From Candidatus Methylomirabilis lanthanidiphila (GTDB lineage Bacteria > Methylomirabilota > Methylomirabilia > Methylomirabilales > Methylomirabilaceae): a stretch of 64,000 nt of DNA. A program made the position numbers and the translations under genes. The first letter of the stretch is position 1; each line of letters opens with the position of its first letter. The stretch is taken from the NCBI GenBank assembly GCA_902196205.1, contig CABIKM010000019.1:1-64000 (forward strand), in the 5' to 3' direction. A model generated the notes under the pieces. It was not told where the DNA came from and searched no databases. It worked only from the letters and a program-made list of their open reading frames with translations. Positions 1 to 64,000 of this stretch are shown here, piece after piece.

Positions 1-54
1 ATCGAGGTCGCGCGGGTGACCCTCGAGGTGGCCGAGCAGGGCAATCGGTCCTAG
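1..54 (+). CDS. possible C-terminal tail of a gene entering from the left
   Basis: Frame 1 is open from the window edge to a TAG at 52-54 and reads IEVARVTLEVAEQGNRS. The composition suits a real coding tail, and the repeat-rich spacer before wecB begins right after it. Seventeen residues are too few to name a family. Confidence 0.3.
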   Translation: MEVARVTLEVAEQGNRS

Positions 55-111
55 TGCTTGCTTGCAATAATTCCCTTAACATCATTGGTTCGAACGTCTC
101 ATACTCCGGTC

Positions 112-350
112 CCGAAATCCCCCCTCGCCCCCCTTTATAAAAGGGGGGGATAGGAGCATAGGAGGTAGCACGGCGAGCGGCGAGCTCGCACTCCCGCGAT
201 CGAGGGGGGGAATAGGAGTATGGGAGGTAGCACGGCGAGCCGCGAGCTCGCACCCCCGCGATCGAAGGGGGAAAAGAGGCGGGTACGGGAGTTGCGCGTG
301 GCGCTGATAGGTCTCCCCCCCTTTACAAAAGGGGGGTTGGGGGGATTTGC
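112..350. repeat. composite palindromic repeat element (C/G-tract family)
   Basis: Two copies of the C-tract/TTTATAAAA/G-tract palindrome (about 112-149 and 313-348) face each other. The outer ends read AAATCCCCC and GGGGGATTT, so the block has inverted termini. Between them a unit of about 62 bp (150-211 and 212-273), carrying GGAGGTAGCACGGCGAGC, is tandemly duplicated with a few mismatches. The left flank CTCCGGTCCCGAAATCC recurs next to copies near 4113-4139 and 24039-24065. ORFs across this block translate to PPNPPF.KGG strings and are artefacts. Most of the gene-free stretch before wecB is this element. Confidence 0.8.
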
Positions 351-410
351 CGGGTTGCACATCTGACATACCCAATCATAAATCGTCATTCCAGAAACCA
401 CACCCATCTC

Positions 411-1478
411 ATGCACATCCTCCATGTCGTAGGGGCGCGGCCCAATTTTATGAAGCTGGCGCCTGTCTATGCGGCGCTGCAGGATCGCGCGGGCGTCAGG
501 CAGACGGTGGTCCACACGGGCCAGCACTACGATGCCGCGATGTCGGAGGTCTTTTTCCGCGAGCTGGGGCTTCCCGCGCCGGATATCAATCTGGAGGTCG
601 GTTCGCACAGTCACGCGCAGCAGACCGCTGCCATCATGATGCGGTTCGAGCCGGTGCTGTTGACGGCGAAGCCGGACGTGGTGCTGGTGTATGGCGACGT
701 GAACTCCACGGTGGCGGCGGCGCTGGTGGCGAGCAAGCTGTTGGTCCCGATCGCGCATGTGGAGGCCGGGCTTCGGTCGTTCGACCGGACGATGCCGGAG
801 GAGATCAACCGCCTGCTGACCGACTCGTTGGCCGACCTGCTCTTGACGCCGTCAGTGGATGCCCACGAGAATCTGGCGCGAGAAGGGATCCCCAGCTCGA
901 AGATCCGCTTTGTGGGGAATGTGATGATCGATACGCTGGTTCGGCTGCTGCCACGGGCGGTGGTGCCGGAGGAGGTCAACGGCCTGTCGCACTATGCGCT
1001 GGTAACGCTTCACCGGCCTTCCAACGTGGACGAGCCTGAGATGCTGGCGAGGGTGCTGAAGGCGCTGGAGGAGATTGCCAAGGAGATGCCGGTGATCTTC
1101 CCCATCCATCCGCGAACGCGGCAGCGGATTGAGGGATTCGGCCTGACGGCCGGGAATGGAAACGGCATCCGCCTGCTGAACCCCTTGCCGTACCTTGGGT
1201 TTCTGGGGCTGCAGCGGCAGGCCGCGGTCGTCATCACTGACTCGGGGGGGATTCAGGAGGAGACGACGTTTTTGGGCGTCCCGTGCATCACGTTGCGCAC
1301 GACCACGGAACGGCCGGTGACGGTCACAGAGGGCACGAACACCCTGATCGGCGATGCGCCAGAGCGCCTGCACCCGGAGGTCATGGCGATCCTGGGCGGT
1401 CGGCGGAAGGCCGGCCGCATCCCGCCGCTATGGGATGGCCAGGCCGCCAAGCGAATTGCCGATATCCTGGTTTTGTGA
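411..1478 (+). CDS. wecB: UDP-N-acetylglucosamine 2-epimerase (non-hydrolysing)
   Basis: Interconverts UDP-GlcNAc and UDP-ManNAc in the cytoplasm, supplying ManNAc-type sugars for surface polysaccharide. The 355-residue length is normal for the family. Hallmarks seen: N-terminal GARPNFMK (8-15), YGDVNST near 94-100, HVEAGLRS near 117-123, VTLHRP near 198-203, PIHPRT near 231-236 and the UDP-binding DSGGIQEE near 277-284. The ATG is preceded by no clear Shine-Dalgarno sequence. It stands between two palindromic repeat blocks, upstream of a uronate-epimerase-like gene and a glycosyltransferase, which suits a polysaccharide role. Family call is firm; the glycan is unknown. Confidence 0.95.
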   Translation: MHILHVVGARPNFMKLAPVYAALQDRAGVRQTVVHTGQHYDAAMSEVFFRELGLPAPDINLEVGSHSHAQQTAAIMMRFEPVLLTAKPDVVLVYGDVNSTVAAALVASKLLVPIAHVEAGLRSFDRTMPEEINRLLTDSLADLLLTPSVDAHENLAREGIPSSKIRFVGNVMIDTLVRLLPRAVVPEEVNGLSHYALVTLHRPSNVDEPEMLARVLKALEEIAKEMPVIFPIHPRTRQRIEGFGLTAGNGNGIRLLNPLPYLGFLGLQRQAAVVITDSGGIQEETTFLGVPCITLRTTTERPVTVTEGTNTLIGDAPERLHPEVMAILGGRRKAGRIPPLWDGQAAKRIADILVL

Positions 1479-1516
1479 CTCAGAAGTTCCATGAGGATGT
1501 CGGCGCTCCATGTATC

Positions 1517-1649
1517 GTCAAATCCCCCTCAATCCCCCTTTTCCAAAGGGGGAGGGTACTTGAGATGTTGTGCAACAGTGCAATCTCTTCAGTGCTCCCG
1601 TCAATAATCTCCCCCCCTTTATAAAAGGGGGGTACGGGGGGATTTGAAT
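1517..1649. repeat. composite palindromic repeat element
   Basis: Two C-tract/G-tract palindromes (centres near 1542 and 1622) with outer ends TCAAATCCCCC and GGGGGGATTTGA form an inverted-terminus block of about 130 bp. The internal flank CTTGAGATGTTGTGC (from 1560) recurs beside the copy at 28122-28177, so the repeat unit is longer than the palindrome alone. Confidence 0.75.
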
Positions 1650-1709
1650 CGGGGACTTTGTACAATGAATGTAAAGAAGTGTTGATACACACGCGAACTT
1701 GGTGACCCC

Positions 1710-2726
1710 ATGGCACAGAGTACAGCACCCAGCATTCCGAGCCTGACGAGCGTGAACCGGCGGCTGGATTACTATCGGCGGGTCTTCGCGGCCTATGTCG
1801 CGCGGCAACCCAGCCAGTTAAGCTTCTGGCATGACGTGCCGGCGATCAATGAGCGCGCGCAGCCCGGCGTGCTCGGCGACTATTACATGCCCTTTCACGC
1901 CAAGGCCGACTACGGCGGCCCGTTTGACCAGGCGGGCGTGCCGCTCCTCAACTATCACGGATCGATCGGCTGCCAGTACAACCCGATTGCCATCGCTCAG
2001 TACGGCCTGGGCAACTTCAACCGGTTCAAGGAGACGGGCGAGGCCGGGCGATGCTCGCGCGCGCTGGCCGCGGCCGACTGGCTGGTGGCCAATCTGGAGC
2101 CCAACCGGCAGGGGCTGTGGATGTGGCATCATCATTTTGACTGGCACTACCGGACCACGCTGAAGGCGCCATGGTACTCGGGACTGGCGCAGGGGCAGGG
2201 GATCTCGCTGCTGGTGCGGGTGTTCGCCGAGACAGGCGAGGCGCGCTACCGCGAGGCCGCCCGGCGGGCGTTCGAAGCGTTTGGCCGAGAGCCGGCGGAT
2301 GGCGGGGTCAGTTACCGGGACGAGCGGGGCCGGGTGTGGTTTGAAGAATATATCGTCGATCCGCCCAGCCATATTCTGAACGGCTTCCTCTGGGCTGCGT
2401 GGGGTGTGTATGATTACGCGCGGCTCATGAACGATGAGGGGGCGTCACGCCTGTTTGCGGAAGGAGCGAGGACGGTAGCGGACAACCTTGAGCGGTACGA
2501 TACCGGGTACTGGTCCCTGTACGAGCTGAGCCCGACGCGCCTGCCGATGCTGGCCAGCCCGTTCTACCACCAACTGCATATCGTTCAACTTCAGGTGATG
2601 CACACGCTGACGGGCGAGTCGCGTTTCCTGGACTACGCCCGCCGTTGGGAAGGGTACGAACGCCACCCCTTCAAGCGGAGACGCGCCCTCCTGCAAAAGA
2701 TCCTCTTCAAGCTCCTGTACTACTGA
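1710..2726 (+). CDS. D-glucuronyl C5-epimerase C-terminal domain protein
   Basis: A 338-residue protein matching the C-terminal domain of D-glucuronyl C5-epimerases, (alpha/alpha)-barrel enzymes that turn glucuronate residues of a glycan into iduronate. Recognisable segments are WMWHHHFDW near 131, APWYSGLAQGQGIS near 150-163, a PPSHILNGFLWAAWG block near 217-231 and SPFYHQLHIVQL near 286. No signal peptide is visible, so a cytoplasmic or cytoplasmic-face site is inferred. It ends four bases before the next gene, a GT4 transferase, so the two are likely cotranscribed. Substrate cannot be read from sequence; an epimerase acting on another uronate polymer is possible. Confidence 0.8.
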   Translation: MAQSTAPSIPSLTSVNRRLDYYRRVFAAYVARQPSQLSFWHDVPAINERAQPGVLGDYYMPFHAKADYGGPFDQAGVPLLNYHGSIGCQYNPIAIAQYGLGNFNRFKETGEAGRCSRALAAADWLVANLEPNRQGLWMWHHHFDWHYRTTLKAPWYSGLAQGQGISLLVRVFAETGEARYREAARRAFEAFGREPADGGVSYRDERGRVWFEEYIVDPPSHILNGFLWAAWGVYDYARLMNDEGASRLFAEGARTVADNLERYDTGYWSLYELSPTRLPMLASPFYHQLHIVQLQVMHTLTGESRFLDYARRWEGYERHPFKRRRALLQKILFKLLYY

Positions 2727-2730
2727 TGCT

Positions 2731-4017
2731 GTGAAGATCCTCTACGTCAGCCAGTATTTTCCGCCGGAGATGGGGGCGCCGTCGGCGCGGGTGTATGAGC
2801 TGTCCAGGCACTGGGTCGAGGCCGGCCACCAGGTGACGGTGTTGACCGGCTTTCCCAATCATCCGACAGGGGTGGTGGCGCCTGAATATCGCAGGCCGAT
2901 GCGGCGCGGCACGTTACGGGAGGCTGTGGATGGCATCGATGTGGTGCGGACATGGCTCTACGCGGCCCCGAACCGGCGTCCGAAGGAACGGATCCTGAAT
3001 TACAGCTCGTTCTGTGCGTCATCATGCGTGCGCGGCATGTTCGTGGAGCCCCCGGATCTCGTGATCGCGACCTCTCCCCAGCTTCTCGTCGGTTTCAGCG
3101 GGTGGTGGATCGCCCGCTGGAAACGCTGCCCCTTTGTCCTGGAGATACGCGACCTCTGGCCCGAGTCTCTCCTGGCTTCGGGCATTGGACGAAAAGATTC
3201 CGCCTTTATTCGCGGCCTGGAGGGGTTAACCCGGTTCCTGTATCGCCACTGTGATCGGATTATCGTGGTGACGGACGCGTTTAAAGAGAACCTGACGGCC
3301 GGGCGTGGGCTGCCGCCGGGAAAGATTGATGTGATCGAGAACGGCGTGGAGACGGAGAAGTTCAACCACCGGGTGGATGCCAACGGGTTACGGCGGCATC
3401 TTGGCCTGGAGGGTAAATTTGTCGTGTCCTACATCGGAACCATCGGGTATGCCCATGGTCTGGACATCATCCTTCAGGCAGCTCACAGGCTAAAGGGGAT
3501 CCTCCCCGAGGCCATGTTGCTGCTGGTCGGGGAGGGCGCCGAAAAAGACAAGCTGGAGGGTCGGGCGCGGAGGGAAGGTCTGGGCAATATACGTTTTATC
3601 CCTCAACAGCCTCGCGACGACATCCCTCGCTTTATCGCGCTGTCTGACGTGTGCCTGGTCCTCCTGCGAAAGGCGGAACTGTTTACGACCGTGCTTCCCT
3701 CCAAGATGCTTGAGTTTATGGCGTGCGGGCGCCCAGTGGTGCTGGGGGTCGAGGGACAGGCCCGCGAGATCCTGGATCAGGCGCAAGCAGGCGTGTGCAT
3801 CGAGCCGGGCGAGCCTGAGGATCTGGTGCAGGCTGTGGTGAATCTTTATCGAGATCCAGCGTTACGTTCTCGATTGGGCGAAAACGGAAGGGATTTCATC
3901 GTGAAGCATTTCTCGCGGAGACACAAGGCGATGCAATATTTGGAGATCTTGGGCAGCATGAACGGAAAGAGACAAGAGACACTCGAGGCCCATTCGATCA
4001 GTCAACGACGTCGATGA
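2731..4017 (+). CDS. GT4-family glycosyltransferase (WbuB-like)
   Basis: A 428-residue GT-B retaining transferase of family 4. The N-terminal half starts MKILYVSQYFPPEMGA and carries EIRDLWPES near 140. The nucleotide-sugar half has IGTIGYAHGLD near 236 and the EX7E-type block LPSKMLEFMACGRPVV near 325-340. Such WbuB-like enzymes add a sugar to a lipid-linked acceptor during polysaccharide assembly. Start is GTG, four bases after the preceding stop, which points to translational coupling. The last ~20 residues are low-complexity. Donor sugar is unknown. Confidence 0.9.
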   Translation: MKILYVSQYFPPEMGAPSARVYELSRHWVEAGHQVTVLTGFPNHPTGVVAPEYRRPMRRGTLREAVDGIDVVRTWLYAAPNRRPKERILNYSSFCASSCVRGMFVEPPDLVIATSPQLLVGFSGWWIARWKRCPFVLEIRDLWPESLLASGIGRKDSAFIRGLEGLTRFLYRHCDRIIVVTDAFKENLTAGRGLPPGKIDVIENGVETEKFNHRVDANGLRRHLGLEGKFVVSYIGTIGYAHGLDIILQAAHRLKGILPEAMLLLVGEGAEKDKLEGRARREGLGNIRFIPQQPRDDIPRFIALSDVCLVLLRKAELFTTVLPSKMLEFMACGRPVVLGVEGQAREILDQAQAGVCIEPGEPEDLVQAVVNLYRDPALRSRLGENGRDFIVKHFSRRHKAMQYLEILGSMNGKRQETLEAHSISQRRR

Positions 4018-4073
4018 AGCAATACCTCATACACGTGATGCGCCCATGGGCATGAAGGGTGTAACGCTTGGCA

Positions 4074-4140
4074 AAATCCCCCCCAACCCCCCTTTTCAAA
4101 AGGGGGGAACGAGGGGATTTCGGGACCGGAGCGAGAGACG
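4074..4140. repeat. palindromic C/G-tract repeat with conserved flank
   Basis: The palindrome CCCCCCTTTTCAAAAGGGGGG lies within ends AAAATCCCCC and GGGGATTT. Its right flank (4113-4139) matches the reverse complement of 24039-24065 over about 27 bases, showing the mobile or conserved unit reaches past the palindrome. Confidence 0.75.
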
Positions 4141-4147
4141 TTCTGGC

Positions 4148-4183
4148 CGATGGCAAGAGATCGTCCTGCGCTGGCTCCCGCTC
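4148..4183 (+). pseudogene. 36-bp stray copy of the start of the VanZ/sugar-transferase gene
   Basis: These 36 bases match 6561-6596, the first codons of the VanZ-sugar transferase gene, with one mismatch (T/C). Similarity stops abruptly on both sides. The two copies bracket the UPF0175/HEPN/DUF4258/Uma2 block, as expected if a segment of about 2.4 kb was inserted or duplicated between the GT4 gene and the VanZ gene. Confidence 0.6.
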
Positions 4184-4225
4184 ATTATAAGGAACTGAGA
4201 ATGTCGGTATCCGAGATAGCGATTG

Positions 4226-4471
4226 TCACGGCAGGAGGTCTTTTAATTTCTCGTCCATCGCTTTGGCGCTCTTACCCTCTGTTTCCCGAATGACCCCTCG
4301 GGCGGCCAGCACGTCTTTGAATTCAGGTACGGTGAGCCCGACAATCTCTGCGGCCTTTGCCAGAGAGAGCCGTCTTTTTCGCCACAACGCGATAGTCCCA
4401 TCCAGCTTGAGCGCCGGGTTGGTATTCAGGTACAAGACAAGGGCTTCCTCCCGAATACCTTGTGACTTCAT
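4226..4471 (-). CDS. UPF0175 family small protein (antitoxin-like)
   Basis: A small UPF0175 protein, a family often paired with toxin genes and thought to include antitoxins. The body MKSQGIREEALVLYL...LSLAKAAEIVGLTVPEFKDVLAARG shows the family's helix-turn-helix-like segment. An upstream in-frame ATG at 4516 adds only MDAIDAIDALTF, which is translated from the GCGTCGATT repeat, so the ATG at 4471 is preferred (about 81 residues). No intact toxin gene follows on this strand; a divergent HEPN remnant lies just upstream. Function is inferred from family only. Confidence 0.7.
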   Translation of the reverse strand: MKSQGIREEALVLYLNTNPALKLDGTIALWRKRRLSLAKAAEIVGLTVPEFKDVLAARGVIRETEGKSAKAMDEKLKDLLP

Positions 4472-4540
4472 GTGACGCTCAAATGTGAGGGCGTCGATTG
4501 CGTCAATAGCGTCCATCTAGTCTATCTGGTCCGGACCAAC

Positions 4541-4702
4541 TGGTATGATCAGGGAAAGCGCGATCGCGAGCGAGCGATCCTCGATGTTGAGCACGACTAC
4601 TTTGAGTGGGCGTGCTTTACGACGCAGCCAGCTGCCGAGAAAGTGGTCGAGGCGTTAGGACTGTTCAAGGGACTGACACGGTGTCCTGGCCGTGAACGGT
4701 GA
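4541..4702 (+). pseudogene. HEPN-domain toxin remnant (truncated)
   Basis: The frame reads WYDQGKRDRERAILDVEHDY followed by FEWACFTTQPAAEKVVEALG. This resembles the first two helices of HEPN proteins (usual pattern YEWACFxAQQAAEKAxKAL). It then runs off into GLFKGLTRCPGRER and stops, so more than half of a normal domain is missing. The N-terminal side of the frame is repeat-derived. It sits divergently to the UPF0175 gene. Most likely a decayed toxin gene. Confidence 0.5.
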
Positions 4703-4783
4703 CGGCGTCCATCTGACATATGCTAACCGTCGATCGATAACGCGAGTCGTAGGGAAAAAGAGTAAACCGGATGCCCCCCGTTA

Positions 4784-4812
4784 TTGACAGCAGGTATCGA
4801 CCGGGTTACAGT
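4784..4812 (+). promoter_or_regulatory. sigma70-type promoter with dyad, for the DUF4258/YgiT pair
   Basis: TTGACA (4784-4789), a 17-base spacer and TACAGT (4807-4812) lie about 40 bases before the DUF4258 start. The inverted repeat ATCGAC (4796-4801)/GTCGAT (4811-4816) straddles the -10 and could be an operator for autoregulation, as is usual for toxin-antitoxin pairs. Confidence 0.6.
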
Positions 4813-4850
4813 CGATGTTGCTTGGAACCGGTTGGGTGAGGCGGTAAGGA

Positions 4851-5168
4851 ATGGATGCAGCAACTATACGCCGGTTGGTCGCCGAGGGACGGTACGAGTT
4901 TTCGAAGCACGCCGAGAGGGAACGAGAAGCCGATATGATCCTGACCACGGAGTTGGAAGAGGCCCTGAAGCGCAGCGAAATCATCGAGGATTATCCAGGT
5001 GACCCACGAGGACCGAGCTGCCTGGTCCTGGGATTCTCTGGCCAGAGACCTATCCATGCTGTGTGCGGCCTTCGGCAAGACCCTGAGGAGCTGTTCCTCA
5101 TCACCGTGTATGATCCTTCCAAACGGCCCGAGCACTGGATGGAACATTATAGGCGGCGAAGGAGGTAA
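4851..5168 (+). CDS. DUF4258 protein, toxin-like
   Basis: 105 residues matching DUF4258, a small family commonly encoded beside YgiT/MqsA-type zinc-finger proteins and suspected to be RelE-fold toxins. Visible family features: YEFSKHAEREREAD near 15-28, EIIEDYPGDPRGPSCLVLG near 43-61, and the closing ELFLITVYDPSKRPEHW near 79-95. The stop precedes the zinc-finger gene by four bases, so the genes are surely coupled. Toxin activity is inference from family and context. Confidence 0.75.
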   Translation: MDAATIRRLVAEGRYEFSKHAEREREADMILTTELEEALKRSEIIEDYPGDPRGPSCLVLGFSGQRPIHAVCGLRQDPEELFLITVYDPSKRPEHWMEHYRRRRR

Positions 5169-5172
5169 TGAA

Positions 5173-5421
5173 ATGGCCAGGGTGTATCACCGGTGCTATT
5201 TTTGCGGTGGAGAGGTTATCGAGCAACGGGTCACTGTGGACTATCGATGGGGAGACGCATTCCTGGTGGTCATTCGCCACGTACCGGCTGGAGTTTGCCA
5301 ACAGTGTGGCGAACAGTATTTGAAGGCTGAGGTAGTCAAAGAGATGGAGAAGGTCGCCCACTCTCAGGAGGAGGCAAAGGAAATCCTTCGAATCCCGGTC
5401 AGGGAACTGCAAGTGGCATAG
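5173..5421 (+). CDS. YgiT-type zinc finger protein (MqsA N-terminal-like)
   Basis: 82 residues with two CxxC pairs, CYFCGG near 8-13 and CQQC near 40-43, typical of the YgiT/MqsA N-terminal zinc-binding fold. The C-terminus EILRIPVRELQVA resembles a short DNA-binding or toxin-binding tail. Start fixed by a very strong Shine-Dalgarno (AAGGAGGT, 5159-5166) seven bases upstream; the longer frame upstream overlaps the DUF4258 gene and is not needed. Together with DUF4258 it forms a toxin-first, antitoxin-second pair. Confidence 0.8.
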   Translation: MARVYHRCYFCGGEVIEQRVTVDYRWGDAFLVVIRHVPAGVCQQCGEQYLKAEVVKEMEKVAHSQEEAKEILRIPVRELQVA

Positions 5422-5427
5422 GACGAT

Positions 5428-5560
5428 TGCGTCGTCGCGTCTATCGCGTCGATTGCGTCTGTGGCGTCGATCTGGTCCGGACCAAACAGACCGAATAGAC
5501 CAAAGAGGCTAAATAGACGGAAAAAGATGTGAGGAGTGAGGAGTAAGGAGTAGGACGTAA
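5428..5560. repeat. short-period repeat array (GCGTCGATT / GACC-AATAGACC type)
   Basis: Tandem 8-9 base units of GCGTCGATT type, then CTGGTCCGGACCAAACAGACCGAATAGACC-type units, then GTGAGGAGTAAGGAGTAGG. The same three motifs recur at 4488-4540, 12530-12650, 14270-14365, 26247-26340 and 36250-36370. No gene in it. Confidence 0.7.
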
Positions 5561-5666
5561 TGGATGGTCATGAGTTGTAACGGGTGGTCAGGGGTCAGGA
5601 GTCAGGGTGGAAAGAATGCTTGCAGGAGTTGTGGGCTCGGGCTATCGTGTACCCGGGAGGGACGAT

Positions 5667-6230
5667 ATGGCCGTTGAAGTTCTCAGGCGCTCGTTTACCA
5701 CCGAAGAATACCATCGCATGGGTGAGGCCGGCATCCTCCGCGAAGACGACCGGGTGGAGCTGATCGAGGGGGAGATTGTTCAGATGACACCGATCGGAAG
5801 CCGCCACGCGGCCTGTGTCATGCGGTTGAATCAGCTTTTCTCTCGCCATCCAGGCCAAGGGGTGTTGGTCAACGTGCAAAACCCCATTCAGCTCGGGAAG
5901 TACTCCGAACCCCAACCGGATGTGACGCTTCTGCGTTTCCGCCCGGACTTCTATGCCGAATCGCACCCCGGCCCAACGGATGTCCTCCTGGCGGTGGAAG
6001 TCGCTGAGACGTCAGCAGCATACGACCGGGAGGTGAAGGTGCTGCTCTATGCCAAGGCCGCCATTCCAGAAGTCTGGTTGGTGGACCTGACAGAGGGGTG
6101 GGTTGAGGTCTATCGACAACCGTCCCCTCAAGGGTACCAGGATGTCCGGACCTTCCGGCGTGGCGAAGTGGTGGTACCCCTCGGACTACCGGATGCGGTG
6201 GTCGCCATTGGCGACGTGCTGGGAGGCTAG
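5667..6230 (+). CDS. Uma2-family (DUF820) putative endonuclease
   Basis: 187 residues of the Uma2 family, a PD-(D/E)XK nuclease fold. Family markers in order: FTTEEYHRMGEAGIL, DRVELIEGEIVQM, SEPQPDVTLL (catalytic Asp), LLAVEVAETS (catalytic Glu) and YDREVKVLLYAKAAIPEVWLVD. The ATG at 5667 is chosen because GGGAGGGA lies just upstream; the earlier ATG at 5607 adds 20 residues unlike the family. These genes are common in accessory DNA, and their biological role is not established. The flanks are repeat-derived, suggesting transfer. Confidence 0.85.
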   Translation: MAVEVLRRSFTTEEYHRMGEAGILREDDRVELIEGEIVQMTPIGSRHAACVMRLNQLFSRHPGQGVLVNVQNPIQLGKYSEPQPDVTLLRFRPDFYAESHPGPTDVLLAVEVAETSAAYDREVKVLLYAKAAIPEVWLVDLTEGWVEVYRQPSPQGYQDVRTFRRGEVVVPLGLPDAVVAIGDVLGG

Positions 6231-6384
6231 GAAGCCAGAAGAGGCAGTACTGCAAGTCGGTTTACTAAGTTTCACTTGTTCACGCAATAAGCTCGACCCC
6301 CTCATCGGGTCATCATCCTTTCTCGACTTCGTCCATCTCTCACTGCTCTTGTAATGATTCCTGGCCGTCACCCGGAAGGGTTCC

Positions 6385-6558
6385 CTATATCATGACCGGG
6401 AGCTGGCGAGCCGTCTTGGGGCCAACGCCCGCCGGGCAGCACTGGAGTTCGATCGACCGGTCCAGGTGCGGGCGTATTACGAGCTGTTTCGGGAACTGTG
6501 CGAACCCCTCACTCCTCACTCTTTACTGTGTACTGAATCAGTAAGGCAGAACAGATGA
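6385..6558 (+). pseudogene. C-terminal fragment of a GT4 glycosyltransferase
   Basis: The frame reads LYHDRELASRLGANARRAA, LEFDRPVQVRAYYELFRELC, the typical last helices of a GT4 glycosyltransferase, with no upstream catalytic part. After C it continues through CTCACTCCTCACTC repeat sequence to a TGA that overlaps the VanZ gene start (ATGA at 6555). So a former glycosyltransferase-sugar transferase gene pair has lost all but about 40 codons of the first gene. Confidence 0.65.
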
Positions 6559-7649
6559 CGCGATGGCAAGAGATCGCCCTGCGCTGGCTCCCGCTCCTAG
6601 TCTGGATGGGGGTCGTGCTGGGGATCGGCGGCTCGGGCGCGCTGCCGATGCAGGAGTGGAACTGGTCGCGATGGCTGCTCCGCAAGGGGATCCATCTCGG
6701 TGAATATGCGATTCTCAGCCTGCTCGTCTATCGCGCGCTGGCGGCGACGCGCCAAGCGTTCCGCGCCGACCTCGCGTTCATGGCGGTCGGGCTGACGGTG
6801 GCGTTTGCCGGGCTTGATGAGTGGCGACAGAGCTTCATCCCCGGCCGGTCCGGCCGCGTACTGGACGTCGGGATCGATGCGATCGGCGCGGGAGTGGGGC
6901 AGGTTATGAGATGGAACGACGCGAAGCGGCTGTTCGATCTGGCGCTGTCCGGCGTGGGGCTGCTGGCGTCGCTGCCGGTGTGGGGGGCGATTGCCCTGGC
7001 CATTAAGGGGGAGGATAACGGGCCGGTCTTCTTCCGGGATCAGCGGGTCGGGCAGGGCGGGCGGGTGTTTACGGCCCTGAAGTTTCGGACGATGGTGCCC
7101 GATGCCGATCGCCTGTTCGGGCCGCGGCAGGCGACCGCAGACGACCCGCGGGTGACGCGGGTGGGACGGGTGCTGCGGGCGACGGCGATGGATGAGCTGC
7201 CGCAGCTTTGGAATATCTTTGTGGGGGAGATGAGCTTTGTGGGGCCGAGGGCGCTGCGGCCGGGAGAAATAGAAATAAACCGTTCAACGTTCAAGGTTCA
7301 AGGTTCAACGAATAACGTTCAAGGTTCAATGTTCAACGTTCAAGGTTTGACGAAGACCGTTCAACGTGCAACGTTCAAAGTTCAAGGTTCAAAGAATGAC
7401 GGGGAAGAGACAGAAGCCGTGACGGCGTTGGAGGGGGTGGCGGGGTATTGGGAGCGGCATGTGGTGCCGCCGGGGCTGACGGGGATTGCGCAGATCTTTG
7501 CGGATCGGGATATTCCCAGCCGTCAGAAGTTCCGGTATGACCTGCTGTACATCCGGCGGCGCAGCTTCTGGCTGGACATTCGCCTGGTGGCGCTCTCGTT
7601 CTGGGTGACGTTCCGGGGACGCTGGGAAGTGAGGGGAACAAAATTCTAA
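6555..7649 (+). CDS. VanZ-domain/undecaprenyl-phosphate sugar phosphotransferase fusion with internal heptamer array
   Basis: 364 residues. Residues 1-117 form a VanZ-like membrane domain (several hydrophobic segments; LDEWRQSFIPGRSG near 95-108). Residues 118 on are a bacterial sugar transferase that loads the first sugar-phosphate onto undecaprenyl phosphate: KRLFDLALSG, FRDQRVGQGG, ALKFRTMVPDAD, MDELPQLWNIF, GEMSFVGPRA. An in-frame ATG at 6906 (residue 118) may be the old start of the transferase. Residues about 241-282 are translated from a GGTTCAA heptamer array (7276-7400), giving VQGS-type repeats, before the family resumes with YWERHVVPPGLTGIAQI and KFRYDLLYIRR. Either the loop is tolerated or the gene switches on and off by repeat slippage. 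Confidence 0.85.
   Translation: MTRWQEIALRWLPLLVWMGVVLGIGGSGALPMQEWNWSRWLLRKGIHLGEYAILSLLVYRALAATRQAFRADLAFMAVGLTVAFAGLDEWRQSFIPGRSGRVLDVGIDAIGAGVGQVMRWNDAKRLFDLALSGVGLLASLPVWGAIALAIKGEDNGPVFFRDQRVGQGGRVFTALKFRTMVPDADRLFGPRQATADDPRVTRVGRVLRATAMDELPQLWNIFVGEMSFVGPRALRPGEIEINRSTFKVQGSTNNVQGSMFNVQGLTKTVQRATFKVQGSKNDGEETEAVTALEGVAGYWERHVVPPGLTGIAQIFADRDIPSRQKFRYDLLYIRRRSFWLDIRLVALSFWVTFRGRWEVRGTKF
7276..7400 (+). repeat. GGTTCAA heptamer array inside a coding sequence
   Basis: About 120 bases of degenerate GTTCAAG/GTTCAAC units lie within the sugar-transferase reading frame without a stop. Seven-base units repeat the frame every 21 bases, giving FKVQGST-like peptides. Gain or loss of one unit would shift the frame. 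Confidence 0.85.
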
Positions 7650-7652
7650 AGA

Positions 7653-7952
7653 AGGTTCAAGGTTCAAGGTTCAAGGTTCAAGGTTAAAAAAAGTGCAAGG
7701 TTCAATGAAAACAGTTCAATGTTCAACGTTCAAGGTTCAACGTTAAAAAAGTGCAAGGTTCAAGGTTCAAGGTTCGACGTTAAAAAGTTCAAGGTTCAAA
7801 GTTCAACGTTCAAGGTTCGACGTTAAAAAAGTGCAAGGTTCGACGAAGAAAGTTCAATGTTCAAGGTTCAAGGTGCAACGTTAAAAGGTTCAAGGTTCGA
7901 CGAAGACCGTTCGACGTTAAGTCGTTCAACGTTAAAACGTTCAAGGTTCGGT
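7653..7952. repeat. GGTTCAA heptamer array
   Basis: About 300 bases of GGTTCAA units broken by CGTTAAAAAAGTGCAA and CGACGAAGA variants. It starts right after the VanZ-sugar transferase stop and continues the family seen inside that gene. No gene is supported here; the rest of the gap to 8098 holds a TATACT hexamer near 8021 without a clear -35. Confidence 0.85.
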
Positions 7953-8098
7953 GTTCCGCGTGCGCTGATCGCTTCGATTCGCATCTGCCCGTACCACCAT
8001 TATCTTTTGCGTGGTATCTGCGCTATACTTTATGCAGTTACGGCTTTTCAGGATCGAGGTGGAGGCTTGGGATCGTCTTTTGAGAAGGAGCGGTGAGG

Positions 8099-8338
8099 AT
8101 GGAACGGCAGCAGTGGATGGAGAGGATTGTGGTAGATCCGAAGCGCCATGGCGGGGAGCCGTGTGTCAAGGGGACCCGTATTCCGGTCAGTGTCATTGTG
8201 GGCAGTATTGCCGATGGCGATACGGTGGAGGTCTTGCTCACAGCCTATCCGAACCTCACGCCGGCGGATATCCAGGCTGCCTTACAATACGCTGCGGAGG
8301 TGGTGCGGGAGGCGTCTCTTCTCCCGTTGGCGTCATAG
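8099..8338 (+). CDS. DUF433 antitoxin-like protein
   Basis: 79 residues of DUF433: VVDPKRHGGEPCVKGTRIPV near 11-30, then the helix-turn-helix-like GDTVEVLLTAYPNLTPADIQ and AALQYAAEVV. Such proteins are encoded upstream of DUF5615 PIN-like toxins and are presumed antitoxins and autorepressors. The ATG at 8099 sits eight bases after AAGGAG and is preferred to the GTG at 8093. Three bases separate it from the partner gene. Confidence 0.85.
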   Translation: MERQQWMERIVVDPKRHGGEPCVKGTRIPVSVIVGSIADGDTVEVLLTAYPNLTPADIQAALQYAAEVVREASLLPLAS

Positions 8339-8341
8339 CGA

Positions 8342-8707
8342 ATGCCCATTCCGGTGAAGATTGATGAGGACCTCTCCGAAGAGGTAGCCGCCATTTTTGC
8401 CGAAGCGGGATATGCCGTTGCTACGGTCCGCAGCCAGGGCTGGAGTGGGCTTCTTGATGATGAGCTGTGGACGCGGGTCCAAGCAGAAGGGCGCTGGCTG
8501 GTGACGGCGGATAAAGCATTCGGCGATGTCCGCCAGTATGTGCCGGGCTCACACGCTGGGATCGTTCTGATCCGAGCTGATCACGAAAGCCGCCGAACCT
8601 ATCGGGACTTGGCCCGTACGGCGGTCCAGTCTTTTCGACTGGAAGACTATCCCGGATGCCTAATCGTAATCACTCCCCGCGGGATCCGCGTCCGGGACTG
8701 GTGTTAG
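8342..8707 (+). CDS. DUF5615 PIN-like toxin
   Basis: 121 residues of DUF5615, a PIN-fold family proposed to act as ribonuclease toxin with DUF433. Conserved acidic sites visible: KIDEDL (6-11), DDELW near 39, and LVTADKAFGD near 53-62. The stop TAG (8705-8707) is also the first three bases of the inverted-repeat element that follows, so the gene end may have been set by that insertion. Activity is inferred from family. Confidence 0.8.
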   Translation: MPIPVKIDEDLSEEVAAIFAEAGYAVATVRSQGWSGLLDDELWTRVQAEGRWLVTADKAFGDVRQYVPGSHAGIVLIRADHESRRTYRDLARTAVQSFRLEDYPGCLIVITPRGIRVRDWC

Positions 8708-8847
8708 TGTCGTGTCCCAGAAACCCCTTTACCTCCCGTTCGTGGTGAGCTTGTCGAATCCATGAACGGAACTCATCGATATCGTTCACCCTTCGACCGG
8801 CTCAGGGCGAACGGAATATGTGCCGATACATTGGGGACACGACACTA
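8705..8847. mobile_element. 143-bp MITE-like element with 14-bp perfect terminal inverted repeats
   Basis: TAGTGTCGTGTCCC (8705-8718) is exactly complementary to 8834-8847. Inside is the widespread palindromic pattern CGTTCGTGGTGAGCTTGTCGAA ... CCTTCGACCGGCTCAGG. No ORF of its own. It abuts the DUF5615 stop codon on one side and an IS21-type end remnant on the other. Confidence 0.6.
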
Positions 8848-8985
8848 GTGTCAAGGGTCATCCAATTGTCCCCCGGAATGGTCATCGAAAATTCCCCCAT
8901 CCTTCCTCACCTGGTGTAACGAGTTATGCCATCGCCTCCGCGCCCCTCAGGAGGCCCGCCTTGGTCTTCTCCTTGAGAGGGAAGA
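8848..8985 (-). mobile_element. remnant of an IS21-type insertion sequence end
   Basis: Two related direct repeats, GGTCATCCAATTGTCCCCC (about 8857-8875) and GGTCATCGAAAATTCCCCC (about 8880-8898), look like the multiple terminal repeats of IS21-family ends. On the minus strand the adjoining frame (about 8978-8932) reads KTKAGLLRGAEAMA and stops, plausibly the tail of an istB-like gene. The rest of the element is absent. Family assignment is by pattern only. Confidence 0.4.
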
Positions 8986-8988
8986 AAG

Positions 8989-9378
8989 ATGGGGACGATA
9001 GAAAGGTTTGAGGAGATTGAGGCGTGGAAGGAGGCGCGCGAGTTGACCAGGCTGATCTATGTCGTCACTGGAAACGGTCCCTTTGCCAGGGATTATGGGC
9101 TCCGCGATCAAATGCAACGGGCCGCCACGTCGATTATGGCGAATATCGCGGAAGGGTTTGACGGGGGATCGGCCCACGAATTTCAGCGGTCTCTCCATTA
9201 TGCCTTGCGCTCGACAACAGAGGTTCAGTCCCACCTGTACGTGGCCTTAGACCAACGCTACATCGATCAGGGGCAGTTTGAGTCGCTCTACGCGCATAGC
9301 GCCAAAGTCAAGAACCTTATCGCCGGCTTCCTCCGCTACCTTCGCGCCTCTTCCCATCCCCCAACCCTTAAACCTTGA
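8989..9378 (+). CDS. four helix bundle protein (23S rRNA intervening-sequence type)
   Basis: 129 residues of the four-helix-bundle family first described from 23S rRNA intervening sequences. Signature segments: FEEIEAWKEARELTRLIY near 7-24, LRDQMQRAATSIMANIAEGF near 38-57, and the closing helices SLHYALRSTTEVQSHLYVAL and SAKVKNLIAGFLRYL. Function is unknown; free-standing copies are common in accessory DNA. The last residues (PPTLKP) run into a heptamer array, so the original C-terminus may have been altered. Confidence 0.85.
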   Translation: MGTIERFEEIEAWKEARELTRLIYVVTGNGPFARDYGLRDQMQRAATSIMANIAEGFDGGSAHEFQRSLHYALRSTTEVQSHLYVALDQRYIDQGQFESLYAHSAKVKNLIAGFLRYLRASSHPPTLKP

Positions 9379-9462
9379 ACGTCTTAACCTTGAACCTTGA
9401 ACCTTGAACGGCCAACCTTGAACTCTAAACATTGAACTTTGAACATTGAACCTTGAACGGTA
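9369..9462. repeat. heptamer array, AACCTTG orientation
   Basis: AACCTTGAACCTTGAAC-type units fill the gap between the four-helix gene and the flavoprotein gene. This is the reverse complement of the GGTTCAA arrays at 7276-7400 and 7653-7952. Confidence 0.8.
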
Positions 9463-9469
9463 ATAACCC

Positions 9470-10729
9470 ATGTACGATGCGCTAATCATTGGCGGCGGAC
9501 CTGCCGGACTGTATGCGGCCTATTGTCTGGCGAAGGCTGGACGGCGGGTGGCGGTCTTCGAGGAGCATCCGGAGATCGGCACTCCCGTGCATTGCACCGG
9601 GCTGGTGGCGACGGAGTGCTTCACGCGGTTCGAGCTGCCCACGCAGGCGAATCAGGCCATGCTGCGACGCGCGCGGTTTCATGCTCCCGGCGGGCACGTC
9701 CTGGCGGTCGCCTCGGACCAGGACGAAACGGTGGTCCTGGACCGGGCCGCGTTCGACCGGGCGCTCGCCGAGCAGGCGCAGGCCGCCGGGGCCGAGCTCT
9801 TTGCCGGCCACCGGGTCGAGGCGCTTCGCCGGCTGCGAAAGCGGCTGGTAGCCCGGACGGTGACCGGCACCGGCATCGAGCGGCTGGTCAGCGGGCACCT
9901 CGGCATCCTGGCCACCGGCGCCTCGTACGGGCTGCACCGGGGGCTGGGGTTGCAGGTGCCTACGCGCTTTGTCTACGGCGCCCAGGTCGAGGTTGTGTTC
10001 GAGGCGACCGCCGAGGTCGAGGTCTGTTTCGGCAATGAGGTGGCGCCCGGCTCGTTTGCGTGGGTGGTCCCCTTCACGCGGCACGGAGTGACCATGGCCA
10101 AGATCGGCGTCCTGGCATCCCGGGAGGCGCCGCAGTATCTGGCCCGCTTCCTCGAGTCGCCGCTGGTGGCGTCCAGGGTCCGACCGGGGTGGATGGGCCC
10201 GTATCAGCGGCGGCCGATCCCGGTGTGGCCGCTGGCCGAGACGGTCGGCGACCGCCTGCTGGTGATCGGCGATGCCGCGGGCCTGGCCAAACCGACGACC
10301 GGGGGCGGGGTCTACTACAGCCTGTTGAGCGCGGAGCTGGCGGCCGACACCGCCTGCCGGGCGCTGGCCGCCGGAGACGGCTCCGCCAAGGCCCTGCGTC
10401 GGTATCAGACGGATTGGCGTGCGGCCCTGGGGTCCGAGATCCGGGCGGGCGCGCTGTTCCGCACCGTTGCCTCGCACCTCTCTGATGCGCAGATCGACGA
10501 GGCCTTTCAGTTGATCACCGGCGAACCGATGGCGGGGTTGATCCGCGACCACGCCTCCTTTAACTGGCACAAGGAACTGATTCTTGCCTTGTGGCGGAGT
10601 GCGGCGATGCGGGGGTTTCTGTGGCGCGCCCTGATGCGGCGCGGCGGCCGGATGATCGGCGCGTTGCGACCTTCCATGAACGGCTATCCCGGCGTCAAGC
10701 TTCCGGATGAGCGCGCCGCGACCGACTAA
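9470..10729 (+). CDS. geranylgeranyl reductase family FAD-dependent oxidoreductase
   Basis: 419 residues of the geranylgeranyl-reductase/hydroxylase flavoprotein superfamily. The FAD-binding Rossmann motif is IIGGGPAGLYAA (6-17), the substrate-side segment HCTGLVA lies near 42-48, and the second FAD motif VIGDAAGLAKPTTGGGVYY near 265-283. Relatives saturate prenyl chains of lipids, quinones or chlorophyll side chains; the substrate here is unknown. It has its own strong terminator downstream and no operon partners. The start ATG follows directly on a heptamer array, with no clear Shine-Dalgarno. Confidence 0.85.
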   Translation: MYDALIIGGGPAGLYAAYCLAKAGRRVAVFEEHPEIGTPVHCTGLVATECFTRFELPTQANQAMLRRARFHAPGGHVLAVASDQDETVVLDRAAFDRALAEQAQAAGAELFAGHRVEALRRLRKRLVARTVTGTGIERLVSGHLGILATGASYGLHRGLGLQVPTRFVYGAQVEVVFEATAEVEVCFGNEVAPGSFAWVVPFTRHGVTMAKIGVLASREAPQYLARFLESPLVASRVRPGWMGPYQRRPIPVWPLAETVGDRLLVIGDAAGLAKPTTGGGVYYSLLSAELAADTACRALAAGDGSAKALRRYQTDWRAALGSEIRAGALFRTVASHLSDAQIDEAFQLITGEPMAGLIRDHASFNWHKELILALWRSAAMRGFLWRALMRRGGRMIGALRPSMNGYPGVKLPDERAATD

Positions 10730-10757
10730 TTACACGAGACGAGAGGACACGCGAGAG

Positions 10758-10787
10758 GCCCCACGGACATGTCCGCGGGGCTTTTTT
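10758..10787 (+). terminator. Rho-independent terminator of the flavoprotein gene
   Basis: Hairpin GCCCCACGGACA/TGTCCGCGGGGC (12 pairs with one mismatch, 10758-10781) followed by six T. Confidence 0.9.
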
Positions 10788-10810
10788 GTGCGGTCGCGTC
10801 GACCCATCTT

Positions 10811-10858
10811 ATGCAAACTGTAATATACATTGACAGATTGCATAACACGCCCTAATGT
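10811..10858 (+). promoter_or_regulatory. promoter with overlapping operator-like dyad; likely leaderless transcript
   Basis: TTGACA (10830-10835), 17 bases, TAATGT (10853-10858). The expected transcription start, about seven bases on, falls at the ATG of the next gene (10865), so the mRNA may be leaderless. ATGCAAACTGT (10811-10821) and ACAGATTGCAT (10833-10843) form an imperfect dyad covering the -35, as a repressor site would. Confidence 0.6.
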
Positions 10859-10864
10859 CTCTCT

Positions 10865-12055
10865 ATGATTGCGCGCGATATCGAGGCCGCTCTTCGTCAT
10901 CTGCTCAGGGGGTTTCCCATCGTGACCCTGACCGGGCCACGACAGTCCGGGAAGACCACGCTGGCGCGGGTCGTCTTTGCCGACAGGCCCTATGTGTCGC
11001 TGGAAGACCCGGATGTGCGCCAGATGGTCCTCGAGGACCCACGCTCCTTCCTGGAGCGCCATCCGAATGGGGCGGTGCTCGACGAGGTGCAGCGCGCGCC
11101 GCAACTCCTCTCGTACCTGCAGACACGGGTCGATGCGGATGGCCGTATGGGGCTCTTCCTGCTGACAGGGTCTCAGCAATTTGGTTTGATGTCAGGAGTC
11201 ACCCAATCGCTGGCCGGCCGGACTGCCTTTGTTGAATTGCTGCCGTTTTCCATCCATGAACTTGAGCGCGCCGGGGTCAGGCCGGCCAGTCTCGACGCGA
11301 TGCTTTTCGAGGGAGGCTACCCGCCTCTCTATGATCGTAGCCTGACCCCCCGCACGTGGCTCTCCGCCTATGTGACGGCTTATGTGGAACGCGATGTCCG
11401 CCAACTGCTCAAGATCCAGGACCTGGAGGCGTTTCAGCGGTTTGTGCGGCTGTGCGCCGGCCGCAGTGGGCAGATTCTGAACCTGTCCTCGCTGGCAACG
11501 GATTGCGGCATCACGCACAACACGGCTAAGGCCTGGATTTCCGTGCTGGAGGCCAGCTATATCCTGTTTCAGTTGCGCCCGCATCATGCGAATTTCAGCA
11601 AGCGGCTGGTCAAGTCACCCAAACTCTACTTCTATGACACGGGCCTCTTGTGCTGGCTCTTGGGCGTCCGGGAACCGGGCCAGCTCGCCACGCACCCCTT
11701 ACGCGGCAGCATCTTTGAAACGCTCATCGTGTCGGAACTGGTGAAGTCCTGCTTCAATCGGGGTGAACGCGCCACCCTCCATTTTTGGCGTGACAGCAAC
11801 GGCAACGAGGTGGATATCATCGCCGATGCCGGACGCAAGCTGATGCCGATTGAGATCAAGTCAGGCCAGACATTGAACCGGGACTTTTTTACCGGACTGG
11901 AACGCTGGATGGCCCTGGCCGGCGACCACGCCATCTCGCCGGCATTGGTCTATGGCGGGACTGACGCCCACGCGCACAAAGGGATCAGCGTCTTCGGCTG
12001 GCATGCAGCGGGGCAGGTGTTGGAGGGTGCGGCGGTCCGACCTCACGCCTGCTGA
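10865..12055 (+). CDS. AAA ATPase with DUF4143 domain
   Basis: 396 residues of the AAA_14/DUF4143 family. Walker A is GPRQSGKT (24-31), Walker B AVLDEVQRAP near 64-73, and LLTGSQQF near 97-104 is the usual sensor region. The C-terminal DUF4143 part contains FYDTGLLCWLLG and a nuclease-like NGNEVDIIAD...LMPIEIKSGQT block. These proteins are widespread in archaea and bacteria; they are often solitary and their role is unsettled (toxin-antitoxin-like or defence roles have been suggested). Here it is alone, between a terminator and a perfect hairpin. Confidence 0.9.
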   Translation: MIARDIEAALRHLLRGFPIVTLTGPRQSGKTTLARVVFADRPYVSLEDPDVRQMVLEDPRSFLERHPNGAVLDEVQRAPQLLSYLQTRVDADGRMGLFLLTGSQQFGLMSGVTQSLAGRTAFVELLPFSIHELERAGVRPASLDAMLFEGGYPPLYDRSLTPRTWLSAYVTAYVERDVRQLLKIQDLEAFQRFVRLCAGRSGQILNLSSLATDCGITHNTAKAWISVLEASYILFQLRPHHANFSKRLVKSPKLYFYDTGLLCWLLGVREPGQLATHPLRGSIFETLIVSELVKSCFNRGERATLHFWRDSNGNEVDIIADAGRKLMPIEIKSGQTLNRDFFTGLERWMALAGDHAISPALVYGGTDAHAHKGISVFGWHAAGQVLEGAAVRPHAC

Positions 12056-12060
12056 CGGTG

Positions 12061-12098
12061 AATGAACTACCTCGCGGTTTGCCGCGAGGTAGTTCATT
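12061..12098. repeat. perfect 17-bp hairpin (REP-like)
   Basis: AATGAACTACCTCGCGG, loop TTTG, then the exact complement. It starts five bases after the ATPase stop. There is no T-tract, so it is more like a REP/IS200-associated palindrome than a classical terminator, though it could protect or end the transcript. Confidence 0.7.
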
Positions 12099-12382
12099 TG
12101 GCTCGCAACGATCAATTCCAGCGCGAGCAGTGGTACGCTCGGCTCCATCGCCTCAGAACGATTGGTCCGCTTGCGTCTGCGTTTAGCTGCCCACCTATCC
12201 TGACTTTTGGACGCCTTCAATTCATCGATCAAGAGAGCTGGGGATCTATCGACTCACGGTTGTTCGAAGAGGACAAGGTGCTGTCTGCCCTCATCGTGTC
12301 AATAAACACCAACAATCACGAGTCTTTTGCTCCTCACTCCTAACTCCTAACTTTAATAACTCCCCACTCCTCACTTCTAAAA
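12099..12382. other. gene-free interval
   Basis: Small ORFs on both strands here (12062-12343 plus; 11861-12232 minus) start in or run through the hairpin or the ATPase gene and resemble nothing recognised. The right end (12325-12380) is ACTCCTCACTCCTAACTCC-type repeat. Nothing else is supported. Confidence 0.5.
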
Positions 12383-12526
12383 ATGTTGCGCCCCCGAATC
12401 ATTTCCTGCCCATTGGTCAAGAATGGCGGGCTGGTCAAGACGGTTCAATGCGACAATTCGATAGACCAGGACGGGACGGTACAGGGTTACGATCTTGATC
12501 TTATCAGGGCGGTGCGAGCGCGCTGA
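12383..12526 (+). pseudogene. hisF-like gene remnant with internal deletion
   Basis: The 47-codon frame reads MLRPRIISCPLVKNGGLVKTV, like the N-terminus of HisF-type proteins of the polysaccharide-associated branch (WbuZ/HisF2-like), then jumps to NSIDQDGTVQGYDLDLIRAV, a segment normally some 150 residues further on. The central barrel and the C-terminus are missing, so it cannot be functional. In intact loci such genes partner an amidotransferase (HisH2/WbpG) in acetamidino-sugar synthesis; none is present. It is flanked by repeat arrays on both sides. Confidence 0.65.
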
Positions 12527-12529
12527 AGG

Positions 12530-12650
12530 ACATTGCGTCGATCGCGTTGATGGCGTCGTCGCGTCGTCGCGTCGAGTGCGTCGGTAGCGGCTATGGCGTC
12601 GATCTGGTCCGGATCGAATAGACCAAAGAGACCAGAAAGACCAAGAATGA
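12530..12650. repeat. short-period GCGTCG / GAATAGACC repeat array
   Basis: GCGTCGATCGCGTTGATGGCGTCG-like units followed by CTGGTCCGGATCGAATAGACC and AAAGAGACC units, the same family as at 5428-5520. Confidence 0.7.
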
Positions 12651-12690
12651 AACCGGGGTGTACCAGGAGGTGCAGCCCAAGAGGAAGCGG

Positions 12691-13092
12691 CTAGATCTCG
12701 CGGTTGGGGAGGACAGGGCAGGCTGGAGTGCGAAGCAGCCGGTCATCGGCGGTGACCAGGGTCATCCCATGGACCTTGGCCGTGGCGACGAGAAAGCGGT
12801 CGCCCGGATCCTGATGCGGCAGGCGGATCATCCGGCTGTGTATCGCGATTTCATGAGTGAGTGACGCCTCCTGAAAGGGCACAGCCGCATAGACCTTTCG
12901 AATCCACGTGACCGGATCAGGATCCAGGCGAATCCGTCCCTTTTCCGCCAATACCAGCACCTCCCATGTCGTAATGGAGGAGACCCAGAGTTCATTGGCT
13001 GGATGTTGGAGTTCAGAGGCCACTCGCGGGGTGAGACGCTGCGGCTCCAGCAGGCTCCACAGAAAGATGTGGGTGTCCAGAAGGAGTTTCAT
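12691..13092 (-). CDS. PIN-domain ribonuclease toxin (VapC-like)
   Basis: 133 residues of the PIN fold. Acidic catalytic residues are visible: Asp in MKLLLDTHIFLW (6), Glu in SSITTWEVLVLAEKG near 45, and the Asp pair in HQDPGDRFLVATA with LVTADDRLL. PIN toxins of this subgroup cleave RNA and are silenced by a Phd/YefM antitoxin. The ATG at 13092 overlaps the antitoxin stop (ATGA). An ATG six codons upstream, inside the antitoxin gene, is less likely. Confidence 0.9.
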   Translation of the reverse strand: MKLLLDTHIFLWSLLEPQRLTPRVASELQHPANELWVSSITTWEVLVLAEKGRIRLDPDPVTWIRKVYAAVPFQEASLTHEIAIHSRMIRLPHQDPGDRFLVATAKVHGMTLVTADDRLLRTPACPVLPNREI

Positions 13093-13334
13093 GACCGCAG
13101 ACCCTCCCACTCGCCCTCTTCCAATGGTGGAGCGATGATATCTCCCACGATGGTTCCCGTAGATTGAAACGAACCCAACCAGGCAGCCGGTCGTTCCGGA
13201 GGCGGAGGTGGCAGCACCTGGGCAATAGGCTCACCTCGCCGAGTAATGAGAATCGGCTGGCCGGTGCGTTTGACCTTGTCCAATAGGGCCAGGCATGTGG
13301 CCTTAAACCTCGAAATAGTCACCCTTTCCGGCAT
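13089..13334 (-). CDS. Phd/YefM-family antitoxin
   Basis: 81 residues. The N-terminal Phd/YefM DNA-binding fold is typical: RVTISRFKATCLALLDKVKRTG, PILITRRGEPIAQVLP. The Pro-rich stretch PPPPPERP leads to the toxin-binding tail. A strong Shine-Dalgarno (GGAAGGAGGTG) precedes the ATG. The pair is autoregulated in known systems, and a palindrome overlaps the promoter here. Confidence 0.9.
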   Translation of the reverse strand: MPERVTISRFKATCLALLDKVKRTGQPILITRRGEPIAQVLPPPPPERPAAWLGSFQSTGTIVGDIIAPPLEEGEWEGLRS

Positions 13335-13376
13335 GGTACCTTCACCTCCTTCCGTGTTCCAAACGACTACAAAGTA

Positions 13377-13405
13377 AATCTACCATGGTCATCGACTATA
13401 GTCAA
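13377..13405 (-). promoter_or_regulatory. promoter of the Phd/PIN operon with palindrome
   Basis: On the minus strand TTGACT (13405-13400), 17 bases, TAGATT (13382-13377). The perfect palindrome GACTATAGTC (13394-13403) overlaps the -35 and is a plausible antitoxin operator. Confidence 0.65.
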
Positions 13406-13479
13406 TATCGCCCATACTGCCATTGGGGGCTACCTTACGCCCCAAGTCTCCTATCTTCCCCTTCGCTACCGGCTGATGA

Positions 13480-13602
13480 ATGAAACAGATCCTCCAAAAC
13501 CTGAGAACCGGCGTGACGGAACTGGCGGAGGTGCCGTGCCCCAGGGCAGGCGCGAGTCAGGTGTTGATCCGCACGACGCGATCAAGGAGTGGGGAGAGCT
13601 GA
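13480..13602 (+). pseudogene. N-terminal fragment of a bi-domain (dehydrogenase/Gfo-Idh) oxidoreductase
   Basis: The 40-codon frame reads MKQILQNLRTGVTELAEVPC then PRAGASQVLIRTT, the typical start of the zinc-dehydrogenase-like bi-domain oxidoreductases found in polysaccharide clusters. After about 33 codons it loses similarity and stops at TGA 13600-13602. The remaining 650 or so residues are absent. Together with the GT4 and hisF-like relics this marks an eroded sugar cluster. Confidence 0.6.
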
Positions 13603-13669
13603 GGGAGGAGTGAAAATGGCTGGGAATGCTGTAGCTGGGATGGGGACGCGGGTGGCACAAACAGGCGCA

Positions 13670-13930
13670 CTAGCTTCCCAAGACGTTCTGGTGAGTTCCG
13701 ACGGCGGTTATGATGATAGCCCCTGTCGCTCGAATATACGTTGCCCGATAGTGCATAGTGATACTGAACGCCCAATGGTCTGTACCCTCCAGCTTTTCAT
13801 GTCTTAAGCTCGGGTGACGAGGATTCCTGGTAAGTCGCTCAAGTTGCTCCCAGAATTTTATCCGGACTTCCTTGGGGAGGGCATTCAAGTGTTTAAGGAC
13901 CGTATTGGGGATGACAATGTCAATCGCCAC
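13670..13930 (-). CDS. RelE/ParE-type toxin
   Basis: 86 residues with the RelE/ParE layout: helical N-terminus VLKHLNALPKEVRIKFWEQLERL, then PSLRHEKLEGTDHWAFSITMHYRATYI and a final beta strand AIIITAVGTHQNVLG. RelE relatives cleave mRNA on the ribosome; ParE relatives poison gyrase, and which applies is not decidable here. It overlaps the upstream AbrB gene by 11 bases. Confidence 0.8.
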   Translation of the reverse strand: MAIDIVIPNTVLKHLNALPKEVRIKFWEQLERLTRNPRHPSLRHEKLEGTDHWAFSITMHYRATYIRATGAIIITAVGTHQNVLGS

Positions 13931-14195
13931 AGTGTCGCCGGGCCTCTTTCACAGATTTAAAGCGCGTCACCCTGCCCTTTTCGAGGTCCTTTTTGGATTG
14001 GGCAAGCTGCGTCTGCCATTCCTTGCTCCAGAACCATGCCTGATTCCTGGGAATTTCGAGAATAGGCCGAATCACAATTTCACCCCCGCGTGCGGTGACC
14101 TCCACGCGCTCTCCAACCTTCAACGGTAGCTTACTCCTGACATCCTCCGGTATGGTCACTTGAAACTTTTCTCTGATCTTCACAGTCGTTGCCAT
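13920..14195 (-). CDS. AbrB/MazE-type antitoxin
   Basis: 91 residues. The swapped-hairpin DNA-binding domain is clear: TVKIREKFQVTIPEDVRSKL, then KVGERVEVTARGGEIVIRP. The C-terminal half WFWSKEWQTQLAQSKKDLEKG would bind the toxin. AbrB-type antitoxins normally partner MazF or PIN toxins; here the partner is RelE-like. Confidence 0.85.
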   Translation of the reverse strand: MATTVKIREKFQVTIPEDVRSKLPLKVGERVEVTARGGEIVIRPILEIPRNQAWFWSKEWQTQLAQSKKDLEKGRVTRFKSVKEARRHCGD

Positions 14196-14212
14196 GGTGT
14201 CATCCTTTCATG

Positions 14213-14241
14213 ATTATATTACAGTGCTACTGTTGTGAAAA
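14213..14241 (-). promoter_or_regulatory. promoter of the AbrB/RelE operon with dyad in the spacer
   Basis: On the minus strand TTTTCA (14241-14236), 17 bases, TATAAT (14218-14213). The spacer carries ACAGT-AGC-ACTGT, a probable operator for the AbrB-type protein. Confidence 0.6.
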
Positions 14242-14269
14242 TAATACAAGAGTGTATATCCTGCGTCAA

Positions 14270-14365
14270 GAGCGTGGATTGCGTCGGTCGCGTCGATTGC
14301 GTTATCGCGTCGATCGCGTCGATTGCGTTGGGTGGGGGAGCGGGATGTGAGGGGTGAGGGAGGGA
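14270..14365. repeat. short-period GCGTCGATT repeat array
   Basis: Tandem GCGTCGGTCGCGTCGATT-like units followed by GTGAGGGGTGAGG. Fills the gap upstream of the AbrB/RelE promoter. Confidence 0.7.
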
Positions 14366-14417
14366 TTAAAAGAAGATATGCATGAGTCGGAGGCGCGGGC
14401 TGTGTTGCACTTAACAC

Positions 14418-15758
14418 TTAATAGTTGATCGCCACAATCTTGAGTTTGTCGCCCTCGCGCTGAATCTTCCATTCGATACGTCCCGATACGGTGATCCCTT
14501 TCGAAGGTTGAGCGGCATGCCTTGCTGAGATCAAATATTGCGCGGTCACCGTAGCCTGCTCGGCCTTTATCTCCACCTGCACGTTTTTGAGGCGGTAGAT
14601 GATCTGATCCCGTCCGGTAAATCCTTTGATGTAGGCGTTGCGGATGGCCTGATAGTCCATGGTTCCCTTCTCTCGAACTCGACTCGAGAGCGTTGCCATC
14701 ACTCGCTCCACGTCGGCTCTTTCATAGGCGTCAACATGTTCGTCGAGTAGGGCGTCGATCTCCTGCCGATCCAGGGCCTTTGGTTCAGGCGCAAGGGGTG
14801 GGAGCGCCTGGGCCAGTTGAATCGGGTGCGCCATGGAGCGTTCGGAGGCCATGGGGTTGTCGGGTAGATCGGGCTGACCCGCAGGACCCTCTAACGGCGA
14901 GGAAGCCTGAGGCGTCCGCCGTACGCGTCTCCGTTCGGGTTGGTGATCCGGTGGAGGGATGGCGGACGAATTGAGAGAAGATGATCCATTCAGATGGAGT
15001 CCCACGCGTACAGGGCCGGCGGCGGAAGTGGAAGATGGAAGGGCGACCGCGGCCACGGGTTGAACGGTTTCAAGATACACCTGCTGTCCTTCCGGAGACC
15101 GGGCGGATAACGCCATCAGAACCAACCCGGTGGATACTGTCAGCGCGGCAGCGATGAGTGCAGGTACTCGACCACGCGCCAGGTGCGACGATTGAGTCGG
15201 TATGGGAGCCGGTGGGGACGAAACGGGCTGGATGGCGAAGTGAGTGCTTTGCTGTCGCGCAAGCAGCTCGCGGCGCCTTCGCTCATCGTAGGCGTGTCGT
15301 CTTTCCGGTTCTTTCAGGGTGTGGTACGCCTCGTTCAGACGCGCCGCTTGTCGCGTAAACCAGTCGCCATTTTCCGGGTGGCGATCCGGATGATACAGTG
15401 TCAGACGACGGAGCCAGGCCTCTTTTATCTCCTCGCTTGTTGCGGTCGGCGCGACCCCAAGGATGGTATAGGGGTCGTCGACGCCAGGGGTATCCAGGCA
15501 AGCCAGAAGGAAGGCCGCCCTTGACGCGATCTCGTGCGCGGCGAGCTCGCGAGATTCCGCTATCTGGCGGGTGACCTGAAAAAGCTCCGATCGTTCCCCG
15601 TTGCTGATTTCCACAAGCAGCGCGATGAGTTGCTGCTTATCCATAGAGATCGTAGAAATATCGGGAATCGGATTGCCGTCAGCCAATGCCTCAAGCAGTT
15701 GCCGGCAACTCGCATCATTCGGATCCCATGTGCATGGATTCTGCCTTGTACCCGGCAT
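14418..15758 (-). CDS. membrane-anchored J-domain protein with NTF2/SnoaL-like C-terminus
   Basis: 446 residues. The N-terminus is unrecognised. At about 95-165 lies a full J domain: DPYTILGVAPTATSEEIKEA, the HPD triad (LYHPDRHP near 122-129) and LNEAYHTLKEPERRHAYDE. A transmembrane segment follows near 198-217 (ALIAAALTVSTGLVLMAL), then a Pro/Ser-rich linker. The last ~120 residues (LLDEHVDAYERADVERVMATL ... GRIEWKIQREGDKLKIVAI) look like an NTF2/SnoaL-type fold. The J domain would recruit a DnaK partner on the cytoplasmic side; the rest would be periplasmic. It is last in the exopolysaccharide operon. The ATG at 15758 is preferred; a TTG at 15776 lies next to a heptamer array. Confidence 0.75.
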   Translation of the reverse strand: MPGTRQNPCTWDPNDASCRQLLEALADGNPIPDISTISMDKQQLIALLVEISNGERSELFQVTRQIAESRELAAHEIASRAAFLLACLDTPGVDDPYTILGVAPTATSEEIKEAWLRRLTLYHPDRHPENGDWFTRQAARLNEAYHTLKEPERRHAYDERRRRELLARQQSTHFAIQPVSSPPAPIPTQSSHLARGRVPALIAAALTVSTGLVLMALSARSPEGQQVYLETVQPVAAVALPSSTSAAGPVRVGLHLNGSSSLNSSAIPPPDHQPERRRVRRTPQASSPLEGPAGQPDLPDNPMASERSMAHPIQLAQALPPLAPEPKALDRQEIDALLDEHVDAYERADVERVMATLSSRVREKGTMDYQAIRNAYIKGFTGRDQIIYRLKNVQVEIKAEQATVTAQYLISARHAAQPSKGITVSGRIEWKIQREGDKLKIVAINY

Positions 15759-15777
15759 ATTAACCCCGTCTCCCAAA

Positions 15778-15905
15778 CGTTGAACGGCAAACCTTGAACC
15801 TTGAACCTTGCACGTTGAACGGTAAACCTTGAACCTTGAACCTTGAACCTTGAACGGTAAACCTTGAACCTTGAACCTTGAACGGTACCCCTTGAACCTT
15901 GACCC
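15778..15905. repeat. heptamer array, AACCTTG orientation
   Basis: About 125 bases of AACCTTGAACC units with GGTAAACC and CACGTTGAAC variants fill the gap between the TPR gene and the J-domain gene. Confidence 0.85.
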
Positions 15906-15912
15906 GCGCCCC

Positions 15913-17196
15913 TCACTCCGTCTTTTTTAAGGAGACATTGTCGATCCATGCCGACCCGGAAACAGGTGGGAGATACGGGGGTGGGGGATCGCTGTGAATT
16001 CTGATCGTTATGGTTCCGGCGGCGCTCGACGTGTGAAATTGCGCCGCAACCGACGTCCAGTCCCGTGTCCCTCCGATGGTGTCGGTCCTGGCCAGGACTG
16101 TGCCATGGGTGTCGACAACCTCTACCGCAATCCCTGCGGGGCCATTTAAGCTATCGGTTCTGATGTGGGCCTGGACTGCGTAAGTGGAGTAGGGCTCAAC
16201 CGCGACGGGCTGCGAGACGTTGAAGAAGTCGGCGCGGCTTTTGGTAAAGGAGAGCCGGAGGGCGCGGCGTCCCGTGTAGGCCATGAAGGGATCAATTGCC
16301 GCAGTAACTCCCGGCGCCCCTCCGATCCTCCAGTCGAAACCCCTGCCGATGGTCGTTTCCCGTTCGAAGCTTCCGTTCGATATGGGATTCGATTGAGTCG
16401 GAGCATTGTTCAATCCCATCTGTTGTGTGACGGCGGTCCATAATTGGTGCGCCGGGCCAAGCTGACCGGCCCGTATGAGGAGATCGACCACCCGGAGTTG
16501 AAGATGCGGGTCAATCGGCTCCCCGGTGCGAGCGGCCAGGTCGGCGAGGCGATTCCAGACGGGAAGCGCCTGATCGCCGAGATTGCGATCGAGCAGGTAA
16601 TTTGCATAGGAGGTATAGTGAGGCATAGCAGGTGGAATGAACGTATTCAGCACCTCTTCAGGGGTGAGCAATCTGCGCGCCAGATCGTACCCTTTTGCGA
16701 GGTCGGAGGGATTGTCCGCGGCTGAAAGAAACCGAGCCAATGTGTCGACCGCCTGTGGGGCCTGTTGCCGGTCCAGGTACGCGACGGCAATCTCCCATAG
16801 CAGTGCGGCGTTGCTCGGACTGAGCTGTGTCGCCAGGTGAAATGCCCGGTCTGTCTCCGGCGCCTGGCCGAGACTCTCATAGAGCTTCCCGAGGTGCACC
16901 CAGGAGACGCTATCGAGCGGATTGTTACGCAGAATGGCGTGATAGGCAGCAAGCGCCGCATGGTAGTCCCTGAGCAGCAGGCTGTAGTGGTAGAGTGCGG
17001 CCAGCCTGGCCTGAACGCGGTTGTTGCCAGGGTCAAGGGCGAGCGCCCGTCTGGCTGCCTCATCGATCGGATTCCGGCTCAGGGTCCTCTGGGCGACCCA
17101 AGGCCGCAGAGCCGCCCAGGAGACGAATAGAAAGCTGAGAAGCATCATGATGGAGAGTGCAATTCGCGATGGTCGCGCGCGCAGGTGAAGTACCAT
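15913..17196 (-). CDS. TPR protein with C-terminal carbohydrate-binding-like domain
   Basis: 427 residues. An N-terminal membrane anchor (IALSIMMLLSFLFVSWAAL) is followed by TPR-like repeats: RALALDPGNNRVQARLAALYHY, LGKLYESLGQAPETDRAFHLA and SNAALLWEIAVAYLDRQQAPQA. The last ~150 residues start SNGSFERETTIGRGFDWRI and end SGSAWIDNVSLKK, the pattern of CBM4/9-like beta-sandwich domains. Probably an envelope scaffold or polymer-handling protein of the exopolysaccharide system. The ATG at 17196 is chosen because the upstream frame (to 17229) is translated heptamer repeat. Confidence 0.75.
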   Translation of the reverse strand: MVLHLRARPSRIALSIMMLLSFLFVSWAALRPWVAQRTLSRNPIDEAARRALALDPGNNRVQARLAALYHYSLLLRDYHAALAAYHAILRNNPLDSVSWVHLGKLYESLGQAPETDRAFHLATQLSPSNAALLWEIAVAYLDRQQAPQAVDTLARFLSAADNPSDLAKGYDLARRLLTPEEVLNTFIPPAMPHYTSYANYLLDRNLGDQALPVWNRLADLAARTGEPIDPHLQLRVVDLLIRAGQLGPAHQLWTAVTQQMGLNNAPTQSNPISNGSFERETTIGRGFDWRIGGAPGVTAAIDPFMAYTGRRALRLSFTKSRADFFNVSQPVAVEPYSTYAVQAHIRTDSLNGPAGIAVEVVDTHGTVLARTDTIGGTRDWTSVAAQFHTSSAAGTITIRIHSDPPPPYLPPVSGSAWIDNVSLKKTE

Positions 17197-17282
17197 ACCA
17201 AGTTCAAGGTTCAAGGTCAAAACGTTCAAGGTTCAAGGTTCAACGTTCAACGTTCAAGGTTTACCGTTCAAGGTTCAAGGTT
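17197..17282. repeat. heptamer array spanning the Wzc-like gene end
   Basis: GTTCAAGGTTCAAGGTC-type units lie between the Wzc-like gene and the TPR gene and reach into the last codons of the former (…ASNLEP), so the stop codon is within the array. Confidence 0.8.
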
Positions 17283-19643
17283 GGAGGCCTGGGTCTCGTT
17301 ATGCGCGGGTTCTGGCGCAGCGCCTGAGGAAGCCTGCTGGTAGTGGTTGTAATAATAGTGATAGTAGTGCGGATAGCCGTTGCCTCGAATATCGACATTA
17401 TTCAACACGGCGCCCAGCACCGGCGCATTCAGCTCGATGAGGTTCTTAAAGGCCCGCTGAACCATCTCGCGCGGAGTTCGCCCCCCGTGGACTACCAGGA
17501 TCACGCCCTTGACCACCGTCGAAAGAATCAACGCATCGGCGACTCCGAAGATCGGGGGCGAGTCCACGACGATATAGTCGAACCGTTGAGAGAGGAGATC
17601 GATGGTGTCCTTCATTCTCGCAGATGCCAGCAGCTCTGCGGGGTTGACGGGGATAGTCCCTGCGGGGATACAGTAGAGATTCGGTACTGCGGTCCCCTTG
17701 ATCGCCGAGACCAGATCCGCATTTCCGGTCAGATAGTCCGAGAGGCCGGCCTTGAGAGGGAGTTCCAACTGAGCATGGCAGCTCGGTCGCCGCATGTCGG
17801 CGTCGATGAGGAGCACGCTGCCGCCCAACTGAGAGAGGGTAATGGCGGTGTTGATGGACAGCCCGGTCTTCCCTTCCGATGGCTGAGCGCTCGTAAACAG
17901 GATCGTTTTCGGGGGAGAGCCTGCAGAGGAGAAGAGCAGCGAGGTTCGGAGGGTTCGAAACGCCTCGGTCAGTGTGGAACGTAGATCGCTGTGCGCGACC
18001 AGCGCAAAGACCGGCGTCCCATTCCCATGTCCGTTACTTCCATTCCGTGACAGTCTGCCCCGCCCCTGCCGGGGGAGTGCGGAAGCCAGCGAGGGGATCA
18101 GCGCCAGGTTTGGGATGCCGAGCGTGCGTTCCAGCGCCTCAGGATGTTTGACGGTGTTGTCCAGGTAGTCAAAGAAAAAGGCCATACCGACAGCCACCGT
18201 CAATCCCAGGACGATGCCGAGCAGGATGTTCCGGGTTTTATTAGGGCTGAACGGCACTGACGGGACCTCCGCAGTATCCACGATCTGGACGTTGCTCGCC
18301 GCGAGCCCCTGGGAGACACCCGCCTGCTTCTGGCGCTCGAGAATACCGCTGTAAATCTGGCGGTTGGTATCGACGTCGCGCTTTAACATATCGTATCCAA
18401 TGAGTTCCTGATTCAGGGCAATCGCCAGATGCTTCTGCGCGTTGACGGCCGACTGGAGAAGCTGTTCTTTCTTGAGCGCCGCCTCATATTCCTGATTGAT
18501 GGCGTCAACGATTCGCGCAATCTCCACCTCGATCTGGCGTTTGATCTGGTCCATGCCGTCGCGTAGCCGGACCATCTTGGGATAGCCCGGTTTATAGGTC
18601 TCGCTCTGCCGACGATACTCGGAGTCCAGTTTATAGTACTCGGCTCTCAGGTTGGCGATCATCGAGTTTTCCAGGACAGCCGGGATCGAGTCGAACCGCA
18701 TTTTTTGACTCTGGCGGTAGAGGGCTTCCTTGGAGATTCGTTCCCCCTGGGCCTTGGTCAATGCCTCGCTCAAATCTCCCAGCTTTGTGGTGACGATATC
18801 TTTTTTCTCACCGATCGTCAGGATCTGTTTCTGTTTCACAAACTCATGGAGAGCGGCCTCCGATTGCTCAAGCTTATCGCGCACGTCCTGAAGTTGCTTC
18901 GAGAGCCATTCTCCGGCCTGGGAGGTGGCGTTGTATTTCATCTCGAGACTGTGATCGATGAAGGCCTTCGTCCATGTGTTGGCCAGCAGGGAGGAGAGAC
19001 CGGAGGATGGGGTTGTAAACGAGATCTTGACCAGGTTGGTTGTTCGAACCGGTTCTACTGTCAGCGTGCTGAGCAGGGCATCGACCTTACGAGCCATGAC
19101 CTGCTCCTCGGTGGGGCCGGTCTCAGACTCTGATCGAAGAGCGGGTTCGATCGCGTCTTTAGGCGTCGAGGAACTGGATCCGAAGAGATTCGTGATCCAG
19201 ACAGGCCAGTTATTCAGTGCGCCGGCAGAATCGGCTGACGCCGGATCCGCCAGTGCGATCGGCTGGCCGCTTGCCTTGAGCGTCTCGATGACCCGCTTTG
19301 CCAAGCTGCGGCTTTGCAGCAATTTTTGCTGGGTCCCCATGAATTCGGGACCGAAATTCTGGTGTCCTGGCGAGCCGATCTCCTGAAAGGACAGGATCTG
19401 CGGCCGTTCATAATCGATCTTGAGGCTGGCAGTTGCTCGGTAGGTAGGGGTCAGGCTGAAGGTATAGATCGTCGCGGTCGTTACGATCATGGCGAACACT
19501 GTCAGAACGATCCAGCGATGCTTGAGGATAATCCGCCAGTAATCGCGGAGGTGAGTCTCTTCGTCCTGCTGGACGTAATAGCGTTGCAGCAGGAGATCGC
19601 GAGGCGTCGGTGAATTGCCTTCGGATTTGACTAGCGCATCCAT
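17268..19643 (-). CDS. Wzc/GumC-type polysaccharide co-polymerase with tyrosine autokinase domain
   Basis: 791 residues combining a Wzz-type chain-length domain and a BY-kinase. First membrane segment near 49-70 (WIVLTVFAMIVTTATIYTF). The periplasmic part contains long coiled coils and the GNVR-type PGYPKMVRLRDGMDQ. A second membrane segment (RNILLGIVLGLTVAVGMAFF) precedes the kinase with Walker A SAQPSEGKT, A' VLLIDADMR and Walker B YIVVDSPP. The C-terminal tail YPHYYHYYYNHY has seven tyrosines for autophosphorylation. It controls polymer length and export together with the Wza-like lipoprotein encoded upstream. Shine-Dalgarno AAAGGAGG precedes the ATG. The extreme C-terminus derives from a heptamer array. 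Confidence 0.95.
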   Translation of the reverse strand: MDALVKSEGNSPTPRDLLLQRYYVQQDEETHLRDYWRIILKHRWIVLTVFAMIVTTATIYTFSLTPTYRATASLKIDYERPQILSFQEIGSPGHQNFGPEFMGTQQKLLQSRSLAKRVIETLKASGQPIALADPASADSAGALNNWPVWITNLFGSSSSTPKDAIEPALRSESETGPTEEQVMARKVDALLSTLTVEPVRTTNLVKISFTTPSSGLSSLLANTWTKAFIDHSLEMKYNATSQAGEWLSKQLQDVRDKLEQSEAALHEFVKQKQILTIGEKKDIVTTKLGDLSEALTKAQGERISKEALYRQSQKMRFDSIPAVLENSMIANLRAEYYKLDSEYRRQSETYKPGYPKMVRLRDGMDQIKRQIEVEIARIVDAINQEYEAALKKEQLLQSAVNAQKHLAIALNQELIGYDMLKRDVDTNRQIYSGILERQKQAGVSQGLAASNVQIVDTAEVPSVPFSPNKTRNILLGIVLGLTVAVGMAFFFDYLDNTVKHPEALERTLGIPNLALIPSLASALPRQGRGRLSRNGSNGHGNGTPVFALVAHSDLRSTLTEAFRTLRTSLLFSSAGSPPKTILFTSAQPSEGKTGLSINTAITLSQLGGSVLLIDADMRRPSCHAQLELPLKAGLSDYLTGNADLVSAIKGTAVPNLYCIPAGTIPVNPAELLASARMKDTIDLLSQRFDYIVVDSPPIFGVADALILSTVVKGVILVVHGGRTPREMVQRAFKNLIELNAPVLGAVLNNVDIRGNGYPHYYHYYYNHYQQASSGAAPEPAHNETQASNLEP

Positions 19644-19710
19644 CCGCGCGCGCTACCTCCTTTATGTTGCGTAAGTGTGGACTGTTTCCCTTGATCTTGG
19701 CGGATGGCCG

Positions 19711-20739
19711 TTAAAACGCCATCCCGGCTGAGAATCCAAAGCGAACGACCGTTTTGACAAAGTCCACTGCCCCGTACAGGACGGTCTTGGGGCCGCTGGT
19801 GCCGACGAAGATGACATCGTTTTTTTGAATGGCCGGCGCGACCTTGCCCTCCTGTCTCAACTGTTCGAGGTCGATGTGCAGCACCTCGGTCTTTGATCCG
19901 TTGAACCGCAAGACTTCAATGTTGCTGACGTCGGCCTCATCTTTCAGCGCCTCGCCAAAATAGATAGCCTGATCGACGGTCAGTTTCCCTTTCAGCGGAT
20001 AGGGTCCAGGCTTCCTCACTGCACCGCCAAGAAGAAATTCGCCCGATTTCGGTACGCTGATCACGTCGCCGGAGTCAACCCTGACATTTAAGGCAGGGTT
20101 ACGCCCGGCCAACAGTTCATCAAGGTCGACTTTAAGCAGGTCGCCGGAGCTCGACAGGGCCGTCCCCGGTGAGCCGTTTTTTCGCAGGATGTAGACAACG
20201 CGATCGGCCTCTTTGCTGAGCCCGCCCGCCTGCGCCAGCATATCGGTCAGGCTTCGCCGGTCGTTCACCTCGTAGATGCCGGGCTTATTGACCTCCCCCA
20301 GGACCGATGCGCGCTGGCTTCGGTACTCTTCGATAAACACGCTCACTTGTGGGTCGTGCAGGTACTCCACGCCGTAGAGAACGGCCAGTTCGCTTTCGAG
20401 TTGGCGCGCGGTCAGATCTTTGGCCTTCACGGTATCGATAAGGGGAAGTCGAATGAATCCCTCCGCGCTTACTCGGACCTTCGCCTTGTCCACTTCGCTG
20501 AGATCCAGTATCGAAATCACGAGGAGATCGCCGGCCCCGATGATGTAATCTCCGGCGAAGCCGTCCGCCTGCGTGGAGGCGCTGATAATCTTACTGTTCA
20601 GCGCGACGCTGCCTGTCGACTCGGAGGATTGTGAGGCAGATGCCATCGCTATGAGGGTTTCCCTGGAGGGGCCCGCTGAGGCGCACCCCGCGGCCAGCAT
20701 ACCTAAGCCGATGATGTACAGGATAGGCGTTTGTCTCAT
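19711..20739 (-). CDS. polysaccharide export outer-membrane lipoprotein (Wza-like)
   Basis: 342 residues. A lipoprotein signal MRQTPILYIIGLGMLAAGC has Cys19 as lipid site. A poly_export domain follows (DYIIGAGDLLVISILDLSEV, VSAEGFIRLPLIDTVKAKDL) and then SLBB repeats (VLGEVNKPGIYEVND; LLGGAVRKPGPYPLKG). It forms the outer-membrane channel for the polymer driven by the Wzc-like protein. The ATG at 20739 is chosen for the lipoprotein signal; the longer frame to 20820 is translated repeat. The FecR-type gene lies directly upstream. Confidence 0.95.
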   Translation of the reverse strand: MRQTPILYIIGLGMLAAGCASAGPSRETLIAMASASQSSESTGSVALNSKIISASTQADGFAGDYIIGAGDLLVISILDLSEVDKAKVRVSAEGFIRLPLIDTVKAKDLTARQLESELAVLYGVEYLHDPQVSVFIEEYRSQRASVLGEVNKPGIYEVNDRRSLTDMLAQAGGLSKEADRVVYILRKNGSPGTALSSSGDLLKVDLDELLAGRNPALNVRVDSGDVISVPKSGEFLLGGAVRKPGPYPLKGKLTVDQAIYFGEALKDEADVSNIEVLRFNGSKTEVLHIDLEQLRQEGKVAPAIQKNDVIFVGTSGPKTVLYGAVDFVKTVVRFGFSAGMAF

Positions 20740-20822
20740 TCTGGTCTCGTTCCTCTGTTCGTCATTCGGTCTGCTTGGCCTCACAATAGGCCGGATAGAC
20801 AGACCGTGCAGACCGAACACAC

Positions 20823-21932
20823 CTACTCCAGCTTCGCCGGACTCGACTCGCTTGCCTTGCCATTACCATTGCCTCCGGATTGGCTCAGCCCAAGCCCGAC
20901 CCCTAATCCAATCGCCGCCAAGCCTACGGTGACTCCCACGGCCGTTTCGGTCTCGATTCCGGCGCCTGCGGCGGCCCCAGCTTCTGCTCCGGCCAGAGCA
21001 CCGCCACCAGGCGGGATATACGCGGCGAGCTTGTCATCGAGGATGTAACCGGCATACGCTGGATCACCCGTGAAGATCGGTGTGGCGCCCGGCGGGATGT
21101 TGGCGTCCGCCGGGATTGTGCCTGAGGGTACAGGATTCGGCAGGTTGGCCGTGATGCCTGGGGACCCGGTAAAGGAGCCATCGGTGATGTAGCCGATACT
21201 TTTTCCGTTTTCGCCGTAGACGGGAACCGCGCCGGCGGGTAAGCCGGACGAATTACCAGGAAGGGCCTGCGCGAGCATAACGCCAAAATTATGGTCTGGA
21301 GCGCCAACCTGTGGGATGTAGACGCTTTGTCCCGCCTTCACAATGTGAAGGCCCGGATTACCCGCTGACCTGGCGAGTATCTCGCCCTGCTGCAGGCTCA
21401 GGCGGGAGCCGCCACGCGAATTGACGACGATCGTCCCCACGGAGTCTGTCGTCGACAACGTCGATGACTTGGCCTTCAGGATAGTCGGACGATCGCCCGT
21501 GTTGCCGTTATCGGTCTGGTAGCGGACGCTTGGGGTGACAAGTGCCGCCCGGGATGACGAGGGCACCCTGAAGAGGACCTGGCCGACCGCAACTTTTACG
21601 ACCGGCGCGGTCCGTGATCCGGCCAACCCGACAAGCGTGTGCGGCTGCAGCTCCATCTGGGTGCCGTCTTTCAGCATCACCGATGCGGTGCCCTTTCCGG
21701 TTCGGAGCATGGTGCCTTCATATAGCGGGTTGGATGAAGACGGCAGCGTAGTCCACCGCTGTCCGTCTGTGGTCACCTGAGCTTCCTGTGATCCGGTCGC
21801 CAATCCCAGCGTCGGTTCTGCGGCCCGCGCAGTTGGCGGGACGAACGCAGCCATGGTCCAGAATAAGAAACTGGCGAGCGTTGCGTACGCCGAGCGGGTC
21901 AGGACGAGACGATTGTGACAGTTTGCGCGCAT
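20823..21932 (-). CDS. FecR-domain secreted protein of the exopolysaccharide operon
   Basis: 369 residues. A signal peptide ends near APPTARA-type cleavage (FVPPTARAAEP). A FecR-like domain follows: WTTLPSSSNPLYEGTMLRTG, SVMLKDGTQMELQPHTLVGL, VGQVLFRVPSSSRA. The C-terminal part is Gly/Ala/Pro-rich with a hydrophobic glycine zipper-like stretch (GVTVGLAAIGLGVGLGL). Not a sigma regulator here, since no sigma factor gene is nearby; such FecR-domain proteins occur in surface-polymer loci. Start fixed by GAAAGGAGG just upstream; earlier Met codons fall in a REP-like repeat. First gene of the minus-strand operon. Confidence 0.85.
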   Translation of the reverse strand: MRANCHNRLVLTRSAYATLASFLFWTMAAFVPPTARAAEPTLGLATGSQEAQVTTDGQRWTTLPSSSNPLYEGTMLRTGKGTASVMLKDGTQMELQPHTLVGLAGSRTAPVVKVAVGQVLFRVPSSSRAALVTPSVRYQTDNGNTGDRPTILKAKSSTLSTTDSVGTIVVNSRGGSRLSLQQGEILARSAGNPGLHIVKAGQSVYIPQVGAPDHNFGVMLAQALPGNSSGLPAGAVPVYGENGKSIGYITDGSFTGSPGITANLPNPVPSGTIPADANIPPGATPIFTGDPAYAGYILDDKLAAYIPPGGGALAGAEAGAAAGAGIETETAVGVTVGLAAIGLGVGLGLSQSGGNGNGKASESSPAKLE

Positions 21933-21959
21933 TATTCGTCCTCCTTTCATTCTGGAGCC

Positions 21960-22024
21960 GTCATTCCCGCGGAAGCGGGAATCCAGCGCCCAACGACTGG
22001 ATTCCGGTTCACGCCGGGAATGAC
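21960..22024. repeat. REP-like palindrome (GTCATTCCCG...CGGGAATGAC)
   Basis: Ends GTCATTCCCG and CGGGAATGAC are complementary, with nested complementary GGAATCCAG/CTGGATTCC. It lies in the leader between the promoter and the FecR-domain gene and would fold into a long hairpin in the mRNA. Confidence 0.75.
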
Positions 22025-22085
22025 GATTACGGTACAGCGATCTATAAGACACGACGCCGGATGCGATATCTACGGTAATAAAAGG

Positions 22086-22114
22086 TGTATAACGCTCTAT
22101 AAGCCAAATGTCAA
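22086..22114 (-). promoter_or_regulatory. sigma70 promoter of the FecR-Wza-Wzc operon
   Basis: On the minus strand TTGACA (22114-22109), 17 bases, TATACA (22091-22086), near consensus, about 150 bases before the FecR start. It lies at the edge of an AT-rich block. Confidence 0.7.
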
Positions 22115-22398
22115 CTAAAATTTGTCAGCATATCATTATATAAAGTGGGTTCAGATGTGTAATTCGATGCGATCTGTTGAGAATATTTGCTGATTCTATG
22201 TTGTAGTATTTAAATCTGTATTATCTCTGTTAATAAATTCATGCGGGGATGCGAGGTGGCGGATCCATACCATCTGTAGATTCCGATCGGCACAACTGCG
22301 ATTCAGTGCCGTCGTTCGGAACGTGTTGAAATGGATTGGTCGTGGGATAGTGACCATATTGCCGAACGCGGGAGGTATTGCCCGATGCGCGATTTGTA
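22115..22398. other. AT-rich gene-free intergenic region
   Basis: Divergent intergenic DNA, clearly AT-richer from 22115 to about 22250 than its surroundings. No ORF, tRNA or clear repeat is seen; probably holds upstream control sites for the two divergent transcripts. Confidence 0.5.
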
Positions 22399-22427
22399 TT
22401 GACAGCGATGTGGGCGCTGACTAGAGT
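22399..22427 (+). promoter_or_regulatory. sigma70 promoter of tilS
   Basis: TTGACA (22399-22404), 17 bases, TAGAGT (22422-22427), about 60 bases before the tilS start. Confidence 0.6.
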
Positions 22428-22486
22428 AGTTCCATGGGCTATCGGCTTCAGATGGCCGTCAGAGGCGGGTTTGTGGGTATCATTCG

Positions 22487-23893
22487 ATGAGGGACGGGCT
22501 GCTTTATCGGGTTCAGGAAACGATCGACCGGCATCGCATGCTGACAGGCGGAGAGATGATTGTTGTCGCCGTGTCCGGCGGTGTTGACTCGATGGTCATG
22601 CTCCATCTTCTGCTGCGCCTTCGGACCCGTTATTCCACCTCACTGCATGTCGCACATCTGAACCATGGTCTTCGCGGGGCAGAATCGACCGAGACCGCCG
22701 ACTTTGTCCGTACCCACTGCGAGGCTCATGAGATTCCTGTGACTGTGACGAGCGCCGAAGGGAGGATGTGGCAGGACCGTATGGGAGGCTCAGTTCAGGC
22801 CGTTGCCCGGGATCTCCGGTATCGATTCCTTGAACAGGTGGCAGATGAGCAGAAAGCCGATAGAATTGCTTTAGGTCATCACCGTGACGATCAGGCAGAG
22901 ACGGTCCTGATGAACCTGCTTCGGGGTTCCGGTATCAGAGGGCTTGGAGGAATTCCGCCTGTCAGGGACCGCATCATTCGCCCGTTGATTGACTGCGCCC
23001 GGGAGGAGATCGAACGGTATGCGCGGAAGGAGGGGATTCCCTATGTCGAAGACTCTTCAAACCGCACTCTTGTGTACAGCCGGAACCGAATTCGACTGAC
23101 CCTCTTGCCGGAACTGGCCAAGCGATTTAATCCGCGTGTCGGCCATGCCCTGGCGAATGCGGCCGCCATCTCTGAAGCTGAGGATGGGCTGTTGAACGGA
23201 ATGGCCGAGAAAGAACTTCGCGCCGTTCTGGTTTCTCAGTCGCGTGAAACGTTCGTGCTGGCTATTGCCCCTCTGGCGACCCTTCCCAGCGCCTTGAGAT
23301 GGCGTATGATTCGGCGCGTTGCTGAAGAGTTGCGGAAAGGCCGCTCGGGATTGACCTTTCAACAGACGCTGGCTATTGATCGACTGGTGATGACGCGGGG
23401 GGCGCAGGGCGCCGTTTACGCGCCGGGCGGGTTGCGTGCACAACGGGCAGACGGCTGTCTTGTTCTTTCGCTGGGGGAGGGGCTGGCGAGGGGCCGTATT
23501 TCATCGTCCCCCCTGGCCGTCCCGGGAGTGACGGTCATTCCGGAAGTGGCGGTCAACCTCCGGAGCGAGATTCTGCAGCAGGGGGCCGTGGAGCAACTCG
23601 TGTCCGATGCCTCCACTGCTCTGCTTGATGCCGACCGCACCGGCGTGAAATTACACGTGAGGGGATGGGAAGCGGGTGATAGGTTCATTCCGTTCGGGAT
23701 GGGCGGCCGGAAAAAGCTCCAGGACTTTTTTGTGGACGCCAAGGTGCCGCGCGATCGACGCTGCAGCGTTCCGTTAGTGGTGTCGGGCGATGAGATTGTG
23801 TGGGTTGTCGGTTTTCGAGTAGATGAACGGTTCAGGGTCACCGATTCGACGCAACGTCTCCTTCGAGTGCGCGCCACGACCGCGGGTGAATAG
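22487..23893 (+). CDS. tilS: tRNA(Ile)-lysidine synthase
   Basis: 468 residues. Converts C34 of the CAU-anticodon tRNA-Ile to lysidine using ATP and lysine, so that it reads AUA. The PP-loop SGGVDS is at 30-35; HLNHGLRG near 63-70, GHHRDDQAETVLMNLLRGSG near 127-146 and the C-terminal RGWEAGDRFIPFGMGGRKKLQDFF block (about 389-412) are all typical. Full length for the two-domain form. The ATG at 22487 has a weak ribosome site. Followed by ftsH in the same direction, as in many bacteria, though a repeat-rich gap and a new promoter separate them here. Confidence 0.95.
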   Translation: MRDGLLYRVQETIDRHRMLTGGEMIVVAVSGGVDSMVMLHLLLRLRTRYSTSLHVAHLNHGLRGAESTETADFVRTHCEAHEIPVTVTSAEGRMWQDRMGGSVQAVARDLRYRFLEQVADEQKADRIALGHHRDDQAETVLMNLLRGSGIRGLGGIPPVRDRIIRPLIDCAREEIERYARKEGIPYVEDSSNRTLVYSRNRIRLTLLPELAKRFNPRVGHALANAAAISEAEDGLLNGMAEKELRAVLVSQSRETFVLAIAPLATLPSALRWRMIRRVAEELRKGRSGLTFQQTLAIDRLVMTRGAQGAVYAPGGLRAQRADGCLVLSLGEGLARGRISSSPLAVPGVTVIPEVAVNLRSEILQQGAVEQLVSDASTALLDADRTGVKLHVRGWEAGDRFIPFGMGGRKKLQDFFVDAKVPRDRRCSVPLVVSGDEIVWVVGFRVDERFRVTDSTQRLLRVRATTAGE

Positions 23894-23941
23894 GTGAGGT
23901 GATCGGTCGATAGGGCTCTCAGTGCAATCCGTTCATGTAGC

Positions 23942-24183
23942 TGTCATTGCGGGCACCCGCAGGGTGCGCGGCAATCTCGCCGTTCTGTTCTCCTGAGTGT
24001 GGAGAACCTGGGGCGAAGAACGGTCGGATTGCTTCGAAAGTCTCTCGCTCCGGTCCCGAAATCCCCCCGTTCCCTCCTTTTGAAAGGAGGGTTGGAGGAG
24101 ATTTTGCCGGGCGTTACAACTGTCATCCCCATGGGCGCGCTACCGGCGCATGCGGGATTGCTTCGCGACGGCCGCAATGACGG
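23942..24183. repeat. composite repeat: GTCATTGCGG/CCGCAATGAC ends with inserted C/G-tract palindrome
   Basis: GTCATTGCGG near 23942 and CCGCAATGAC near 24173 form inverted ends; GGATTGCTTCG occurs twice inside. A C-tract palindrome (24058-24106) sits in the middle, with the flank TCTCTCGCTCCGGTCCCG shared with the copy near 4113-4139. It looks like one repeat inserted into another. The gap between tilS and ftsH otherwise holds only the ftsH promoter. Confidence 0.65.
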
Positions 24184-24217
24184 ATTCCCGTCTTTATTCC
24201 GGGATCGGTATAATGCG

Positions 24218-24246
24218 TTGAAGACCTGCGAGCGATTTGATATAGT
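24218..24246 (+). promoter_or_regulatory. sigma70 promoter of ftsH
   Basis: TTGAAG (24218-24223), 17 bases, TATAGT (24241-24246), about 75 bases before the ftsH start. Confidence 0.6.
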
Positions 24247-24321
24247 AAGTTACCAACGTCACAGATCTGACACATCGACCTGCCGGATGAGGGAAAGACA
24301 TTGATTGGAGGAGGTAAAAGG

Positions 24322-26133
<1,812 letters not shown>

Positions 26134-26224
26134 TCCGTAGTCCTCTACTTTGTGACAGCGGCGAGAACGCCAGAGACACACGTTCCTCCAGCCTCATCCA
26201 CGGCTCTCGCCCGCTTTCAGTGCC

Positions 26225-26340
26225 GGCTTGTAGTTCGCCCCAAAGACCCAATGAACTCAATAGACCCAAAAGACGCAATCAACGCAATGACGCAACTGAC
26301 GCAATCAACGCAATGACGCAACCGACGCAACCGACGCGAT
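26225..26340. repeat. short-period GACGCAAT / AATAGACCC array
   Basis: CCAATGAACTCAATAGACCC units followed by (AACGCAATGACGCA)-type tandem units up to the folP start codon, the reverse orientation of the GCGTCGATT arrays. The folP ATG is formed by the last unit. Confidence 0.75.
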
Positions 26341-27181
26341 GACGCCATCATACTTCCGCTGCCGGGACCACCTGCTGGATGTTCAGGACAAGACCTGGAT
26401 TATTGGGGTGTTGAACATTACCCCGGATTCGTTTTCCGATGGCGGTCGCTTCCTGGATCCTGGGGCGGCGATCGATCAGGCCATGGGGATGATAGAGGAG
26501 GGCGCCGATATCCTGGAGCTGGGCGGTGAATCGACCCGTCCTGGCGCCATTCCTGTTCCTGTGCGCGAGGAGCTTCGGCGAATCGTTCCGGTGTTGTGCG
26601 ACCTGCGGCCAAAGGTGACGATTCCGATAGCGGTCGATACCTACAAACCGGAGGTGGCGAGGGTCGTCCTGGAAGAAGGGGCGGATATCATTAACGACGT
26701 CTACGGCGTTCGAGGAGAGGGGCGCCTGGCGGTAGCGGTGGCTGAGAAGCGCGCCGGTTTAGTCATCATGCACATGCAGGGGACCCCGCAGGATATGCAG
26801 GTCGAACCGCGCTATCGCGATGTTGTGGGAGAGGTCTCTGCGTTCCTGGCTGATCGTGTCGCGTGTGCCGAACGGCTGGGCGTCGACCCTCAGTCAATCA
26901 TTGTGGATCCCGGGCTGGGGTTTGGGAAGCGGGGCCGGGACAATCTTGCCCTGCTCCGGCATCTGGAGGCGTTGCGCCGTCTCGGTAAGCCGATTATGGT
27001 TGGTCCATCACGCAAGTCGTTGGTCGGGGATGTCCTGAAACTGCCGGTCGAGCAACGTCAATATGGGACGGCGGCGTGCGTCGCGGCAGCGGTGCTGCAT
27101 GGCGCAGCCTTTGTTCGAGTTCACGAGATTCGGCCCTGTGTGCATCTGGTCAGAATGTTGGACGCCATCAGGAGGGCCTAG
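26339..27181 (+). CDS. folP: dihydropteroate synthase
   Basis: 280 residues. Joins p-aminobenzoate to the dihydropterin pyrophosphate in folate synthesis; TIM-barrel enzyme, cytoplasmic. Family signatures: VLNITPDSFSDGG near 23-35, GGESTRPG near 62-69, IIMHMQGTP near 148-155, DPGLGFGKR near 185-193 and GPSRKS near 222-227. The ATG is the last unit of a GACGCAAT repeat array, and no Shine-Dalgarno sequence is visible, so the array has replaced the natural leader or the true start is a little downstream. Six bases separate it from cdaA. Confidence 0.95.
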   Translation: MTPSYFRCRDHLLDVQDKTWIIGVLNITPDSFSDGGRFLDPGAAIDQAMGMIEEGADILELGGESTRPGAIPVPVREELRRIVPVLCDLRPKVTIPIAVDTYKPEVARVVLEEGADIINDVYGVRGEGRLAVAVAEKRAGLVIMHMQGTPQDMQVEPRYRDVVGEVSAFLADRVACAERLGVDPQSIIVDPGLGFGKRGRDNLALLRHLEALRRLGKPIMVGPSRKSLVGDVLKLPVEQRQYGTAACVAAAVLHGAAFVRVHEIRPCVHLVRMLDAIRRA

Positions 27182-27186
27182 CGGCC

Positions 27187-28008
27187 ATGTGGTCGACAAT
27201 AACCCAGTTTGGATGGGTTGACGCCGTCGATGTGCTGATAGTGGCGTTTGTGGCCTATCAGCTTCTGCTGATGTTTAAAGGAACACGGGCGCTACAAATG
27301 ATTCTCGGTCTTGCGCTCGTCTACCTTGCGTCCCGCATCGCGCTGAAGGGCGGTTTGTTGACGGTAAACTGGGTCCTGCAGAATTCGCTGGGCGTCTGGT
27401 TCCTGATGATTATCATTCTGTTTCAGCCGGAACTCCGGCGGGCGCTGGCGACGTTCGGCCTTCGTTCCCGGCTGCTTCGCGCCTTTGCCAAGCGCGAAGA
27501 GGCGTACATGATTGATGAGATTGTTCGATCTTCGGCCTCCATGGCTGCAAAAAAGATCGGCGCGATCATTGTTCTGGAGCGAGAGACAAAGCTGTCCGAG
27601 TATGTCGATTCCGGCGTGTCGCTTGACGCGCGCGTGTCAAGGCGATTGCTGGAATCGATCTTTTGTCCCGGTGCGCCGCTCCACGATGGCGCGGTTGTGA
27701 TCCAGGGCGGACGCGTGGCTGCCGCCTCCTGCTTGCTGCCGTTAACACTGACCGGCGATATCAGCGAGGAACTGGGGACGCGCCATCGCGCAGCCATCGG
27801 ACTGACGGAGGAAACCGACGCGATCGCCATCGTTGTGTCTGAGGAGATGGGCAGCGTATCGCTGGTTCATGGGGGGGCCATCAGTCAAGGTCTTGATGCG
27901 CAAAGGCTTCGGCGGCAACTGGTCGAGCTGTTGGGGTCGCCGGGTAGCAGCAGCCCGGGCGCGACTCCTAAAAAAGACGTGGTCGCGTCTTCAGCGATCG
28001 GCGGTTAG
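27187..28008 (+). CDS. cdaA: diadenylate cyclase CdaA
   Basis: 273 residues. Makes the second messenger cyclic di-AMP from two ATP. Three membrane helices (about 11-30, 36-52, 58-80) precede the DAC domain with the catalytic motifs DGA (167-169, in PLHDGAVVIQGG) and RHR (199-201, in GTRHRAAIG). The gene order cdaA-cdaR-glmM is the classic arrangement in which CdaR and GlmM modulate the cyclase and link it to cell-wall precursor supply. The GlyAlaSer/Pro-rich tail after residue 250 is not part of the domain. Confidence 0.95.
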   Translation: MWSTITQFGWVDAVDVLIVAFVAYQLLLMFKGTRALQMILGLALVYLASRIALKGGLLTVNWVLQNSLGVWFLMIIILFQPELRRALATFGLRSRLLRAFAKREEAYMIDEIVRSSASMAAKKIGAIIVLERETKLSEYVDSGVSLDARVSRRLLESIFCPGAPLHDGAVVIQGGRVAAASCLLPLTLTGDISEELGTRHRAAIGLTEETDAIAIVVSEEMGSVSLVHGGAISQGLDAQRLRRQLVELLGSPGSSSPGATPKKDVVASSAIGG

Positions 28009-28045
28009 TGCACTGTCTCTTATTCGTCAGAGCATAAAATGGCTT

Positions 28046-28177
28046 GCGCCCCCCTTTCGCAAAGGGACCTTATCATCCCCCCCTTTATAAAAGGGGGGCG
28101 AGGGGGGATTTGAACGATCAGGAAATCCCTCTCGATCCCCCTTTTCCAAAGGGGGAGGTTGCTTGAGATGTTGTGCG
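28046..28177. repeat. cluster of C/G-tract palindromes in the cdaA-cdaR gap
   Basis: Three copies in a row: a partial one (28048-28068), a full palindrome CCCCCCTTTATAAAAGGGGGG with GGGGGATTTGA end (28070-28112), and CCCCCTTTTCCAAAGGGGG with AAATCCCTC end (28122-28160). The last is followed by CTTGAGATGTTGTGC as at 1560. The insert separates cdaA from cdaR by 181 bases. Confidence 0.75.
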
Positions 28178-28189
28178 AGGACGAGGATC

Positions 28190-28837
28190 ATGACGAAAGG
28201 ACTCTTTGACAATCTCGGACTTAAGCTTGCCTCTCTGGCGCTCGCCTTTGCTCTCTGGATGGTGGTCGCAGGGGAGCAGAGGGATGAGCGAACGGTGCAT
28301 GCCCCACTTTTGCTGGCGCGGCTGCCGAAAAATATGACGCTTCTCAATGGTCCAGGAGAGTTCGTGACAGTCCAGTTGCGTGGCCCGAAAAGTCTGATCT
28401 CCGGGCTGTCACCTAGCGAGGTCGATGTCAACGTCGATCTTTCAACCTTGAAAGAAGGGGAGAATTTCGTGGCGGTGAAGGCCGACCAGATTGATGTCCC
28501 TCGTGGAGTAGAGGTCGTTCAGGTTTCGCCGAAGTGGGTTCGTCTGGTTCTGGAATCGGTGGCGGAACGGGTGGTGCGGGTTGCGGCCCGTGTGGAGGGG
28601 AATCCGGCTGCCGGGTATTATCTCAAACGGGCCTTGGCGCACCCTGATCGTGTCCGATTGGTCGGACCAAAGAGCGACGTCAGTCGTGTAGAGAAGGTCT
28701 ATACCTCGACGATCAGCATAGAAGGACGGTCCCATGCCTTCGGCGCCATGACCTCTCTTGAACCTGTCGGGAAGTCGATCAAAGTGGAGGGGCCGGCCCT
28801 CGTCCAGGTCTCCGTGGAGATCAGGGCCAATCCCTGA
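28190..28837 (+). CDS. cdaR: YbbR/CdaR-domain regulator of CdaA
   Basis: 215 residues. One N-terminal membrane segment ([18 protein letters not shown] near 10-27) and two or so YbbR domains outside the membrane, e.g. [22 protein letters not shown] and [20 protein letters not shown]. Regulates the diadenylate cyclase encoded upstream. Shorter than four-domain CdaR of Firmicutes, as usual outside that group. ATG at 28190 chosen since the membrane segment directly follows and GAGGACGAGG precedes it; the longer frame upstream is repeat-derived. Confidence 0.85.
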
Positions 28838-28898
28838 CCGTCGTCTTCGCAGGATGACCGCGGAAGCGGGGCGCATCGAGGAGAAAGGAAGGCGAGTC

Positions 28899-30248
28899 GT
28901 GCGAAAACTTTTCGGCACGGATGGGATTCGCGGCGTGGCCAACCGGGAGCCGATGACCCCGGAGACCATGGTGAAGGTGGGCCGCGCGGCCGCCCATCTT
29001 TTGAGGGGGTCAACCGAACGGCCTACGATTGTCATCGGGAAGGATACGCGCCTGACGGGCTATATGCTGGAAACGGCGCTGACCGCCGGCATTACCTCGA
29101 TGGGTGTCGATGTGCTGTTGGTTGGCCCGCTCCCGACGCCAGGGATCGCGTTTATCACCAGAAGCCTTCGAGCTGACGCCGGGGTGGTGATCTCGGCCTC
29201 CCATAACCCTTATGAAGATAACGGGATCAAGTTCTTTTCATGTGATGGCCTGAAGCTGCCGGATGCGATGGAGCAGCGGATCGAGGAACTGGTCTGTAAT
29301 GGAGAGATCGATGGAATCAGGTCGGCCCCCCGTGAGGTCGGCAAGGCCTACCGCGTGGGCGATGCCGTCGGCCGCTATATCGAATTTGCGAAAAATACCC
29401 TCCCCAAGGGAACGACGCTGAAAGGGATGCGGGTGGTCGTCGATTGTGCCAATGGTGCGGCCTACAAGGTCTCGCCGGCCATTCTTCGGGAGTTGAATGC
29501 CGAGGTCGTATCGCTGAATGTCCAGCCCGACGGCACCAATATCAATAAAGGGTGCGGTTCGTTGCATCCCGAGGAGCTGCGACGGGCAGTGGTCGCACAT
29601 CAGGCGCACCTCGGATTTGCTCACGACGGGGACGCAGACCGTGTGCTGTGCGTGGACGAACAGGGCGAGGTGGTGGATGGCGATCATATTCTTGCCCTCT
29701 GCGCGCTCGATCTGAAGCGGGAAGGTCGGCTGAGCGAGGACACGATCGTTGCGACGGTGATGAGTAATATCGGCCTGGATCTCGCCATGCGAGAGGCTGG
29801 AATCGCGGTCGTTCGGACCGCGGTGGGCGATCGGTACGTCCTGGAAACGATGCTGGCAAAGCGGTACATGCTGGGAGGTGAGCAGTCCGGGCATATCATC
29901 TTCCTGGAACATCATACGACCGGCGACGGAATCGTGACCGCCCTGCAGGTGCTGGCTACCATGCAGCGATCTGCGAAGCCGCTGTCGGAGCTGAAGGCGT
30001 GTATGACTTCGTACCCTCAGGTGTTGATTAATGCGCCAGTTCGACGCCTGGCCGCCATTGAGGAGCTGCCGCTGGTGCAGGAGGCGATTCAATCGGCAGA
30101 GGCGGGTATGGGGGGCAAGGGACGGATCCTGGTCCGTCTGTCCGGTACGGAGCCGGTGGCCCGGGTGATGGTGGAAGGCGAGGAACCGGCAAGTATCGAG
30201 CGACTGGCCAGAAAGATCGCGCTGGTGATTGAGAGGGAGTTGGGGTAA
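28899..30248 (+). CDS. glmM: phosphoglucosamine mutase
   Basis: 449 residues, normal length. Converts glucosamine-6-phosphate to glucosamine-1-phosphate for UDP-GlcNAc. N-terminus [12 protein letters not shown]; active-site phosphoserine S101 in VVISASHNP; metal-binding DGDADR near 240; phosphate-binding RLSGTEP near 408. GTG start with AAAGGAAGG upstream. UDP-GlcNAc from this pathway also feeds wecB-type reactions in the polysaccharide loci. Third gene of the cdaA-cdaR-glmM set. Confidence 0.97.
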
Positions 30249-30251
30249 CAA

Positions 30252-30322
30252 CCGTTCCGAGTTTTGAGTTGTGGGTTTCGAGTGTGTAACCCGAAACTCG
30301 AAACCCGAAACTCGAAACTGCG
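30252..30322. repeat. short-period CTCGAAACCCGAAA repeat
   Basis: GTTTTGAGTTGTGGGTTTCGAGT then ACCCGAAACTCGAAACCC-type units, partly complementary, in the glmM-pdxJ gap. A fourth sequence type of simple array in this window. Confidence 0.65.
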
Positions 30323-30342
30323 ACAGCGGCTGGAGCGAATCG

Positions 30343-31140
30343 ATGATTGGGTTGTGTGTGAACGTCGATCATGTTGCGACGATCAGGCAGGCCAGACGGG
30401 GCGAGGAGCCTGACCCCGTACACGCGGCGCTGCTTGTTGAGCTGGCCGGCGGGTCTGGAATTACGGTACACCTGCGTGAGGACCGGCGGCATATTCAGGA
30501 TCGGGATGTCGAGCTGCTTCGGCGGCTGGTCAAGACGAAATTGAATCTGGAGATGGCCGCCACGGACGAGATGATTGAGATCGCTCTCGCGTTCAAGCCG
30601 GAGATGGCAACGCTCGTTCCAGAGCGGCGCGAGGAGCTGACGACTGAAGGCGGGCTGGACGTTCACGGACATGCCGACGAGGTAGGTCGGGCCGTGCGCC
30701 GCTTGCGAGAGGGCGGCATTCTCGTCAGCCTCTTCATCGACCCCGAACACCATCAGGTCTCGGCCGCTGCACGTGCCGGCGCCGATTTCATCGAGCTTCA
30801 TACCGGATCGTATGCGGAGGCGAAAGACTGTAAGGCCCAACAGGCCGAGTTGACACGCCTGATTCAATCGGCGACGACGGGAAGGGGGTTGGGTCTTCGG
30901 ATTAATGCGGGGCATGGTCTGGATTATCGTAATGTGGGCCCGGTAGCGGCGATTCCCGAGGTGGAGGAGCTGAGTATCGGACATAGTATTATCGCTCGCG
31001 CTGTTCTTGTGGGTTTAGAGCGGGCGGTCCGCGAGATGCTGGCGGCCATGGCCGAAGGCCGTGCCTGGTGCGAGGTGCAAATCCCCCCCCAACCCCCCTT
31101 TATAAAAGGGGAGCAAGGGGGGATTTCGTACGATGTGTGA
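30343..31140 (+). CDS. pdxJ: pyridoxine 5'-phosphate synthase
   Basis: 265 residues. Condenses 3-amino-2-oxopropyl phosphate with deoxyxylulose 5-phosphate to pyridoxine 5'-phosphate (DXP-dependent B6 route). Signatures: [17 protein letters not shown] at 4-20, [38 protein letters not shown] and [12 protein letters not shown]. The normal chain ends near residue 245 ([12 protein letters not shown]). The last 20 or so residues ([14 protein letters not shown]...) are translated from a palindromic repeat inserted at the gene end. ATG at 30343 follows the repeat spacer. Confidence 0.95.
31078..31130. repeat. C/G-tract palindrome inside the pdxJ 3' end
   Basis: CCCCCCTTTATAAAAGGGG with AAATCCCCCC and GGGGGGATTT ends. 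It lies entirely within the pdxJ frame and supplies its last codons and most of the acpS leader. Confidence 0.85.
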
Positions 31141-31145
31141 AGGCG

Positions 31146-31529
31146 ATGGTGATTGGGATCGGAATTGACCTGGTGCAGGTCAGTCGATTTGAGCAGGCGG
31201 CCTGTCGGCACGGCGCGCGCCTGCTGGATCGCCTCTTTACGGCGGGGGAGCAGGCGCGCGTCAGAAGCTATCGGTCGCCGGGGCGCCACCTCGCGGCGCG
31301 CTTTGCCGCGAAGGAGGCGGCCTTTAAAGCACTTCGCACCGGATGGGGACAGGGAGTGGCCTGGCAGGATGTGGAGATCGTGGGCGGGGGGCGTGAGGCG
31401 TCGGGCATGGTCCTTTCCGGCCGTGCCAGGGATGTTGCGGCGGGTCTTGGGATCACACGGATGCTGGTCACGCTTACGCACGACGGCGACTACGCGATGG
31501 CCTGTGTTGTGGCTACCGACGACAGATAG
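31146..31529 (+). CDS. acpS: holo-[acyl-carrier-protein] synthase
   Basis: 127 residues. Transfers 4'-phosphopantetheine from CoA to apo-ACP. N-terminal IGIGIDLVQVSRFE (Mg-binding Asp) and RHLAARFAAKEAAFKAL near 49-65 (catalytic Glu/Lys) are diagnostic. Start may be ATG 31146 or GTG 31137, which overlaps the pdxJ stop; both give the same fold. The pdxJ-acpS-nnr order is common in bacteria. Confidence 0.93.
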   Translation: MVIGIGIDLVQVSRFEQAACRHGARLLDRLFTAGEQARVRSYRSPGRHLAARFAAKEAAFKALRTGWGQGVAWQDVEIVGGGREASGMVLSGRARDVAAGLGITRMLVTLTHDGDYAMACVVATDDR

Positions 31530-31550
31530 GACGTGCGCGATAAGGAGAGC

Positions 31551-33119
31551 ATGATGGCCGTACACGTAGTCACGGCGGGACAGATGCGGGAACTGGATCG
31601 GCGGGCGACTGAGGAGTACGGCATCCCGTCGCTGCTGCTGATGGAGAATGCGGGACTTCAGGCGGTCCTGGAGTTGGAACGCGCGTTTCCGCGCGTGACC
31701 CAATGCCGCGTGGCCGTCGTCTGCGGCAAGGGGAACAACGGCGGCGACGGGTTCGTCGCGGCCCGCCATCTTTTCAATCGCGGGGTTGCTGTTGAGGTCG
31801 TGTTGCTGGCTCGGCAGACGGAGACTAAGGGCGATGCCGGGACCAATCTTGAGATCATTCGAAAATTGGGCGTACCGATCCGCGAGGCAACCACCGGACA
31901 GACGCTTCAAGCGAGTCGGTATGTGGTCGAGCGAGCCGACGTTGTTGTGGATGCGATCCTGGGAACCGGGACGACCGGCCCGGCGACCGGCCTCTTTGCC
32001 GATGCCATTGAACTGTTGAACGGATGCGGTAAACCGATCGTGGCCCTGGATATCCCATCGGGCCTGAATAGCGATGAAGGGGTGATCCCAGGGCCGTGCA
32101 TCAAGGCGCTCTTCACCGTGACCTTCGGCTTGCCGAAGCGCGGCGTGATCCTCTATCCGGCGGCGTCATGCGCCGGTCGCGTGGTGACGGCGGACATTGG
32201 CCTGCCACGGCAGCTACTCAGCGATTCGTTGCTCGACGTCTCGCTCGTACAGGCTGAGGATCTGGCGGGTGCGCTTCCGCCGCGCGACCCGAATGCCCAC
32301 AAAGGGACCTATGGCCACGTCCTGGTCCTGGCCGGTTCGCCCGGGAAGACCGGGGCAGCGGCGATGTGCGCGGTCTCGGCGCTTCGAATCGGGACAGGGT
32401 TAGTGACGCTGGCATTGCCGGAGAGCCTGAACGATGCCATGGAGGCGAAGCTGACGGAGGTGATGACCGAACCGCTCCCTGAGACCGGTGAGCGGACTGT
32501 GGCGTTCGCCGCGCTGGATCGAATCCTGGAGTTGATGAAGGGCAAACGAGTGGTCGCGATCGGTCCCGGTCTGTCCACCTATCCGGAGACGGCTGAGTTG
32601 GTCCGGACGGTCGTACACGCGTCCGAGGCCCAATTCGTCGTAGATGCGGATGGAATCAACGCGCTCGGACCAAACCTGGAAATGCTGCGCACGCTCTCGT
32701 GTCCGCCGATTCTCACCCCGCATCCTGGAGAGCTTGCCCGCCTGCTGGGTATCGATCGGGATGAGGTCGTCCGAAATCGGATCCCGATCGCGCAAAAGGT
32801 CGCGACAAGTTTCGGCGTCTATCTGGTATTGAAGGGCGCCCGCACCCTGATTGCCAATCCCGAAGGCCACGTCGCGATCAACATGACCGGAAATGCAGGG
32901 ATGGCAACGGGCGGAACCGGCGACGTCCTGACCGGTCTGATCGCCGGCCTCCTCGCCCAGGGTGTGAGCGCCGACCTGGCCACCAGGGCGGCAGTCTACC
33001 TGCACGGCCTGGCCGGGGATCTGGCGGCCGAGGCCGTCGGCCAGGAGGCCATGGTGGCCTCCGATGTGATAGCCCAGGTTCCGGAGGCCATTCGGCAACT
33101 GAAGGCCCATGCTATATGA
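31551..33119 (+). CDS. nnr: bifunctional NAD(P)H-hydrate epimerase / ADP-dependent dehydratase
   Basis: 522 residues; repairs damaged NAD(P)HX. N-terminal YjeF_N epimerase (about 1-215) with VVCGKGNNGGDGFVAARHL near 53-71. C-terminal ribokinase-like NnrD dehydratase with GTYGHVLVLAGSPGKTGA near 245, IGPGLSTYPET, VDADGINALG, LTPHPGELARLLG and GNAGMATGGTGDVLTG. Start at the first of two ATGs (31551/31554), with AAGGAG upstream. Overlaps tsaE by 11 bases. Confidence 0.95.
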   Translation: MMAVHVVTAGQMRELDRRATEEYGIPSLLLMENAGLQAVLELERAFPRVTQCRVAVVCGKGNNGGDGFVAARHLFNRGVAVEVVLLARQTETKGDAGTNLEIIRKLGVPIREATTGQTLQASRYVVERADVVVDAILGTGTTGPATGLFADAIELLNGCGKPIVALDIPSGLNSDEGVIPGPCIKALFTVTFGLPKRGVILYPAASCAGRVVTADIGLPRQLLSDSLLDVSLVQAEDLAGALPPRDPNAHKGTYGHVLVLAGSPGKTGAAAMCAVSALRIGTGLVTLALPESLNDAMEAKLTEVMTEPLPETGERTVAFAALDRILELMKGKRVVAIGPGLSTYPETAELVRTVVHASEAQFVVDADGINALGPNLEMLRTLSCPPILTPHPGELARLLGIDRDEVVRNRIPIAQKVATSFGVYLVLKGARTLIANPEGHVAINMTGNAGMATGGTGDVLTGLIAGLLAQGVSADLATRAAVYLHGLAGDLAAEAVGQEAMVASDVIAQVPEAIRQLKAHAI

Positions 33120-33657
33120 GCAGGGAGGTCGGACAGTCGGGGCGGCCGTCTATCACTCTGCCTCGCCTGAGCAGACGCGCGCGCTGGGGGAGGCGGTAGG
33201 CAGACTCGCCGATGCGGGGGACGTGATCGGCCTCATCGGCGAACTCGGGACCGGCAAAACGCTCTTTGTCGGCGGACTGGCCAGGGGGCTTGACGTCGAC
33301 CCGGCGGCATACGTCAGCAGCCCAACCTTTGCCATCATGCACCGATACCGCGGCCGCCTGCCTCTCTACCATATCGACCTGTACCGTATCGAGAGCGCAG
33401 AGGCCTGTGCAAGCGTGGGCCTGGATGAGTGTCTGCAGGGGGATGGTGTGGCGGCGATCGAATGGGCCGAGCATGGATGGGGGATGCTCCCGAAGGAGAT
33501 GTTGACATTGAGATTTCGGTACACGGGATCGGATACGCGGGTCATCGAGATCGTGCCGGTCGGAGACCGATACGTGAGGCTGGTCCGTGAGCTGATGCGA
33601 AATCCCCCCAACCCCCATTTGCAAAAGGAGGGAACGGGGGGATTTGAGGAGCAATGA
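33109..33657 (+). CDS. tsaE: tRNA threonylcarbamoyladenosine biosynthesis ATPase TsaE
   Basis: 182 residues. ATPase partner of TsaB/TsaD in making t6A37 of ANN-reading tRNAs. Walker A GELGTGKT (44-51), SSPTFAIMHRY near 69 and YHIDLYRI near 87 are typical; IEWAEHG near 119 follows. After VRELMR the tail NPPNPHLQKEGTGG is translated from a palindromic repeat, about 17 foreign residues. The stop overlaps the next start (ATGA at 33654). tsaB lies two genes on. Confidence 0.93.
   Translation: MLYEQGGRTVGAAVYHSASPEQTRALGEAVGRLADAGDVIGLIGELGTGKTLFVGGLARGLDVDPAAYVSSPTFAIMHRYRGRLPLYHIDLYRIESAEACASVGLDECLQGDGVAAIEWAEHGWGMLPKEMLTLRFRYTGSDTRVIEIVPVGDRYVRLVRELMRNPPNPHLQKEGTGGFEEQ
33599..33650. repeat. 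C/G-tract palindrome inside the tsaE 3' end
   Basis: AAATCCCCCC ... CCCATTTGCAAAAGGAGGG ... GGGGGGATTTGAGG, wholly within the tsaE frame. It also provides the GAGGAG ribosome site for the MFS gene. Confidence 0.85.
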
Positions 33658-34913
33658 ATCGCCGTCAGGTGGTGGCCTGGACCCTGTATGATTTTGCGAA
33701 CTCGTCCTTTGCTGCGGTCATTGCGGCGACCATCTATGCGACCTACTATGCCCAGGTTGTTGTCGGCAACGACCATGGCGAGGGCGATCTGTGGTGGGGA
33801 CGACTGATCTCCACGTCCATGGCCATCGTGGCGTTGACCTCCCCGATTCTGGGGGGTCTTGCCGACCGGGCCGGAATCCGCAAGCGGCTCTTCTTTGCCG
33901 CCACCTACCTCAGCGTCGGCGCGACGGCGTTGCTGGCGACGGTCGAGCAGGGGATGGTGCTCAGGGGGTTTGCGCTGGGCGTCCTCGGTATGGTGGGATT
34001 TGAGGGGGCGATGGTGTTCTACAACGCCTACCTCCCGGACATCGCCTCCCGCCAGTGGCAGGGGCGCATCTCGGCCTACGGTTTTGCGGTCGGCTACGCC
34101 GGCTCCATCGTTGCCCTTCTCGTTGCCCTCCCGTTTGCAAGGGCGGGCGCGCTCGATTGGTGCTTTCTGTCAACGGCAGGGCTCTTTGGGCTCTTCGCCC
34201 TCCCGGCTTTCGTGGTCCTTCCAAAGGATCGACCCGCCCAGGTCGAGGTTATTGAAGCGGTCTGCGAGAGCGTGCTGGGCACCGTGCGAACGGTCAGGGA
34301 CGTGCTTTCGCTCCGTGAGCTGCGGCGGTTCCTCGGAGCTTATCTGCTGTATGAGGATGGTGTCAACACGGTGATATTCTTTTCCTCGATTTTCGCGGCC
34401 AGGACGCTCGGCTTCGGGATGGCGCAGTTGATCGGCCTGTACCTCCTTGTTCAGGCAACGGCATTAGTTGGGGCCTTCCTGTGGGGCAAGCCCACCGATC
34501 GCCTTGGTCCGAAGGTCGTCGTCCTCTGCATGTTGGTCCTCTGGATCGGCGTAGTGATGGCCGCGTATCTGGTCGAGTCGCAGGGACAGTTTTACGTTCT
34601 TGCGGCCGTCGCCGGCAGTGGTCTCGGCGCCATCCAGGCCGCGAGCCGCACCTTCATGGTCGGCCTGATCCCGAAAGGGCGGGAGGGGGAGTTCTTCGGC
34701 TGTTACGCGCTCTGCGGGAAGACCGCGTCCATACTTGGGCCGCTTATCTTCGGCGCGGTGTCGTACACCACGGCAGGCAACCAGCGCGCAGCCATTCTGT
34801 CGGTCGGCCTGTTTTTCGTCATGGGTCTCATCCTGCTGCTGCGCGTGCAGGCTGGAGGGCCGACGGGTCAGGCTGGAGAGGTGATGGCCGGCGTCTCGTA
34901 CACCGGGGTGTGA
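33654..34913 (+). CDS. MFS transporter, UMF1/Atg22-like family
   Basis: 419 residues, about 12 membrane segments. N-terminus VVAWTLYDFANSSFAAVI is diagnostic of the UMF1 (Atg22-like) family; RAGIRKRLFF near 74 is the usual charged loop after helix 2, and GGLADRAG resembles the MFS motif A. Substrate unknown; amino-acid or sugar efflux has been proposed for relatives. Its position inside the tsaE-tsaB run is conserved-looking but no functional link is evident. Confidence 0.88.
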   Translation: MNRRQVVAWTLYDFANSSFAAVIAATIYATYYAQVVVGNDHGEGDLWWGRLISTSMAIVALTSPILGGLADRAGIRKRLFFAATYLSVGATALLATVEQGMVLRGFALGVLGMVGFEGAMVFYNAYLPDIASRQWQGRISAYGFAVGYAGSIVALLVALPFARAGALDWCFLSTAGLFGLFALPAFVVLPKDRPAQVEVIEAVCESVLGTVRTVRDVLSLRELRRFLGAYLLYEDGVNTVIFFSSIFAARTLGFGMAQLIGLYLLVQATALVGAFLWGKPTDRLGPKVVVLCMLVLWIGVVMAAYLVESQGQFYVLAAVAGSGLGAIQAASRTFMVGLIPKGREGEFFGCYALCGKTASILGPLIFGAVSYTTAGNQRAAILSVGLFFVMGLILLLRVQAGGPTGQAGEVMAGVSYTGV

Positions 34914-34965
34914 TGGTACAGAGACTCTTGTCGGATCACATGGTCTGTCATATGGTTACATTGCC

Positions 34966-35670
34966 ATGCTGGTAATGGGAATAGAGACATCGACAATGCA
35001 GGGAGGAGTGGCCCTTGTCTCAGGGCAAGGGGTGATCTGCGAATATACGCTGAATGTCAAGGCGCCTTACAGCGAGCGCTTACTGCCGTTGATTGACAGA
35101 GCCTTGCAAGATGTGGGGATCACCCCGGATCAAATCGAGGGCTTCGCCGTGGCTGTCGGTCCAGGTGCCTTCACCGGCCTGCGAATCGGCCTGAGTACTG
35201 CGAAGGCTTTGGCGGCTGCGGGGAGCCAACTGCTTGTCGGCGTATCGACCCTTGAAGCGATGGCGTGGACGCTTCCATTCTGTGCGTACCAGATCTGCCC
35301 CATCCTCGATGCCAGGAAGGGCGAGATATGCAGCGCGCTGTTTCGCCACGAGGGGGATCGGGTGATCCGCCTGTCGGACGACGCGGCCGTATCGCCTGAG
35401 ACGCTATCAAGCCGGATTGAACAACCGACTGTCTTTCTGGGCGACGGGCTGACAGTCTATGAGAGCGTTCTACGATCCCAACTGAAGGGGCTGGCGCTGT
35501 TTGCCCCGCTCGCAGGACGCGGAGGGCGGGCGGCCGCCGTGGCGGAACTTGGACGCCGCCGTCTCCTGCACGGCCATCGGGATGATCTCGCAGAACTGGC
35601 GCCCCGTTATCTGCGGCCCACTGAGGCGGAGTTGAAACGCCTTGGCAGATTCGTTCCGGTGGCGTCGTAG
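34966..35670 (+). CDS. tsaB: tRNA threonylcarbamoyladenosine biosynthesis protein TsaB
   Basis: 234 residues, ASKHA-fold partner of TsaD for t6A37. N-terminal MGIETSTMQGGVAL, HSERLLPLI-like APYSERLLPLIDRAL near 37, and VGPGAFTGLRIGLSTAKALA near 65-84 are diagnostic. An ATG three codons on (34975) is an alternative start. The rimI gene follows 27 bases later, the usual tsaB-rimI order. Confidence 0.94.
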   Translation: MLVMGIETSTMQGGVALVSGQGVICEYTLNVKAPYSERLLPLIDRALQDVGITPDQIEGFAVAVGPGAFTGLRIGLSTAKALAAAGSQLLVGVSTLEAMAWTLPFCAYQICPILDARKGEICSALFRHEGDRVIRLSDDAAVSPETLSSRIEQPTVFLGDGLTVYESVLRSQLKGLALFAPLAGRGGRAAAVAELGRRRLLHGHRDDLAELAPRYLRPTEAELKRLGRFVPVAS

Positions 35671-35697
35671 CGCGGGCACGGAGGCCACACACTGACG

Positions 35698-36171
35698 ATG
35701 AACAAGACGAGACTTGCGGTCGTATGCGATTCGATGCGCAAAGAGGATCTGCCGGAGGTTCTGGTCATAGAGAGTCTCTCGTTTGCCGAACCATGGACCG
35801 AGGAGATGTTCCTGCACGAATTGAGTTCCGAGCGGATCGCTCAATCACTGGTGGCACGGGCGGACGAAGGGAACGGAGAACGGATCGTCGGATTTCTGTG
35901 CGCGTGGATTGTCAGCGGGGAGTTGCATATCAATAATCTCGCCGTCCATCCGGGCTATCGAGGCCGCGGGGTCGCCTCCCAACTGCTGGACGAGATGCTT
36001 ATTCGGGCCTATGCCAAGGAGGTGACGGTCGGCTACCTGGAGGTGCGGGCATCGAATGAGGCGGCGGCCGAGCTGTACAAGGCTTACGGTTTTGCGGCGA
36101 TCGGCCGCCGCCGCAATTACTACGAGCACCCGCGGGAAGATGCCATCGTGATGCGCCGGCAGCCGCTGTGA
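35698..36171 (+). CDS. rimI: ribosomal protein alanine N-acetyltransferase (RimI)
   Basis: 157 residues, GNAT fold. Acetyl-CoA site VHPGYRGRGVASQLLDEM (about 83-100), ELHINNLAV before it, and the RimI-type end EVRASNEAAAELYKAYGF, GRRRNYYEHPREDAIVM. Acetylates the N-terminal alanine of ribosomal protein S18 in the founding example; the substrate here is inferred. Confidence 0.9.
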   Translation: MNKTRLAVVCDSMRKEDLPEVLVIESLSFAEPWTEEMFLHELSSERIAQSLVARADEGNGERIVGFLCAWIVSGELHINNLAVHPGYRGRGVASQLLDEMLIRAYAKEVTVGYLEVRASNEAAAELYKAYGFAAIGRRRNYYEHPREDAIVMRRQPL

Positions 36172-36249
36172 TCTGCCGAGGATCGTTGTAAAATCTGCTT
36201 TCAGCCCTCTGCGGTTATAGGCTATAGTACAAGAGATAAGAAGGGGCTG

Positions 36250-36370
36250 GTCTGCTCGGTCTATTTGGTCTATGCGGTCTAGACTGAACGTTGGCGCCGG
36301 GCGAACAGCGATCTTGGATAAACCCAATAGACTCAACAGACGCAATAAACCCAACAGACGCAACAGACAT
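36250..36370. repeat. short-period GGTCTATTT / AACAGACGCAATA array
   Basis: CTCGGTCTATTTGGTCTATGCGG units, a spacer, then AACCCAATAGACTCAACAGACGCA units. Same family as 5428-5520 and 26225-26340. Confidence 0.7.
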
Positions 36371-36390
36371 TTTGTATAAAAGGAGCACAG

Positions 36391-36570
36391 ATGATCGATA
36401 AAGAGCTGCTGGAGATCCTGGCTTGTCCGGCCTGTAAGGCTGGGGTCGTGCTGGACGAGCCCGCGTCACGGATCGTCTGTACGGCGTGTGGGCGGCGCTA
36501 TCCGATCCGGGACGACATTCCCGTCATGCTGATCGATGAGGCGGAGGCTGGGCCGCCGTCACAGCCGTAG
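36391..36570 (+). CDS. Trm112-like / UPF0434 zinc-ribbon protein
   Basis: 59 residues: MIDKELLEILACPACKAGV, RIVCTACGRRYPIRDDIPVML. Four cysteines in two CxxC pairs (12/15 and 33/36) make the Trm112-like zinc ribbon, in other organisms an activating partner of methyltransferases; the role of the free bacterial form is unclear. AAAGGAG lies seven bases before the ATG. It ends 11 bases before gltX. Confidence 0.9.
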   Translation: MIDKELLEILACPACKAGVVLDEPASRIVCTACGRRYPIRDDIPVMLIDEAEAGPPSQP

Positions 36571-36581
36571 GGGAGAACACC

Positions 36582-38027
36582 GTGTCGAAGGTCAGGGTCA
36601 GATTTGCGCCGAGCCCGACGGGCTATCTGCATGTCGGTGGCGCCAGGACTGCGCTGTATAACTGGCTGTTCGCGCGTCACGAGAAGGGCGACTTCATCCT
36701 GCGGATTGAAGATACCGATGCGGAGCGGTCCACGGATGAATCCACGACAACGATCCTGGAAGCGCTGCGCTGGCTTGGCCTGGACTGGGATGAAGGGCCG
36801 GAGGTGGGCGGGCCGGTCGGACCGTATCGGCAGGCTGATCGTCTGAAGCTGTATCACGACTATGCGCAGCGGCTGCTGGACGAGGGCAAGGCCTACTACT
36901 GTATCTGCACGCCGGAGGAGCTGGAAGCGCGGCGCAAGGCGGCACTGGCGGCCGGGACCTCTCCAAGATACGACGGCCGCTGCCGACAGCGGGGTAACGA
37001 TCCTGCGGGAGCAGACGGGAGAGGCGCCGTTGTCCGTCTGCTGGTCGGAGAGGAGGGGACGATCGAGATTGCCGACCTCGTTCACGGTCCGATTCGGTTT
37101 GAGACCGGCGATCTGGACGATTTCATCCTCCTGCGTTCCGACGGAATGCCGACATACAACTTTGCGGTCGTCGTAGACGACGTGCTGATGGGCATGACGC
37201 ACGTGATCAGGGGTGACGATCATATCTCGAATACACCGCGTCAGATTGTACTCTACGAGGCGTTGGATCTTCCGATCCCGCACTTTGCCCATATTCCCAT
37301 GATTTTGGGAGCCGATCGCTCCCGTCTTTCGAAACGGCACGGCGCCACGTCGGTTCTCGCCTACCAGCAGATGGGTTACCTGCCTGAGGCAGTGGTAAAC
37401 TATCTCGCGCGGCTTGGTTGGTCGTACGGCGACCAGGAGATCTTCACCCAGGACGAGTTGGTCGGGTACTTCAGCCTTGAGCGGGTGGGCAAGACGCCGG
37501 CGGTCTTCGACCCGGTCAAGCTCGAGTGGCTGAACGGCCAGTATATCAAGCGCGCCTCCGCTGATCGGCTGACGGCGCTGCTCAAGCCCTTCTGGGGGGC
37601 GGCCGGCGTCAGTCCGGAGGGACTGGCGGGAATGGGCGAAGACCGATTGCAGCGGATGGTCTGCCTGTTTCAGGAGCGGGCCAGGACACTGACAGAACTC
37701 GCGTCCTCGTCCAGATTCGTGTTCGATGGGAAGATTGAGCGCGATGCGGCGGCGGCGCTCAAGGTTCTGACTCCGGAAGCGAAGGCCAGGGTCCGCACGC
37801 TGGCGGCGGAGATCGAGGCGCTGCCGACCTTTACGGCGGAGACGCTGGAGACGCTGTTCCGAACGAGGGCGGCGGCTCTTGGTATAAAACTGGTCGATCT
37901 GGCCCAGCCGTTCAGGGTTGCGCTGTCGGGAAAAACCGTCAGTCCTCCTATCTTTCCGATTATGGAGCTGATGGGGTGGAACGCCGTGCGACGTCGAGTA
38001 GAAGAAGCATTGGAGGGGGAAGGATGA
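36582..38027 (+). CDS. gltX: glutamate--tRNA ligase
   Basis: 481 residues, class I synthetase. HIGH-type motif PSPTGYLHVGG (10-20), RIEDTDAERS near 45, RGDDHISNTPRQ near 208, KMSKS-type RSRLSKRHG near 248. GTG start with AGGGGAG upstream. The stop overlaps the greA start (ATGA). Whether it also charges tRNA-Gln cannot be told here; the tRNA-Gln gene lies 700 bases downstream. Confidence 0.96.
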   Translation: MSKVRVRFAPSPTGYLHVGGARTALYNWLFARHEKGDFILRIEDTDAERSTDESTTTILEALRWLGLDWDEGPEVGGPVGPYRQADRLKLYHDYAQRLLDEGKAYYCICTPEELEARRKAALAAGTSPRYDGRCRQRGNDPAGADGRGAVVRLLVGEEGTIEIADLVHGPIRFETGDLDDFILLRSDGMPTYNFAVVVDDVLMGMTHVIRGDDHISNTPRQIVLYEALDLPIPHFAHIPMILGADRSRLSKRHGATSVLAYQQMGYLPEAVVNYLARLGWSYGDQEIFTQDELVGYFSLERVGKTPAVFDPVKLEWLNGQYIKRASADRLTALLKPFWGAAGVSPEGLAGMGEDRLQRMVCLFQERARTLTELASSSRFVFDGKIERDAAAALKVLTPEAKARVRTLAAEIEALPTFTAETLETLFRTRAAALGIKLVDLAQPFRVALSGKTVSPPIFPIMELMGWNAVRRRVEEALEGEG

Positions 38028-38524
38028 AGATTGAGGCGCTACTTGATGAGCTTCGACAAGAGTTCAACAAATTGGAACGGGAATTCAGGCAGGAGCTTCC
38101 GAAGAAGATCCAGGCCGCCAGGGAATTAGGCGATCTGCGAGAGAACGGTGAATACGAAACGATCAAGGACCGACAGGGGTTTGTCAAGGCCAGGATGGCC
38201 TTTCTGCAACAGCGGATTGCGGAGATCAGTAAGATCGATCTGAGGGCGATCCCGAAGGACCGCGTCGCCCTGGGCAGCACCGTTCATCTCATAGACGAAG
38301 AAACCGGCACAGAAACCGTCTACACCTTAGTCTTTCCGGAACTTATGGACAGTTCACGCGGCTGGATCTCGGTTGCCTCCCCCATCGGGCGAAGCCTCAT
38401 CGGCAAGCAGGAGGGCGATCGGGTCGTGATGACGACGCCGGGCGGGACCAAGGCCTTCGAGATGATGAAACTTCTGACATTGCACGAGACTTTGCAGGGC
38501 CACTCCAACGGGACGGGCTCCTGA
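38024..38524 (+). CDS. greA: transcription elongation factor GreA-like protein
   Basis: 166 residues. N-terminal antiparallel coiled coil with the acidic tip ARELGDLRENGEYETIKDRQ near 37-56 that reactivates backtracked RNA polymerase. The C-terminal FKBP-like domain includes ALGSTVHLIDEETG and ISVASPIGRSLIGKQEGDRV. Shares ATGA with gltX. Tail past residue 155 is unconserved. Confidence 0.9.
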   Translation: MKIEALLDELRQEFNKLEREFRQELPKKIQAARELGDLRENGEYETIKDRQGFVKARMAFLQQRIAEISKIDLRAIPKDRVALGSTVHLIDEETGTETVYTLVFPELMDSSRGWISVASPIGRSLIGKQEGDRVVMTTPGGTKAFEMMKLLTLHETLQGHSNGTGS

Positions 38525-38569
38525 AGATACATCGCACCCTGCAACACCCCGCCGTCGTTACCAGAAAAG

Positions 38570-38625
38570 GCTTCAGCCGGCGTCATTGCGAGGGAGCGCA
38601 ACGACCGAAGCAATCCAATCGTTTT
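38570..38625. repeat. GTCATTGCGAGGG...GAAGCAATC half repeat
   Basis: GCGTCATTGCGAGGGAGCGCAACGACCGAAGCAATCC, a common palindromic-repeat half related to the ends of the 23942-24183 element. Confidence 0.5.
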
Positions 38626-38630
38626 TCACC

Positions 38631-38659
38631 TTGACTTTTCTTCGCTGTTTGTAGATAGT
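38631..38659 (+). promoter_or_regulatory. probable tRNA-Gln promoter
   Basis: TTGACT (38631-38636), 17 bases, GATAGT (38654-38659), about 40 bases before the tRNA. The -10 is imperfect. The predicted transcript would begin inside the strong hairpin that follows. Confidence 0.45.
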
Positions 38660-38660
38660 G

Positions 38661-38698
38661 TGAACGTCCAAAGGCGCGCCCTTTGGACGTTCATTTTT
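38661..38698 (+). terminator. terminator-like hairpin between greA and tRNA-Gln
   Basis: TGAACGTCCAAAGG/CCTTTGGACGTTCA, 14 perfect pairs with a five-base loop (38661-38693), then TTTTT. Should end the gltX-greA transcript; part of it would also be the 5' leader of the tRNA precursor. Confidence 0.8.
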
Positions 38699-38700
38699 GG

Positions 38701-38774
38701 TGGGGGGTCGTCCAACGGTAGGACGGCAGACTCTGGATCTGCTTATCGAGGTTCGAATCCTTGCCCCCCAGCCA
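38701..38774 (+). tRNA. tRNA-Gln (anticodon CUG)
   Basis: Complete cloverleaf of 74 bases: acceptor TGGGGGG/CCCCCCA, D arm GTCC-AACGGTA-GGAC, anticodon stem GCAGA/TCTGC with loop CTCTGGA (anticodon CTG at 38733-38735), T arm CGAGG-TTCGAAT-CCTTG, discriminator G and encoded CCA (38772-38774). Confidence 0.97.
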
Positions 38775-38795
38775 ATCTAACTCGTTGACCTCATT

Positions 38796-38835
38796 GGCTC
38801 ACTCGGCATTTCGCTGAGTGGGCCATTTGTATTTT
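38796..38835 (+). terminator. terminator after tRNA-Gln
   Basis: GGCTCACTCGG/CGCTGAGTGGGCC hairpin (11 pairs, two wobbles, 38796-38824) followed by ATTTGTATTTT. Confidence 0.65.
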
Positions 38836-38839
38836 GTGG

Positions 38840-39228
38840 ATGCCTGGGTGCGTCTGGGTGCCCTTTCCGATGTCCGAACGGCAGCCCGGTCGGCGCCTGG
38901 GATGAGCCTGAACATTGCAGAAAGTATCGAGAACTGATTTCCGACCTAAGAACTACGCCTAAATGGGTATTGCTACAGTCTACGTAAATGTGATACAAGA
39001 TAATAAATGGTGATAGCATAAGATACAATGTATAAAATACGTGCACCTAGTCTATTTATTTATAGATAAGGCAAAGTTATTGAGGCGGCGAGCCGAAAAA
39101 TTAGACCTAGCTATCAGGTATCGCTTGGACAGATTTGAATGACGCCTAAGTATTTATCGACTATCAATGATGAAACAAGGAAATGGAATCAATGGAATTA
39201 CTATGAGCGATTGCTCTGAGGTAGATTG
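38840..39228. other. AT-richer gene-free interval after tRNA-Gln
   Basis: From about 38930 to 39260 the DNA is visibly AT-richer than the rest of the window (e.g. GATACAAGATAATAAATGG). No convincing ORF, RNA or integrase is seen, and no copy of the tRNA 3' end occurs downstream in the window. Confidence 0.5.
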
Positions 39229-39244
39229 TGGTATGCATATTGCA
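39229..39244 (+). promoter_or_regulatory. candidate sigma54 promoter upstream of the PAS-LuxR gene
   Basis: TGGTATGCATATTGCA: GG (39230-39231) and GC (39242-39243) are ten bases apart, in TGGYAYG-N4-TTGCA form. About 115 bases before the start codon. No GTCTC-N6-GAGAC dyads are seen nearby, so the activator is uncertain. Confidence 0.4.
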
Positions 39245-39358
39245 GCTATGTTTATTGTTCAACCGTTAGGCTTGGCATATCGATGACCTTGGGGAGCGAG
39301 AGTCGTGGTAGAATGAGTTAGTGCCAAGCAGTGTTGGCCATCGGGGGAGAACGATCAT

Positions 39359-40021
39359 ATGTATAATCCCCTGGAATTCCTCTCTAATACAGCCGATGGG
39401 GTATTGGCGGTCGACCAGGAGCAACGGATCGTATTTTGGAATAAGGCGGCGGAGAGGCTCCTCGGTTTCCAGGCGAAAGAGATGCTGGGGAGGTTCTGCC
39501 ATGACGTCATCGGCGGTTGCGATGAATCAGGTCAGCAACTTTGCAAGAGCGGCTGTCTTCAACAATTGCGGGATGCCACACCCGGCGGAGTTGCCGATCG
39601 CAATATCCTGGTAGCCACAAAGACCAGCCAACAGGTATGGCTGAACGTCAGCACTGTATTGGTCCCTTCAAGTCGCCGCCATCTCTGCGCGCTGGTACAT
39701 CTTTTTCGTGACGTTACAGCCCAGAAAGAGCCCACACATTCCATTCAGCAGGTTGTAGATGCGTTGTCGAAGCTTTCCGCCACTCAAGCAACTGCCCGTC
39801 CAGTGAATGACGCTCGGCGTTCCACATCATCAGATCTCACGCGTCGGGAAAAGGAGATACTTCGTCTCATTGCATCGGGTCATACGACAAAGGCCATCGC
39901 GCAAGCACTGTACATCAGTCCTGCTACCGTGCGGAATCATATCCACAGCGTATTAACAAAGCTGGGCGCGAGACACCGACTCGAGGCGGTATTGCTCGCT
40001 GCCAGCCATCACACTCTATGA
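39359..40021 (+). CDS. PAS-domain LuxR-type transcription regulator
   Basis: 220 residues. The N-terminal PAS domain (about 5-120) has TADGVLAVDQEQRIVFWNKAAERLLG and the typical closing strand LCALVHLFRDVTAQK; a cluster of three cysteines (CHDVIGGC, LCKSGCLQQ) could bind a cofactor or metal, as in other cysteine-bearing PAS domains. The C-terminal LuxR HTH is complete: LTRREKEILRLIASGHTTKAIAQALYI (about 158-184) and VRNHIHSVLTKLG. No receiver domain, so sensing is probably direct. First gene of the second exopolysaccharide locus. Confidence 0.88.
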   Translation: MYNPLEFLSNTADGVLAVDQEQRIVFWNKAAERLLGFQAKEMLGRFCHDVIGGCDESGQQLCKSGCLQQLRDATPGGVADRNILVATKTSQQVWLNVSTVLVPSSRRHLCALVHLFRDVTAQKEPTHSIQQVVDALSKLSATQATARPVNDARRSTSSDLTRREKEILRLIASGHTTKAIAQALYISPATVRNHIHSVLTKLGARHRLEAVLLAASHHTL

Positions 40022-40235
40022 CCAGGATTCTCACCATCACCCATTGGCGATCAAGTTACCCTCCGTTTTTATCCGCTTATTCATGATAGATGATCTATTG
40101 ACGAAGGTTGGTGTGGATGTTAAGTATTAAAATGCAATAAAGTTGACCGCAAACAAATAGTCCTCACCATAGCGGTTCGCCCTACTACCATACAAGCGAA
40201 GACCTGCGGGCTGCGCGAATTCTCGGAGGCGAAAG

Positions 40236-41672
40236 ATGGGGATCAGAAGTCAAATCCCAGGCACTCCAGAAGATCACAGTGCGCAAGACGCGATCAATGG
40301 GCTCTTGCAGATGCCTGCCGTGGCAATACCCCTTTTATTGAACGGGCTGGATGCCGTAGATCATGGTGTGTTCATCATCTCGAAGGATGAGCGTATCCTT
40401 CATTACAACGCTGCGTATGCGCGTCATCGACGAATCCGACCGGATGAGATGATCGGCCGCCCACTGGAAGACATTGATCGCCGGAACGACGTACGACACT
40501 TGCTTCGAACGGGTGCGCTTCGGCAAGGTGAAACGGTAGTTGTAGAGCGCAGAACGCACAAAGAATGTCTGATCCCTGTTGCGGACAGGCACAATGGACT
40601 GTTGGGAGTTGTTGTGGTCGTTATGCCGGCTATTGAGACAGCTCAAGTCGCCTCACGCGTGGCGGGCCGTCGAATCAACGGCAAGATCGACAACGAAACC
40701 GTCTGGTGTGCTCGCTTCACGATGGCGGATGTCATCGGCAACAGCGACGCGCTTGCTCAGGTCAAAAAGCTGGCGCTGAAAGCCGCGCAAGGCAATTCAT
40801 CGGTTCTTTTGCTGGGGGAGAGCGGGACCGGAAAAGAGATGTTTGCGCATGCGATCCATGTTGCAAGCGCTCGGAGAGACTGTCCTTTCGTGCCGGTTGA
40901 TTGCTCGGCGATCCCCAGAGAGCTGCTGGAGGCGGAGTTGTTCGGCTATGCTCCGGGGGCCTTTACCGGCGCGTCGAAGGAGGGGAAGCCCGGAAGGTTT
41001 GAGCTCGCACGCGGCGGCACAATCCTGCTCGATGAAATCGGCGAGTTGCCGGTCGAACTGCAGTCCAAACTTCTGCGCGTGTTACAGGACCGGCGAATCG
41101 TGAGAGTGGGGGGAACGATCCCTATCCCGGTTGACTTCAGGTTAATTGCGGCAACCAATCGAGATCTGGAGAGCCTGGTTGTTCAAGGGCAGTTCCGACG
41201 CGATTTGATGTATCGTTTGGACATTATTCGCATGGAGATCCCAGCGCTGCGTGAACGACCTGAGGATATTCCATTGTTGGTGGAATATTTCTGGGAAGTG
41301 AAACGACGAGAAACCGGCAATACTGCCAAACTGTCCGCCGAAGCCTTATGGATACTGGAACAGTACTCCTGGCCCGGCAACGTCCGTGAGCTGGCGAATC
41401 TTGTAGAGCGCCTGCTGGTGACTTCCTCAAAGCCTATCATTGAATCCCACGATCTCCCGTTGGCCTTCTGTCAGAACCGGATGAGTCCCTTGTCTTTCGC
41501 GCCATTCCAGTTGGAACTTGTTTCGGCGGAGGCCGAGCGGCGAACGCTGGAACGAGCCATCTGTCAGACCAAAGGTAATCGGAACAAAGCTGCCCAACTC
41601 GTCGGGTTGTCCCGGGCTACCTTTTACCGCAAGTTGAAGCGGTATAAGCTGACCGGTCCCAACTCTATCTAG
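40236..41672 (+). CDS. PAS-type sigma54-dependent transcriptional activator
   Basis: 478 residues. An N-terminal PAS-like domain (LNGLDAVDHGVFIISKDERI, about 33-52) is followed by the AAA+ sigma54 activator domain: Walker A GESGTGKE near 195-202, GAFTGA near 245-250 (sigma54 contact), Walker B GGTILLDEIGELP near 263-275, and RRDLMYRLDIIRMEIPALRERPEDI. The C-terminal Fis-type HTH is GNRNKAAQLVGLSRATFYRKLK. No receiver domain. The intergenic region just downstream carries three dyads and a -24/-12 promoter, so the following operon is the likely target. Confidence 0.95.
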   Translation: MGIRSQIPGTPEDHSAQDAINGLLQMPAVAIPLLLNGLDAVDHGVFIISKDERILHYNAAYARHRRIRPDEMIGRPLEDIDRRNDVRHLLRTGALRQGETVVVERRTHKECLIPVADRHNGLLGVVVVVMPAIETAQVASRVAGRRINGKIDNETVWCARFTMADVIGNSDALAQVKKLALKAAQGNSSVLLLGESGTGKEMFAHAIHVASARRDCPFVPVDCSAIPRELLEAELFGYAPGAFTGASKEGKPGRFELARGGTILLDEIGELPVELQSKLLRVLQDRRIVRVGGTIPIPVDFRLIAATNRDLESLVVQGQFRRDLMYRLDIIRMEIPALRERPEDIPLLVEYFWEVKRRETGNTAKLSAEALWILEQYSWPGNVRELANLVERLLVTSSKPIIESHDLPLAFCQNRMSPLSFAPFQLELVSAEAERRTLERAICQTKGNRNKAAQLVGLSRATFYRKLKRYKLTGPNSI

Positions 41673-41798
41673 GGGGCCCTTCCTTTCTTTCCTTCAGGTG
41701 AAGCCGGTTTTGTCCCGACCCGCAGGGACAGCCTCAACACTGCTTACCATGTCGGCAACGACGCTCCCGTCAACACACCACGGTGCGTTCGAGGCCCG

Positions 41799-41923
41799 GT
41801 CTCACGGGCGAGATACGTGTATCAGTCTCAAGAGAGGCGTCTCATCCCAGAGACACAGGACAACATGGCATATTGGCGGGGGTCGGCGCCGGCGGCTCTG
41901 TTGGCGTGTCTCATGGATGAGAC
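41799..41923. promoter_or_regulatory. three enhancer-like dyads GTCTC-N6-GAGAY
   Basis: Sites at 41799-41814 (GTCTCACGGGCGAGAT), 41839-41854 (GTCTCATCCCAGAGAC) and 41908-41923 (GTCTCATGGATGAGAC) share GTCTC-N6-GAGA(C/T). They lie 115-240 bases upstream of a -24/-12 promoter, the usual place for sigma54-activator binding sites, and directly downstream of an activator gene. Centre spacings are about 40 and 69 bases. Confidence 0.65.
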
Positions 41924-42036
41924 GATACTTTCATTTTTGCGAATTCCGCTCTTCAGATTACTGCCCTGCCAGTAGTCACGTAAGATTCAGCAGTTACAAT
42001 TATTTTAGCACTGCGCGAGCTATTCCTGCCCGCTGC

Positions 42037-42050
42037 GGCATGCGCCTTGC
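42037..42050 (+). promoter_or_regulatory. sigma54 (-24/-12) promoter
   Basis: GGCATGCGCCTTGC: GG (42037-42038) and GC (42049-42050) ten bases apart, matching GGCACG-N4-TTGC with one change in the core. Predicted transcription start near 42062, about 58 bases before the hydrolase GTG. The 447-base gap 41673-42119 holds no convincing gene. Confidence 0.65.
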
Positions 42051-42119
42051 TCTGAGAATGCTGTCACAACGTCCGAGTGTTTCGACTGAACTGAAACCCT
42101 TCGCGATCGTGCGACGAAG

Positions 42120-42926
42120 GTGGCGACGATTCAGTTAGACGATCTCCGCGTGTCGTATTCGGTGGAGGGAAAAGGGATATCCATGCTCTTTATCCACGAG
42201 GTCGCGACCGATCACCGGCTTTGGCACAGTCAGCGCGATTATTTTTCCTCGGCATACCGGCTGATCAGCATTGATGTATTGGGACATGGTCCATTCGAGT
42301 GGCCGCGGCGCGAGCTTTCGATTGAGCGCGCCGCGTTGCAGGTTCGGCAGCTCTTGAAGCGGTTAGGCACAGAGTCGACCTTCGTCATAGGCGTGTCCAT
42401 GGGTGCAGCGCTGGCGATGCGGATGGCGCTGGATACCCCAGAATTGGTCCGAGGGCTTGTGCTGATCAGTCCTTGGCGCTATCTGGATGACCACGCGAGG
42501 AACCTCATCGATCGACTGCTTCGTGTAATTGAGACCAAGGACATGGCTGCCTATGTGGATCTGCTATTGCGCTATACCTTGCCATCTGTGGCGATGGAAC
42601 GCTATCCGCCGAATGCTGCGTGGCTGCGAGCGATGGCGTTGGCTCAGAACACCGCGACAGTGGTCGCCGCCTGGACCGCGTGTTTGGCGTTTGACGTGAG
42701 AAATCAGTTGGGGCGGATTCGTGCGCCCAGCCTGGTCGTTGCAGGAATGGACGACCTGTTTACGCCGCCTTATCTGGCCAGAGCGGTAGCTGAGGAACTG
42801 CCCGCTAAGGAGTTGGAGATCTGGGATGGACATAGTCATTTCCCGTTCCTGGAGGATCCCGAGCGTTTTAATCGCCGGATCGACGCGTTTATCCGTTCCT
42901 GCATAAATCCGGTGGGAGCAGAGTGA
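42120..42926 (+). CDS. alpha/beta-hydrolase fold protein
   Basis: 268 residues. Nucleophile elbow GVSMG near 93-97 (Ser95), oxyanion strand MLFIHEVATDHRLW near 22-35, acid region VAGMDDLFTPP near 206-216 and catalytic His in WDGHSHFPFLEDPERF near 239-254 (the usual H-F-P-x-x-E-x-P end). Could deacylate or transfer an acyl group, but no substrate is evident. GTG start at 42120 gives the N-terminal strand TIQLDDLRVSYSVEG expected of the family. First gene after the sigma54 promoter; it shares TGATG with the NusG-like gene. Confidence 0.85.
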   Translation: MATIQLDDLRVSYSVEGKGISMLFIHEVATDHRLWHSQRDYFSSAYRLISIDVLGHGPFEWPRRELSIERAALQVRQLLKRLGTESTFVIGVSMGAALAMRMALDTPELVRGLVLISPWRYLDDHARNLIDRLLRVIETKDMAAYVDLLLRYTLPSVAMERYPPNAAWLRAMALAQNTATVVAAWTACLAFDVRNQLGRIRAPSLVVAGMDDLFTPPYLARAVAEELPAKELEIWDGHSHFPFLEDPERFNRRIDAFIRSCINPVGAE

Positions 42927-43486
42927 TGGAAGCTATCACGTCGGCAACTGTGGCGCCCCGGTGGCCCTCTTATAGAGATCCCATGAAGTGGTACGTGGTA
43001 TACACCAGACCTCGCCATGAGCGAACGGTGTGCGAGCGGCTGTTGCGTGATGGCTTTGAGTCGTGGCTTCCCTTGGCAATTGTCTGGCGAGCGACGAAAG
43101 GTGAGCCGCGCAAAGCCTCAACACCCCTGTTCCCTCGGCGCCTCTTTGTGCGGTGCTATCTCGAGATGTATAACCTCCTTGAATTGGTGACGACACCGGG
43201 CGTGATACGTCTCATGGTGGATGAGCATGGTCGGTTCGTCGTGATCCCCGATGAGGAGGTTGTTCTGCTGCGGCGTCTCTGCGAAGCCGAAGTCGCTGTC
43301 GAGGCGGCAACCTCCGGTTGCCCAGGCGTACGAGGGCAGGTGGTTGGCGGGCCGCTCGCTGGAATAACGGGCGTCATCCGAAGTGACCACCCGAAGGAAC
43401 TGCTCATCCCGATGCAGACGCTAAAGGAATACGTCACCGTTGCAATCGGTGAGGGAGAAGTGCTTCCGGTCTCCGTTGGCGAGTGA
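42926..43486 (+). CDS. NusG/UpxY-family antiterminator (first paralogue)
   Basis: 186 residues. NGN domain starts KWYVVYTRPRHERTVCERLL near 20 with LFPRRLFVRCYLEMYNLLELVTTPGVIRLM further on. The C-terminal KOW-like part GQVVGGPLAGITGVI is near 138. Such specialised NusG paralogues (UpxY, RfaH, LoaP) help RNA polymerase through long polysaccharide operons. ATG at 42926 overlaps the hydrolase stop; GGGAG is upstream. An unusual N-terminal extension of about 18 residues precedes the domain. Confidence 0.88.
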   Translation: MEAITSATVAPRWPSYRDPMKWYVVYTRPRHERTVCERLLRDGFESWLPLAIVWRATKGEPRKASTPLFPRRLFVRCYLEMYNLLELVTTPGVIRLMVDEHGRFVVIPDEEVVLLRRLCEAEVAVEAATSGCPGVRGQVVGGPLAGITGVIRSDHPKELLIPMQTLKEYVTVAIGEGEVLPVSVGE

Positions 43487-43651
43487 AGGCTCCAGGTACA
43501 GCCTTCACTGAAGAGTGGTCGTTGACCTGTGGACTTGCGTGATCCGGCCGATTACGCCGGTATCGCATAGCGGCGAGTCCAGGGCGTGTGAGTAGACACT
43601 GTAGATGGTTCGCCTTGGAAAAGCCCGGGACGAACCAAAGGGGGCGAAGCC

Positions 43652-44248
43652 TTGCCAGAATGTCTTGCCGGTAAGCCGCCGTTGGCCGACTACGAGAGAG
43701 CCGGAGAAGAGCCTTCGGAGCGTCGAACGCGCAGCGGACCCGATAGAGAGCCCGCGTGGTATGTACTGTGGACGCATAGTCACTGCGAACGGCTCGTATA
43801 TGACCAGCTCGCAGCAAAAGGATTTGACCTGCTGCTGCCGGAGATCGAAGTGTGGGCCATGCGTAGCGGCATCAGATATCGTTCGCGCGTCCCGATGTTC
43901 CCGAGCTATCTTTTCCTGCACCATGCGATCGATGCCGACAGTCACATTGAGGTGCGCAAGGCAAGAGGCCTTGTGCGGATTCTTGGAGAACGGTGGGATC
44001 GACTGGCGGTAGTCCCGGACACGGAGATCGACGCGATTGAGAAGCTGATGCGCTCCCACCTGTCGGTTCTGGCCCATCCGTACTTGCGCGCAGGGCAGCG
44101 GGTGCGTATCACCAGGGGGCCGCTCGCCGACATTGAGGGTATCCTGGTCAGAAATAATTCGGATAAAGGCATCGTAGTTCTTTCCGTTCACCTGCTTCAC
44201 CGAAGCGTCGCAGTAGAAGTAGATTGTACCGTGGTGGCCGCTGCCTAA
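43652..44248 (+). CDS. NusG/UpxY-family antiterminator (second paralogue)
   Basis: 198 residues. NGN domain AWYVLWTHSHCERLVYDQLA near 35-54, FPSYLFLHHAI and RKARGLVRILG; KOW motif GQRVRITRGPLADIEGILV near 151-169. Only distantly like the preceding paralogue, so not a recent duplicate. No ATG is available: TTG at 43652 (AAAGGGGG seven bases before) is the best start, leaving a 34-residue charged leader. The 165-base gap before it has no recognised signal. Confidence 0.82.
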   Translation: MPECLAGKPPLADYERAGEEPSERRTRSGPDREPAWYVLWTHSHCERLVYDQLAAKGFDLLLPEIEVWAMRSGIRYRSRVPMFPSYLFLHHAIDADSHIEVRKARGLVRILGERWDRLAVVPDTEIDAIEKLMRSHLSVLAHPYLRAGQRVRITRGPLADIEGILVRNNSDKGIVVLSVHLLHRSVAVEVDCTVVAAA

Positions 44249-44342
44249 ACACCTCAGATCATCGTGATCACTGTTGAGCTTAGGCGCCACGCGAGATCCA
44301 TCCGGCTGGGAAGTCAATGAGGCATTAGAATAAGTTGTCTCC

Positions 44343-44813
44343 ATGGCATCTATTCGAATCGTTATTGCTGAGGGTGATCCAGGGTTTCGTGAGGGGTTCT
44401 GTGAGCATCTCAGGTTGGTGCGGGACTTCGAAATAGTTGGAGAGGCGTGTGACGGACGAGAAGCGATCGCAAGTATGGGGCGGCTGGACCCGGATATCCT
44501 GATCCTCGATCTAGACCTGCCACCGATCGATGGCATGGACGTCCTTCGAGTGGTCGGATGGTTCAGCCCAAAAACACAAGTCATCATCCAGTCCGGCCAT
44601 GCTGAAGAGTCGACTATCCTGGAAGCGCTTGAACTCGGGGCCAGGGGATACATTGTCAGGGGTGGTGAAATAGACTTGGAAAAGGCGATCAGAGTCGTAC
44701 GGCAGGGCGAGGTGTGGGTCGGACGTCGGGTGTTGGCTCGAGTGTTGGATCGCCTTATCGGCGTTGGCGGTTCGGCCTTCCAGGTAAACGATGACGAACG
44801 ATTCTCCGCATGA
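44343..44813 (+). CDS. receiver-domain protein lacking the HTH output domain
   Basis: 156 residues. NarL-type receiver: IRIVIAEGDPGFREGFCEHL, ILILDLDLPPIDGMDVL (phosphoacceptor Asp near 54-56), VIIQSGHAEEST, LELGARGYIVRGGE. The usual lysine of the GAKGYLLK motif is arginine here. The linker helix RQGEVWVGRRVLARVLDRL that normally leads into a LuxR HTH is present, but the protein stops soon after (DDERFSA). Either an HTH was lost or it works by protein contact. No histidine kinase is nearby. Confidence 0.85.
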   Translation: MASIRIVIAEGDPGFREGFCEHLRLVRDFEIVGEACDGREAIASMGRLDPDILILDLDLPPIDGMDVLRVVGWFSPKTQVIIQSGHAEESTILEALELGARGYIVRGGEIDLEKAIRVVRQGEVWVGRRVLARVLDRLIGVGGSAFQVNDDERFSA

Positions 44814-44903
44814 GTTGGGCGATACGGAGTAGCGACCATATCAGTACAGGAGCGAGAGCTCTTATGGTCGGAGAGAGCGGTAGCTTTGAAGAGGAGTGTA
44901 GGA

Positions 44904-45659
44904 ATGAAACGAGATTGCTCGAGAAGCGTAGGGAGCCAAACGCGAATCCCAATCCCGCAGACGGCAGCCCTCTTGAGTATCTTATCTCTTTTATGGGGCT
45001 GCGGGGGGACTTCCATCACGGTCCCCCCCCTTTCCCTCGAAGAGATTCCCCGTATTCAAGCGGTCGGCAACTATCCCGATCAGAACTACCGGATCGAGCC
45101 GGGTGACACAGTCCGGATACAATACACCTTTCATCGCGAAATGGAACAGGAGGAGGTTGTCCGGCCGGATGGCAAGATGGCAGCCAAACTGGCAGGAGAG
45201 ATCACTGTATCCGGTATGACACCTGGACAACTTGAAAGGCTGTTGGTCGGACGAACCAGTGATCAGCTCCGTGATCCGGAAGTGGTAGTGAGCATCACCC
45301 GCTTTGGCGAAAAAAACGTGTTTGTCGGCGGGGAGGTCGGAAGGCCAGGATTGGTTGCCTACCGGAAGGGGTTGACCCCTCTCCAGGCGGTCATCGCCGC
45401 GGGTGGTTTTCAGACGACGGCTCGAACCGACAGCGTGATCCTCATCCGCAGGGGAGAGGGTGACGCGTTTGTGAGCCGCAAACTCGACCTGGCGGCAACG
45501 GTCACTGACGGCATCAAAGAATCCCTTCCTCTCGCTCCCCATGACGTTGTGTATGTACCCAGAACCGGCATCGCCGAAGCGGATCTCTGGGTTCGGCAAC
45601 ATATTACAGACCTGATTCCTTTCGTGGGCAAGGCAGGGGCCTCCGCTCGGTATCCATAG
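44904..45659 (+). CDS. polysaccharide export lipoprotein (XrtA-type, second locus)
   Basis: 251 residues. A lipoprotein signal (ALLSILSLLWGC, Cys33) is followed by a poly_export domain (YRIEPGDTVRIQYTFHREMEQ, VVRPDGKMAAKLAGEITVSG) and one SLBB domain (VFVGGEVGRPGLVAYRKGLT). Shorter than the Wza-like protein at 19711-20739, as typical for XrtA/EPS loci. ATG at 44904 is used; the TTG at 44886 adds six unneeded residues. Confidence 0.92.
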   Translation: MKRDCSRSVGSQTRIPIPQTAALLSILSLLWGCGGTSITVPPLSLEEIPRIQAVGNYPDQNYRIEPGDTVRIQYTFHREMEQEEVVRPDGKMAAKLAGEITVSGMTPGQLERLLVGRTSDQLRDPEVVVSITRFGEKNVFVGGEVGRPGLVAYRKGLTPLQAVIAAGGFQTTARTDSVILIRRGEGDAFVSRKLDLAATVTDGIKESLPLAPHDVVYVPRTGIAEADLWVRQHITDLIPFVGKAGASARYP

Positions 45660-45796
45660 ATGATAGGCCTATGTACATCACTCACCTTGGCCCGAGATAT
45701 GGAGCATCCCACATTATCTGCGTGAGGCGGTTAGCGGAGAAACGCATGAAGCTGCCGTTTGCGACCGTCATCAAGCTGCTTAGGTCTTTGGACTAA

Positions 45797-47668
45797 ATGT
45801 ATACTGCCTACTTCGGCTTTCAAGAGAAGCCTTTTACCGTTACCCCGGACCCACGATTTTTCTTTCCCAATCCTGTACACCATGAGGCTTACGCCAGCCT
45901 GCTATACGGGATCCGCGAACGCAAGGGCTTCATAGTATTGAGCGGCGAGGTTGGGACCGGTAAGACGACTCTCCTCCGAAGACTGATGAACAACATGGAG
46001 GCGAGTGTTCGCTTTGTGTTTTTTTACAATACCACCCTGACCTTTGAGGAGATCGTAAGCTTCACCTGTGAGGATCTGGGGCTGTCGACCAAAGACGGTG
46101 GACGACTCTCGAAAATTCAGGCGCTTAATGAATTTCTGATTGAGCAGTTGAAGAAAGGGGGGACGGGAGTCCTTCTGATCGACGAGGCGCAGAACCTGAG
46201 GGAGGAGGTATTAGAAAACCTCCGGTTACTGTCGAATCTCGAGACGGCCAGTGAAAAACTTATCCAAATTGTGCTGGTCGGACAACCAGAGCTTGAGACG
46301 AAGCTCGATCAACCAAGCCTCCGCCAGCTTAAACAGCGCATTGCCCTTCGTTGTCGACTTGACCGTCTCAAGGACCGGGAGGTAGGCCCCTTCATTCACT
46401 ACCGACTTCGCGCGGTCGGCTATGAACGGCAGGACCTTTTTCTCCCGGAGGCCATCCAGCGCGTGGCGCTATATTCGAAAGGCATCCCCAGGCTGATCAA
46501 TATGATCTGCGATAACGCCTTATTAATCGCCTATGCGGCCTCCCGAAAGACGGTGTCTGCTGAGATGATCGAGGAGGTAGCCAGCGATCTACGGTTAAAA
46601 GAGGTCGAGGCCCTCCAGCCATCGAATGATGAGCCTATGCCTGCTGCGGTCTCGCCGCTCCCACCTCAGGTTGAAGACATCCAATCTCCGGCGAGTGAGC
46701 CCGCTCAGGCGCCGGTTCAGCGTAAGCCGAGGCGCTTGGGCCGAGTGAGGGTCTGGACCTTCCTGGGACTCGTTCTCCTGGGCGGTACAGCGACAATTAC
46801 CGCTCCGCTGCTGGTCAGGGATCGCGTGTCGGGTCTTACCCTCACAATAGAAGAATTCCTTAAGAGGGTCAGGGGGCATGTCACATTCTCGCAGCCTCAT
46901 GTCGTCTCCAGCGAAACTAAGCAGCGAGCGGTCTCTTCGCCCCTCGGAGGTGAGCCCGTGGCTGACCTCCAAACGAAGTCTGAGAGTCAAAGCGCCTTGA
47001 ATCCGGATGGGTCGCCTCCGGCGCCGGCGGAGCAGGTCGAGCCGCGCCCCGCATCAGATCTCACCAAAGGAGATGATTCGCGGACGAAGTGGGAGGCCAA
47101 CTCACCGGTCCTCGACTCCAATCCGTCAGCCAAGAAGAACGCGATAGTTGAGACAAAGGGTGAGACTCAGGGCCGGATTGCAAGTCCCTCGCAGCCTCTT
47201 GCCTTAACGAATAAATGGAAGGATCAACCGGTCGTAATTCCATACGGCGCTACCATCTCTGAGATTGTTGTTCAGGCTTATGGAGATTACAACGCACTTG
47301 CCGTCGACCTCATCAAGGAATTCAACCCCCATATTGAAAACCTGAACTGGGTGAAAGCAGGAGAGAGGCTATGGCTCCCCCCCCTCACGCGGGACACCTT
47401 ACTGCATCGGGACAAGACCGACCGCTATCGTCTGATCCTGGCATCGCCGGAGGAAATACGGGCGGCGAGGACACTCCGAGATACTCTGCTGCAGAGGGGA
47501 TATGACGCAGTGATAATACCTCGAAGGGTTTCGGACAATCTCACCTTATACCGAGTAGAAATCGGCGGCTTGAAAAACCTTGCAGCGGCGGATCAAGCTT
47601 GCCACATCGCCACAGCGAGGTGCTGGATTTCGTTTGATGAGGATGCACGTCAAAGGGGGCAAGAATGA
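45797..47668 (+). CDS. XrtA/PEP-CTERM-type ATPase with LysM-like and SPOR-like C-terminus
   Basis: 623 residues. An ExeA/GspA-like AAA ATPase typical of XrtA exopolysaccharide loci: MYTAYFGFQEKPFTVTPDPRF, Walker A GEVGTGKT (50-57), Walker B VLLIDEAQNL (125-134), sensor VLVGQPEL. A membrane segment near 320-340 (VWTFLGLVLLGGTATITAPLLV) divides it from a periplasmic part: a disordered linker, a LysM-like IPYGATISEIVVQAYGDYNAL near 484, and a SPOR-like end (RLILASPEEIRAARTLRDTL). The peptidoglycan-binding end suggests anchoring the export machine to the wall. It overlaps the next start (ATGA). Confidence 0.92.
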   Translation: MYTAYFGFQEKPFTVTPDPRFFFPNPVHHEAYASLLYGIRERKGFIVLSGEVGTGKTTLLRRLMNNMEASVRFVFFYNTTLTFEEIVSFTCEDLGLSTKDGGRLSKIQALNEFLIEQLKKGGTGVLLIDEAQNLREEVLENLRLLSNLETASEKLIQIVLVGQPELETKLDQPSLRQLKQRIALRCRLDRLKDREVGPFIHYRLRAVGYERQDLFLPEAIQRVALYSKGIPRLINMICDNALLIAYAASRKTVSAEMIEEVASDLRLKEVEALQPSNDEPMPAAVSPLPPQVEDIQSPASEPAQAPVQRKPRRLGRVRVWTFLGLVLLGGTATITAPLLVRDRVSGLTLTIEEFLKRVRGHVTFSQPHVVSSETKQRAVSSPLGGEPVADLQTKSESQSALNPDGSPPAPAEQVEPRPASDLTKGDDSRTKWEANSPVLDSNPSAKKNAIVETKGETQGRIASPSQPLALTNKWKDQPVVIPYGATISEIVVQAYGDYNALAVDLIKEFNPHIENLNWVKAGERLWLPPLTRDTLLHRDKTDRYRLILASPEEIRAARTLRDTLLQRGYDAVIIPRRVSDNLTLYRVEIGGLKNLAAADQACHIATARCWISFDEDARQRGQE

Positions 47669-48435
47669 GTAGGACATACGATGCTTTAAAGAAGGCCGAC
47701 GCCGAGAGAGCGGGTGCAGGGAACGGTTCTAGTCGGCCGCCTGATCCTGTAATCTCGCCACCTCCACAAGGCTTGAGATCGCCCAGAATGAGCTTCACGC
47801 TCGATCCTTCTGTAGAGGAGGAATATCAGAAACTGCGCGGCAATCTCTTTGCCAGACCGGGAAAAGACGGTCTACGCACGGTCATGCTTGTCGGGTCGAG
47901 CCACGGCGAAGGGGTCACAACAACTTGTACCATTCTGGCCTCGGTTCTTGCCAGAGCCGGTGTGGGTGAAGTCGTCCTGATCGATGCGAACCTGAGAAGT
48001 CCCTCATGCCATGATCTCTTCACAGCCTCCGGCTCAACGAAAGGGCTAACCGATCTGTTGACAGGCGGGGTTAGGTCCAAAGACCTTGTCTGGCCGACTT
48101 CCATCCCAAACCTCTCGGTGATCAAATCCGGCCGTCCTCTCCTCCAGAGCCCCTCGCATCTGTACCAAGGGCAGCTTGTGGAATTGCTGGTCCAACTGCG
48201 CGAGGAATTTCGCTACACCATCCTTGATTGTGCCCCGGTGAAGGATTACTCCGACTCTTCCTTCCTTGCTCCCAATGTCGATGGGATTGTCTTGGTCATC
48301 CGGGCAGAGCGGACCAGGATCGAAACAGCCATCAAAACTAAGCGCCAACTTGAATGGGCGGGGGGGCAAGTCATCGGGGCCGTTTTGAACAGCAAGAAAA
48401 ACCACATTCCCATGGTGATCGAACGTCTCTTGTAA
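47665..48435 (+). CDS. CpsD/CapB-type ATPase with altered Walker A
   Basis: 256 residues, like the free-standing tyrosine-kinase ATPases paired with a Wzz protein. SRTYDALKKADAER at the N-terminus is common to XrtA-associated members. Walker A is GSSHGEGVTT (77-86), with Val84 where lysine is expected; A' VVLIDANLR (103-111) and Walker B YTILDCAP are near normal. No C-terminal tyrosine cluster. Known BY-kinases need the lysine, so this is likely a non-kinase ATP-binding or structural partner of the Wzz protein. Confidence 0.88.
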   Translation: MSRTYDALKKADAERAGAGNGSSRPPDPVISPPPQGLRSPRMSFTLDPSVEEEYQKLRGNLFARPGKDGLRTVMLVGSSHGEGVTTTCTILASVLARAGVGEVVLIDANLRSPSCHDLFTASGSTKGLTDLLTGGVRSKDLVWPTSIPNLSVIKSGRPLLQSPSHLYQGQLVELLVQLREEFRYTILDCAPVKDYSDSSFLAPNVDGIVLVIRAERTRIETAIKTKRQLEWAGGQVIGAVLNSKKNHIPMVIERLL

Positions 48436-48458
48436 CGTTTTTCGCAGGAGGAACCCCC

Positions 48459-49970
48459 ATGGAGACGAGTGAGCTATTTCACCCGGAGAGGACCCAAGAT
48501 CATCGCGACCTTGAGCTGTTCCGCAAAAGGACGCCGGATCATGGCGCCCCTGAACCTTGTCGCACTATTCTGAATACTCTCTTCAAATGGAAGCGGTTGA
48601 TCCTGACCTGTCTGGTGGCTGTCGTTGTTCCTGTATGCATTGTAACCCTCCTAAAGGATGCTCAATATCAGGCCACGACTAAGATACTCCTGAAGGCCTC
48701 GCGCCCCCAGATTGCCCTCAGTCCTGGAGGACTGGAGCGGAACGTCAACTGGCCCATCACGCCAGCCGTGCTCAAAACTGAGATGCAGATCCTGGAAAGT
48801 CCGGATCTGGTCCAAAAGGCTGGGGAAGCATCCGGCTACCCGCTTCTGAATGACGGCACACAAGAATCCACCGCTCAGAATGGGCGGACGCTTGCGTCTC
48901 TCCTGGGGCGACTCGATGTCAATCCCGTGCCCGACTCTAATGTGATGGAAGTAAGCTTCCGGGATCAGGACCCCGTTCGGGCGACCCGATTCCTCAACAC
49001 GTTGGCCGGTCGTTATCTCGAGAAACATGTAGCGGTGCACAGGGGCAACGGCGACGCCGCTAATTTCTTTACGCAACAGGCTGCTCTTTACAACACCCGA
49101 TTTGAGAAGGCCAAGGAGGCCCTCGCGCAGTACCAGGGGAAGGATAAGATTATCGACCTTAACCAGGAGATCACGCTGAATCTGACAACACTTTCCAAAT
49201 TCGAGGGGACGCTCAAGGAGATCCAGGCTGGAATCGAAGGCGCAGAGAAGGAGATCGGGATCCTTGAGCAGCAAGTGAAACAGCAACCGGATCAGATCTC
49301 AACGCAGAACACAGTGATGGTGAACCCGGAGGTCGCCTTCATTAGTTCAAAACTCATCGAGCTTGAACGGCAACGAAATGAGCTGCTTCAGCGTTACACG
49401 CCCCAGAGCCGTTTCGTAGTGGAAAAGGAAAACGAAATAGCTGCCCTACGGAAGCAATTAGAGGGGACCCAACAGCACGTTGCCGGCGATACAATCATTT
49501 CCAGGAATAAGCTGAGGGAGACCCTGAGCGAGCAGCTATTCCTCAAGAAGGCGGCCCTCGATTCCATCAAGGCCAAGAGAAGCGCCCTTCTCCCGGAGAT
49601 GGCTCCCTACCAAGCGCGGCTCAGTCTCCTTAAGAGCAGGAGTCTCGATCTGGAGAGGCTCCAGCAGGAGTTGAGCTCGGCTCGCGACGCCTATCTTCTC
49701 AGTACAAAGAAGGCCGAGGAGGTCCGCATGTCCACAGCGATGGACGAAGAAAAAATGATCAATGTGGTGATCCTGCAAGAGGCCGTTGCGCCTGTTTTCC
49801 CCTTGCCGAAAGGTTTGCTGATGGCTTTAGCGATGGCGGCGGTCTCCGGCTTGATCTTGGGTGTGGGGACCGCATTCGCCCTGGAGTTTCTTAATACGAC
49901 CATCAAACACGAGGATGATGTCGAGCGATTTCTCAAGGTTCCGGTTCTTGCCACTGTCCGCGAGTTCTAA
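48459..49970 (+). CDS. Wzz/GumC-type polysaccharide chain-length protein
   Basis: 503 residues without a kinase domain. N-terminal membrane segment RLILTCLVAVVVPVCIVTLL near 47-66, long periplasmic coiled coils (e.g. AALYNTRFEKAKEALAQYQG; LDLERLQQELSSARDAYLL), and C-terminal membrane segment LLMALAMAAVSGLILGVGTAFALEF near 449-473. Forms the co-polymerase with the preceding CpsD-like ATPase. CAGGAGGAAC precedes the ATG; the frame further upstream overlaps the ATPase gene. Confidence 0.92.
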   Translation: METSELFHPERTQDHRDLELFRKRTPDHGAPEPCRTILNTLFKWKRLILTCLVAVVVPVCIVTLLKDAQYQATTKILLKASRPQIALSPGGLERNVNWPITPAVLKTEMQILESPDLVQKAGEASGYPLLNDGTQESTAQNGRTLASLLGRLDVNPVPDSNVMEVSFRDQDPVRATRFLNTLAGRYLEKHVAVHRGNGDAANFFTQQAALYNTRFEKAKEALAQYQGKDKIIDLNQEITLNLTTLSKFEGTLKEIQAGIEGAEKEIGILEQQVKQQPDQISTQNTVMVNPEVAFISSKLIELERQRNELLQRYTPQSRFVVEKENEIAALRKQLEGTQQHVAGDTIISRNKLRETLSEQLFLKKAALDSIKAKRSALLPEMAPYQARLSLLKSRSLDLERLQQELSSARDAYLLSTKKAEEVRMSTAMDEEKMINVVILQEAVAPVFPLPKGLLMALAMAAVSGLILGVGTAFALEFLNTTIKHEDDVERFLKVPVLATVREF

Positions 49971-50005
49971 GATCGTTCAGGGATAGCTCACTCACGCAGC
50001 CCACT

Positions 50006-51418
50006 ATGCAGATTTCAGCCGCTAGAAGTACCGCAATGGAGCCGTGGGCTCTTGGGGCCGGGGGATTGTGCCTCGCCTTGCTCGTCGGCGGTGTGGCTTA
50101 CCTTGGCGGCCCGGTGCTCGTACCGGTCGTGATCGTGGCCATCGTGATGGGGTCTGTCATCCTTTTTCGACCGGAAGTAGGGGTTCTTGTCCTGCTCGCC
50201 ACGTTCCTGTTCAAGTATCCGAAGTTCCTTGAAGGATCAGGCTGGCTGACGATAAATAATCTCCTGGGGCTGACCTTAAGTGCGGTCCTCCTGGCCACTG
50301 TCGCTGTCCGAAAACAGCTCTGGTTTCTCAAGGCACCTCAGGTCCAGATGTTTCTCCTGCTGGGATTGGTCATGTATGTCAACTGGCTGTTCGTTGCTCG
50401 TATAGAGGCGCCCGCTCATCTGAGTCGCCTGGATTTAACCGGCAGCGACGTAGAGCGCTATATTACTCGACTGGCCTTTTTGACCTTCTTTGTCGCCTTC
50501 ATCCGGACCTCTCGACAGCTCCTGTTGGTGACCGGCGTGTTACTTATTGCCATCTTCCTGACCGTTCCAAACGCCATCCTGCACTCCCTGACGGCCGCCG
50601 GGAAAGTAGAAACACTCAGGGCAGCGGCAACCACCGGGATCGAGGCGGCGAGGAACTCCAATTATCTAGCCTTTATCTGTCTCATGGGGATCACTCTTAT
50701 CTGGTTTGCGCTTGTGGAGTACCGGGGAAGGTTGTTGCGTCTCCTGGGGAGCTTGGCGATTCTTACCCTGGTATTAACCATCGTTCTGAGCGGCTCACGG
50801 GCCGGCTTGATCAACCTGACACTTTTGCCCTTACTGCTTTTAGGCCAAAGCGGCTTACGACGAGGTCAGGTCGCTGCGGTGATCTTTCTACTTGTCCTCT
50901 CCATCAGTGTGAGCCTTGTTCTCGTTCCTCAGCCTGTCCTTCAGCGACTTGGCACCATCTTACCAACATACGAAGGCGAGGCAGTGTCCCGATCAACCGA
51001 ACTTCGTCTGTTGATGCAACACATGGGCCTTACGCGGTTTTGGGAGAACCCCTTTATAGGCGTGGGAATTGGGAACCTTCGATGGATGAATGCAATGGAC
51101 CCCACCTCCGGTGGCATACCGTTGGCTGCCCACAACGCGTATCTTCTAGCTCTCGCCGAGGGTGGAATCGTTCTCCTCGCAGCGTACCTTCTGCTGTTTT
51201 GGCAAACGTTTCGGGACCTTGGAAAAGCTCTGACGCTGTCCACTCTAGCCCCCGAAGTGTATCTCCGATGGCTGATCCTGGCCACCAGGACCAATCTTAT
51301 CCTCCTCATGGTCTTCTCCTTCTTTACGGACACCTGGAAGGAGTTCTATTACCTTCTCATCCTGGGAACCACGGCGGTGCTGTCTCAGCTCTATCGAAAG
51401 GCTGCAGAACAGTCATGA
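50006..51418 (+). CDS. O-antigen ligase/Wzy-family membrane protein
   Basis: 470 residues, 10-12 membrane segments. The Wzy_C region is recognisable: VLSGSRAGLINLTLLPLLLLG near 260 and GIPLAAHNAYLLALAEGGIVLLAAYLLLF near 370-398 (HNAYL is the usual conserved His segment). Such proteins polymerise repeat units or ligate polymer to a carrier. Shares ATGA with the next gene. ATG at 50036 is a possible shorter start. Confidence 0.88.
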   Translation: MQISAARSTAMEPWALGAGGLCLALLVGGVAYLGGPVLVPVVIVAIVMGSVILFRPEVGVLVLLATFLFKYPKFLEGSGWLTINNLLGLTLSAVLLATVAVRKQLWFLKAPQVQMFLLLGLVMYVNWLFVARIEAPAHLSRLDLTGSDVERYITRLAFLTFFVAFIRTSRQLLLVTGVLLIAIFLTVPNAILHSLTAAGKVETLRAAATTGIEAARNSNYLAFICLMGITLIWFALVEYRGRLLRLLGSLAILTLVLTIVLSGSRAGLINLTLLPLLLLGQSGLRRGQVAAVIFLLVLSISVSLVLVPQPVLQRLGTILPTYEGEAVSRSTELRLLMQHMGLTRFWENPFIGVGIGNLRWMNAMDPTSGGIPLAAHNAYLLALAEGGIVLLAAYLLLFWQTFRDLGKALTLSTLAPEVYLRWLILATRTNLILLMVFSFFTDTWKEFYYLLILGTTAVLSQLYRKAAEQS

Positions 51419-52578
51419 GTCCCATCCCGATCCTCTACACCATTCCACGGTTGTCTATCGGCGGGGCGCAAACCCACCTGTTAGAGGTGCTGCGCCTCCT
51501 GAATCGTCGGCGCTTTTCTCCACTCCTGTGCTGCCTGGCTACCGACCAAGGCGATTCCTCCTATCTCATCCAACAGGTGCGAGAGTTGGAGGTGCCCATG
51601 ATTGATGCGGGGATACGGAATGTCCCTAACTCTCTCATCCGTCCCCATACATTCCTTCAGATGGCACGGGTAGCTCGGATACTGAGAAATTATGGGGTCC
51701 AGGTGGTCCACAGCTACCTCTTTCCTGCGAACTGGTTTGGGACGCTCACGGCTCGTCTCGCTCGCGTGCCTGTAACAATCGCCAGCAAGCGCAATGTGGA
51801 TGTCTATACGCAGGCCACAGATCGATGGGCATGTCGCATGATTAATCGACTGGCAGACCGCGTGACTGCCGTTTCCCAGACAGTCCGAGATCATGTTCAT
51901 CAGACCGAAGGGTGCCCGCTGGAAAAGATCGTCGTCATTCCCAATGGAGTGGATGCCAACCGATTGAGGTGGACAGCCTGTGAACTGACAGACACGAAAG
52001 AAGTGCTGGGAGCTGTTGCGGGGGAGGCAGTGATTGGAACCATCGCTCGCCTCGTCTGGTATAAGGGCCTGGAATATCTATTGAAGGCGGCAGCCTTGAT
52101 TGTAGGGCGCCAGCCTTCAGTCCGGTTCGTTGTGGTCGGGGACGGTCCCCTTCGCCGGCCGCTGGAAGAGAAGGCTAGAGCGTTGAGACTGAATGGGGCA
52201 GTCCGGTTCTTAGGCGCGGTACCCAACGCATCGAGTCTCCTCCCAGGCTTTGACATTTTTGTCCTCTCCTCCCTGTGGGAAGGGATGTCTAATAGTCTTC
52301 TTGAAGCCATGGCTGCCGGAAAGCCCGTAGTGGCTACCGATGTAGGGGGAGGTTCCGAAGTGGTGCTGGAGGGGAAGACGGGATTCCTGGTGCCGCCTAA
52401 GGACCCTGAAGCGCTGGCCGACGCCGTTCTGCGCCTTCTGGCCGCGCCGGATCTGGCCCGAAATCTGGGAGTAGCCGGACGGGTTCGCGTCGAGTCCAAG
52501 TTTACTCTCGAGATAATGGTCGCCCGCTTGGAAGAGTTATACGACAGCCTCCTGACGTCACGGATTGGTGCGTTATGA
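51415..52578 (+). CDS. GT4-family glycosyltransferase
   Basis: 387 residues. IPRLSIGGAQTHLLEVLRLL near 9-28, IPNGVD near 176, IGTIARLVWYKGLEYLLKAA near 208, VLSSLWEGMSNSLLEAMAAGKPVVATDVGG near 283 (EX7E catalytic block). Complete. Overlaps both neighbours by four bases (ATGA). Upstream frame to 51040 is inside the ligase gene. Sugar unknown. Confidence 0.92.
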   Translation: MSPIPILYTIPRLSIGGAQTHLLEVLRLLNRRRFSPLLCCLATDQGDSSYLIQQVRELEVPMIDAGIRNVPNSLIRPHTFLQMARVARILRNYGVQVVHSYLFPANWFGTLTARLARVPVTIASKRNVDVYTQATDRWACRMINRLADRVTAVSQTVRDHVHQTEGCPLEKIVVIPNGVDANRLRWTACELTDTKEVLGAVAGEAVIGTIARLVWYKGLEYLLKAAALIVGRQPSVRFVVVGDGPLRRPLEEKARALRLNGAVRFLGAVPNASSLLPGFDIFVLSSLWEGMSNSLLEAMAAGKPVVATDVGGGSEVVLEGKTGFLVPPKDPEALADAVLRLLAAPDLARNLGVAGRVRVESKFTLEIMVARLEELYDSLLTSRIGAL

Positions 52579-53894
52579 AGCCGCTCGCCTATATCGTGGG
52601 AACCTTCCCCACCATCACGGAGACCTTCATCCTTGGGGAAATGCAAGCGTTGTGCGTCCAAGGCGTCACGCTGCACCTGTTTGCCTTGCGGCGACCGATC
52701 GAGATTGCTCAGTATGCGCCGAAGACCGACTTCGGAGCGATGATGCACTACGGCCCCGCGTTTCTTGATCGGCATCTGTGGGGGGCCAACCTTCGGATGC
52801 TCCGCGCCTACCCTGGACGGTATCTCAAAATTGTGGGCGGCCTGCTCGCGCGAACCGCAGTGAACCCGATCCATTGCCTGAAGGCCCTTGGAGTATTTCC
52901 GATTGCGGTTGCGTTCGCCGAAGTTGTCGCTGAAAGTGGGATCGAGCATATTCACGCTCACTGGGCAACGCACCCGGCAACCGTCGCCTACATCATCTCC
53001 CGTCTGCTCAAAATCCCGTTCAGCTTCACGGCTCACGCGTATGATGCCACCTTAATTCGGACGATGATGCGGGAAAAGGTACGACGGGCGGCATTTATTA
53101 TCACCTGTACCCGCCTTAACCGCAGGTTACTGACGGCTCTGTTTCCGGAGTCTGAGAGTAAGATCTTAGTTAACCATCACGGCATCTTCCTTGACAGATT
53201 TATTCCCAACGGCAAACAGATTGTGCAACCCCAGGCCGAATTCCGCATTCTGTCCTGCGGCAGTCTTTACCCGAGAAAAGGATTTCCTGATCTCGTGGAG
53301 GCCTGTCGACTCCTGCGGGACAAGGGCTGGAAATTCCGATGTGAAATTATCGGCGAGGGGCCGTTACGACGCCGGCTAGAGCGTTCTATCGCACTGCACC
53401 ATTTAGAGGAGGTCGTCAGCCTTCGGGGCGCTTTACCCCAGAAGGAGGTCATCGACAGCTATCGAGCAGCAGACCTATTCGTGTTGTCGTGTACGACAGA
53501 CCATCTTGGATGGGACGAACTCTTCAGCGATCCGCTATTACTGCTGGAGGTGGGACTGGCTGCTCCTTTCAGGCCCGTCACGGATGGCATCCCAAACGTC
53601 CTGGTCGAGGCCATGGCTATGGGGATCCCCGTGGTCTCGACAAATGCCGGAGCCGTGCCCGAACTCATACAGGACGGCCGGACAGGAACCCTTGTTCCTG
53701 AGCGAGATCCTCGCGCTCTCGCCGCGGCTATAGACCATCTGCTCACGAATCCCCATACGCGTCAAGAGCTTGCTCGCGAGGCCAGGGAGACCGTCCGGCG
53801 ATACTTTGATCGGTCTAAGAATGTCGGGGCGTTGCTGACGACTTTTACTTCTCGACTCCAGACGAACGGTAACCGGATAAGTCGTTGCGATTAA
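52575..53894 (+). CDS. GT4-family glycosyltransferase
   Basis: 439 residues. YIVGTFPTITETFILGEM near 5, IEHIHAHWATHPATVA near 122, the usual SLYPRKGFPDLVEACRLL near 228 and GIPNVLVEAMAMGIPVVSTNAGAVPEL near 337. About 25 extra residues (TTDHLGWDELFSDPLLL...) are inserted just before the EX7E block, between VLSC and GIPN. The insertion site is a loop in known folds, so activity may survive. Donor unknown. Confidence 0.9.
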   Translation: MKPLAYIVGTFPTITETFILGEMQALCVQGVTLHLFALRRPIEIAQYAPKTDFGAMMHYGPAFLDRHLWGANLRMLRAYPGRYLKIVGGLLARTAVNPIHCLKALGVFPIAVAFAEVVAESGIEHIHAHWATHPATVAYIISRLLKIPFSFTAHAYDATLIRTMMREKVRRAAFIITCTRLNRRLLTALFPESESKILVNHHGIFLDRFIPNGKQIVQPQAEFRILSCGSLYPRKGFPDLVEACRLLRDKGWKFRCEIIGEGPLRRRLERSIALHHLEEVVSLRGALPQKEVIDSYRAADLFVLSCTTDHLGWDELFSDPLLLLEVGLAAPFRPVTDGIPNVLVEAMAMGIPVVSTNAGAVPELIQDGRTGTLVPERDPRALAAAIDHLLTNPHTRQELAREARETVRRYFDRSKNVGALLTTFTSRLQTNGNRISRCD

Positions 53895-53904
53895 GGGTGA
53901 CGAG

Positions 53905-55023
53905 ATGCTCCCTCCTGCAGCCGTCATTGAAAGTGTGGGGTCGGAGTTACCGACCGTATCAATCGTGATTCCCGTGCGAAACGAGGAGGACTGCATCGCC
54001 CGGTGCCTCAACGCTGTCCTTGCGCAGACCTATCCTCCCGCCTTACTGGAGATCATCGTGATAGACGCACACTCTCATGATCGATCGCGTGCGATCGTTG
54101 CGGATTACGCGGGGCGTGACGCGCGGATCACGCTGCTCTCCAACCCCATAGGTACGATTCCCGCCGGTTTGAACGTAGGAATACGGGCCGCTCGGGGAGA
54201 GGTGATTGCGCGGGTCGATGCCCGAACTATTCTAGCCTCTGACTATCTGAGCACCGCAGTTGAATTACTGGTCTCGATGCGGGCGCATAATGTGGGCGGC
54301 CCCGTCCGGAGCATTACCCCTACGCTTGGCGGGCGGGCGCTGGCGTTAGCTTGGGGGTCTCGCTTTGGCCTCGGTGGAGCATCGGAACGCTACCGGGAAT
54401 CTACGGAATGCTGGACCGACACAGTCTATCTCGGTGTCTATCCGCGTAAGGTGTTCGAGACTATCGGCCTCTACGACGAGAATATTCTTCAAGATGAGGA
54501 TGCGGAGCTCAACTATCGGCTTCGATCTCATGGGGGACGGATTCTCGTGAGCCCGAGGCTACGCTCGTATTACTTTAACTCCCCCTCACTGCGACGGTTG
54601 GCGTGGAAGAATCTCGTCTTCGGGTACTCGAAGGTCCAAGTATGTCAAAAATATCCTCGGATGATGAACTGGCGCCACTTCGTCCCCCCCATTTTTGTAG
54701 CTGGTCTCCTGCTCGGCCCCATTCTGGGAAGTGTCCATTGGCTCTTTGGCGCCGTCTGGATTGTTGGCGTGGGCAGTTACCTGCTGGTGTGTCTCGGGGT
54801 GATGGGCCGCTACCTCCTTCAGGGAGAGGGACGGACAACGATGCTCCTCCCTCTGATCTTTCCGATTCTGCATCTGAGCTGGGGGGCCGGGTTCCTGGCG
54901 GGAACCGTGCGCTTCTTCTCGCGATGGTTCCGGTATGAGCCCGCGCCGCCGCCGCCTCTCTCTCAGGCATCGGCACCCCTCATTCAGGAAGCGATTGGAT
55001 TTGCCGTCCGGAAAAGACCATGA
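53905..55023 (+). CDS. GT2-family glycosyltransferase (ExoA-like)
   Basis: 372 residues. GT-A fold: VSIVIPVRNEEDCIARCLNAVL near 18-39, IIVIDAHSHDRS near 50, ARVDARTILASDY near 93 (DxD-like Asp), and ILQDEDAELNYRL near 193. Two or three C-terminal membrane segments (FVPPIFVAGLLLGPILG; VVGSYLLVCLG-like) anchor it at the cytoplasmic face. Resembles the succinoglycan transferase ExoA. Shares ATGA with the next gene. Confidence 0.9.
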   Translation: MLPPAAVIESVGSELPTVSIVIPVRNEEDCIARCLNAVLAQTYPPALLEIIVIDAHSHDRSRAIVADYAGRDARITLLSNPIGTIPAGLNVGIRAARGEVIARVDARTILASDYLSTAVELLVSMRAHNVGGPVRSITPTLGGRALALAWGSRFGLGGASERYRESTECWTDTVYLGVYPRKVFETIGLYDENILQDEDAELNYRLRSHGGRILVSPRLRSYYFNSPSLRRLAWKNLVFGYSKVQVCQKYPRMMNWRHFVPPIFVAGLLLGPILGSVHWLFGAVWIVGVGSYLLVCLGVMGRYLLQGEGRTTMLLPLIFPILHLSWGAGFLAGTVRFFSRWFRYEPAPPPPLSQASAPLIQEAIGFAVRKRP

Positions 55024-55886
55024 ATCCATCAGCCATGGCTGATTTCTTTGAGCGTCTGGGGCACCGGGTGGTCCGGACCAAAAGCTCTTATTGGTATGAC
55101 GTCCGCCGCCGCTTCTACCTCGGCTTTCCTCACCACCGGCTGATAGACCCCAGCCCAGATGAACTGTACCCGTTCTTTCTGCGACTCAATGGAGGGGTTC
55201 GATACTCCGGTCCCCCCGAGAGTCCCGGCCGCCAGAGCTATGCATTGGTCTGCCGGGATCGGCGCTACGATCTGGACCTTCTCAGTTCCAATACTCGAAG
55301 CAAAGTCCGTCGTGGGCTCAAGCACTGCACAGTCGAGCAACTGGAGCCAAGCTATATCATGGCACACGGGAAATCGGTTCATGATGATACCTTGCGGCGG
55401 ATCCGAATTCACGACCCGTATCCCTGGGAGACTTACTGGCGCGCCGTGAAGGAGTCGAATTGTGTTGCAGTATGGGGTGCGCTGATCGGTAAGACGCTGA
55501 CGGCGTACCTGGTGGCGGTGTTGGTGGAGGGGTGTTGGGAAATTCTGGTTGTGCGTTCATTAAGCGAATTCCTGCGATGTTATCCCAATAACGCCCTGCT
55601 TTTTACCGTACTCCGCCAGATGCTTTCCAACCCTCAGATCGGGCAGGTGTTTTTCGGGGCAGAATCCTTGGAAGGGTTGAGCAGTATCGATGAATTTAAG
55701 TTGAGCATGGGCTTTGTAAAGTCGCCGATCCGCCAGCGGATCGTTCTTCATCCCTTCTTGCGGCCGGCCCTCTGCAACCCTCTGGCGGTGCGGGCTGTCG
55801 GCGGGCTCGCTCACAGACAGCCTCAGAGTGAGTTTTGGCGCAAGCTCGATGGGCTGACAGCCTTCGTCGCATCGGGCGGAGCTTAA
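55020..55886 (+). CDS. FemAB/GNAT-like protein of the exopolysaccharide locus
   Basis: 288 residues. The GNAT/FemAB-like core includes TRSKVRRGLKHCTVEQL near 97-113, DDTLRRIRIHDPYPWETYWRAV near 122, VWGALIGKTLTAYLVAVL near 150 and FFGAESLEGLSSIDEFKLSMGF near 200. FemAB-like proteins in XrtA loci are thought to add amino-acid or acyl groups to glycans or lipid intermediates; the substrate here is unknown. Starts within the previous gene's stop (ATGA). Confidence 0.75.
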   Translation: MNPSAMADFFERLGHRVVRTKSSYWYDVRRRFYLGFPHHRLIDPSPDELYPFFLRLNGGVRYSGPPESPGRQSYALVCRDRRYDLDLLSSNTRSKVRRGLKHCTVEQLEPSYIMAHGKSVHDDTLRRIRIHDPYPWETYWRAVKESNCVAVWGALIGKTLTAYLVAVLVEGCWEILVVRSLSEFLRCYPNNALLFTVLRQMLSNPQIGQVFFGAESLEGLSSIDEFKLSMGFVKSPIRQRIVLHPFLRPALCNPLAVRAVGGLAHRQPQSEFWRKLDGLTAFVASGGA

Positions 55887-55937
55887 CGGGAAAGCGACGC
55901 AAGGATTCGGGCAGGCTTGGGAAAGGAGCCAATCGGT

Positions 55938-56903
55938 ATGGACTTGGTGACGGGGGGCGCGGGATTCATCGGCTCGCATCTGGTAGAGGAGTTAGTGCGT
56001 CAACGGCGGCGGGTTCGGGTGCTCGACAACTTCTGTACTGGTCGGCGTGAGCACCTGGATGCCGTGCGTGACGAGATCGAGTTGGTAGAGGGCGACATTC
56101 TGGAGGCTGCTACGGTCAGGGCCGCCATGAGAGGTGTGCGCCGAGTATTCCACCAAGCGGCCTTGCGCTCGGTACCCCGCTCTGTTGATGACCCACTGAC
56201 AAGTAGCAGGGTCAACGTGGAAGGGACCCTGAACGTCCTGATTGCGGCGAGGGATGAAAGGGTGGAGCGGGTGGTCTATGCCTCGTCCTCGTCGGTGTAC
56301 GGTAACAGCCAAAGATTCCCCTTGAGCGAGGAACAGCGCACGTCTCCGGTTTCCCCGTACGCCATTACGAAGCTGGCGGGGGAGGAATTCTGTCGAGTCT
56401 TTGCGTCCCTCTATGGCCTCTCTTCCGTGGCGTTACGCTACTTCAACGTCTTTGGCCCACGGCAGGATCCTGAGTCGCAGTACGCAGCAGTCATTCCCCG
56501 TTTCTTGGCGACGGCACTCCGAGGGGAGAGCCTGGAAGTCCACGGCGACGGGAGGCAATCCAGGGACTTCACCTACGTGCAGAATGTAGTGTTGGCCAAC
56601 TGCCTGGCGGCGAAAAGTGCGCGGGGGGGTGGCGAGGTGTTCAATGTAGCTTGCGGCCGGCAGCATTCACTCATGGACATCGTCAAGCTATTGGGCGAGA
56701 TGTTCGGGCACGAGGGCCACTCCATCCGTTGGCGCCACACCCCGCCTCGACCGGGTGACGTACGGCACACTTTGGCCAACATCGGTAAGGCTCAGCAGAT
56801 CCTGGGCTACGAAGCTCCTGTGCAGTTCACCCAAGGGTTGTATCTGACCGTAGAAGCCCTCCGTAACGGCACGGTCTCCTTGGGCGCGGCAGGCAAACAG
56901 TGA
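55938..56903 (+). CDS. NAD-dependent epimerase/dehydratase (extended SDR)
   Basis: 321 residues. TGGAGFIGSHLVEELV near 5-20 (NAD site), SSSSVYGNSQRFPLSEE near 119 and SPYAITKLAGEEF near 142 (YxxxK). GalE/WbpP-like, so probably a UDP-sugar 4-epimerase. ATG at 55938 with AAAGGAG upstream is preferred over 55917. Overlaps the next GTG. Confidence 0.92.
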   Translation: MDLVTGGAGFIGSHLVEELVRQRRRVRVLDNFCTGRREHLDAVRDEIELVEGDILEAATVRAAMRGVRRVFHQAALRSVPRSVDDPLTSSRVNVEGTLNVLIAARDERVERVVYASSSSVYGNSQRFPLSEEQRTSPVSPYAITKLAGEEFCRVFASLYGLSSVALRYFNVFGPRQDPESQYAAVIPRFLATALRGESLEVHGDGRQSRDFTYVQNVVLANCLAAKSARGGGEVFNVACGRQHSLMDIVKLLGEMFGHEGHSIRWRHTPPRPGDVRHTLANIGKAQQILGYEAPVQFTQGLYLTVEALRNGTVSLGAAGKQ

Positions 56904-58183
56904 GGAAAGGCGTGTCGGCGGTTCCGATGGCGGTCGTGTACCCGGACAACCTGGCGGCCCTCGGGGTCTGTCGAGCGTTGGGGGTGCTGGGCATCCGGGT
57001 CACCGTCCTCTCTTCAGACCGAACGGCACCAGGGCAGTATTCCCGTTATGCCACGCGGGTAGCCTGCCCGGCTCAATCCGGCGAGGCCGAACTCATAGAC
57101 TTCCTCGTAGAGTTCGGCCGGGCTCAGCAGCCGAATCCGGTCCTGTTTTTGACGGACGATGCCTCAATCGTGGCGCTCCACCGGCATCGGCACCTCCTGG
57201 AGAACTATTATCGGTTCCCGTTAGCGCCATGGCCGGTCCTGCGCCGGATCATGTTAAAAGACCAACTATACCGATCCCTCGAGGGGGTCGTCCCGTTGCC
57301 GCGCACCTGCGTTCCGATTCATGAGCGTCAGTTGGCCGATGTGGCCGGAGATGTCGGGTACCCGGCTCTGATCAAGCCTCTGCTTCGCTGTCTTTCGGAC
57401 TCCGCCGATCTCAATGGCCCGCCCTTTGAAAAGCTGTTTGGCTCGAAAGCCGTTCGGGTTCATACGTTCACAGCGCTTACAGACGCCTATCGAACTGCCT
57501 CTGCGCACGGGTTTCGTGTGGTGGTGCAGGAGGAAATCGAGGGACCTCCGACCTCGCTCTACTCTCTTGGTCTGTATGCTGCCCGACACGGGGGTGTCAA
57601 GGCGACTTTTACATCGCAGAAGCTGGGCCAGGTCCCCGCCGACTTCGGCGATGGGCTGATTGTCAGAGCGGTCCGGGCGCCTGAACTGATCCCGTTGGGA
57701 GAACGGGTAATCCGACACGTCGGTTATTACGGAATAGCCGACATCGAATTCAAGTGGGATGCCCGGGCCAAGCTCTTTAAGCTCCTGGACATCAACCCCA
57801 GACCTTGGCTCTGGATTAACCTCCTCACAGCCTGCGGGGTGAATCTCTCTTACGCCGCCTATCTCGATGCCCTGGGTCGTCCGATCAACCCAACACTTTT
57901 CGATCAGCGCGATTTTCAGACGAGGTGGATTTCGATGAGAGGGTTCTTGGTCTCTCTGATCCGGTCCCTCGGGGCGAAACGACATGACGGGGATCTCTTG
58001 GGCCTGCTGCGCCATTGCCGGGGGCAGCGTATCGGCCCGCTATTTAATGTCAAGGATCCCCTGTTCCGGATGTTCCTCAGTCCGGGGTATTGGCGGGACG
58101 CGTGGTTGCAGGCATCGCGGGAAATCCAGCGCCTTCACACATCCCCCGGAGCGATCAGTGGGCATCCGCTCCTCAATGAATAA
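56900..58183 (+). CDS. ATP-grasp superfamily protein
   Basis: 427 residues. Pre-ATP-grasp Rossmann part (VYPDNLAALGVCRALGVLGIRVTVLSSD) followed by ATP-grasp features: LKDQLYRSLEGVVPLPRT near 117, YPALIKPL near 157, VVVQEEIEGP near 211 and the metal site GIADIEFKWDARAKLFKLLDINPRPW near 273-298. Relatives form carboxylate-amine bonds; here perhaps attaching an amino acid to a sugar acid. GTG start overlaps the epimerase stop. Eight bases overlap with the next gene. Confidence 0.85.
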   Translation: MRKGVSAVPMAVVYPDNLAALGVCRALGVLGIRVTVLSSDRTAPGQYSRYATRVACPAQSGEAELIDFLVEFGRAQQPNPVLFLTDDASIVALHRHRHLLENYYRFPLAPWPVLRRIMLKDQLYRSLEGVVPLPRTCVPIHERQLADVAGDVGYPALIKPLLRCLSDSADLNGPPFEKLFGSKAVRVHTFTALTDAYRTASAHGFRVVVQEEIEGPPTSLYSLGLYAARHGGVKATFTSQKLGQVPADFGDGLIVRAVRAPELIPLGERVIRHVGYYGIADIEFKWDARAKLFKLLDINPRPWLWINLLTACGVNLSYAAYLDALGRPINPTLFDQRDFQTRWISMRGFLVSLIRSLGAKRHDGDLLGLLRHCRGQRIGPLFNVKDPLFRMFLSPGYWRDAWLQASREIQRLHTSPGAISGHPLLNE

Positions 58184-58640
58184 GATCTACGATCTGCTCT
58201 CTAAGCATCTGCCGTCCAATGCCCTACGAATCGGCTGTCAGCGGGCCAAAGGGGTCAGAATCGGGAGAAACGTCTACCTGGCCTATGATGTCAGTATCGA
58301 CATGGCCTGCCCAGAGCTGGTGGAGATCGGTGAGAGTGTGCGGATCGGGATCGGGGTCATCATCCTGGCGCACAACCGGCCTTCCGACGGGTGGCTGGCC
58401 TATCTTGGACAGGTTCAACAAAAGGTGTGTATCCGGCGTCACGCGGTCGTTTCGGCGGGCGCCATTATTCTGCCTGGGGTGACCGTGGGAGAGTTTGCCA
58501 TCGTACGAGAGGGAGCAGTGGTCAGAGAAGATGTTCCTTCATTTACCGTGGTGGCCGGTGTTCCGGCGCGGGTCATTGAGAATCTGCCTCGGGACCAGGC
58601 GCGAGACGGAGTTGTCGGACACGGGGACGCGCCCCCGTAG
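58176..58640 (+). CDS. left-handed beta-helix acyltransferase
   Basis: 154 residues with hexapeptide repeats: VRIGRNVYLAYDVSID, VEIGESVRIGIGVIILAHN, and VVSAGAIILPGVTVGEFAIVREGAVV, then VVAGVPARVIENLP, the usual end of maltose/galactoside-type acetyltransferases. Probably O- or N-acetylates a sugar of the polymer. ATG at 58176 lies within the last codons of the preceding gene. Confidence 0.9.
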   Translation: MNKIYDLLSKHLPSNALRIGCQRAKGVRIGRNVYLAYDVSIDMACPELVEIGESVRIGIGVIILAHNRPSDGWLAYLGQVQQKVCIRRHAVVSAGAIILPGVTVGEFAIVREGAVVREDVPSFTVVAGVPARVIENLPRDQARDGVVGHGDAPP

Positions 58641-58783
58641 ACCGGAAGACAAAAGGCGGCCCTCCCCAACGACGGTTGGCGACCAGGCTGGGGAGGGCCA
58701 GAGCGACAGACGCCGCTCCGGATTTCCTGTGAGGAAATCTCCGCACGGCGCCGATCACCCATTTGCATTGTACGAGGAAAGAA
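58641..58783 (+). other. structured leader before the DegT aminotransferase gene
   Basis: GGCCCTCCCCA (58658-58668)/TGGGGAGGGCC (58689-58699) forms an 11-bp stem closing a 20-base loop. GATTTCCT-GTG-AGGAAATC (about 58731-58749) is a second hairpin. No T-tract follows either. Could be a 5' regulatory structure or processing site; it matches no riboswitch I can name. Confidence 0.4.
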
Positions 58784-60019
58784 ATGGCAAATCAACGTGA
58801 GATCGTAAGCGACGACAGCATGCTATCCGTGTTGCCTCAGCGCAGTGCTTTCTTGCAGTTCCATAAGCCGTCGATCGATGAAGATGAGATCGGAGAAGTG
58901 GTCGATACGTTGCGCTCCGGCTGGCTGACCATGGGGCCAAAGACGCTGAGGTTTGAAGAGCAATTCGCCGGCTATATCGGCGCGAAGCACGCGTTGGCGG
59001 TGAACTCCTGTACTGCGGCTTTGCATCTCGCGCTGGACGCCATTGGTGTAGGAGCGGGGGACGAGGTGATCACATGCACCTTTACCTTCGCCGCCACCGC
59101 TGCAGTGATCCTCCATTGCGGCGCGAAACCCGTGTTAGTGGACTGCCTGCCGGATACATTAACCATCGATCCCGAGCAGGTAGAGGCTGCTATCACGCCC
59201 AGGACGAAGGCGATCATCCCTGTCCACTTTGCCGGTCACCCATGTGAGATGGCGGCGATCCTTGAGATCGCCCGCCGTCACAAGCTGGTCGTGGTCGAGG
59301 ATGCGGCGCATGCCCTTCCCGCCGCCTATCGCGGTCGGCGAATAGGCACCCTCGGAGACCTGACGGCGTTCAGCTTTTATGCCATCAAGAATATTACGAC
59401 CGGAGAAGGGGGAATGGTGACCACGGACCGCCAAGACTATGCCGAGCGCATCGGTCAGAGGCGGCTGCACGGCATCAATCGAGATGCGTGGAAACGCTAT
59501 GCCGACCAGGGATCCTGGCGCTACGAGATCAGCTACCCCGGCTTTAAGTACAATATGACCGATCTCAACGCATCTCTGGGCATTCACCAGCTCAGGAAAT
59601 GTGACCGCTTCCATAGGGCGCGCAATCGGTGTGCCGCTCTCTATCTGGAAGGACTGAGCCAGCTCGCGGAGATCACGCTTCCCACTACACGGCCTGAGGT
59701 TGAGCACGCGTGGCACCTCTTTCCCATCCGTCTGAACCTGGAGTCCATGACGGTGGGTCGCGACGGCTTCATTGAACTCCTGCGCCAGGAAAAGATCGGC
59801 ACAAGCGTTCATTTTATTCCTCTTCACCTGCACCCATACTACCGACAAGTATTCGGTTATCAGCCTCAGGATTTTCCCCACTCTCTTGCTGCCTTCGAGC
59901 AGATTATCTCCTTGCCCATCTACCCCGACATGTCGGAGGAAGACATGCGAGATGTTGTTCAGGCGGTCACGAAGATTGTGAAAACCCATGCCGTAAGAAG
60001 GAGGACCGGTCGTGGCTAA
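58784..60019 (+). CDS. DegT/DnrJ/EryC1/StrS-family PLP aminotransferase
   Basis: 411 residues. Transfers an amino group to a keto sugar nucleotide. SGWLTMGPKTLRFEEQFA near 45-62, VNSCTAALHLAL near 73, VVEDAAHALPA near 169, internal-aldimine Lys202 in FYAIKNITTGEGG, and PGFKYNMTDLNASLGIHQL near 259. The preceding SDR or the fused SDR could supply the keto sugar, and the ATP-grasp, FemAB-like or acyltransferase proteins could decorate the amine. ATG at 58784 with GAGGAAAG upstream is preferred over 58763. Confidence 0.93.
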   Translation: MANQREIVSDDSMLSVLPQRSAFLQFHKPSIDEDEIGEVVDTLRSGWLTMGPKTLRFEEQFAGYIGAKHALAVNSCTAALHLALDAIGVGAGDEVITCTFTFAATAAVILHCGAKPVLVDCLPDTLTIDPEQVEAAITPRTKAIIPVHFAGHPCEMAAILEIARRHKLVVVEDAAHALPAAYRGRRIGTLGDLTAFSFYAIKNITTGEGGMVTTDRQDYAERIGQRRLHGINRDAWKRYADQGSWRYEISYPGFKYNMTDLNASLGIHQLRKCDRFHRARNRCAALYLEGLSQLAEITLPTTRPEVEHAWHLFPIRLNLESMTVGRDGFIELLRQEKIGTSVHFIPLHLHPYYRQVFGYQPQDFPHSLAAFEQIISLPIYPDMSEEDMRDVVQAVTKIVKTHAVRRRTGRG

Positions 60020-62507
60020 GCGTCCACTGGACATTGTCCTGGCCCTCATCGGACTTTCGCTGGCTTGGCCAGTCTTGCTGCTGATTGCCCTGCTCATCAA
60101 GCTGGATTCCCGAGGTCCGGTCTTGTTCCGACAGGAGCGCATTGGGCGGGCGGGAAAGCCGTTTCGGCTTCTCAAATTCCGCAGTATGGTCGACAACGCC
60201 TACGCTCTGGGCCCCCGACTTACCCAGAAGCGCGACCCTCGGATTACGCGGATCGGCCAAATCCTTCGTTGGCTCAAGCTGGATGAGCTCCCGCAGCTCA
60301 TCAATGTCCTGAAGGGCGATATGAGTTTTATAGGCCCGCGTCCGGAAGATCCCCACTTTGTCTCGTTGTATACCGAAGAGGAGCGGGCGGTGCTTTCGGT
60401 GCGGCCCGGTATCGTGGGTCCCAGTCAGATCAAAGGGCGGGATGAGCTGGAGCTGTACCCTGAAGGAGTGGATACGGAACAATATTATACCGAGCACATC
60501 CTTCCGGCGAAGCTCCAGACCGACTTGGAGTATGTGCGTCGCGCGAGTCTCTGGTGCGACCTGCAGTTGCTGATGGCAGGCATTGCCGCGACGGTCCTTG
60601 GTTCTTTTAAGTCCAAATATGTTCGTCTGAATCGAAGAAAGATCTCTTTTCTCGGTCTCGACATTGCGCTGAGTCTCAGCGCATATCTGCTGGCTTTCGG
60701 TCTCGTGTTCGATTGGACGATTACCTCCCACGCCATTCCATACTTGACCCTGGTGTGCATCTCGATCGTGCTCTTCCGACCTCTCTGCTTTATGTATTGT
60801 GGACTCTACCAGAACATTCTCAAATATCTGGGGACAACCGAGTTTACGGCCGTTATCAAAGCCGTGACGCTTGGCTCGGTCCTGATCAGCGCGAATCTGT
60901 TCCTTTTCGGCTTCGCTTCGCACTCCAGGGCTGTTCTCGCCACCGATTGGATGTTGTTGGTGATCGCCCTGTTCGGCTATCGACTCTATCTGAAGGCAAG
61001 GGCCGAACTTGCGTCGCATCCCAGAATCCCAACAGTGATCGCGGGAGTCACCAACATGGGTGAGGAGTTGGCCAGAGAGCTGATCCGGAATCCTTCTCTC
61101 CCATACATGCCCGTTGCCTTTCTGGATAATGACCCGCACAAGTGGGGCGCCCTCATCCATGGCGTTCGGGTCAAGGGGGGGATCAAGGATCTTGCCCAGG
61201 TCGCCCGACTGACGGGGGCTCGGATGGTCCTCATTCCTTATCCCAATATGTCCACGAATGGGGACCTGCGCGACATGATTCATCAGTGCCGTCAACAGCG
61301 TCTTGACTATCGTGCCATCCCGGCGCTCGATCATTTGCTGAACGGATCGTTCCGGCTTCCCGAGGACCCGGCGGCGCATACAGGAGATCTCGAACCGGCT
61401 CAGCACAAAGCTACCAGTGATAAGCAAGAGCCAGGCGGCGCAGAAACACGCGCGGCTTTCCCGAAAGGACCACCTGTAATTCTGGTGACGGGGGGGGCCG
61501 GCTACGTTGGGTCTTGGTTGGTCCGAAAGCTCCTGGAACGCAACTACCGCGTCCGTATCCTCGACAGCTTGCTGTATGGAGACCGCGGGCTCCGTGATCT
61601 CGCCGACCATTCGCATGTGGAGGTCATAGAGGGGGACATCCGACATCTGTGGACGATGGCTCGCGCGATCAAAGGCGTCAGCGGGGTGATCGCATTGGCG
61701 GCCTTCGTGGGAGATGCTGCCTGTGATCTGGACCCTGAAGAGACGATTGCCACCAACTACGAATCGGTCAGACTACTGGCCGATGTATGCCGCCGGCAAG
61801 GTGTCCGGCGAGTCGTCTTCGCGTCATCGTGCAGCGTGTACGGGGCCAACTCCGCCCTGGTCCTCAACGAAGGCTCCTGGCTCAATCCTGTCTCGCTGTA
61901 TGCGCGGACCCGCATCCAGGCTGAGGAGGTGCTCCTCCGGCACGCGGAGTCTTTCGAGGTCGTCATCCTCCGACTGGCCACGGTCTTCGGCCTCTCGCCG
62001 AGAATGCGGTTTGACCTCCTGGTGAACACGCTGACGCTCAACGCCGTGATCAACCGGAGGATACAGCTCTTCGGGGGCGAACAGTGGCGTCCCAACCTCC
62101 ATGTGTGTGATGCCGCTGATGCCTTCATCCTTGGCCTTGAGGCGCCGGCCGAGAAGGTTCAGAAGGGGATCTTCAATGTCGGCTCTAACGAGAGCAACTA
62201 CACCATCGCTCAGATCGCCGAGCTGGTGAAGCAACACGTGGGACAGGTGAAGGTGGAAATCAAAGCAGATCAGGCCGATCAACGGAATTATCGGGTGGGA
62301 TTTGACAAGATTCGGTACGTCCTTGGCTTTCAACCGCAGTTTACGGTGGAGGACGGGATCAAGGAGATTGCACAGGCTCTGGCGGGCGGCCTGATCCGAG
62401 ATCCTGCTGCCGACATCTATCACAATTACCGATGTTTGACCAAGCGCCGCCCGTCGCAGGCTGTGGGAATGCTACGGCCTATGCTGGCTGGGACTGCGGC
62501 CACGTGA
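60012..62507 (+). CDS. triple fusion: sugar-phosphotransferase / PglF-like membrane-Rossmann half / extended SDR
   Basis: 831 residues. Module 1 (1-200) is a priming sugar transferase: KRPLDIVLALIG, FRQERIGRAGKPF, LKFRSM, LDELPQLINVLKGDMSFIGPRP. Module 2 (about 210-450) has four or so membrane segments and a CoA-binding-like Rossmann part (IPTVIAGVTNMGEELARELI, RAIPALDHLLNG), like the first half of PglF/CapD/FlaA1, but it ends before their catalytic part. Module 3 (about 485-805) is a GalE/RmlB-like SDR: VTGGAGYVGSW (492-502), FASSCSVYG (603-611), SLYARTR (628-634), where Arg634 replaces the usual YxxxK lysine. GTG start overlaps the DegT gene. Continuous frame with no sign of sequencing error; the later modules keep full motifs. 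Confidence 0.88.
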   Translation: MAKRPLDIVLALIGLSLAWPVLLLIALLIKLDSRGPVLFRQERIGRAGKPFRLLKFRSMVDNAYALGPRLTQKRDPRITRIGQILRWLKLDELPQLINVLKGDMSFIGPRPEDPHFVSLYTEEERAVLSVRPGIVGPSQIKGRDELELYPEGVDTEQYYTEHILPAKLQTDLEYVRRASLWCDLQLLMAGIAATVLGSFKSKYVRLNRRKISFLGLDIALSLSAYLLAFGLVFDWTITSHAIPYLTLVCISIVLFRPLCFMYCGLYQNILKYLGTTEFTAVIKAVTLGSVLISANLFLFGFASHSRAVLATDWMLLVIALFGYRLYLKARAELASHPRIPTVIAGVTNMGEELARELIRNPSLPYMPVAFLDNDPHKWGALIHGVRVKGGIKDLAQVARLTGARMVLIPYPNMSTNGDLRDMIHQCRQQRLDYRAIPALDHLLNGSFRLPEDPAAHTGDLEPAQHKATSDKQEPGGAETRAAFPKGPPVILVTGGAGYVGSWLVRKLLERNYRVRILDSLLYGDRGLRDLADHSHVEVIEGDIRHLWTMARAIKGVSGVIALAAFVGDAACDLDPEETIATNYESVRLLADVCRRQGVRRVVFASSCSVYGANSALVLNEGSWLNPVSLYARTRIQAEEVLLRHAESFEVVILRLATVFGLSPRMRFDLLVNTLTLNAVINRRIQLFGGEQWRPNLHVCDAADAFILGLEAPAEKVQKGIFNVGSNESNYTIAQIAELVKQHVGQVKVEIKADQADQRNYRVGFDKIRYVLGFQPQFTVEDGIKEIAQALAGGLIRDPAADIYHNYRCLTKRRPSQAVGMLRPMLAGTAAT

Positions 62508-62518
62508 TGGAGGATTCC

Positions 62519-63931
62519 ATGGCACACACGCTCTTTCCAACCGACAGGGCCGAGATCGGCCACGCAGGGCAGCTCATCTTTGATGGGATCGATCTGAGTC
62601 GAGTAGCTCAGGAGTATGAGACCCCGTGCTATCTCATTTCGGAAAACATCCTTCGGTCCAACTATCGGAGGTTCATGGCAGCGTTTGAGGGGGTGCCCGG
62701 CTTCAAAACGTATTATTCGGTAAAGACCAACTACGAGAGCCGGGTCCTGCAGTGCTTGCGTGATCTTGGCTCCGGGGCCGAGGTGTCGGGAGCGCTCGAA
62801 CTGTTAGCCGCTCGCAGGGGGAGGTTCCGACCGGAGGACGTGGTATTCGATGGTCCCTGTAAACACGAGGAAGAGCTTCGGCAGGCCATTGATCTTGGGA
62901 TTCACCTTATCAATGTGGAGTCCGAGCTTGAGCTGCAGGTCATTGACCGGCTGGCGCGCGAAAAGGGACGTATCATCCCCGTAGGGATCCGCATCGATCC
63001 GATCGTCAAGAACCCCTCCTATAGCACACTTATCGCGACCTACAAGCAGAAGTTCGGATTTCCCATCGATCGCTGTGATCCCGTGTTCGAGCTGGCGAAT
63101 CGGTGTAAAAACGTTCAGGTGGTCGGCCTGCACGCCCATATCGGCTCGCAAATCTTGTCTCCCGATCTGTATGTGAAGAATCTGAATGCCCTGTTTGAGT
63201 TGGCCGCCCGCCTCACGAAGAACGGCTTGAAGATTTGGGAGATCAATATCGGAGGGGGATTCCCAGCCCAAAGTATCCGACATCTCCGGGTGTCGAGACG
63301 GATGAAAGGCGCGCGGCTTCTTGAGCGAGTCAATCTTCTCGAGTCGAAAACGCCTGAGATTGACGAGTTTGGGAGAAGTGTCCAGGAAGGATATCGAGCG
63401 GCGTGTCTGCAGTGGAATATCAAGCCGACTCTGGCAGCCGAGCCGGGTCGCAGTCTCGTAAGCAACACCTGCGTCATCATCGGGAAGGTACGGGTGATCA
63501 AGGATCGCTGGGTGTTTACCGACATCAGCATCAATGACGTTCCGGAAAATCTCTTCTTTTCGGAGTTCAGGGTCTTCTTCCCCAACAAAATGCGGGAGGG
63601 TCGGACAAGAAAGGCCCACCTCAGCGGTCCAACGCTCGCGACGAATGACGTCATCTTATTCGAGGCCGATGTTCCTGAGCTTGAGCCCGGAGATCCTATT
63701 GCCATTTTCGATACAGGCGCCTATTCAATCAGCCGCGCCAACCAGTTCACCCGGCCAAGAAGTGCGGTCTACTTCGTGAGGTCTGACGGCAGGATGGAGG
63801 TCATTCGCCGCCGGGAGCGGCCAGAGGATGTTATGAGAATGCAGGTATGGAATCAGCAGGAGGATAGCAATGAGTTCGTGGAAAGGTTTGCTGTTGCGGG
63901 GTCTTCGGTACGGAATCGAGCGTTGGAATGA
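62519..63931 (+). CDS. LysA-like PLP-dependent decarboxylase family protein
   Basis: 470 residues, alanine-racemase/ODC fold. Lys69 in TYYSVKTNYE binds PLP; VVFDGPCKHEEEL near 108, LHAHIGSQIL near 197, INIGGGFP near 234 and AEPGRSLVSN near 303 are typical. The C-terminal catalytic segment, usually GPxCxSxD, reads SGPTLATND, so the expected cysteine is missing, while the AYSISRANQF end is present. It may act on a bulkier or different substrate, or be a racemase or synthase. TGATG joins it to the previous gene; ATG at 62519 has GGAGG upstream, but 62507 is possible. Confidence 0.85.
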   Translation: MAHTLFPTDRAEIGHAGQLIFDGIDLSRVAQEYETPCYLISENILRSNYRRFMAAFEGVPGFKTYYSVKTNYESRVLQCLRDLGSGAEVSGALELLAARRGRFRPEDVVFDGPCKHEEELRQAIDLGIHLINVESELELQVIDRLAREKGRIIPVGIRIDPIVKNPSYSTLIATYKQKFGFPIDRCDPVFELANRCKNVQVVGLHAHIGSQILSPDLYVKNLNALFELAARLTKNGLKIWEINIGGGFPAQSIRHLRVSRRMKGARLLERVNLLESKTPEIDEFGRSVQEGYRAACLQWNIKPTLAAEPGRSLVSNTCVIIGKVRVIKDRWVFTDISINDVPENLFFSEFRVFFPNKMREGRTRKAHLSGPTLATNDVILFEADVPELEPGDPIAIFDTGAYSISRANQFTRPRSAVYFVRSDGRMEVIRRRERPEDVMRMQVWNQQEDSNEFVERFAVAGSSVRNRALE

Positions 63932-63983
63932 AGCGACTCCCGGCTCGCCGTCGATACGCAGCCGGCTCTCGTAGGGAAAGCAT

Positions 63984-64000
63984 ATGACAGACATCACCGT
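63984..64000 (+). CDS. start of a gene cut by the window edge
   Basis: ATGACAGACATCACCGT reads MTDITV, preceded by AGGGAAAG at a fair Shine-Dalgarno distance and 52 bases after the previous stop. Too short to identify. Confidence 0.4.

What the first reader, a model, noticed from the sequence alone, without database searches (positions are those of the whole stretch)
41799..42050. Complete sigma54 control module between an activator gene and the next operon
Directly downstream of a PAS-type sigma54 activator gene are three 16-bp dyads, GTCTC-N6-GAGAY, then a GG-N10-GC promoter (42037-42050) 58 bases from a predicted transcription start to the hydrolase-NusG operon. The geometry is that of an enhancer plus sigma54 promoter. 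The activator lacks a receiver domain, so a PAS ligand would switch on antiterminators that in turn could release the whole exopolysaccharide operon. The dyad motif is not one I recognise for a named activator.
Basis: partly seen in the sequence, partly recalled or inferred. Interest (0 to 1): 0.75.

Follow-up and report, generated by a model that had tools for sequence, protein, structure and literature searches.

The report
Dedicated sigma54 switch for slime genes
Between a regulator gene and an exopolysaccharide operon lies a genuine enhancer (three matching DNA sites) plus a sigma54 promoter, retained in the one related species that has the locus; it is a well-formed but conventional bacterial on-switch, whose DNA motif turns out to be shared with the acetoin-operon activators of acetogenic bacteria.

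Summary
Three 16-bp dyads (GTCTC-N6-GAGAY at 41799, 41839, 41908) and a strong -24/-12 site (GGCATGCGCCTTGCT, 42037-42051) lie between a PAS-AAA-Fis activator and a hydrolase-NusG operon. In 400 random 64-kb sequences no two such dyads fell within 130 bp. A congeneric genome (G008) has the same locus: the promoter is there, the dyads are at identical spacing (40 and 69 bp, then 123 rather than 122 bp to the promoter), and dyad half-sites are conserved above background (24/30 vs 84/180).

New evidence that the neighbouring activator owns the dyads: of about 70 related activators examined, only Acetobacterium AcoR-type proteins share its recognition helix (GLSRA[ST]-YRK-K-Y), and they carry pairs of the same dyad beside their genes, upstream of sigma54 promoters for acetoin-dehydrogenase operons. 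So the motif is not orphan.

Best reading: a locus-dedicated enhancer-binding protein switching on an operon with two NusG-type antiterminators followed by exopolysaccharide genes. The PAS-ligand and antiterminator-cascade steps are inference; the PAS part diverges fast (37%) and is a separate reading frame in G008. The design is textbook: new member of a known kind.

The parts
39359..40021 (+). PAS + LuxR-type HTH regulator gene upstream; conserved in the G008 locus (52% identity)
   Evidence: Pfam GerE and PAS; alignment
40236..41672 (+). Sigma54 activator (bacterial enhancer-binding protein): PAS (aa 38-129), AAA+ (aa 166-333 with GAFTGA loop), lid, Fis HTH (aa 431-470); no receiver
   Evidence: 73% identical AAA-HTH in G008
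41526..41645 (+). Fis-type HTH coding region, recognition helix GLSRATFYRKLKRY, invariant in G008 except F/L; same helix type as Acetobacterium AcoR (GLSRASLYRKIKKY)
41799..41814 (+). Enhancer dyad 1, GTCTCACGGGCGAGAT
   Evidence: degenerate counterpart GTTTCATTAATGCAAT at L149:7409
41839..41854 (+). Enhancer dyad 2, GTCTCATCCCAGAGAC
   Evidence: counterpart GTCTCAGTCATAAGAA at L149:7449, same 40-bp spacing
41908..41923 (+). Enhancer dyad 3, GTCTCATGGATGAGAC
   Evidence: counterpart GTCTCACCGCTAAGAC at L149:7518, same 69-bp spacing
42037..42051 (+). Sigma54 -24/-12 promoter GGCATGCGCCTTGCT; predicted +1 near 42062
   Evidence: counterpart CTGCGGCACATGTCTTGCT at L149:7648
42120..42926 (+). Alpha/beta hydrolase (esterase-like), first gene of the operon
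   Evidence: 66% identical in G008 only
42923..43486 (+). NusG-family specialised antiterminator 1 (UpxY/LoaP/RfaH-like), overlaps the hydrolase stop
   Evidence: 68% in G008
43652..44248 (+). NusG-family specialised antiterminator 2; TTG start preceded by AGGGGG
44343..44813 (+). Receiver-domain protein (REC only); not found at this position in the G008 locus
44886..63931 (+). Exopolysaccharide export/synthesis genes of XrtA/PEP-CTERM-associated type (Wza-like, ATPase, tyrosine kinase, chain length, glycosyltransferases, sugar transferase, decarboxylase)

Best explanation
The region is the control unit of a locus-dedicated bacterial enhancer-binding protein. The PAS-AAA-Fis protein made from 40236-41672 binds as dimers to three GTCTCA-N4-TGAGAC-type sites 41799-41923, about 145-255 bp upstream of the start point. 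DNA bends so that its AAA ring contacts RNA polymerase-sigma54 at 42037-42051, and ATP hydrolysis opens the promoter. Transcription covers the hydrolase, two NusG-type antiterminators and probably the exopolysaccharide genes behind them; the NusG proteins would keep polymerase going along that long operon. Shown by sequence: the sites, the promoter, their co-conservation, and the shared recognition helix and motif in Acetobacterium. Inferred: binding, activation, the start site, operon extent, the input signal, and the NusG role.
For: Exact dyad triplet far above chance. Promoter is the top match of its intergenic region in both genomes. The G008 locus has the same gene order, dyads at the same 40- and 69-bp spacing, and 123 vs 122 bp from dyad 3 to the promoter, with half-site identity 24/30 against 84/180 elsewhere (Fisher p = 5e-4), although the stretch between activator and first dyad is 230 bp longer in G008. 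AAA-HTH 73% identical with a near-invariant recognition helix. The same dyad, in pairs or triplets upstream of sigma54 promoters, occurs in Acetobacterium next to activators with the same recognition helix, and beside none of the other related activators checked. rpoN present. Geometry fits published UAS rules: 100-250 bp upstream, often multiple, beside the EBP gene, motif tracking the HTH (PMC6615313).
Against: Only one other genome carries the locus, so conservation rests on one pair of species, and dyad 1 is weak there (7 of 10 half-site positions retained). Because the region is homologous, equal spacing is partly inherited, not independent. The six Acetobacterium loci are close relatives, so they count as roughly one independent case. 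The sigma54 motif by itself is not enriched in this genome. No expression or binding data.
Confidence: 0.85

Rival explanations
1. The dyads are bound by another regulator of the locus, most likely the PAS-LuxR protein encoded at 39359-40021, and not by the sigma54 activator.
For: The LuxR-type gene is conserved at the same place in G008, and LuxR-type dimers also bind dyads of similar size (general knowledge).
Against: The same dyads occur in Acetobacterium beside sigma54 activators with the same recognition helix and upstream of sigma54 promoters; no LuxR-type gene was seen among the ORFs listed around the L071 example. They are not found upstream of the luxR or activator genes here.
Confidence: 0.08
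2. The -24/-12 box is a chance match; the hydrolase operon is read from a sigma70-type promoter or by read-through from the activator gene, and the dyads are an unrelated operator.
For: GGCAY-N5-TTGCW is no more frequent than its reversed control in the genome; a weak sigma70-like match lies at 41973-42000, at the rate expected by chance.
Against: The box is conserved as a block (CTGCGGCA......CTTGCTC) in otherwise diverged DNA, at the same distance from the dyads, and is the best-scoring site in both intergenic regions.
Confidence: 0.06
3. The sigma54 promoter serves only the hydrolase-NusG pair, and the exopolysaccharide genes have their own promoter further down; coupling is then only through the NusG proteins in trans. 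(This rival concerns the extent of the operon and is compatible with the enhancer-promoter reading.)
For: Gaps of roughly 165, 95, 72 and 137 bp separate the following genes.
Against: No convincing terminator or second sigma54 site on the + strand in these gaps; both NusG genes and the export gene keep the same order and strand in G008.
Confidence: 0.3

Closest known systems
AcoR-type activators and acoABCL promoters (Acetobacterium loci L071, L058, L053, L044, L055, L039)
   Same: Dyads GTC[TG]CA-N4-TGAGA beside the activator gene, sigma54 promoter downstream, GLSRA[ST]-YRK-K-Y recognition helix
   Different: Longer N-terminus (664 aa in L071, against 478 aa here), target is acetoin dehydrogenase and not exopolysaccharide, overall identity about 44%
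PrdR and other single-component PAS-AAA-Fis enhancer-binding proteins (NF041552)
   Same: PAS-AAA-Fis order, best NCBIfam match (387 bits)
   Different: Below the family's cut-off (795 bits); PrdR sites are described as TGT/ACA repeats with 10-12 bp between (PMC6615313)
PrsK/PrsR control of PEP-CTERM genes (Haft et al. 2006, PMC1569441)
   Same: Sigma54 plus Fis-type activator controlling exopolysaccharide-associated genes
   Different: PrsR is a response regulator with a receiver domain and partner kinase; motif-to-promoter distance there about 63 bp; the present protein is below the PrsR cut-off (324 of 502.6 bits)
UpxY / LoaP / RfaH specialised NusG antiterminators
   Same: NusG paralogues at the head of a polysaccharide operon
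   Different: Both are below the family cut-offs; here two in tandem, preceded by a hydrolase and a sigma54 promoter

Membership tests
Sigma54-dependent enhancer-binding proteins with adjacent UAS | AAA+ sigma54-interaction domain with GAFTGA loop and Fis HTH | tested here: met
   Pfam PF00158 217 bits, HTH_8 43 bits; GAFTGA present in the sequence
Sigma54-dependent enhancer-binding proteins with adjacent UAS | -24/-12 promoter in the target intergenic region | tested here: met
   42037-42051, conserved in G008
Sigma54-dependent enhancer-binding proteins with adjacent UAS | Repeated dyads 100-250 bp upstream of the promoter, conserved beside the orthologous activator | tested here: met
   three dyads; two clear and one weak in G008 at the same spacing
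Sigma54-dependent enhancer-binding proteins with adjacent UAS | rpoN in the genome | tested here: met
   TIGR02395, 441 bits
Sigma54-dependent enhancer-binding proteins with adjacent UAS | Binding and activation in the laboratory | not testable with these tools
   needs footprinting and transcription assays
AcoR (acetoin activator) | Same recognition helix and same dyad | tested here: met
AcoR (acetoin activator) | Next to acoABCL | tested here: not met
   target is hydrolase-NusG-EPS
PrsR (TIGR02915) | Receiver domain and score above 502.6 bits | tested here: not met
   no receiver; 323.8 bits
PrdR (NF041552) | Score above 795 bits | tested here: not met
   387 bits
UpxY antiterminators (NF033644) | Score above 100 bits | tested here: not met
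   86.7 and 89.5 bits; related, below the cut-off

The most novel reading that the evidence does not exclude
The alpha/beta hydrolase, first gene of the switched operon, makes or destroys the small molecule sensed by the activator's PAS domain (as RsbQ, an alpha/beta hydrolase, serves the PAS protein RsbP in Bacillus), so the module would be a self-reinforcing or self-limiting chemical switch that commits the cell to exopolysaccharide through two antiterminators. In G008 the PAS sensor would act in trans as a separate protein.
Probability: 0.1. Interest if true: 0.6.

Novelty: new member of a known kind. Interest (0 to 1): 0.35.

Why it matters
It gives a concrete, testable control point for exopolysaccharide production in what is probably an uncultured methane-oxidising lineage, puts a sigma54 switch in front of specialised NusG antiterminators, and links a dyad motif to a recognition helix across phyla, which could help predict sites for other enhancer-binding proteins.

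Tried and rejected
Genome-wide use of the motif: the other exact GTCTC-N6-GAGAC sites examined in this genome have neither a second strong dyad nor a sigma54 promoter nearby (the site on contig C26 was not read), and exact GTCTCA-N4-TGAGAC sites in 95 genomes of the class show no other EBP plus dyad array plus promoter; the module looks single-locus. HTH-only search of the class found no close helix outside G008. The 43%-identical activators in G012 and G085 lack dyad arrays. Literature searches for GTCTC/GAGAC with sigma54 gave only primer matches in the papers opened. The 146-aa ORF 41698-42138 across the dyads is not kept in G008, so it is taken as non-coding.

Full report
Observation. The pattern GTCTC-N6-GAGAY has zero-mismatch matches nowhere else in the window. 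In 400 first-order resamplings of the 64 kb, no pair of exact sites came within 130 bp. The box GGCATGCGCCTTGCT is the highest-scoring sigma54 match of the intergenic region and unique at that score on the + strand. By itself this motif is not informative: it occurs 17 times in the genome, as often as its reversed control.

Genes. The upstream gene encodes PAS-AAA-Fis with GAFTGA and no receiver. Downstream lie an alpha/beta hydrolase, two NusG-family proteins, a lone receiver, and then exopolysaccharide genes with matches to XrtA/PEP-CTERM-associated models. The genome has rpoN and a particulate methane/ammonia monooxygenase subunit. Together with its kinship pattern this suggests Candidatus Methylomirabilis; that name is an inference, since the tool hides names.

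Conservation. Of 95 genomes in the class/phylum only G008 has the locus: activator 73%, hydrolase 66%, NusG 68%. Its intergenic region is longer next to the activator gene, yet from the first dyad to the promoter it aligns with the window with a 1-bp difference. Dyad starts are 40 and 69 bp apart in both, and dyad 3 lies 122 or 123 bp from the GG. Half-site positions are identical at 24 of 30, other positions at 84 of 180 (p = 5e-4). The 5' half GTCTCA is unchanged in dyads 2 and 3. The promoter block CTGCGGCA......CTTGCTC is unchanged.

Who binds. A scan of flanks of about 70 related activators from many phyla showed paired dyads of this type just downstream of the gene only in Acetobacterium loci. 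Those activators also alone share the helix GLSRA[ST]-YRK-K-Y. There the dyads precede TTGGCACGGTTCTTGTT and an acetoin-dehydrogenase operon. A second Acetobacterium operon has three such dyads and TTTGGCACAAATATTGCT. Motif tracking HTH is the published rule for clostridial EBPs (PMC6615313). This makes the neighbouring activator the likely binder and removes the 'unrecognised motif' label; it is one evolutionary case, not many. The AcoR name for the Acetobacterium proteins rests on their position before acoABCL-type genes, read from translations here.

Signal. The PAS part is poorly conserved (37% against 73% for AAA-HTH), and in G008 a short insertion puts it in a separate ORF with an ATGA overlap. 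This is either a true split or an assembly error. The ligand idea is therefore open, and control by PAS may differ between the two species.

Output. No convincing terminator and no second sigma54 site on the + strand were found in the gaps after the NusG genes, so read-through into the exopolysaccharide genes is likely but unproven. RsbQ is among the distant relatives of the hydrolase by sequence (1wom, E = 1.6e-12) but not the closest; a hydrolase-PAS feedback is only a speculation.

Verdict. Real, well-formed, conserved once, and explained by the ordinary sigma54 design of an enhancer-binding protein next to its target.

Noticed in passing
L149:5629-7052 (G008): The activator orthologue is split: PAS ORF 5629-6060 and AAA-HTH ORF 6057-7052 overlap by ATGA, with a 5-nt insertion relative to the window that adds a purine-rich, Shine-Dalgarno-like stretch upstream of the second ATG. 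True split with coupling, or assembly error.
   Followed up: partly
L215:1501-1665 and L071:6993-7170: Acetobacterium has two sigma54 operons for acetoin-dehydrogenase-like enzymes preceded by the same GTCTCA-N4-TGAGAC dyads, in pair and in triplet.
   Followed up: partly
window 39359-40021: A PAS-LuxR one-component regulator is conserved upstream of the activator in both genomes; its role in the circuit is unknown.
   Followed up: partly
window 44343-44813: A receiver-only protein sits in the window's operon between NusG2 and the export gene but was not found there in the G008 locus.
   Followed up: no
window 60012-62507: One ORF joins a polyprenyl-phosphate sugar transferase domain at the N-terminus with a CoA-binding/epimerase-type domain at the C-terminus, a fusion order that looked unusual.
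   Followed up: no
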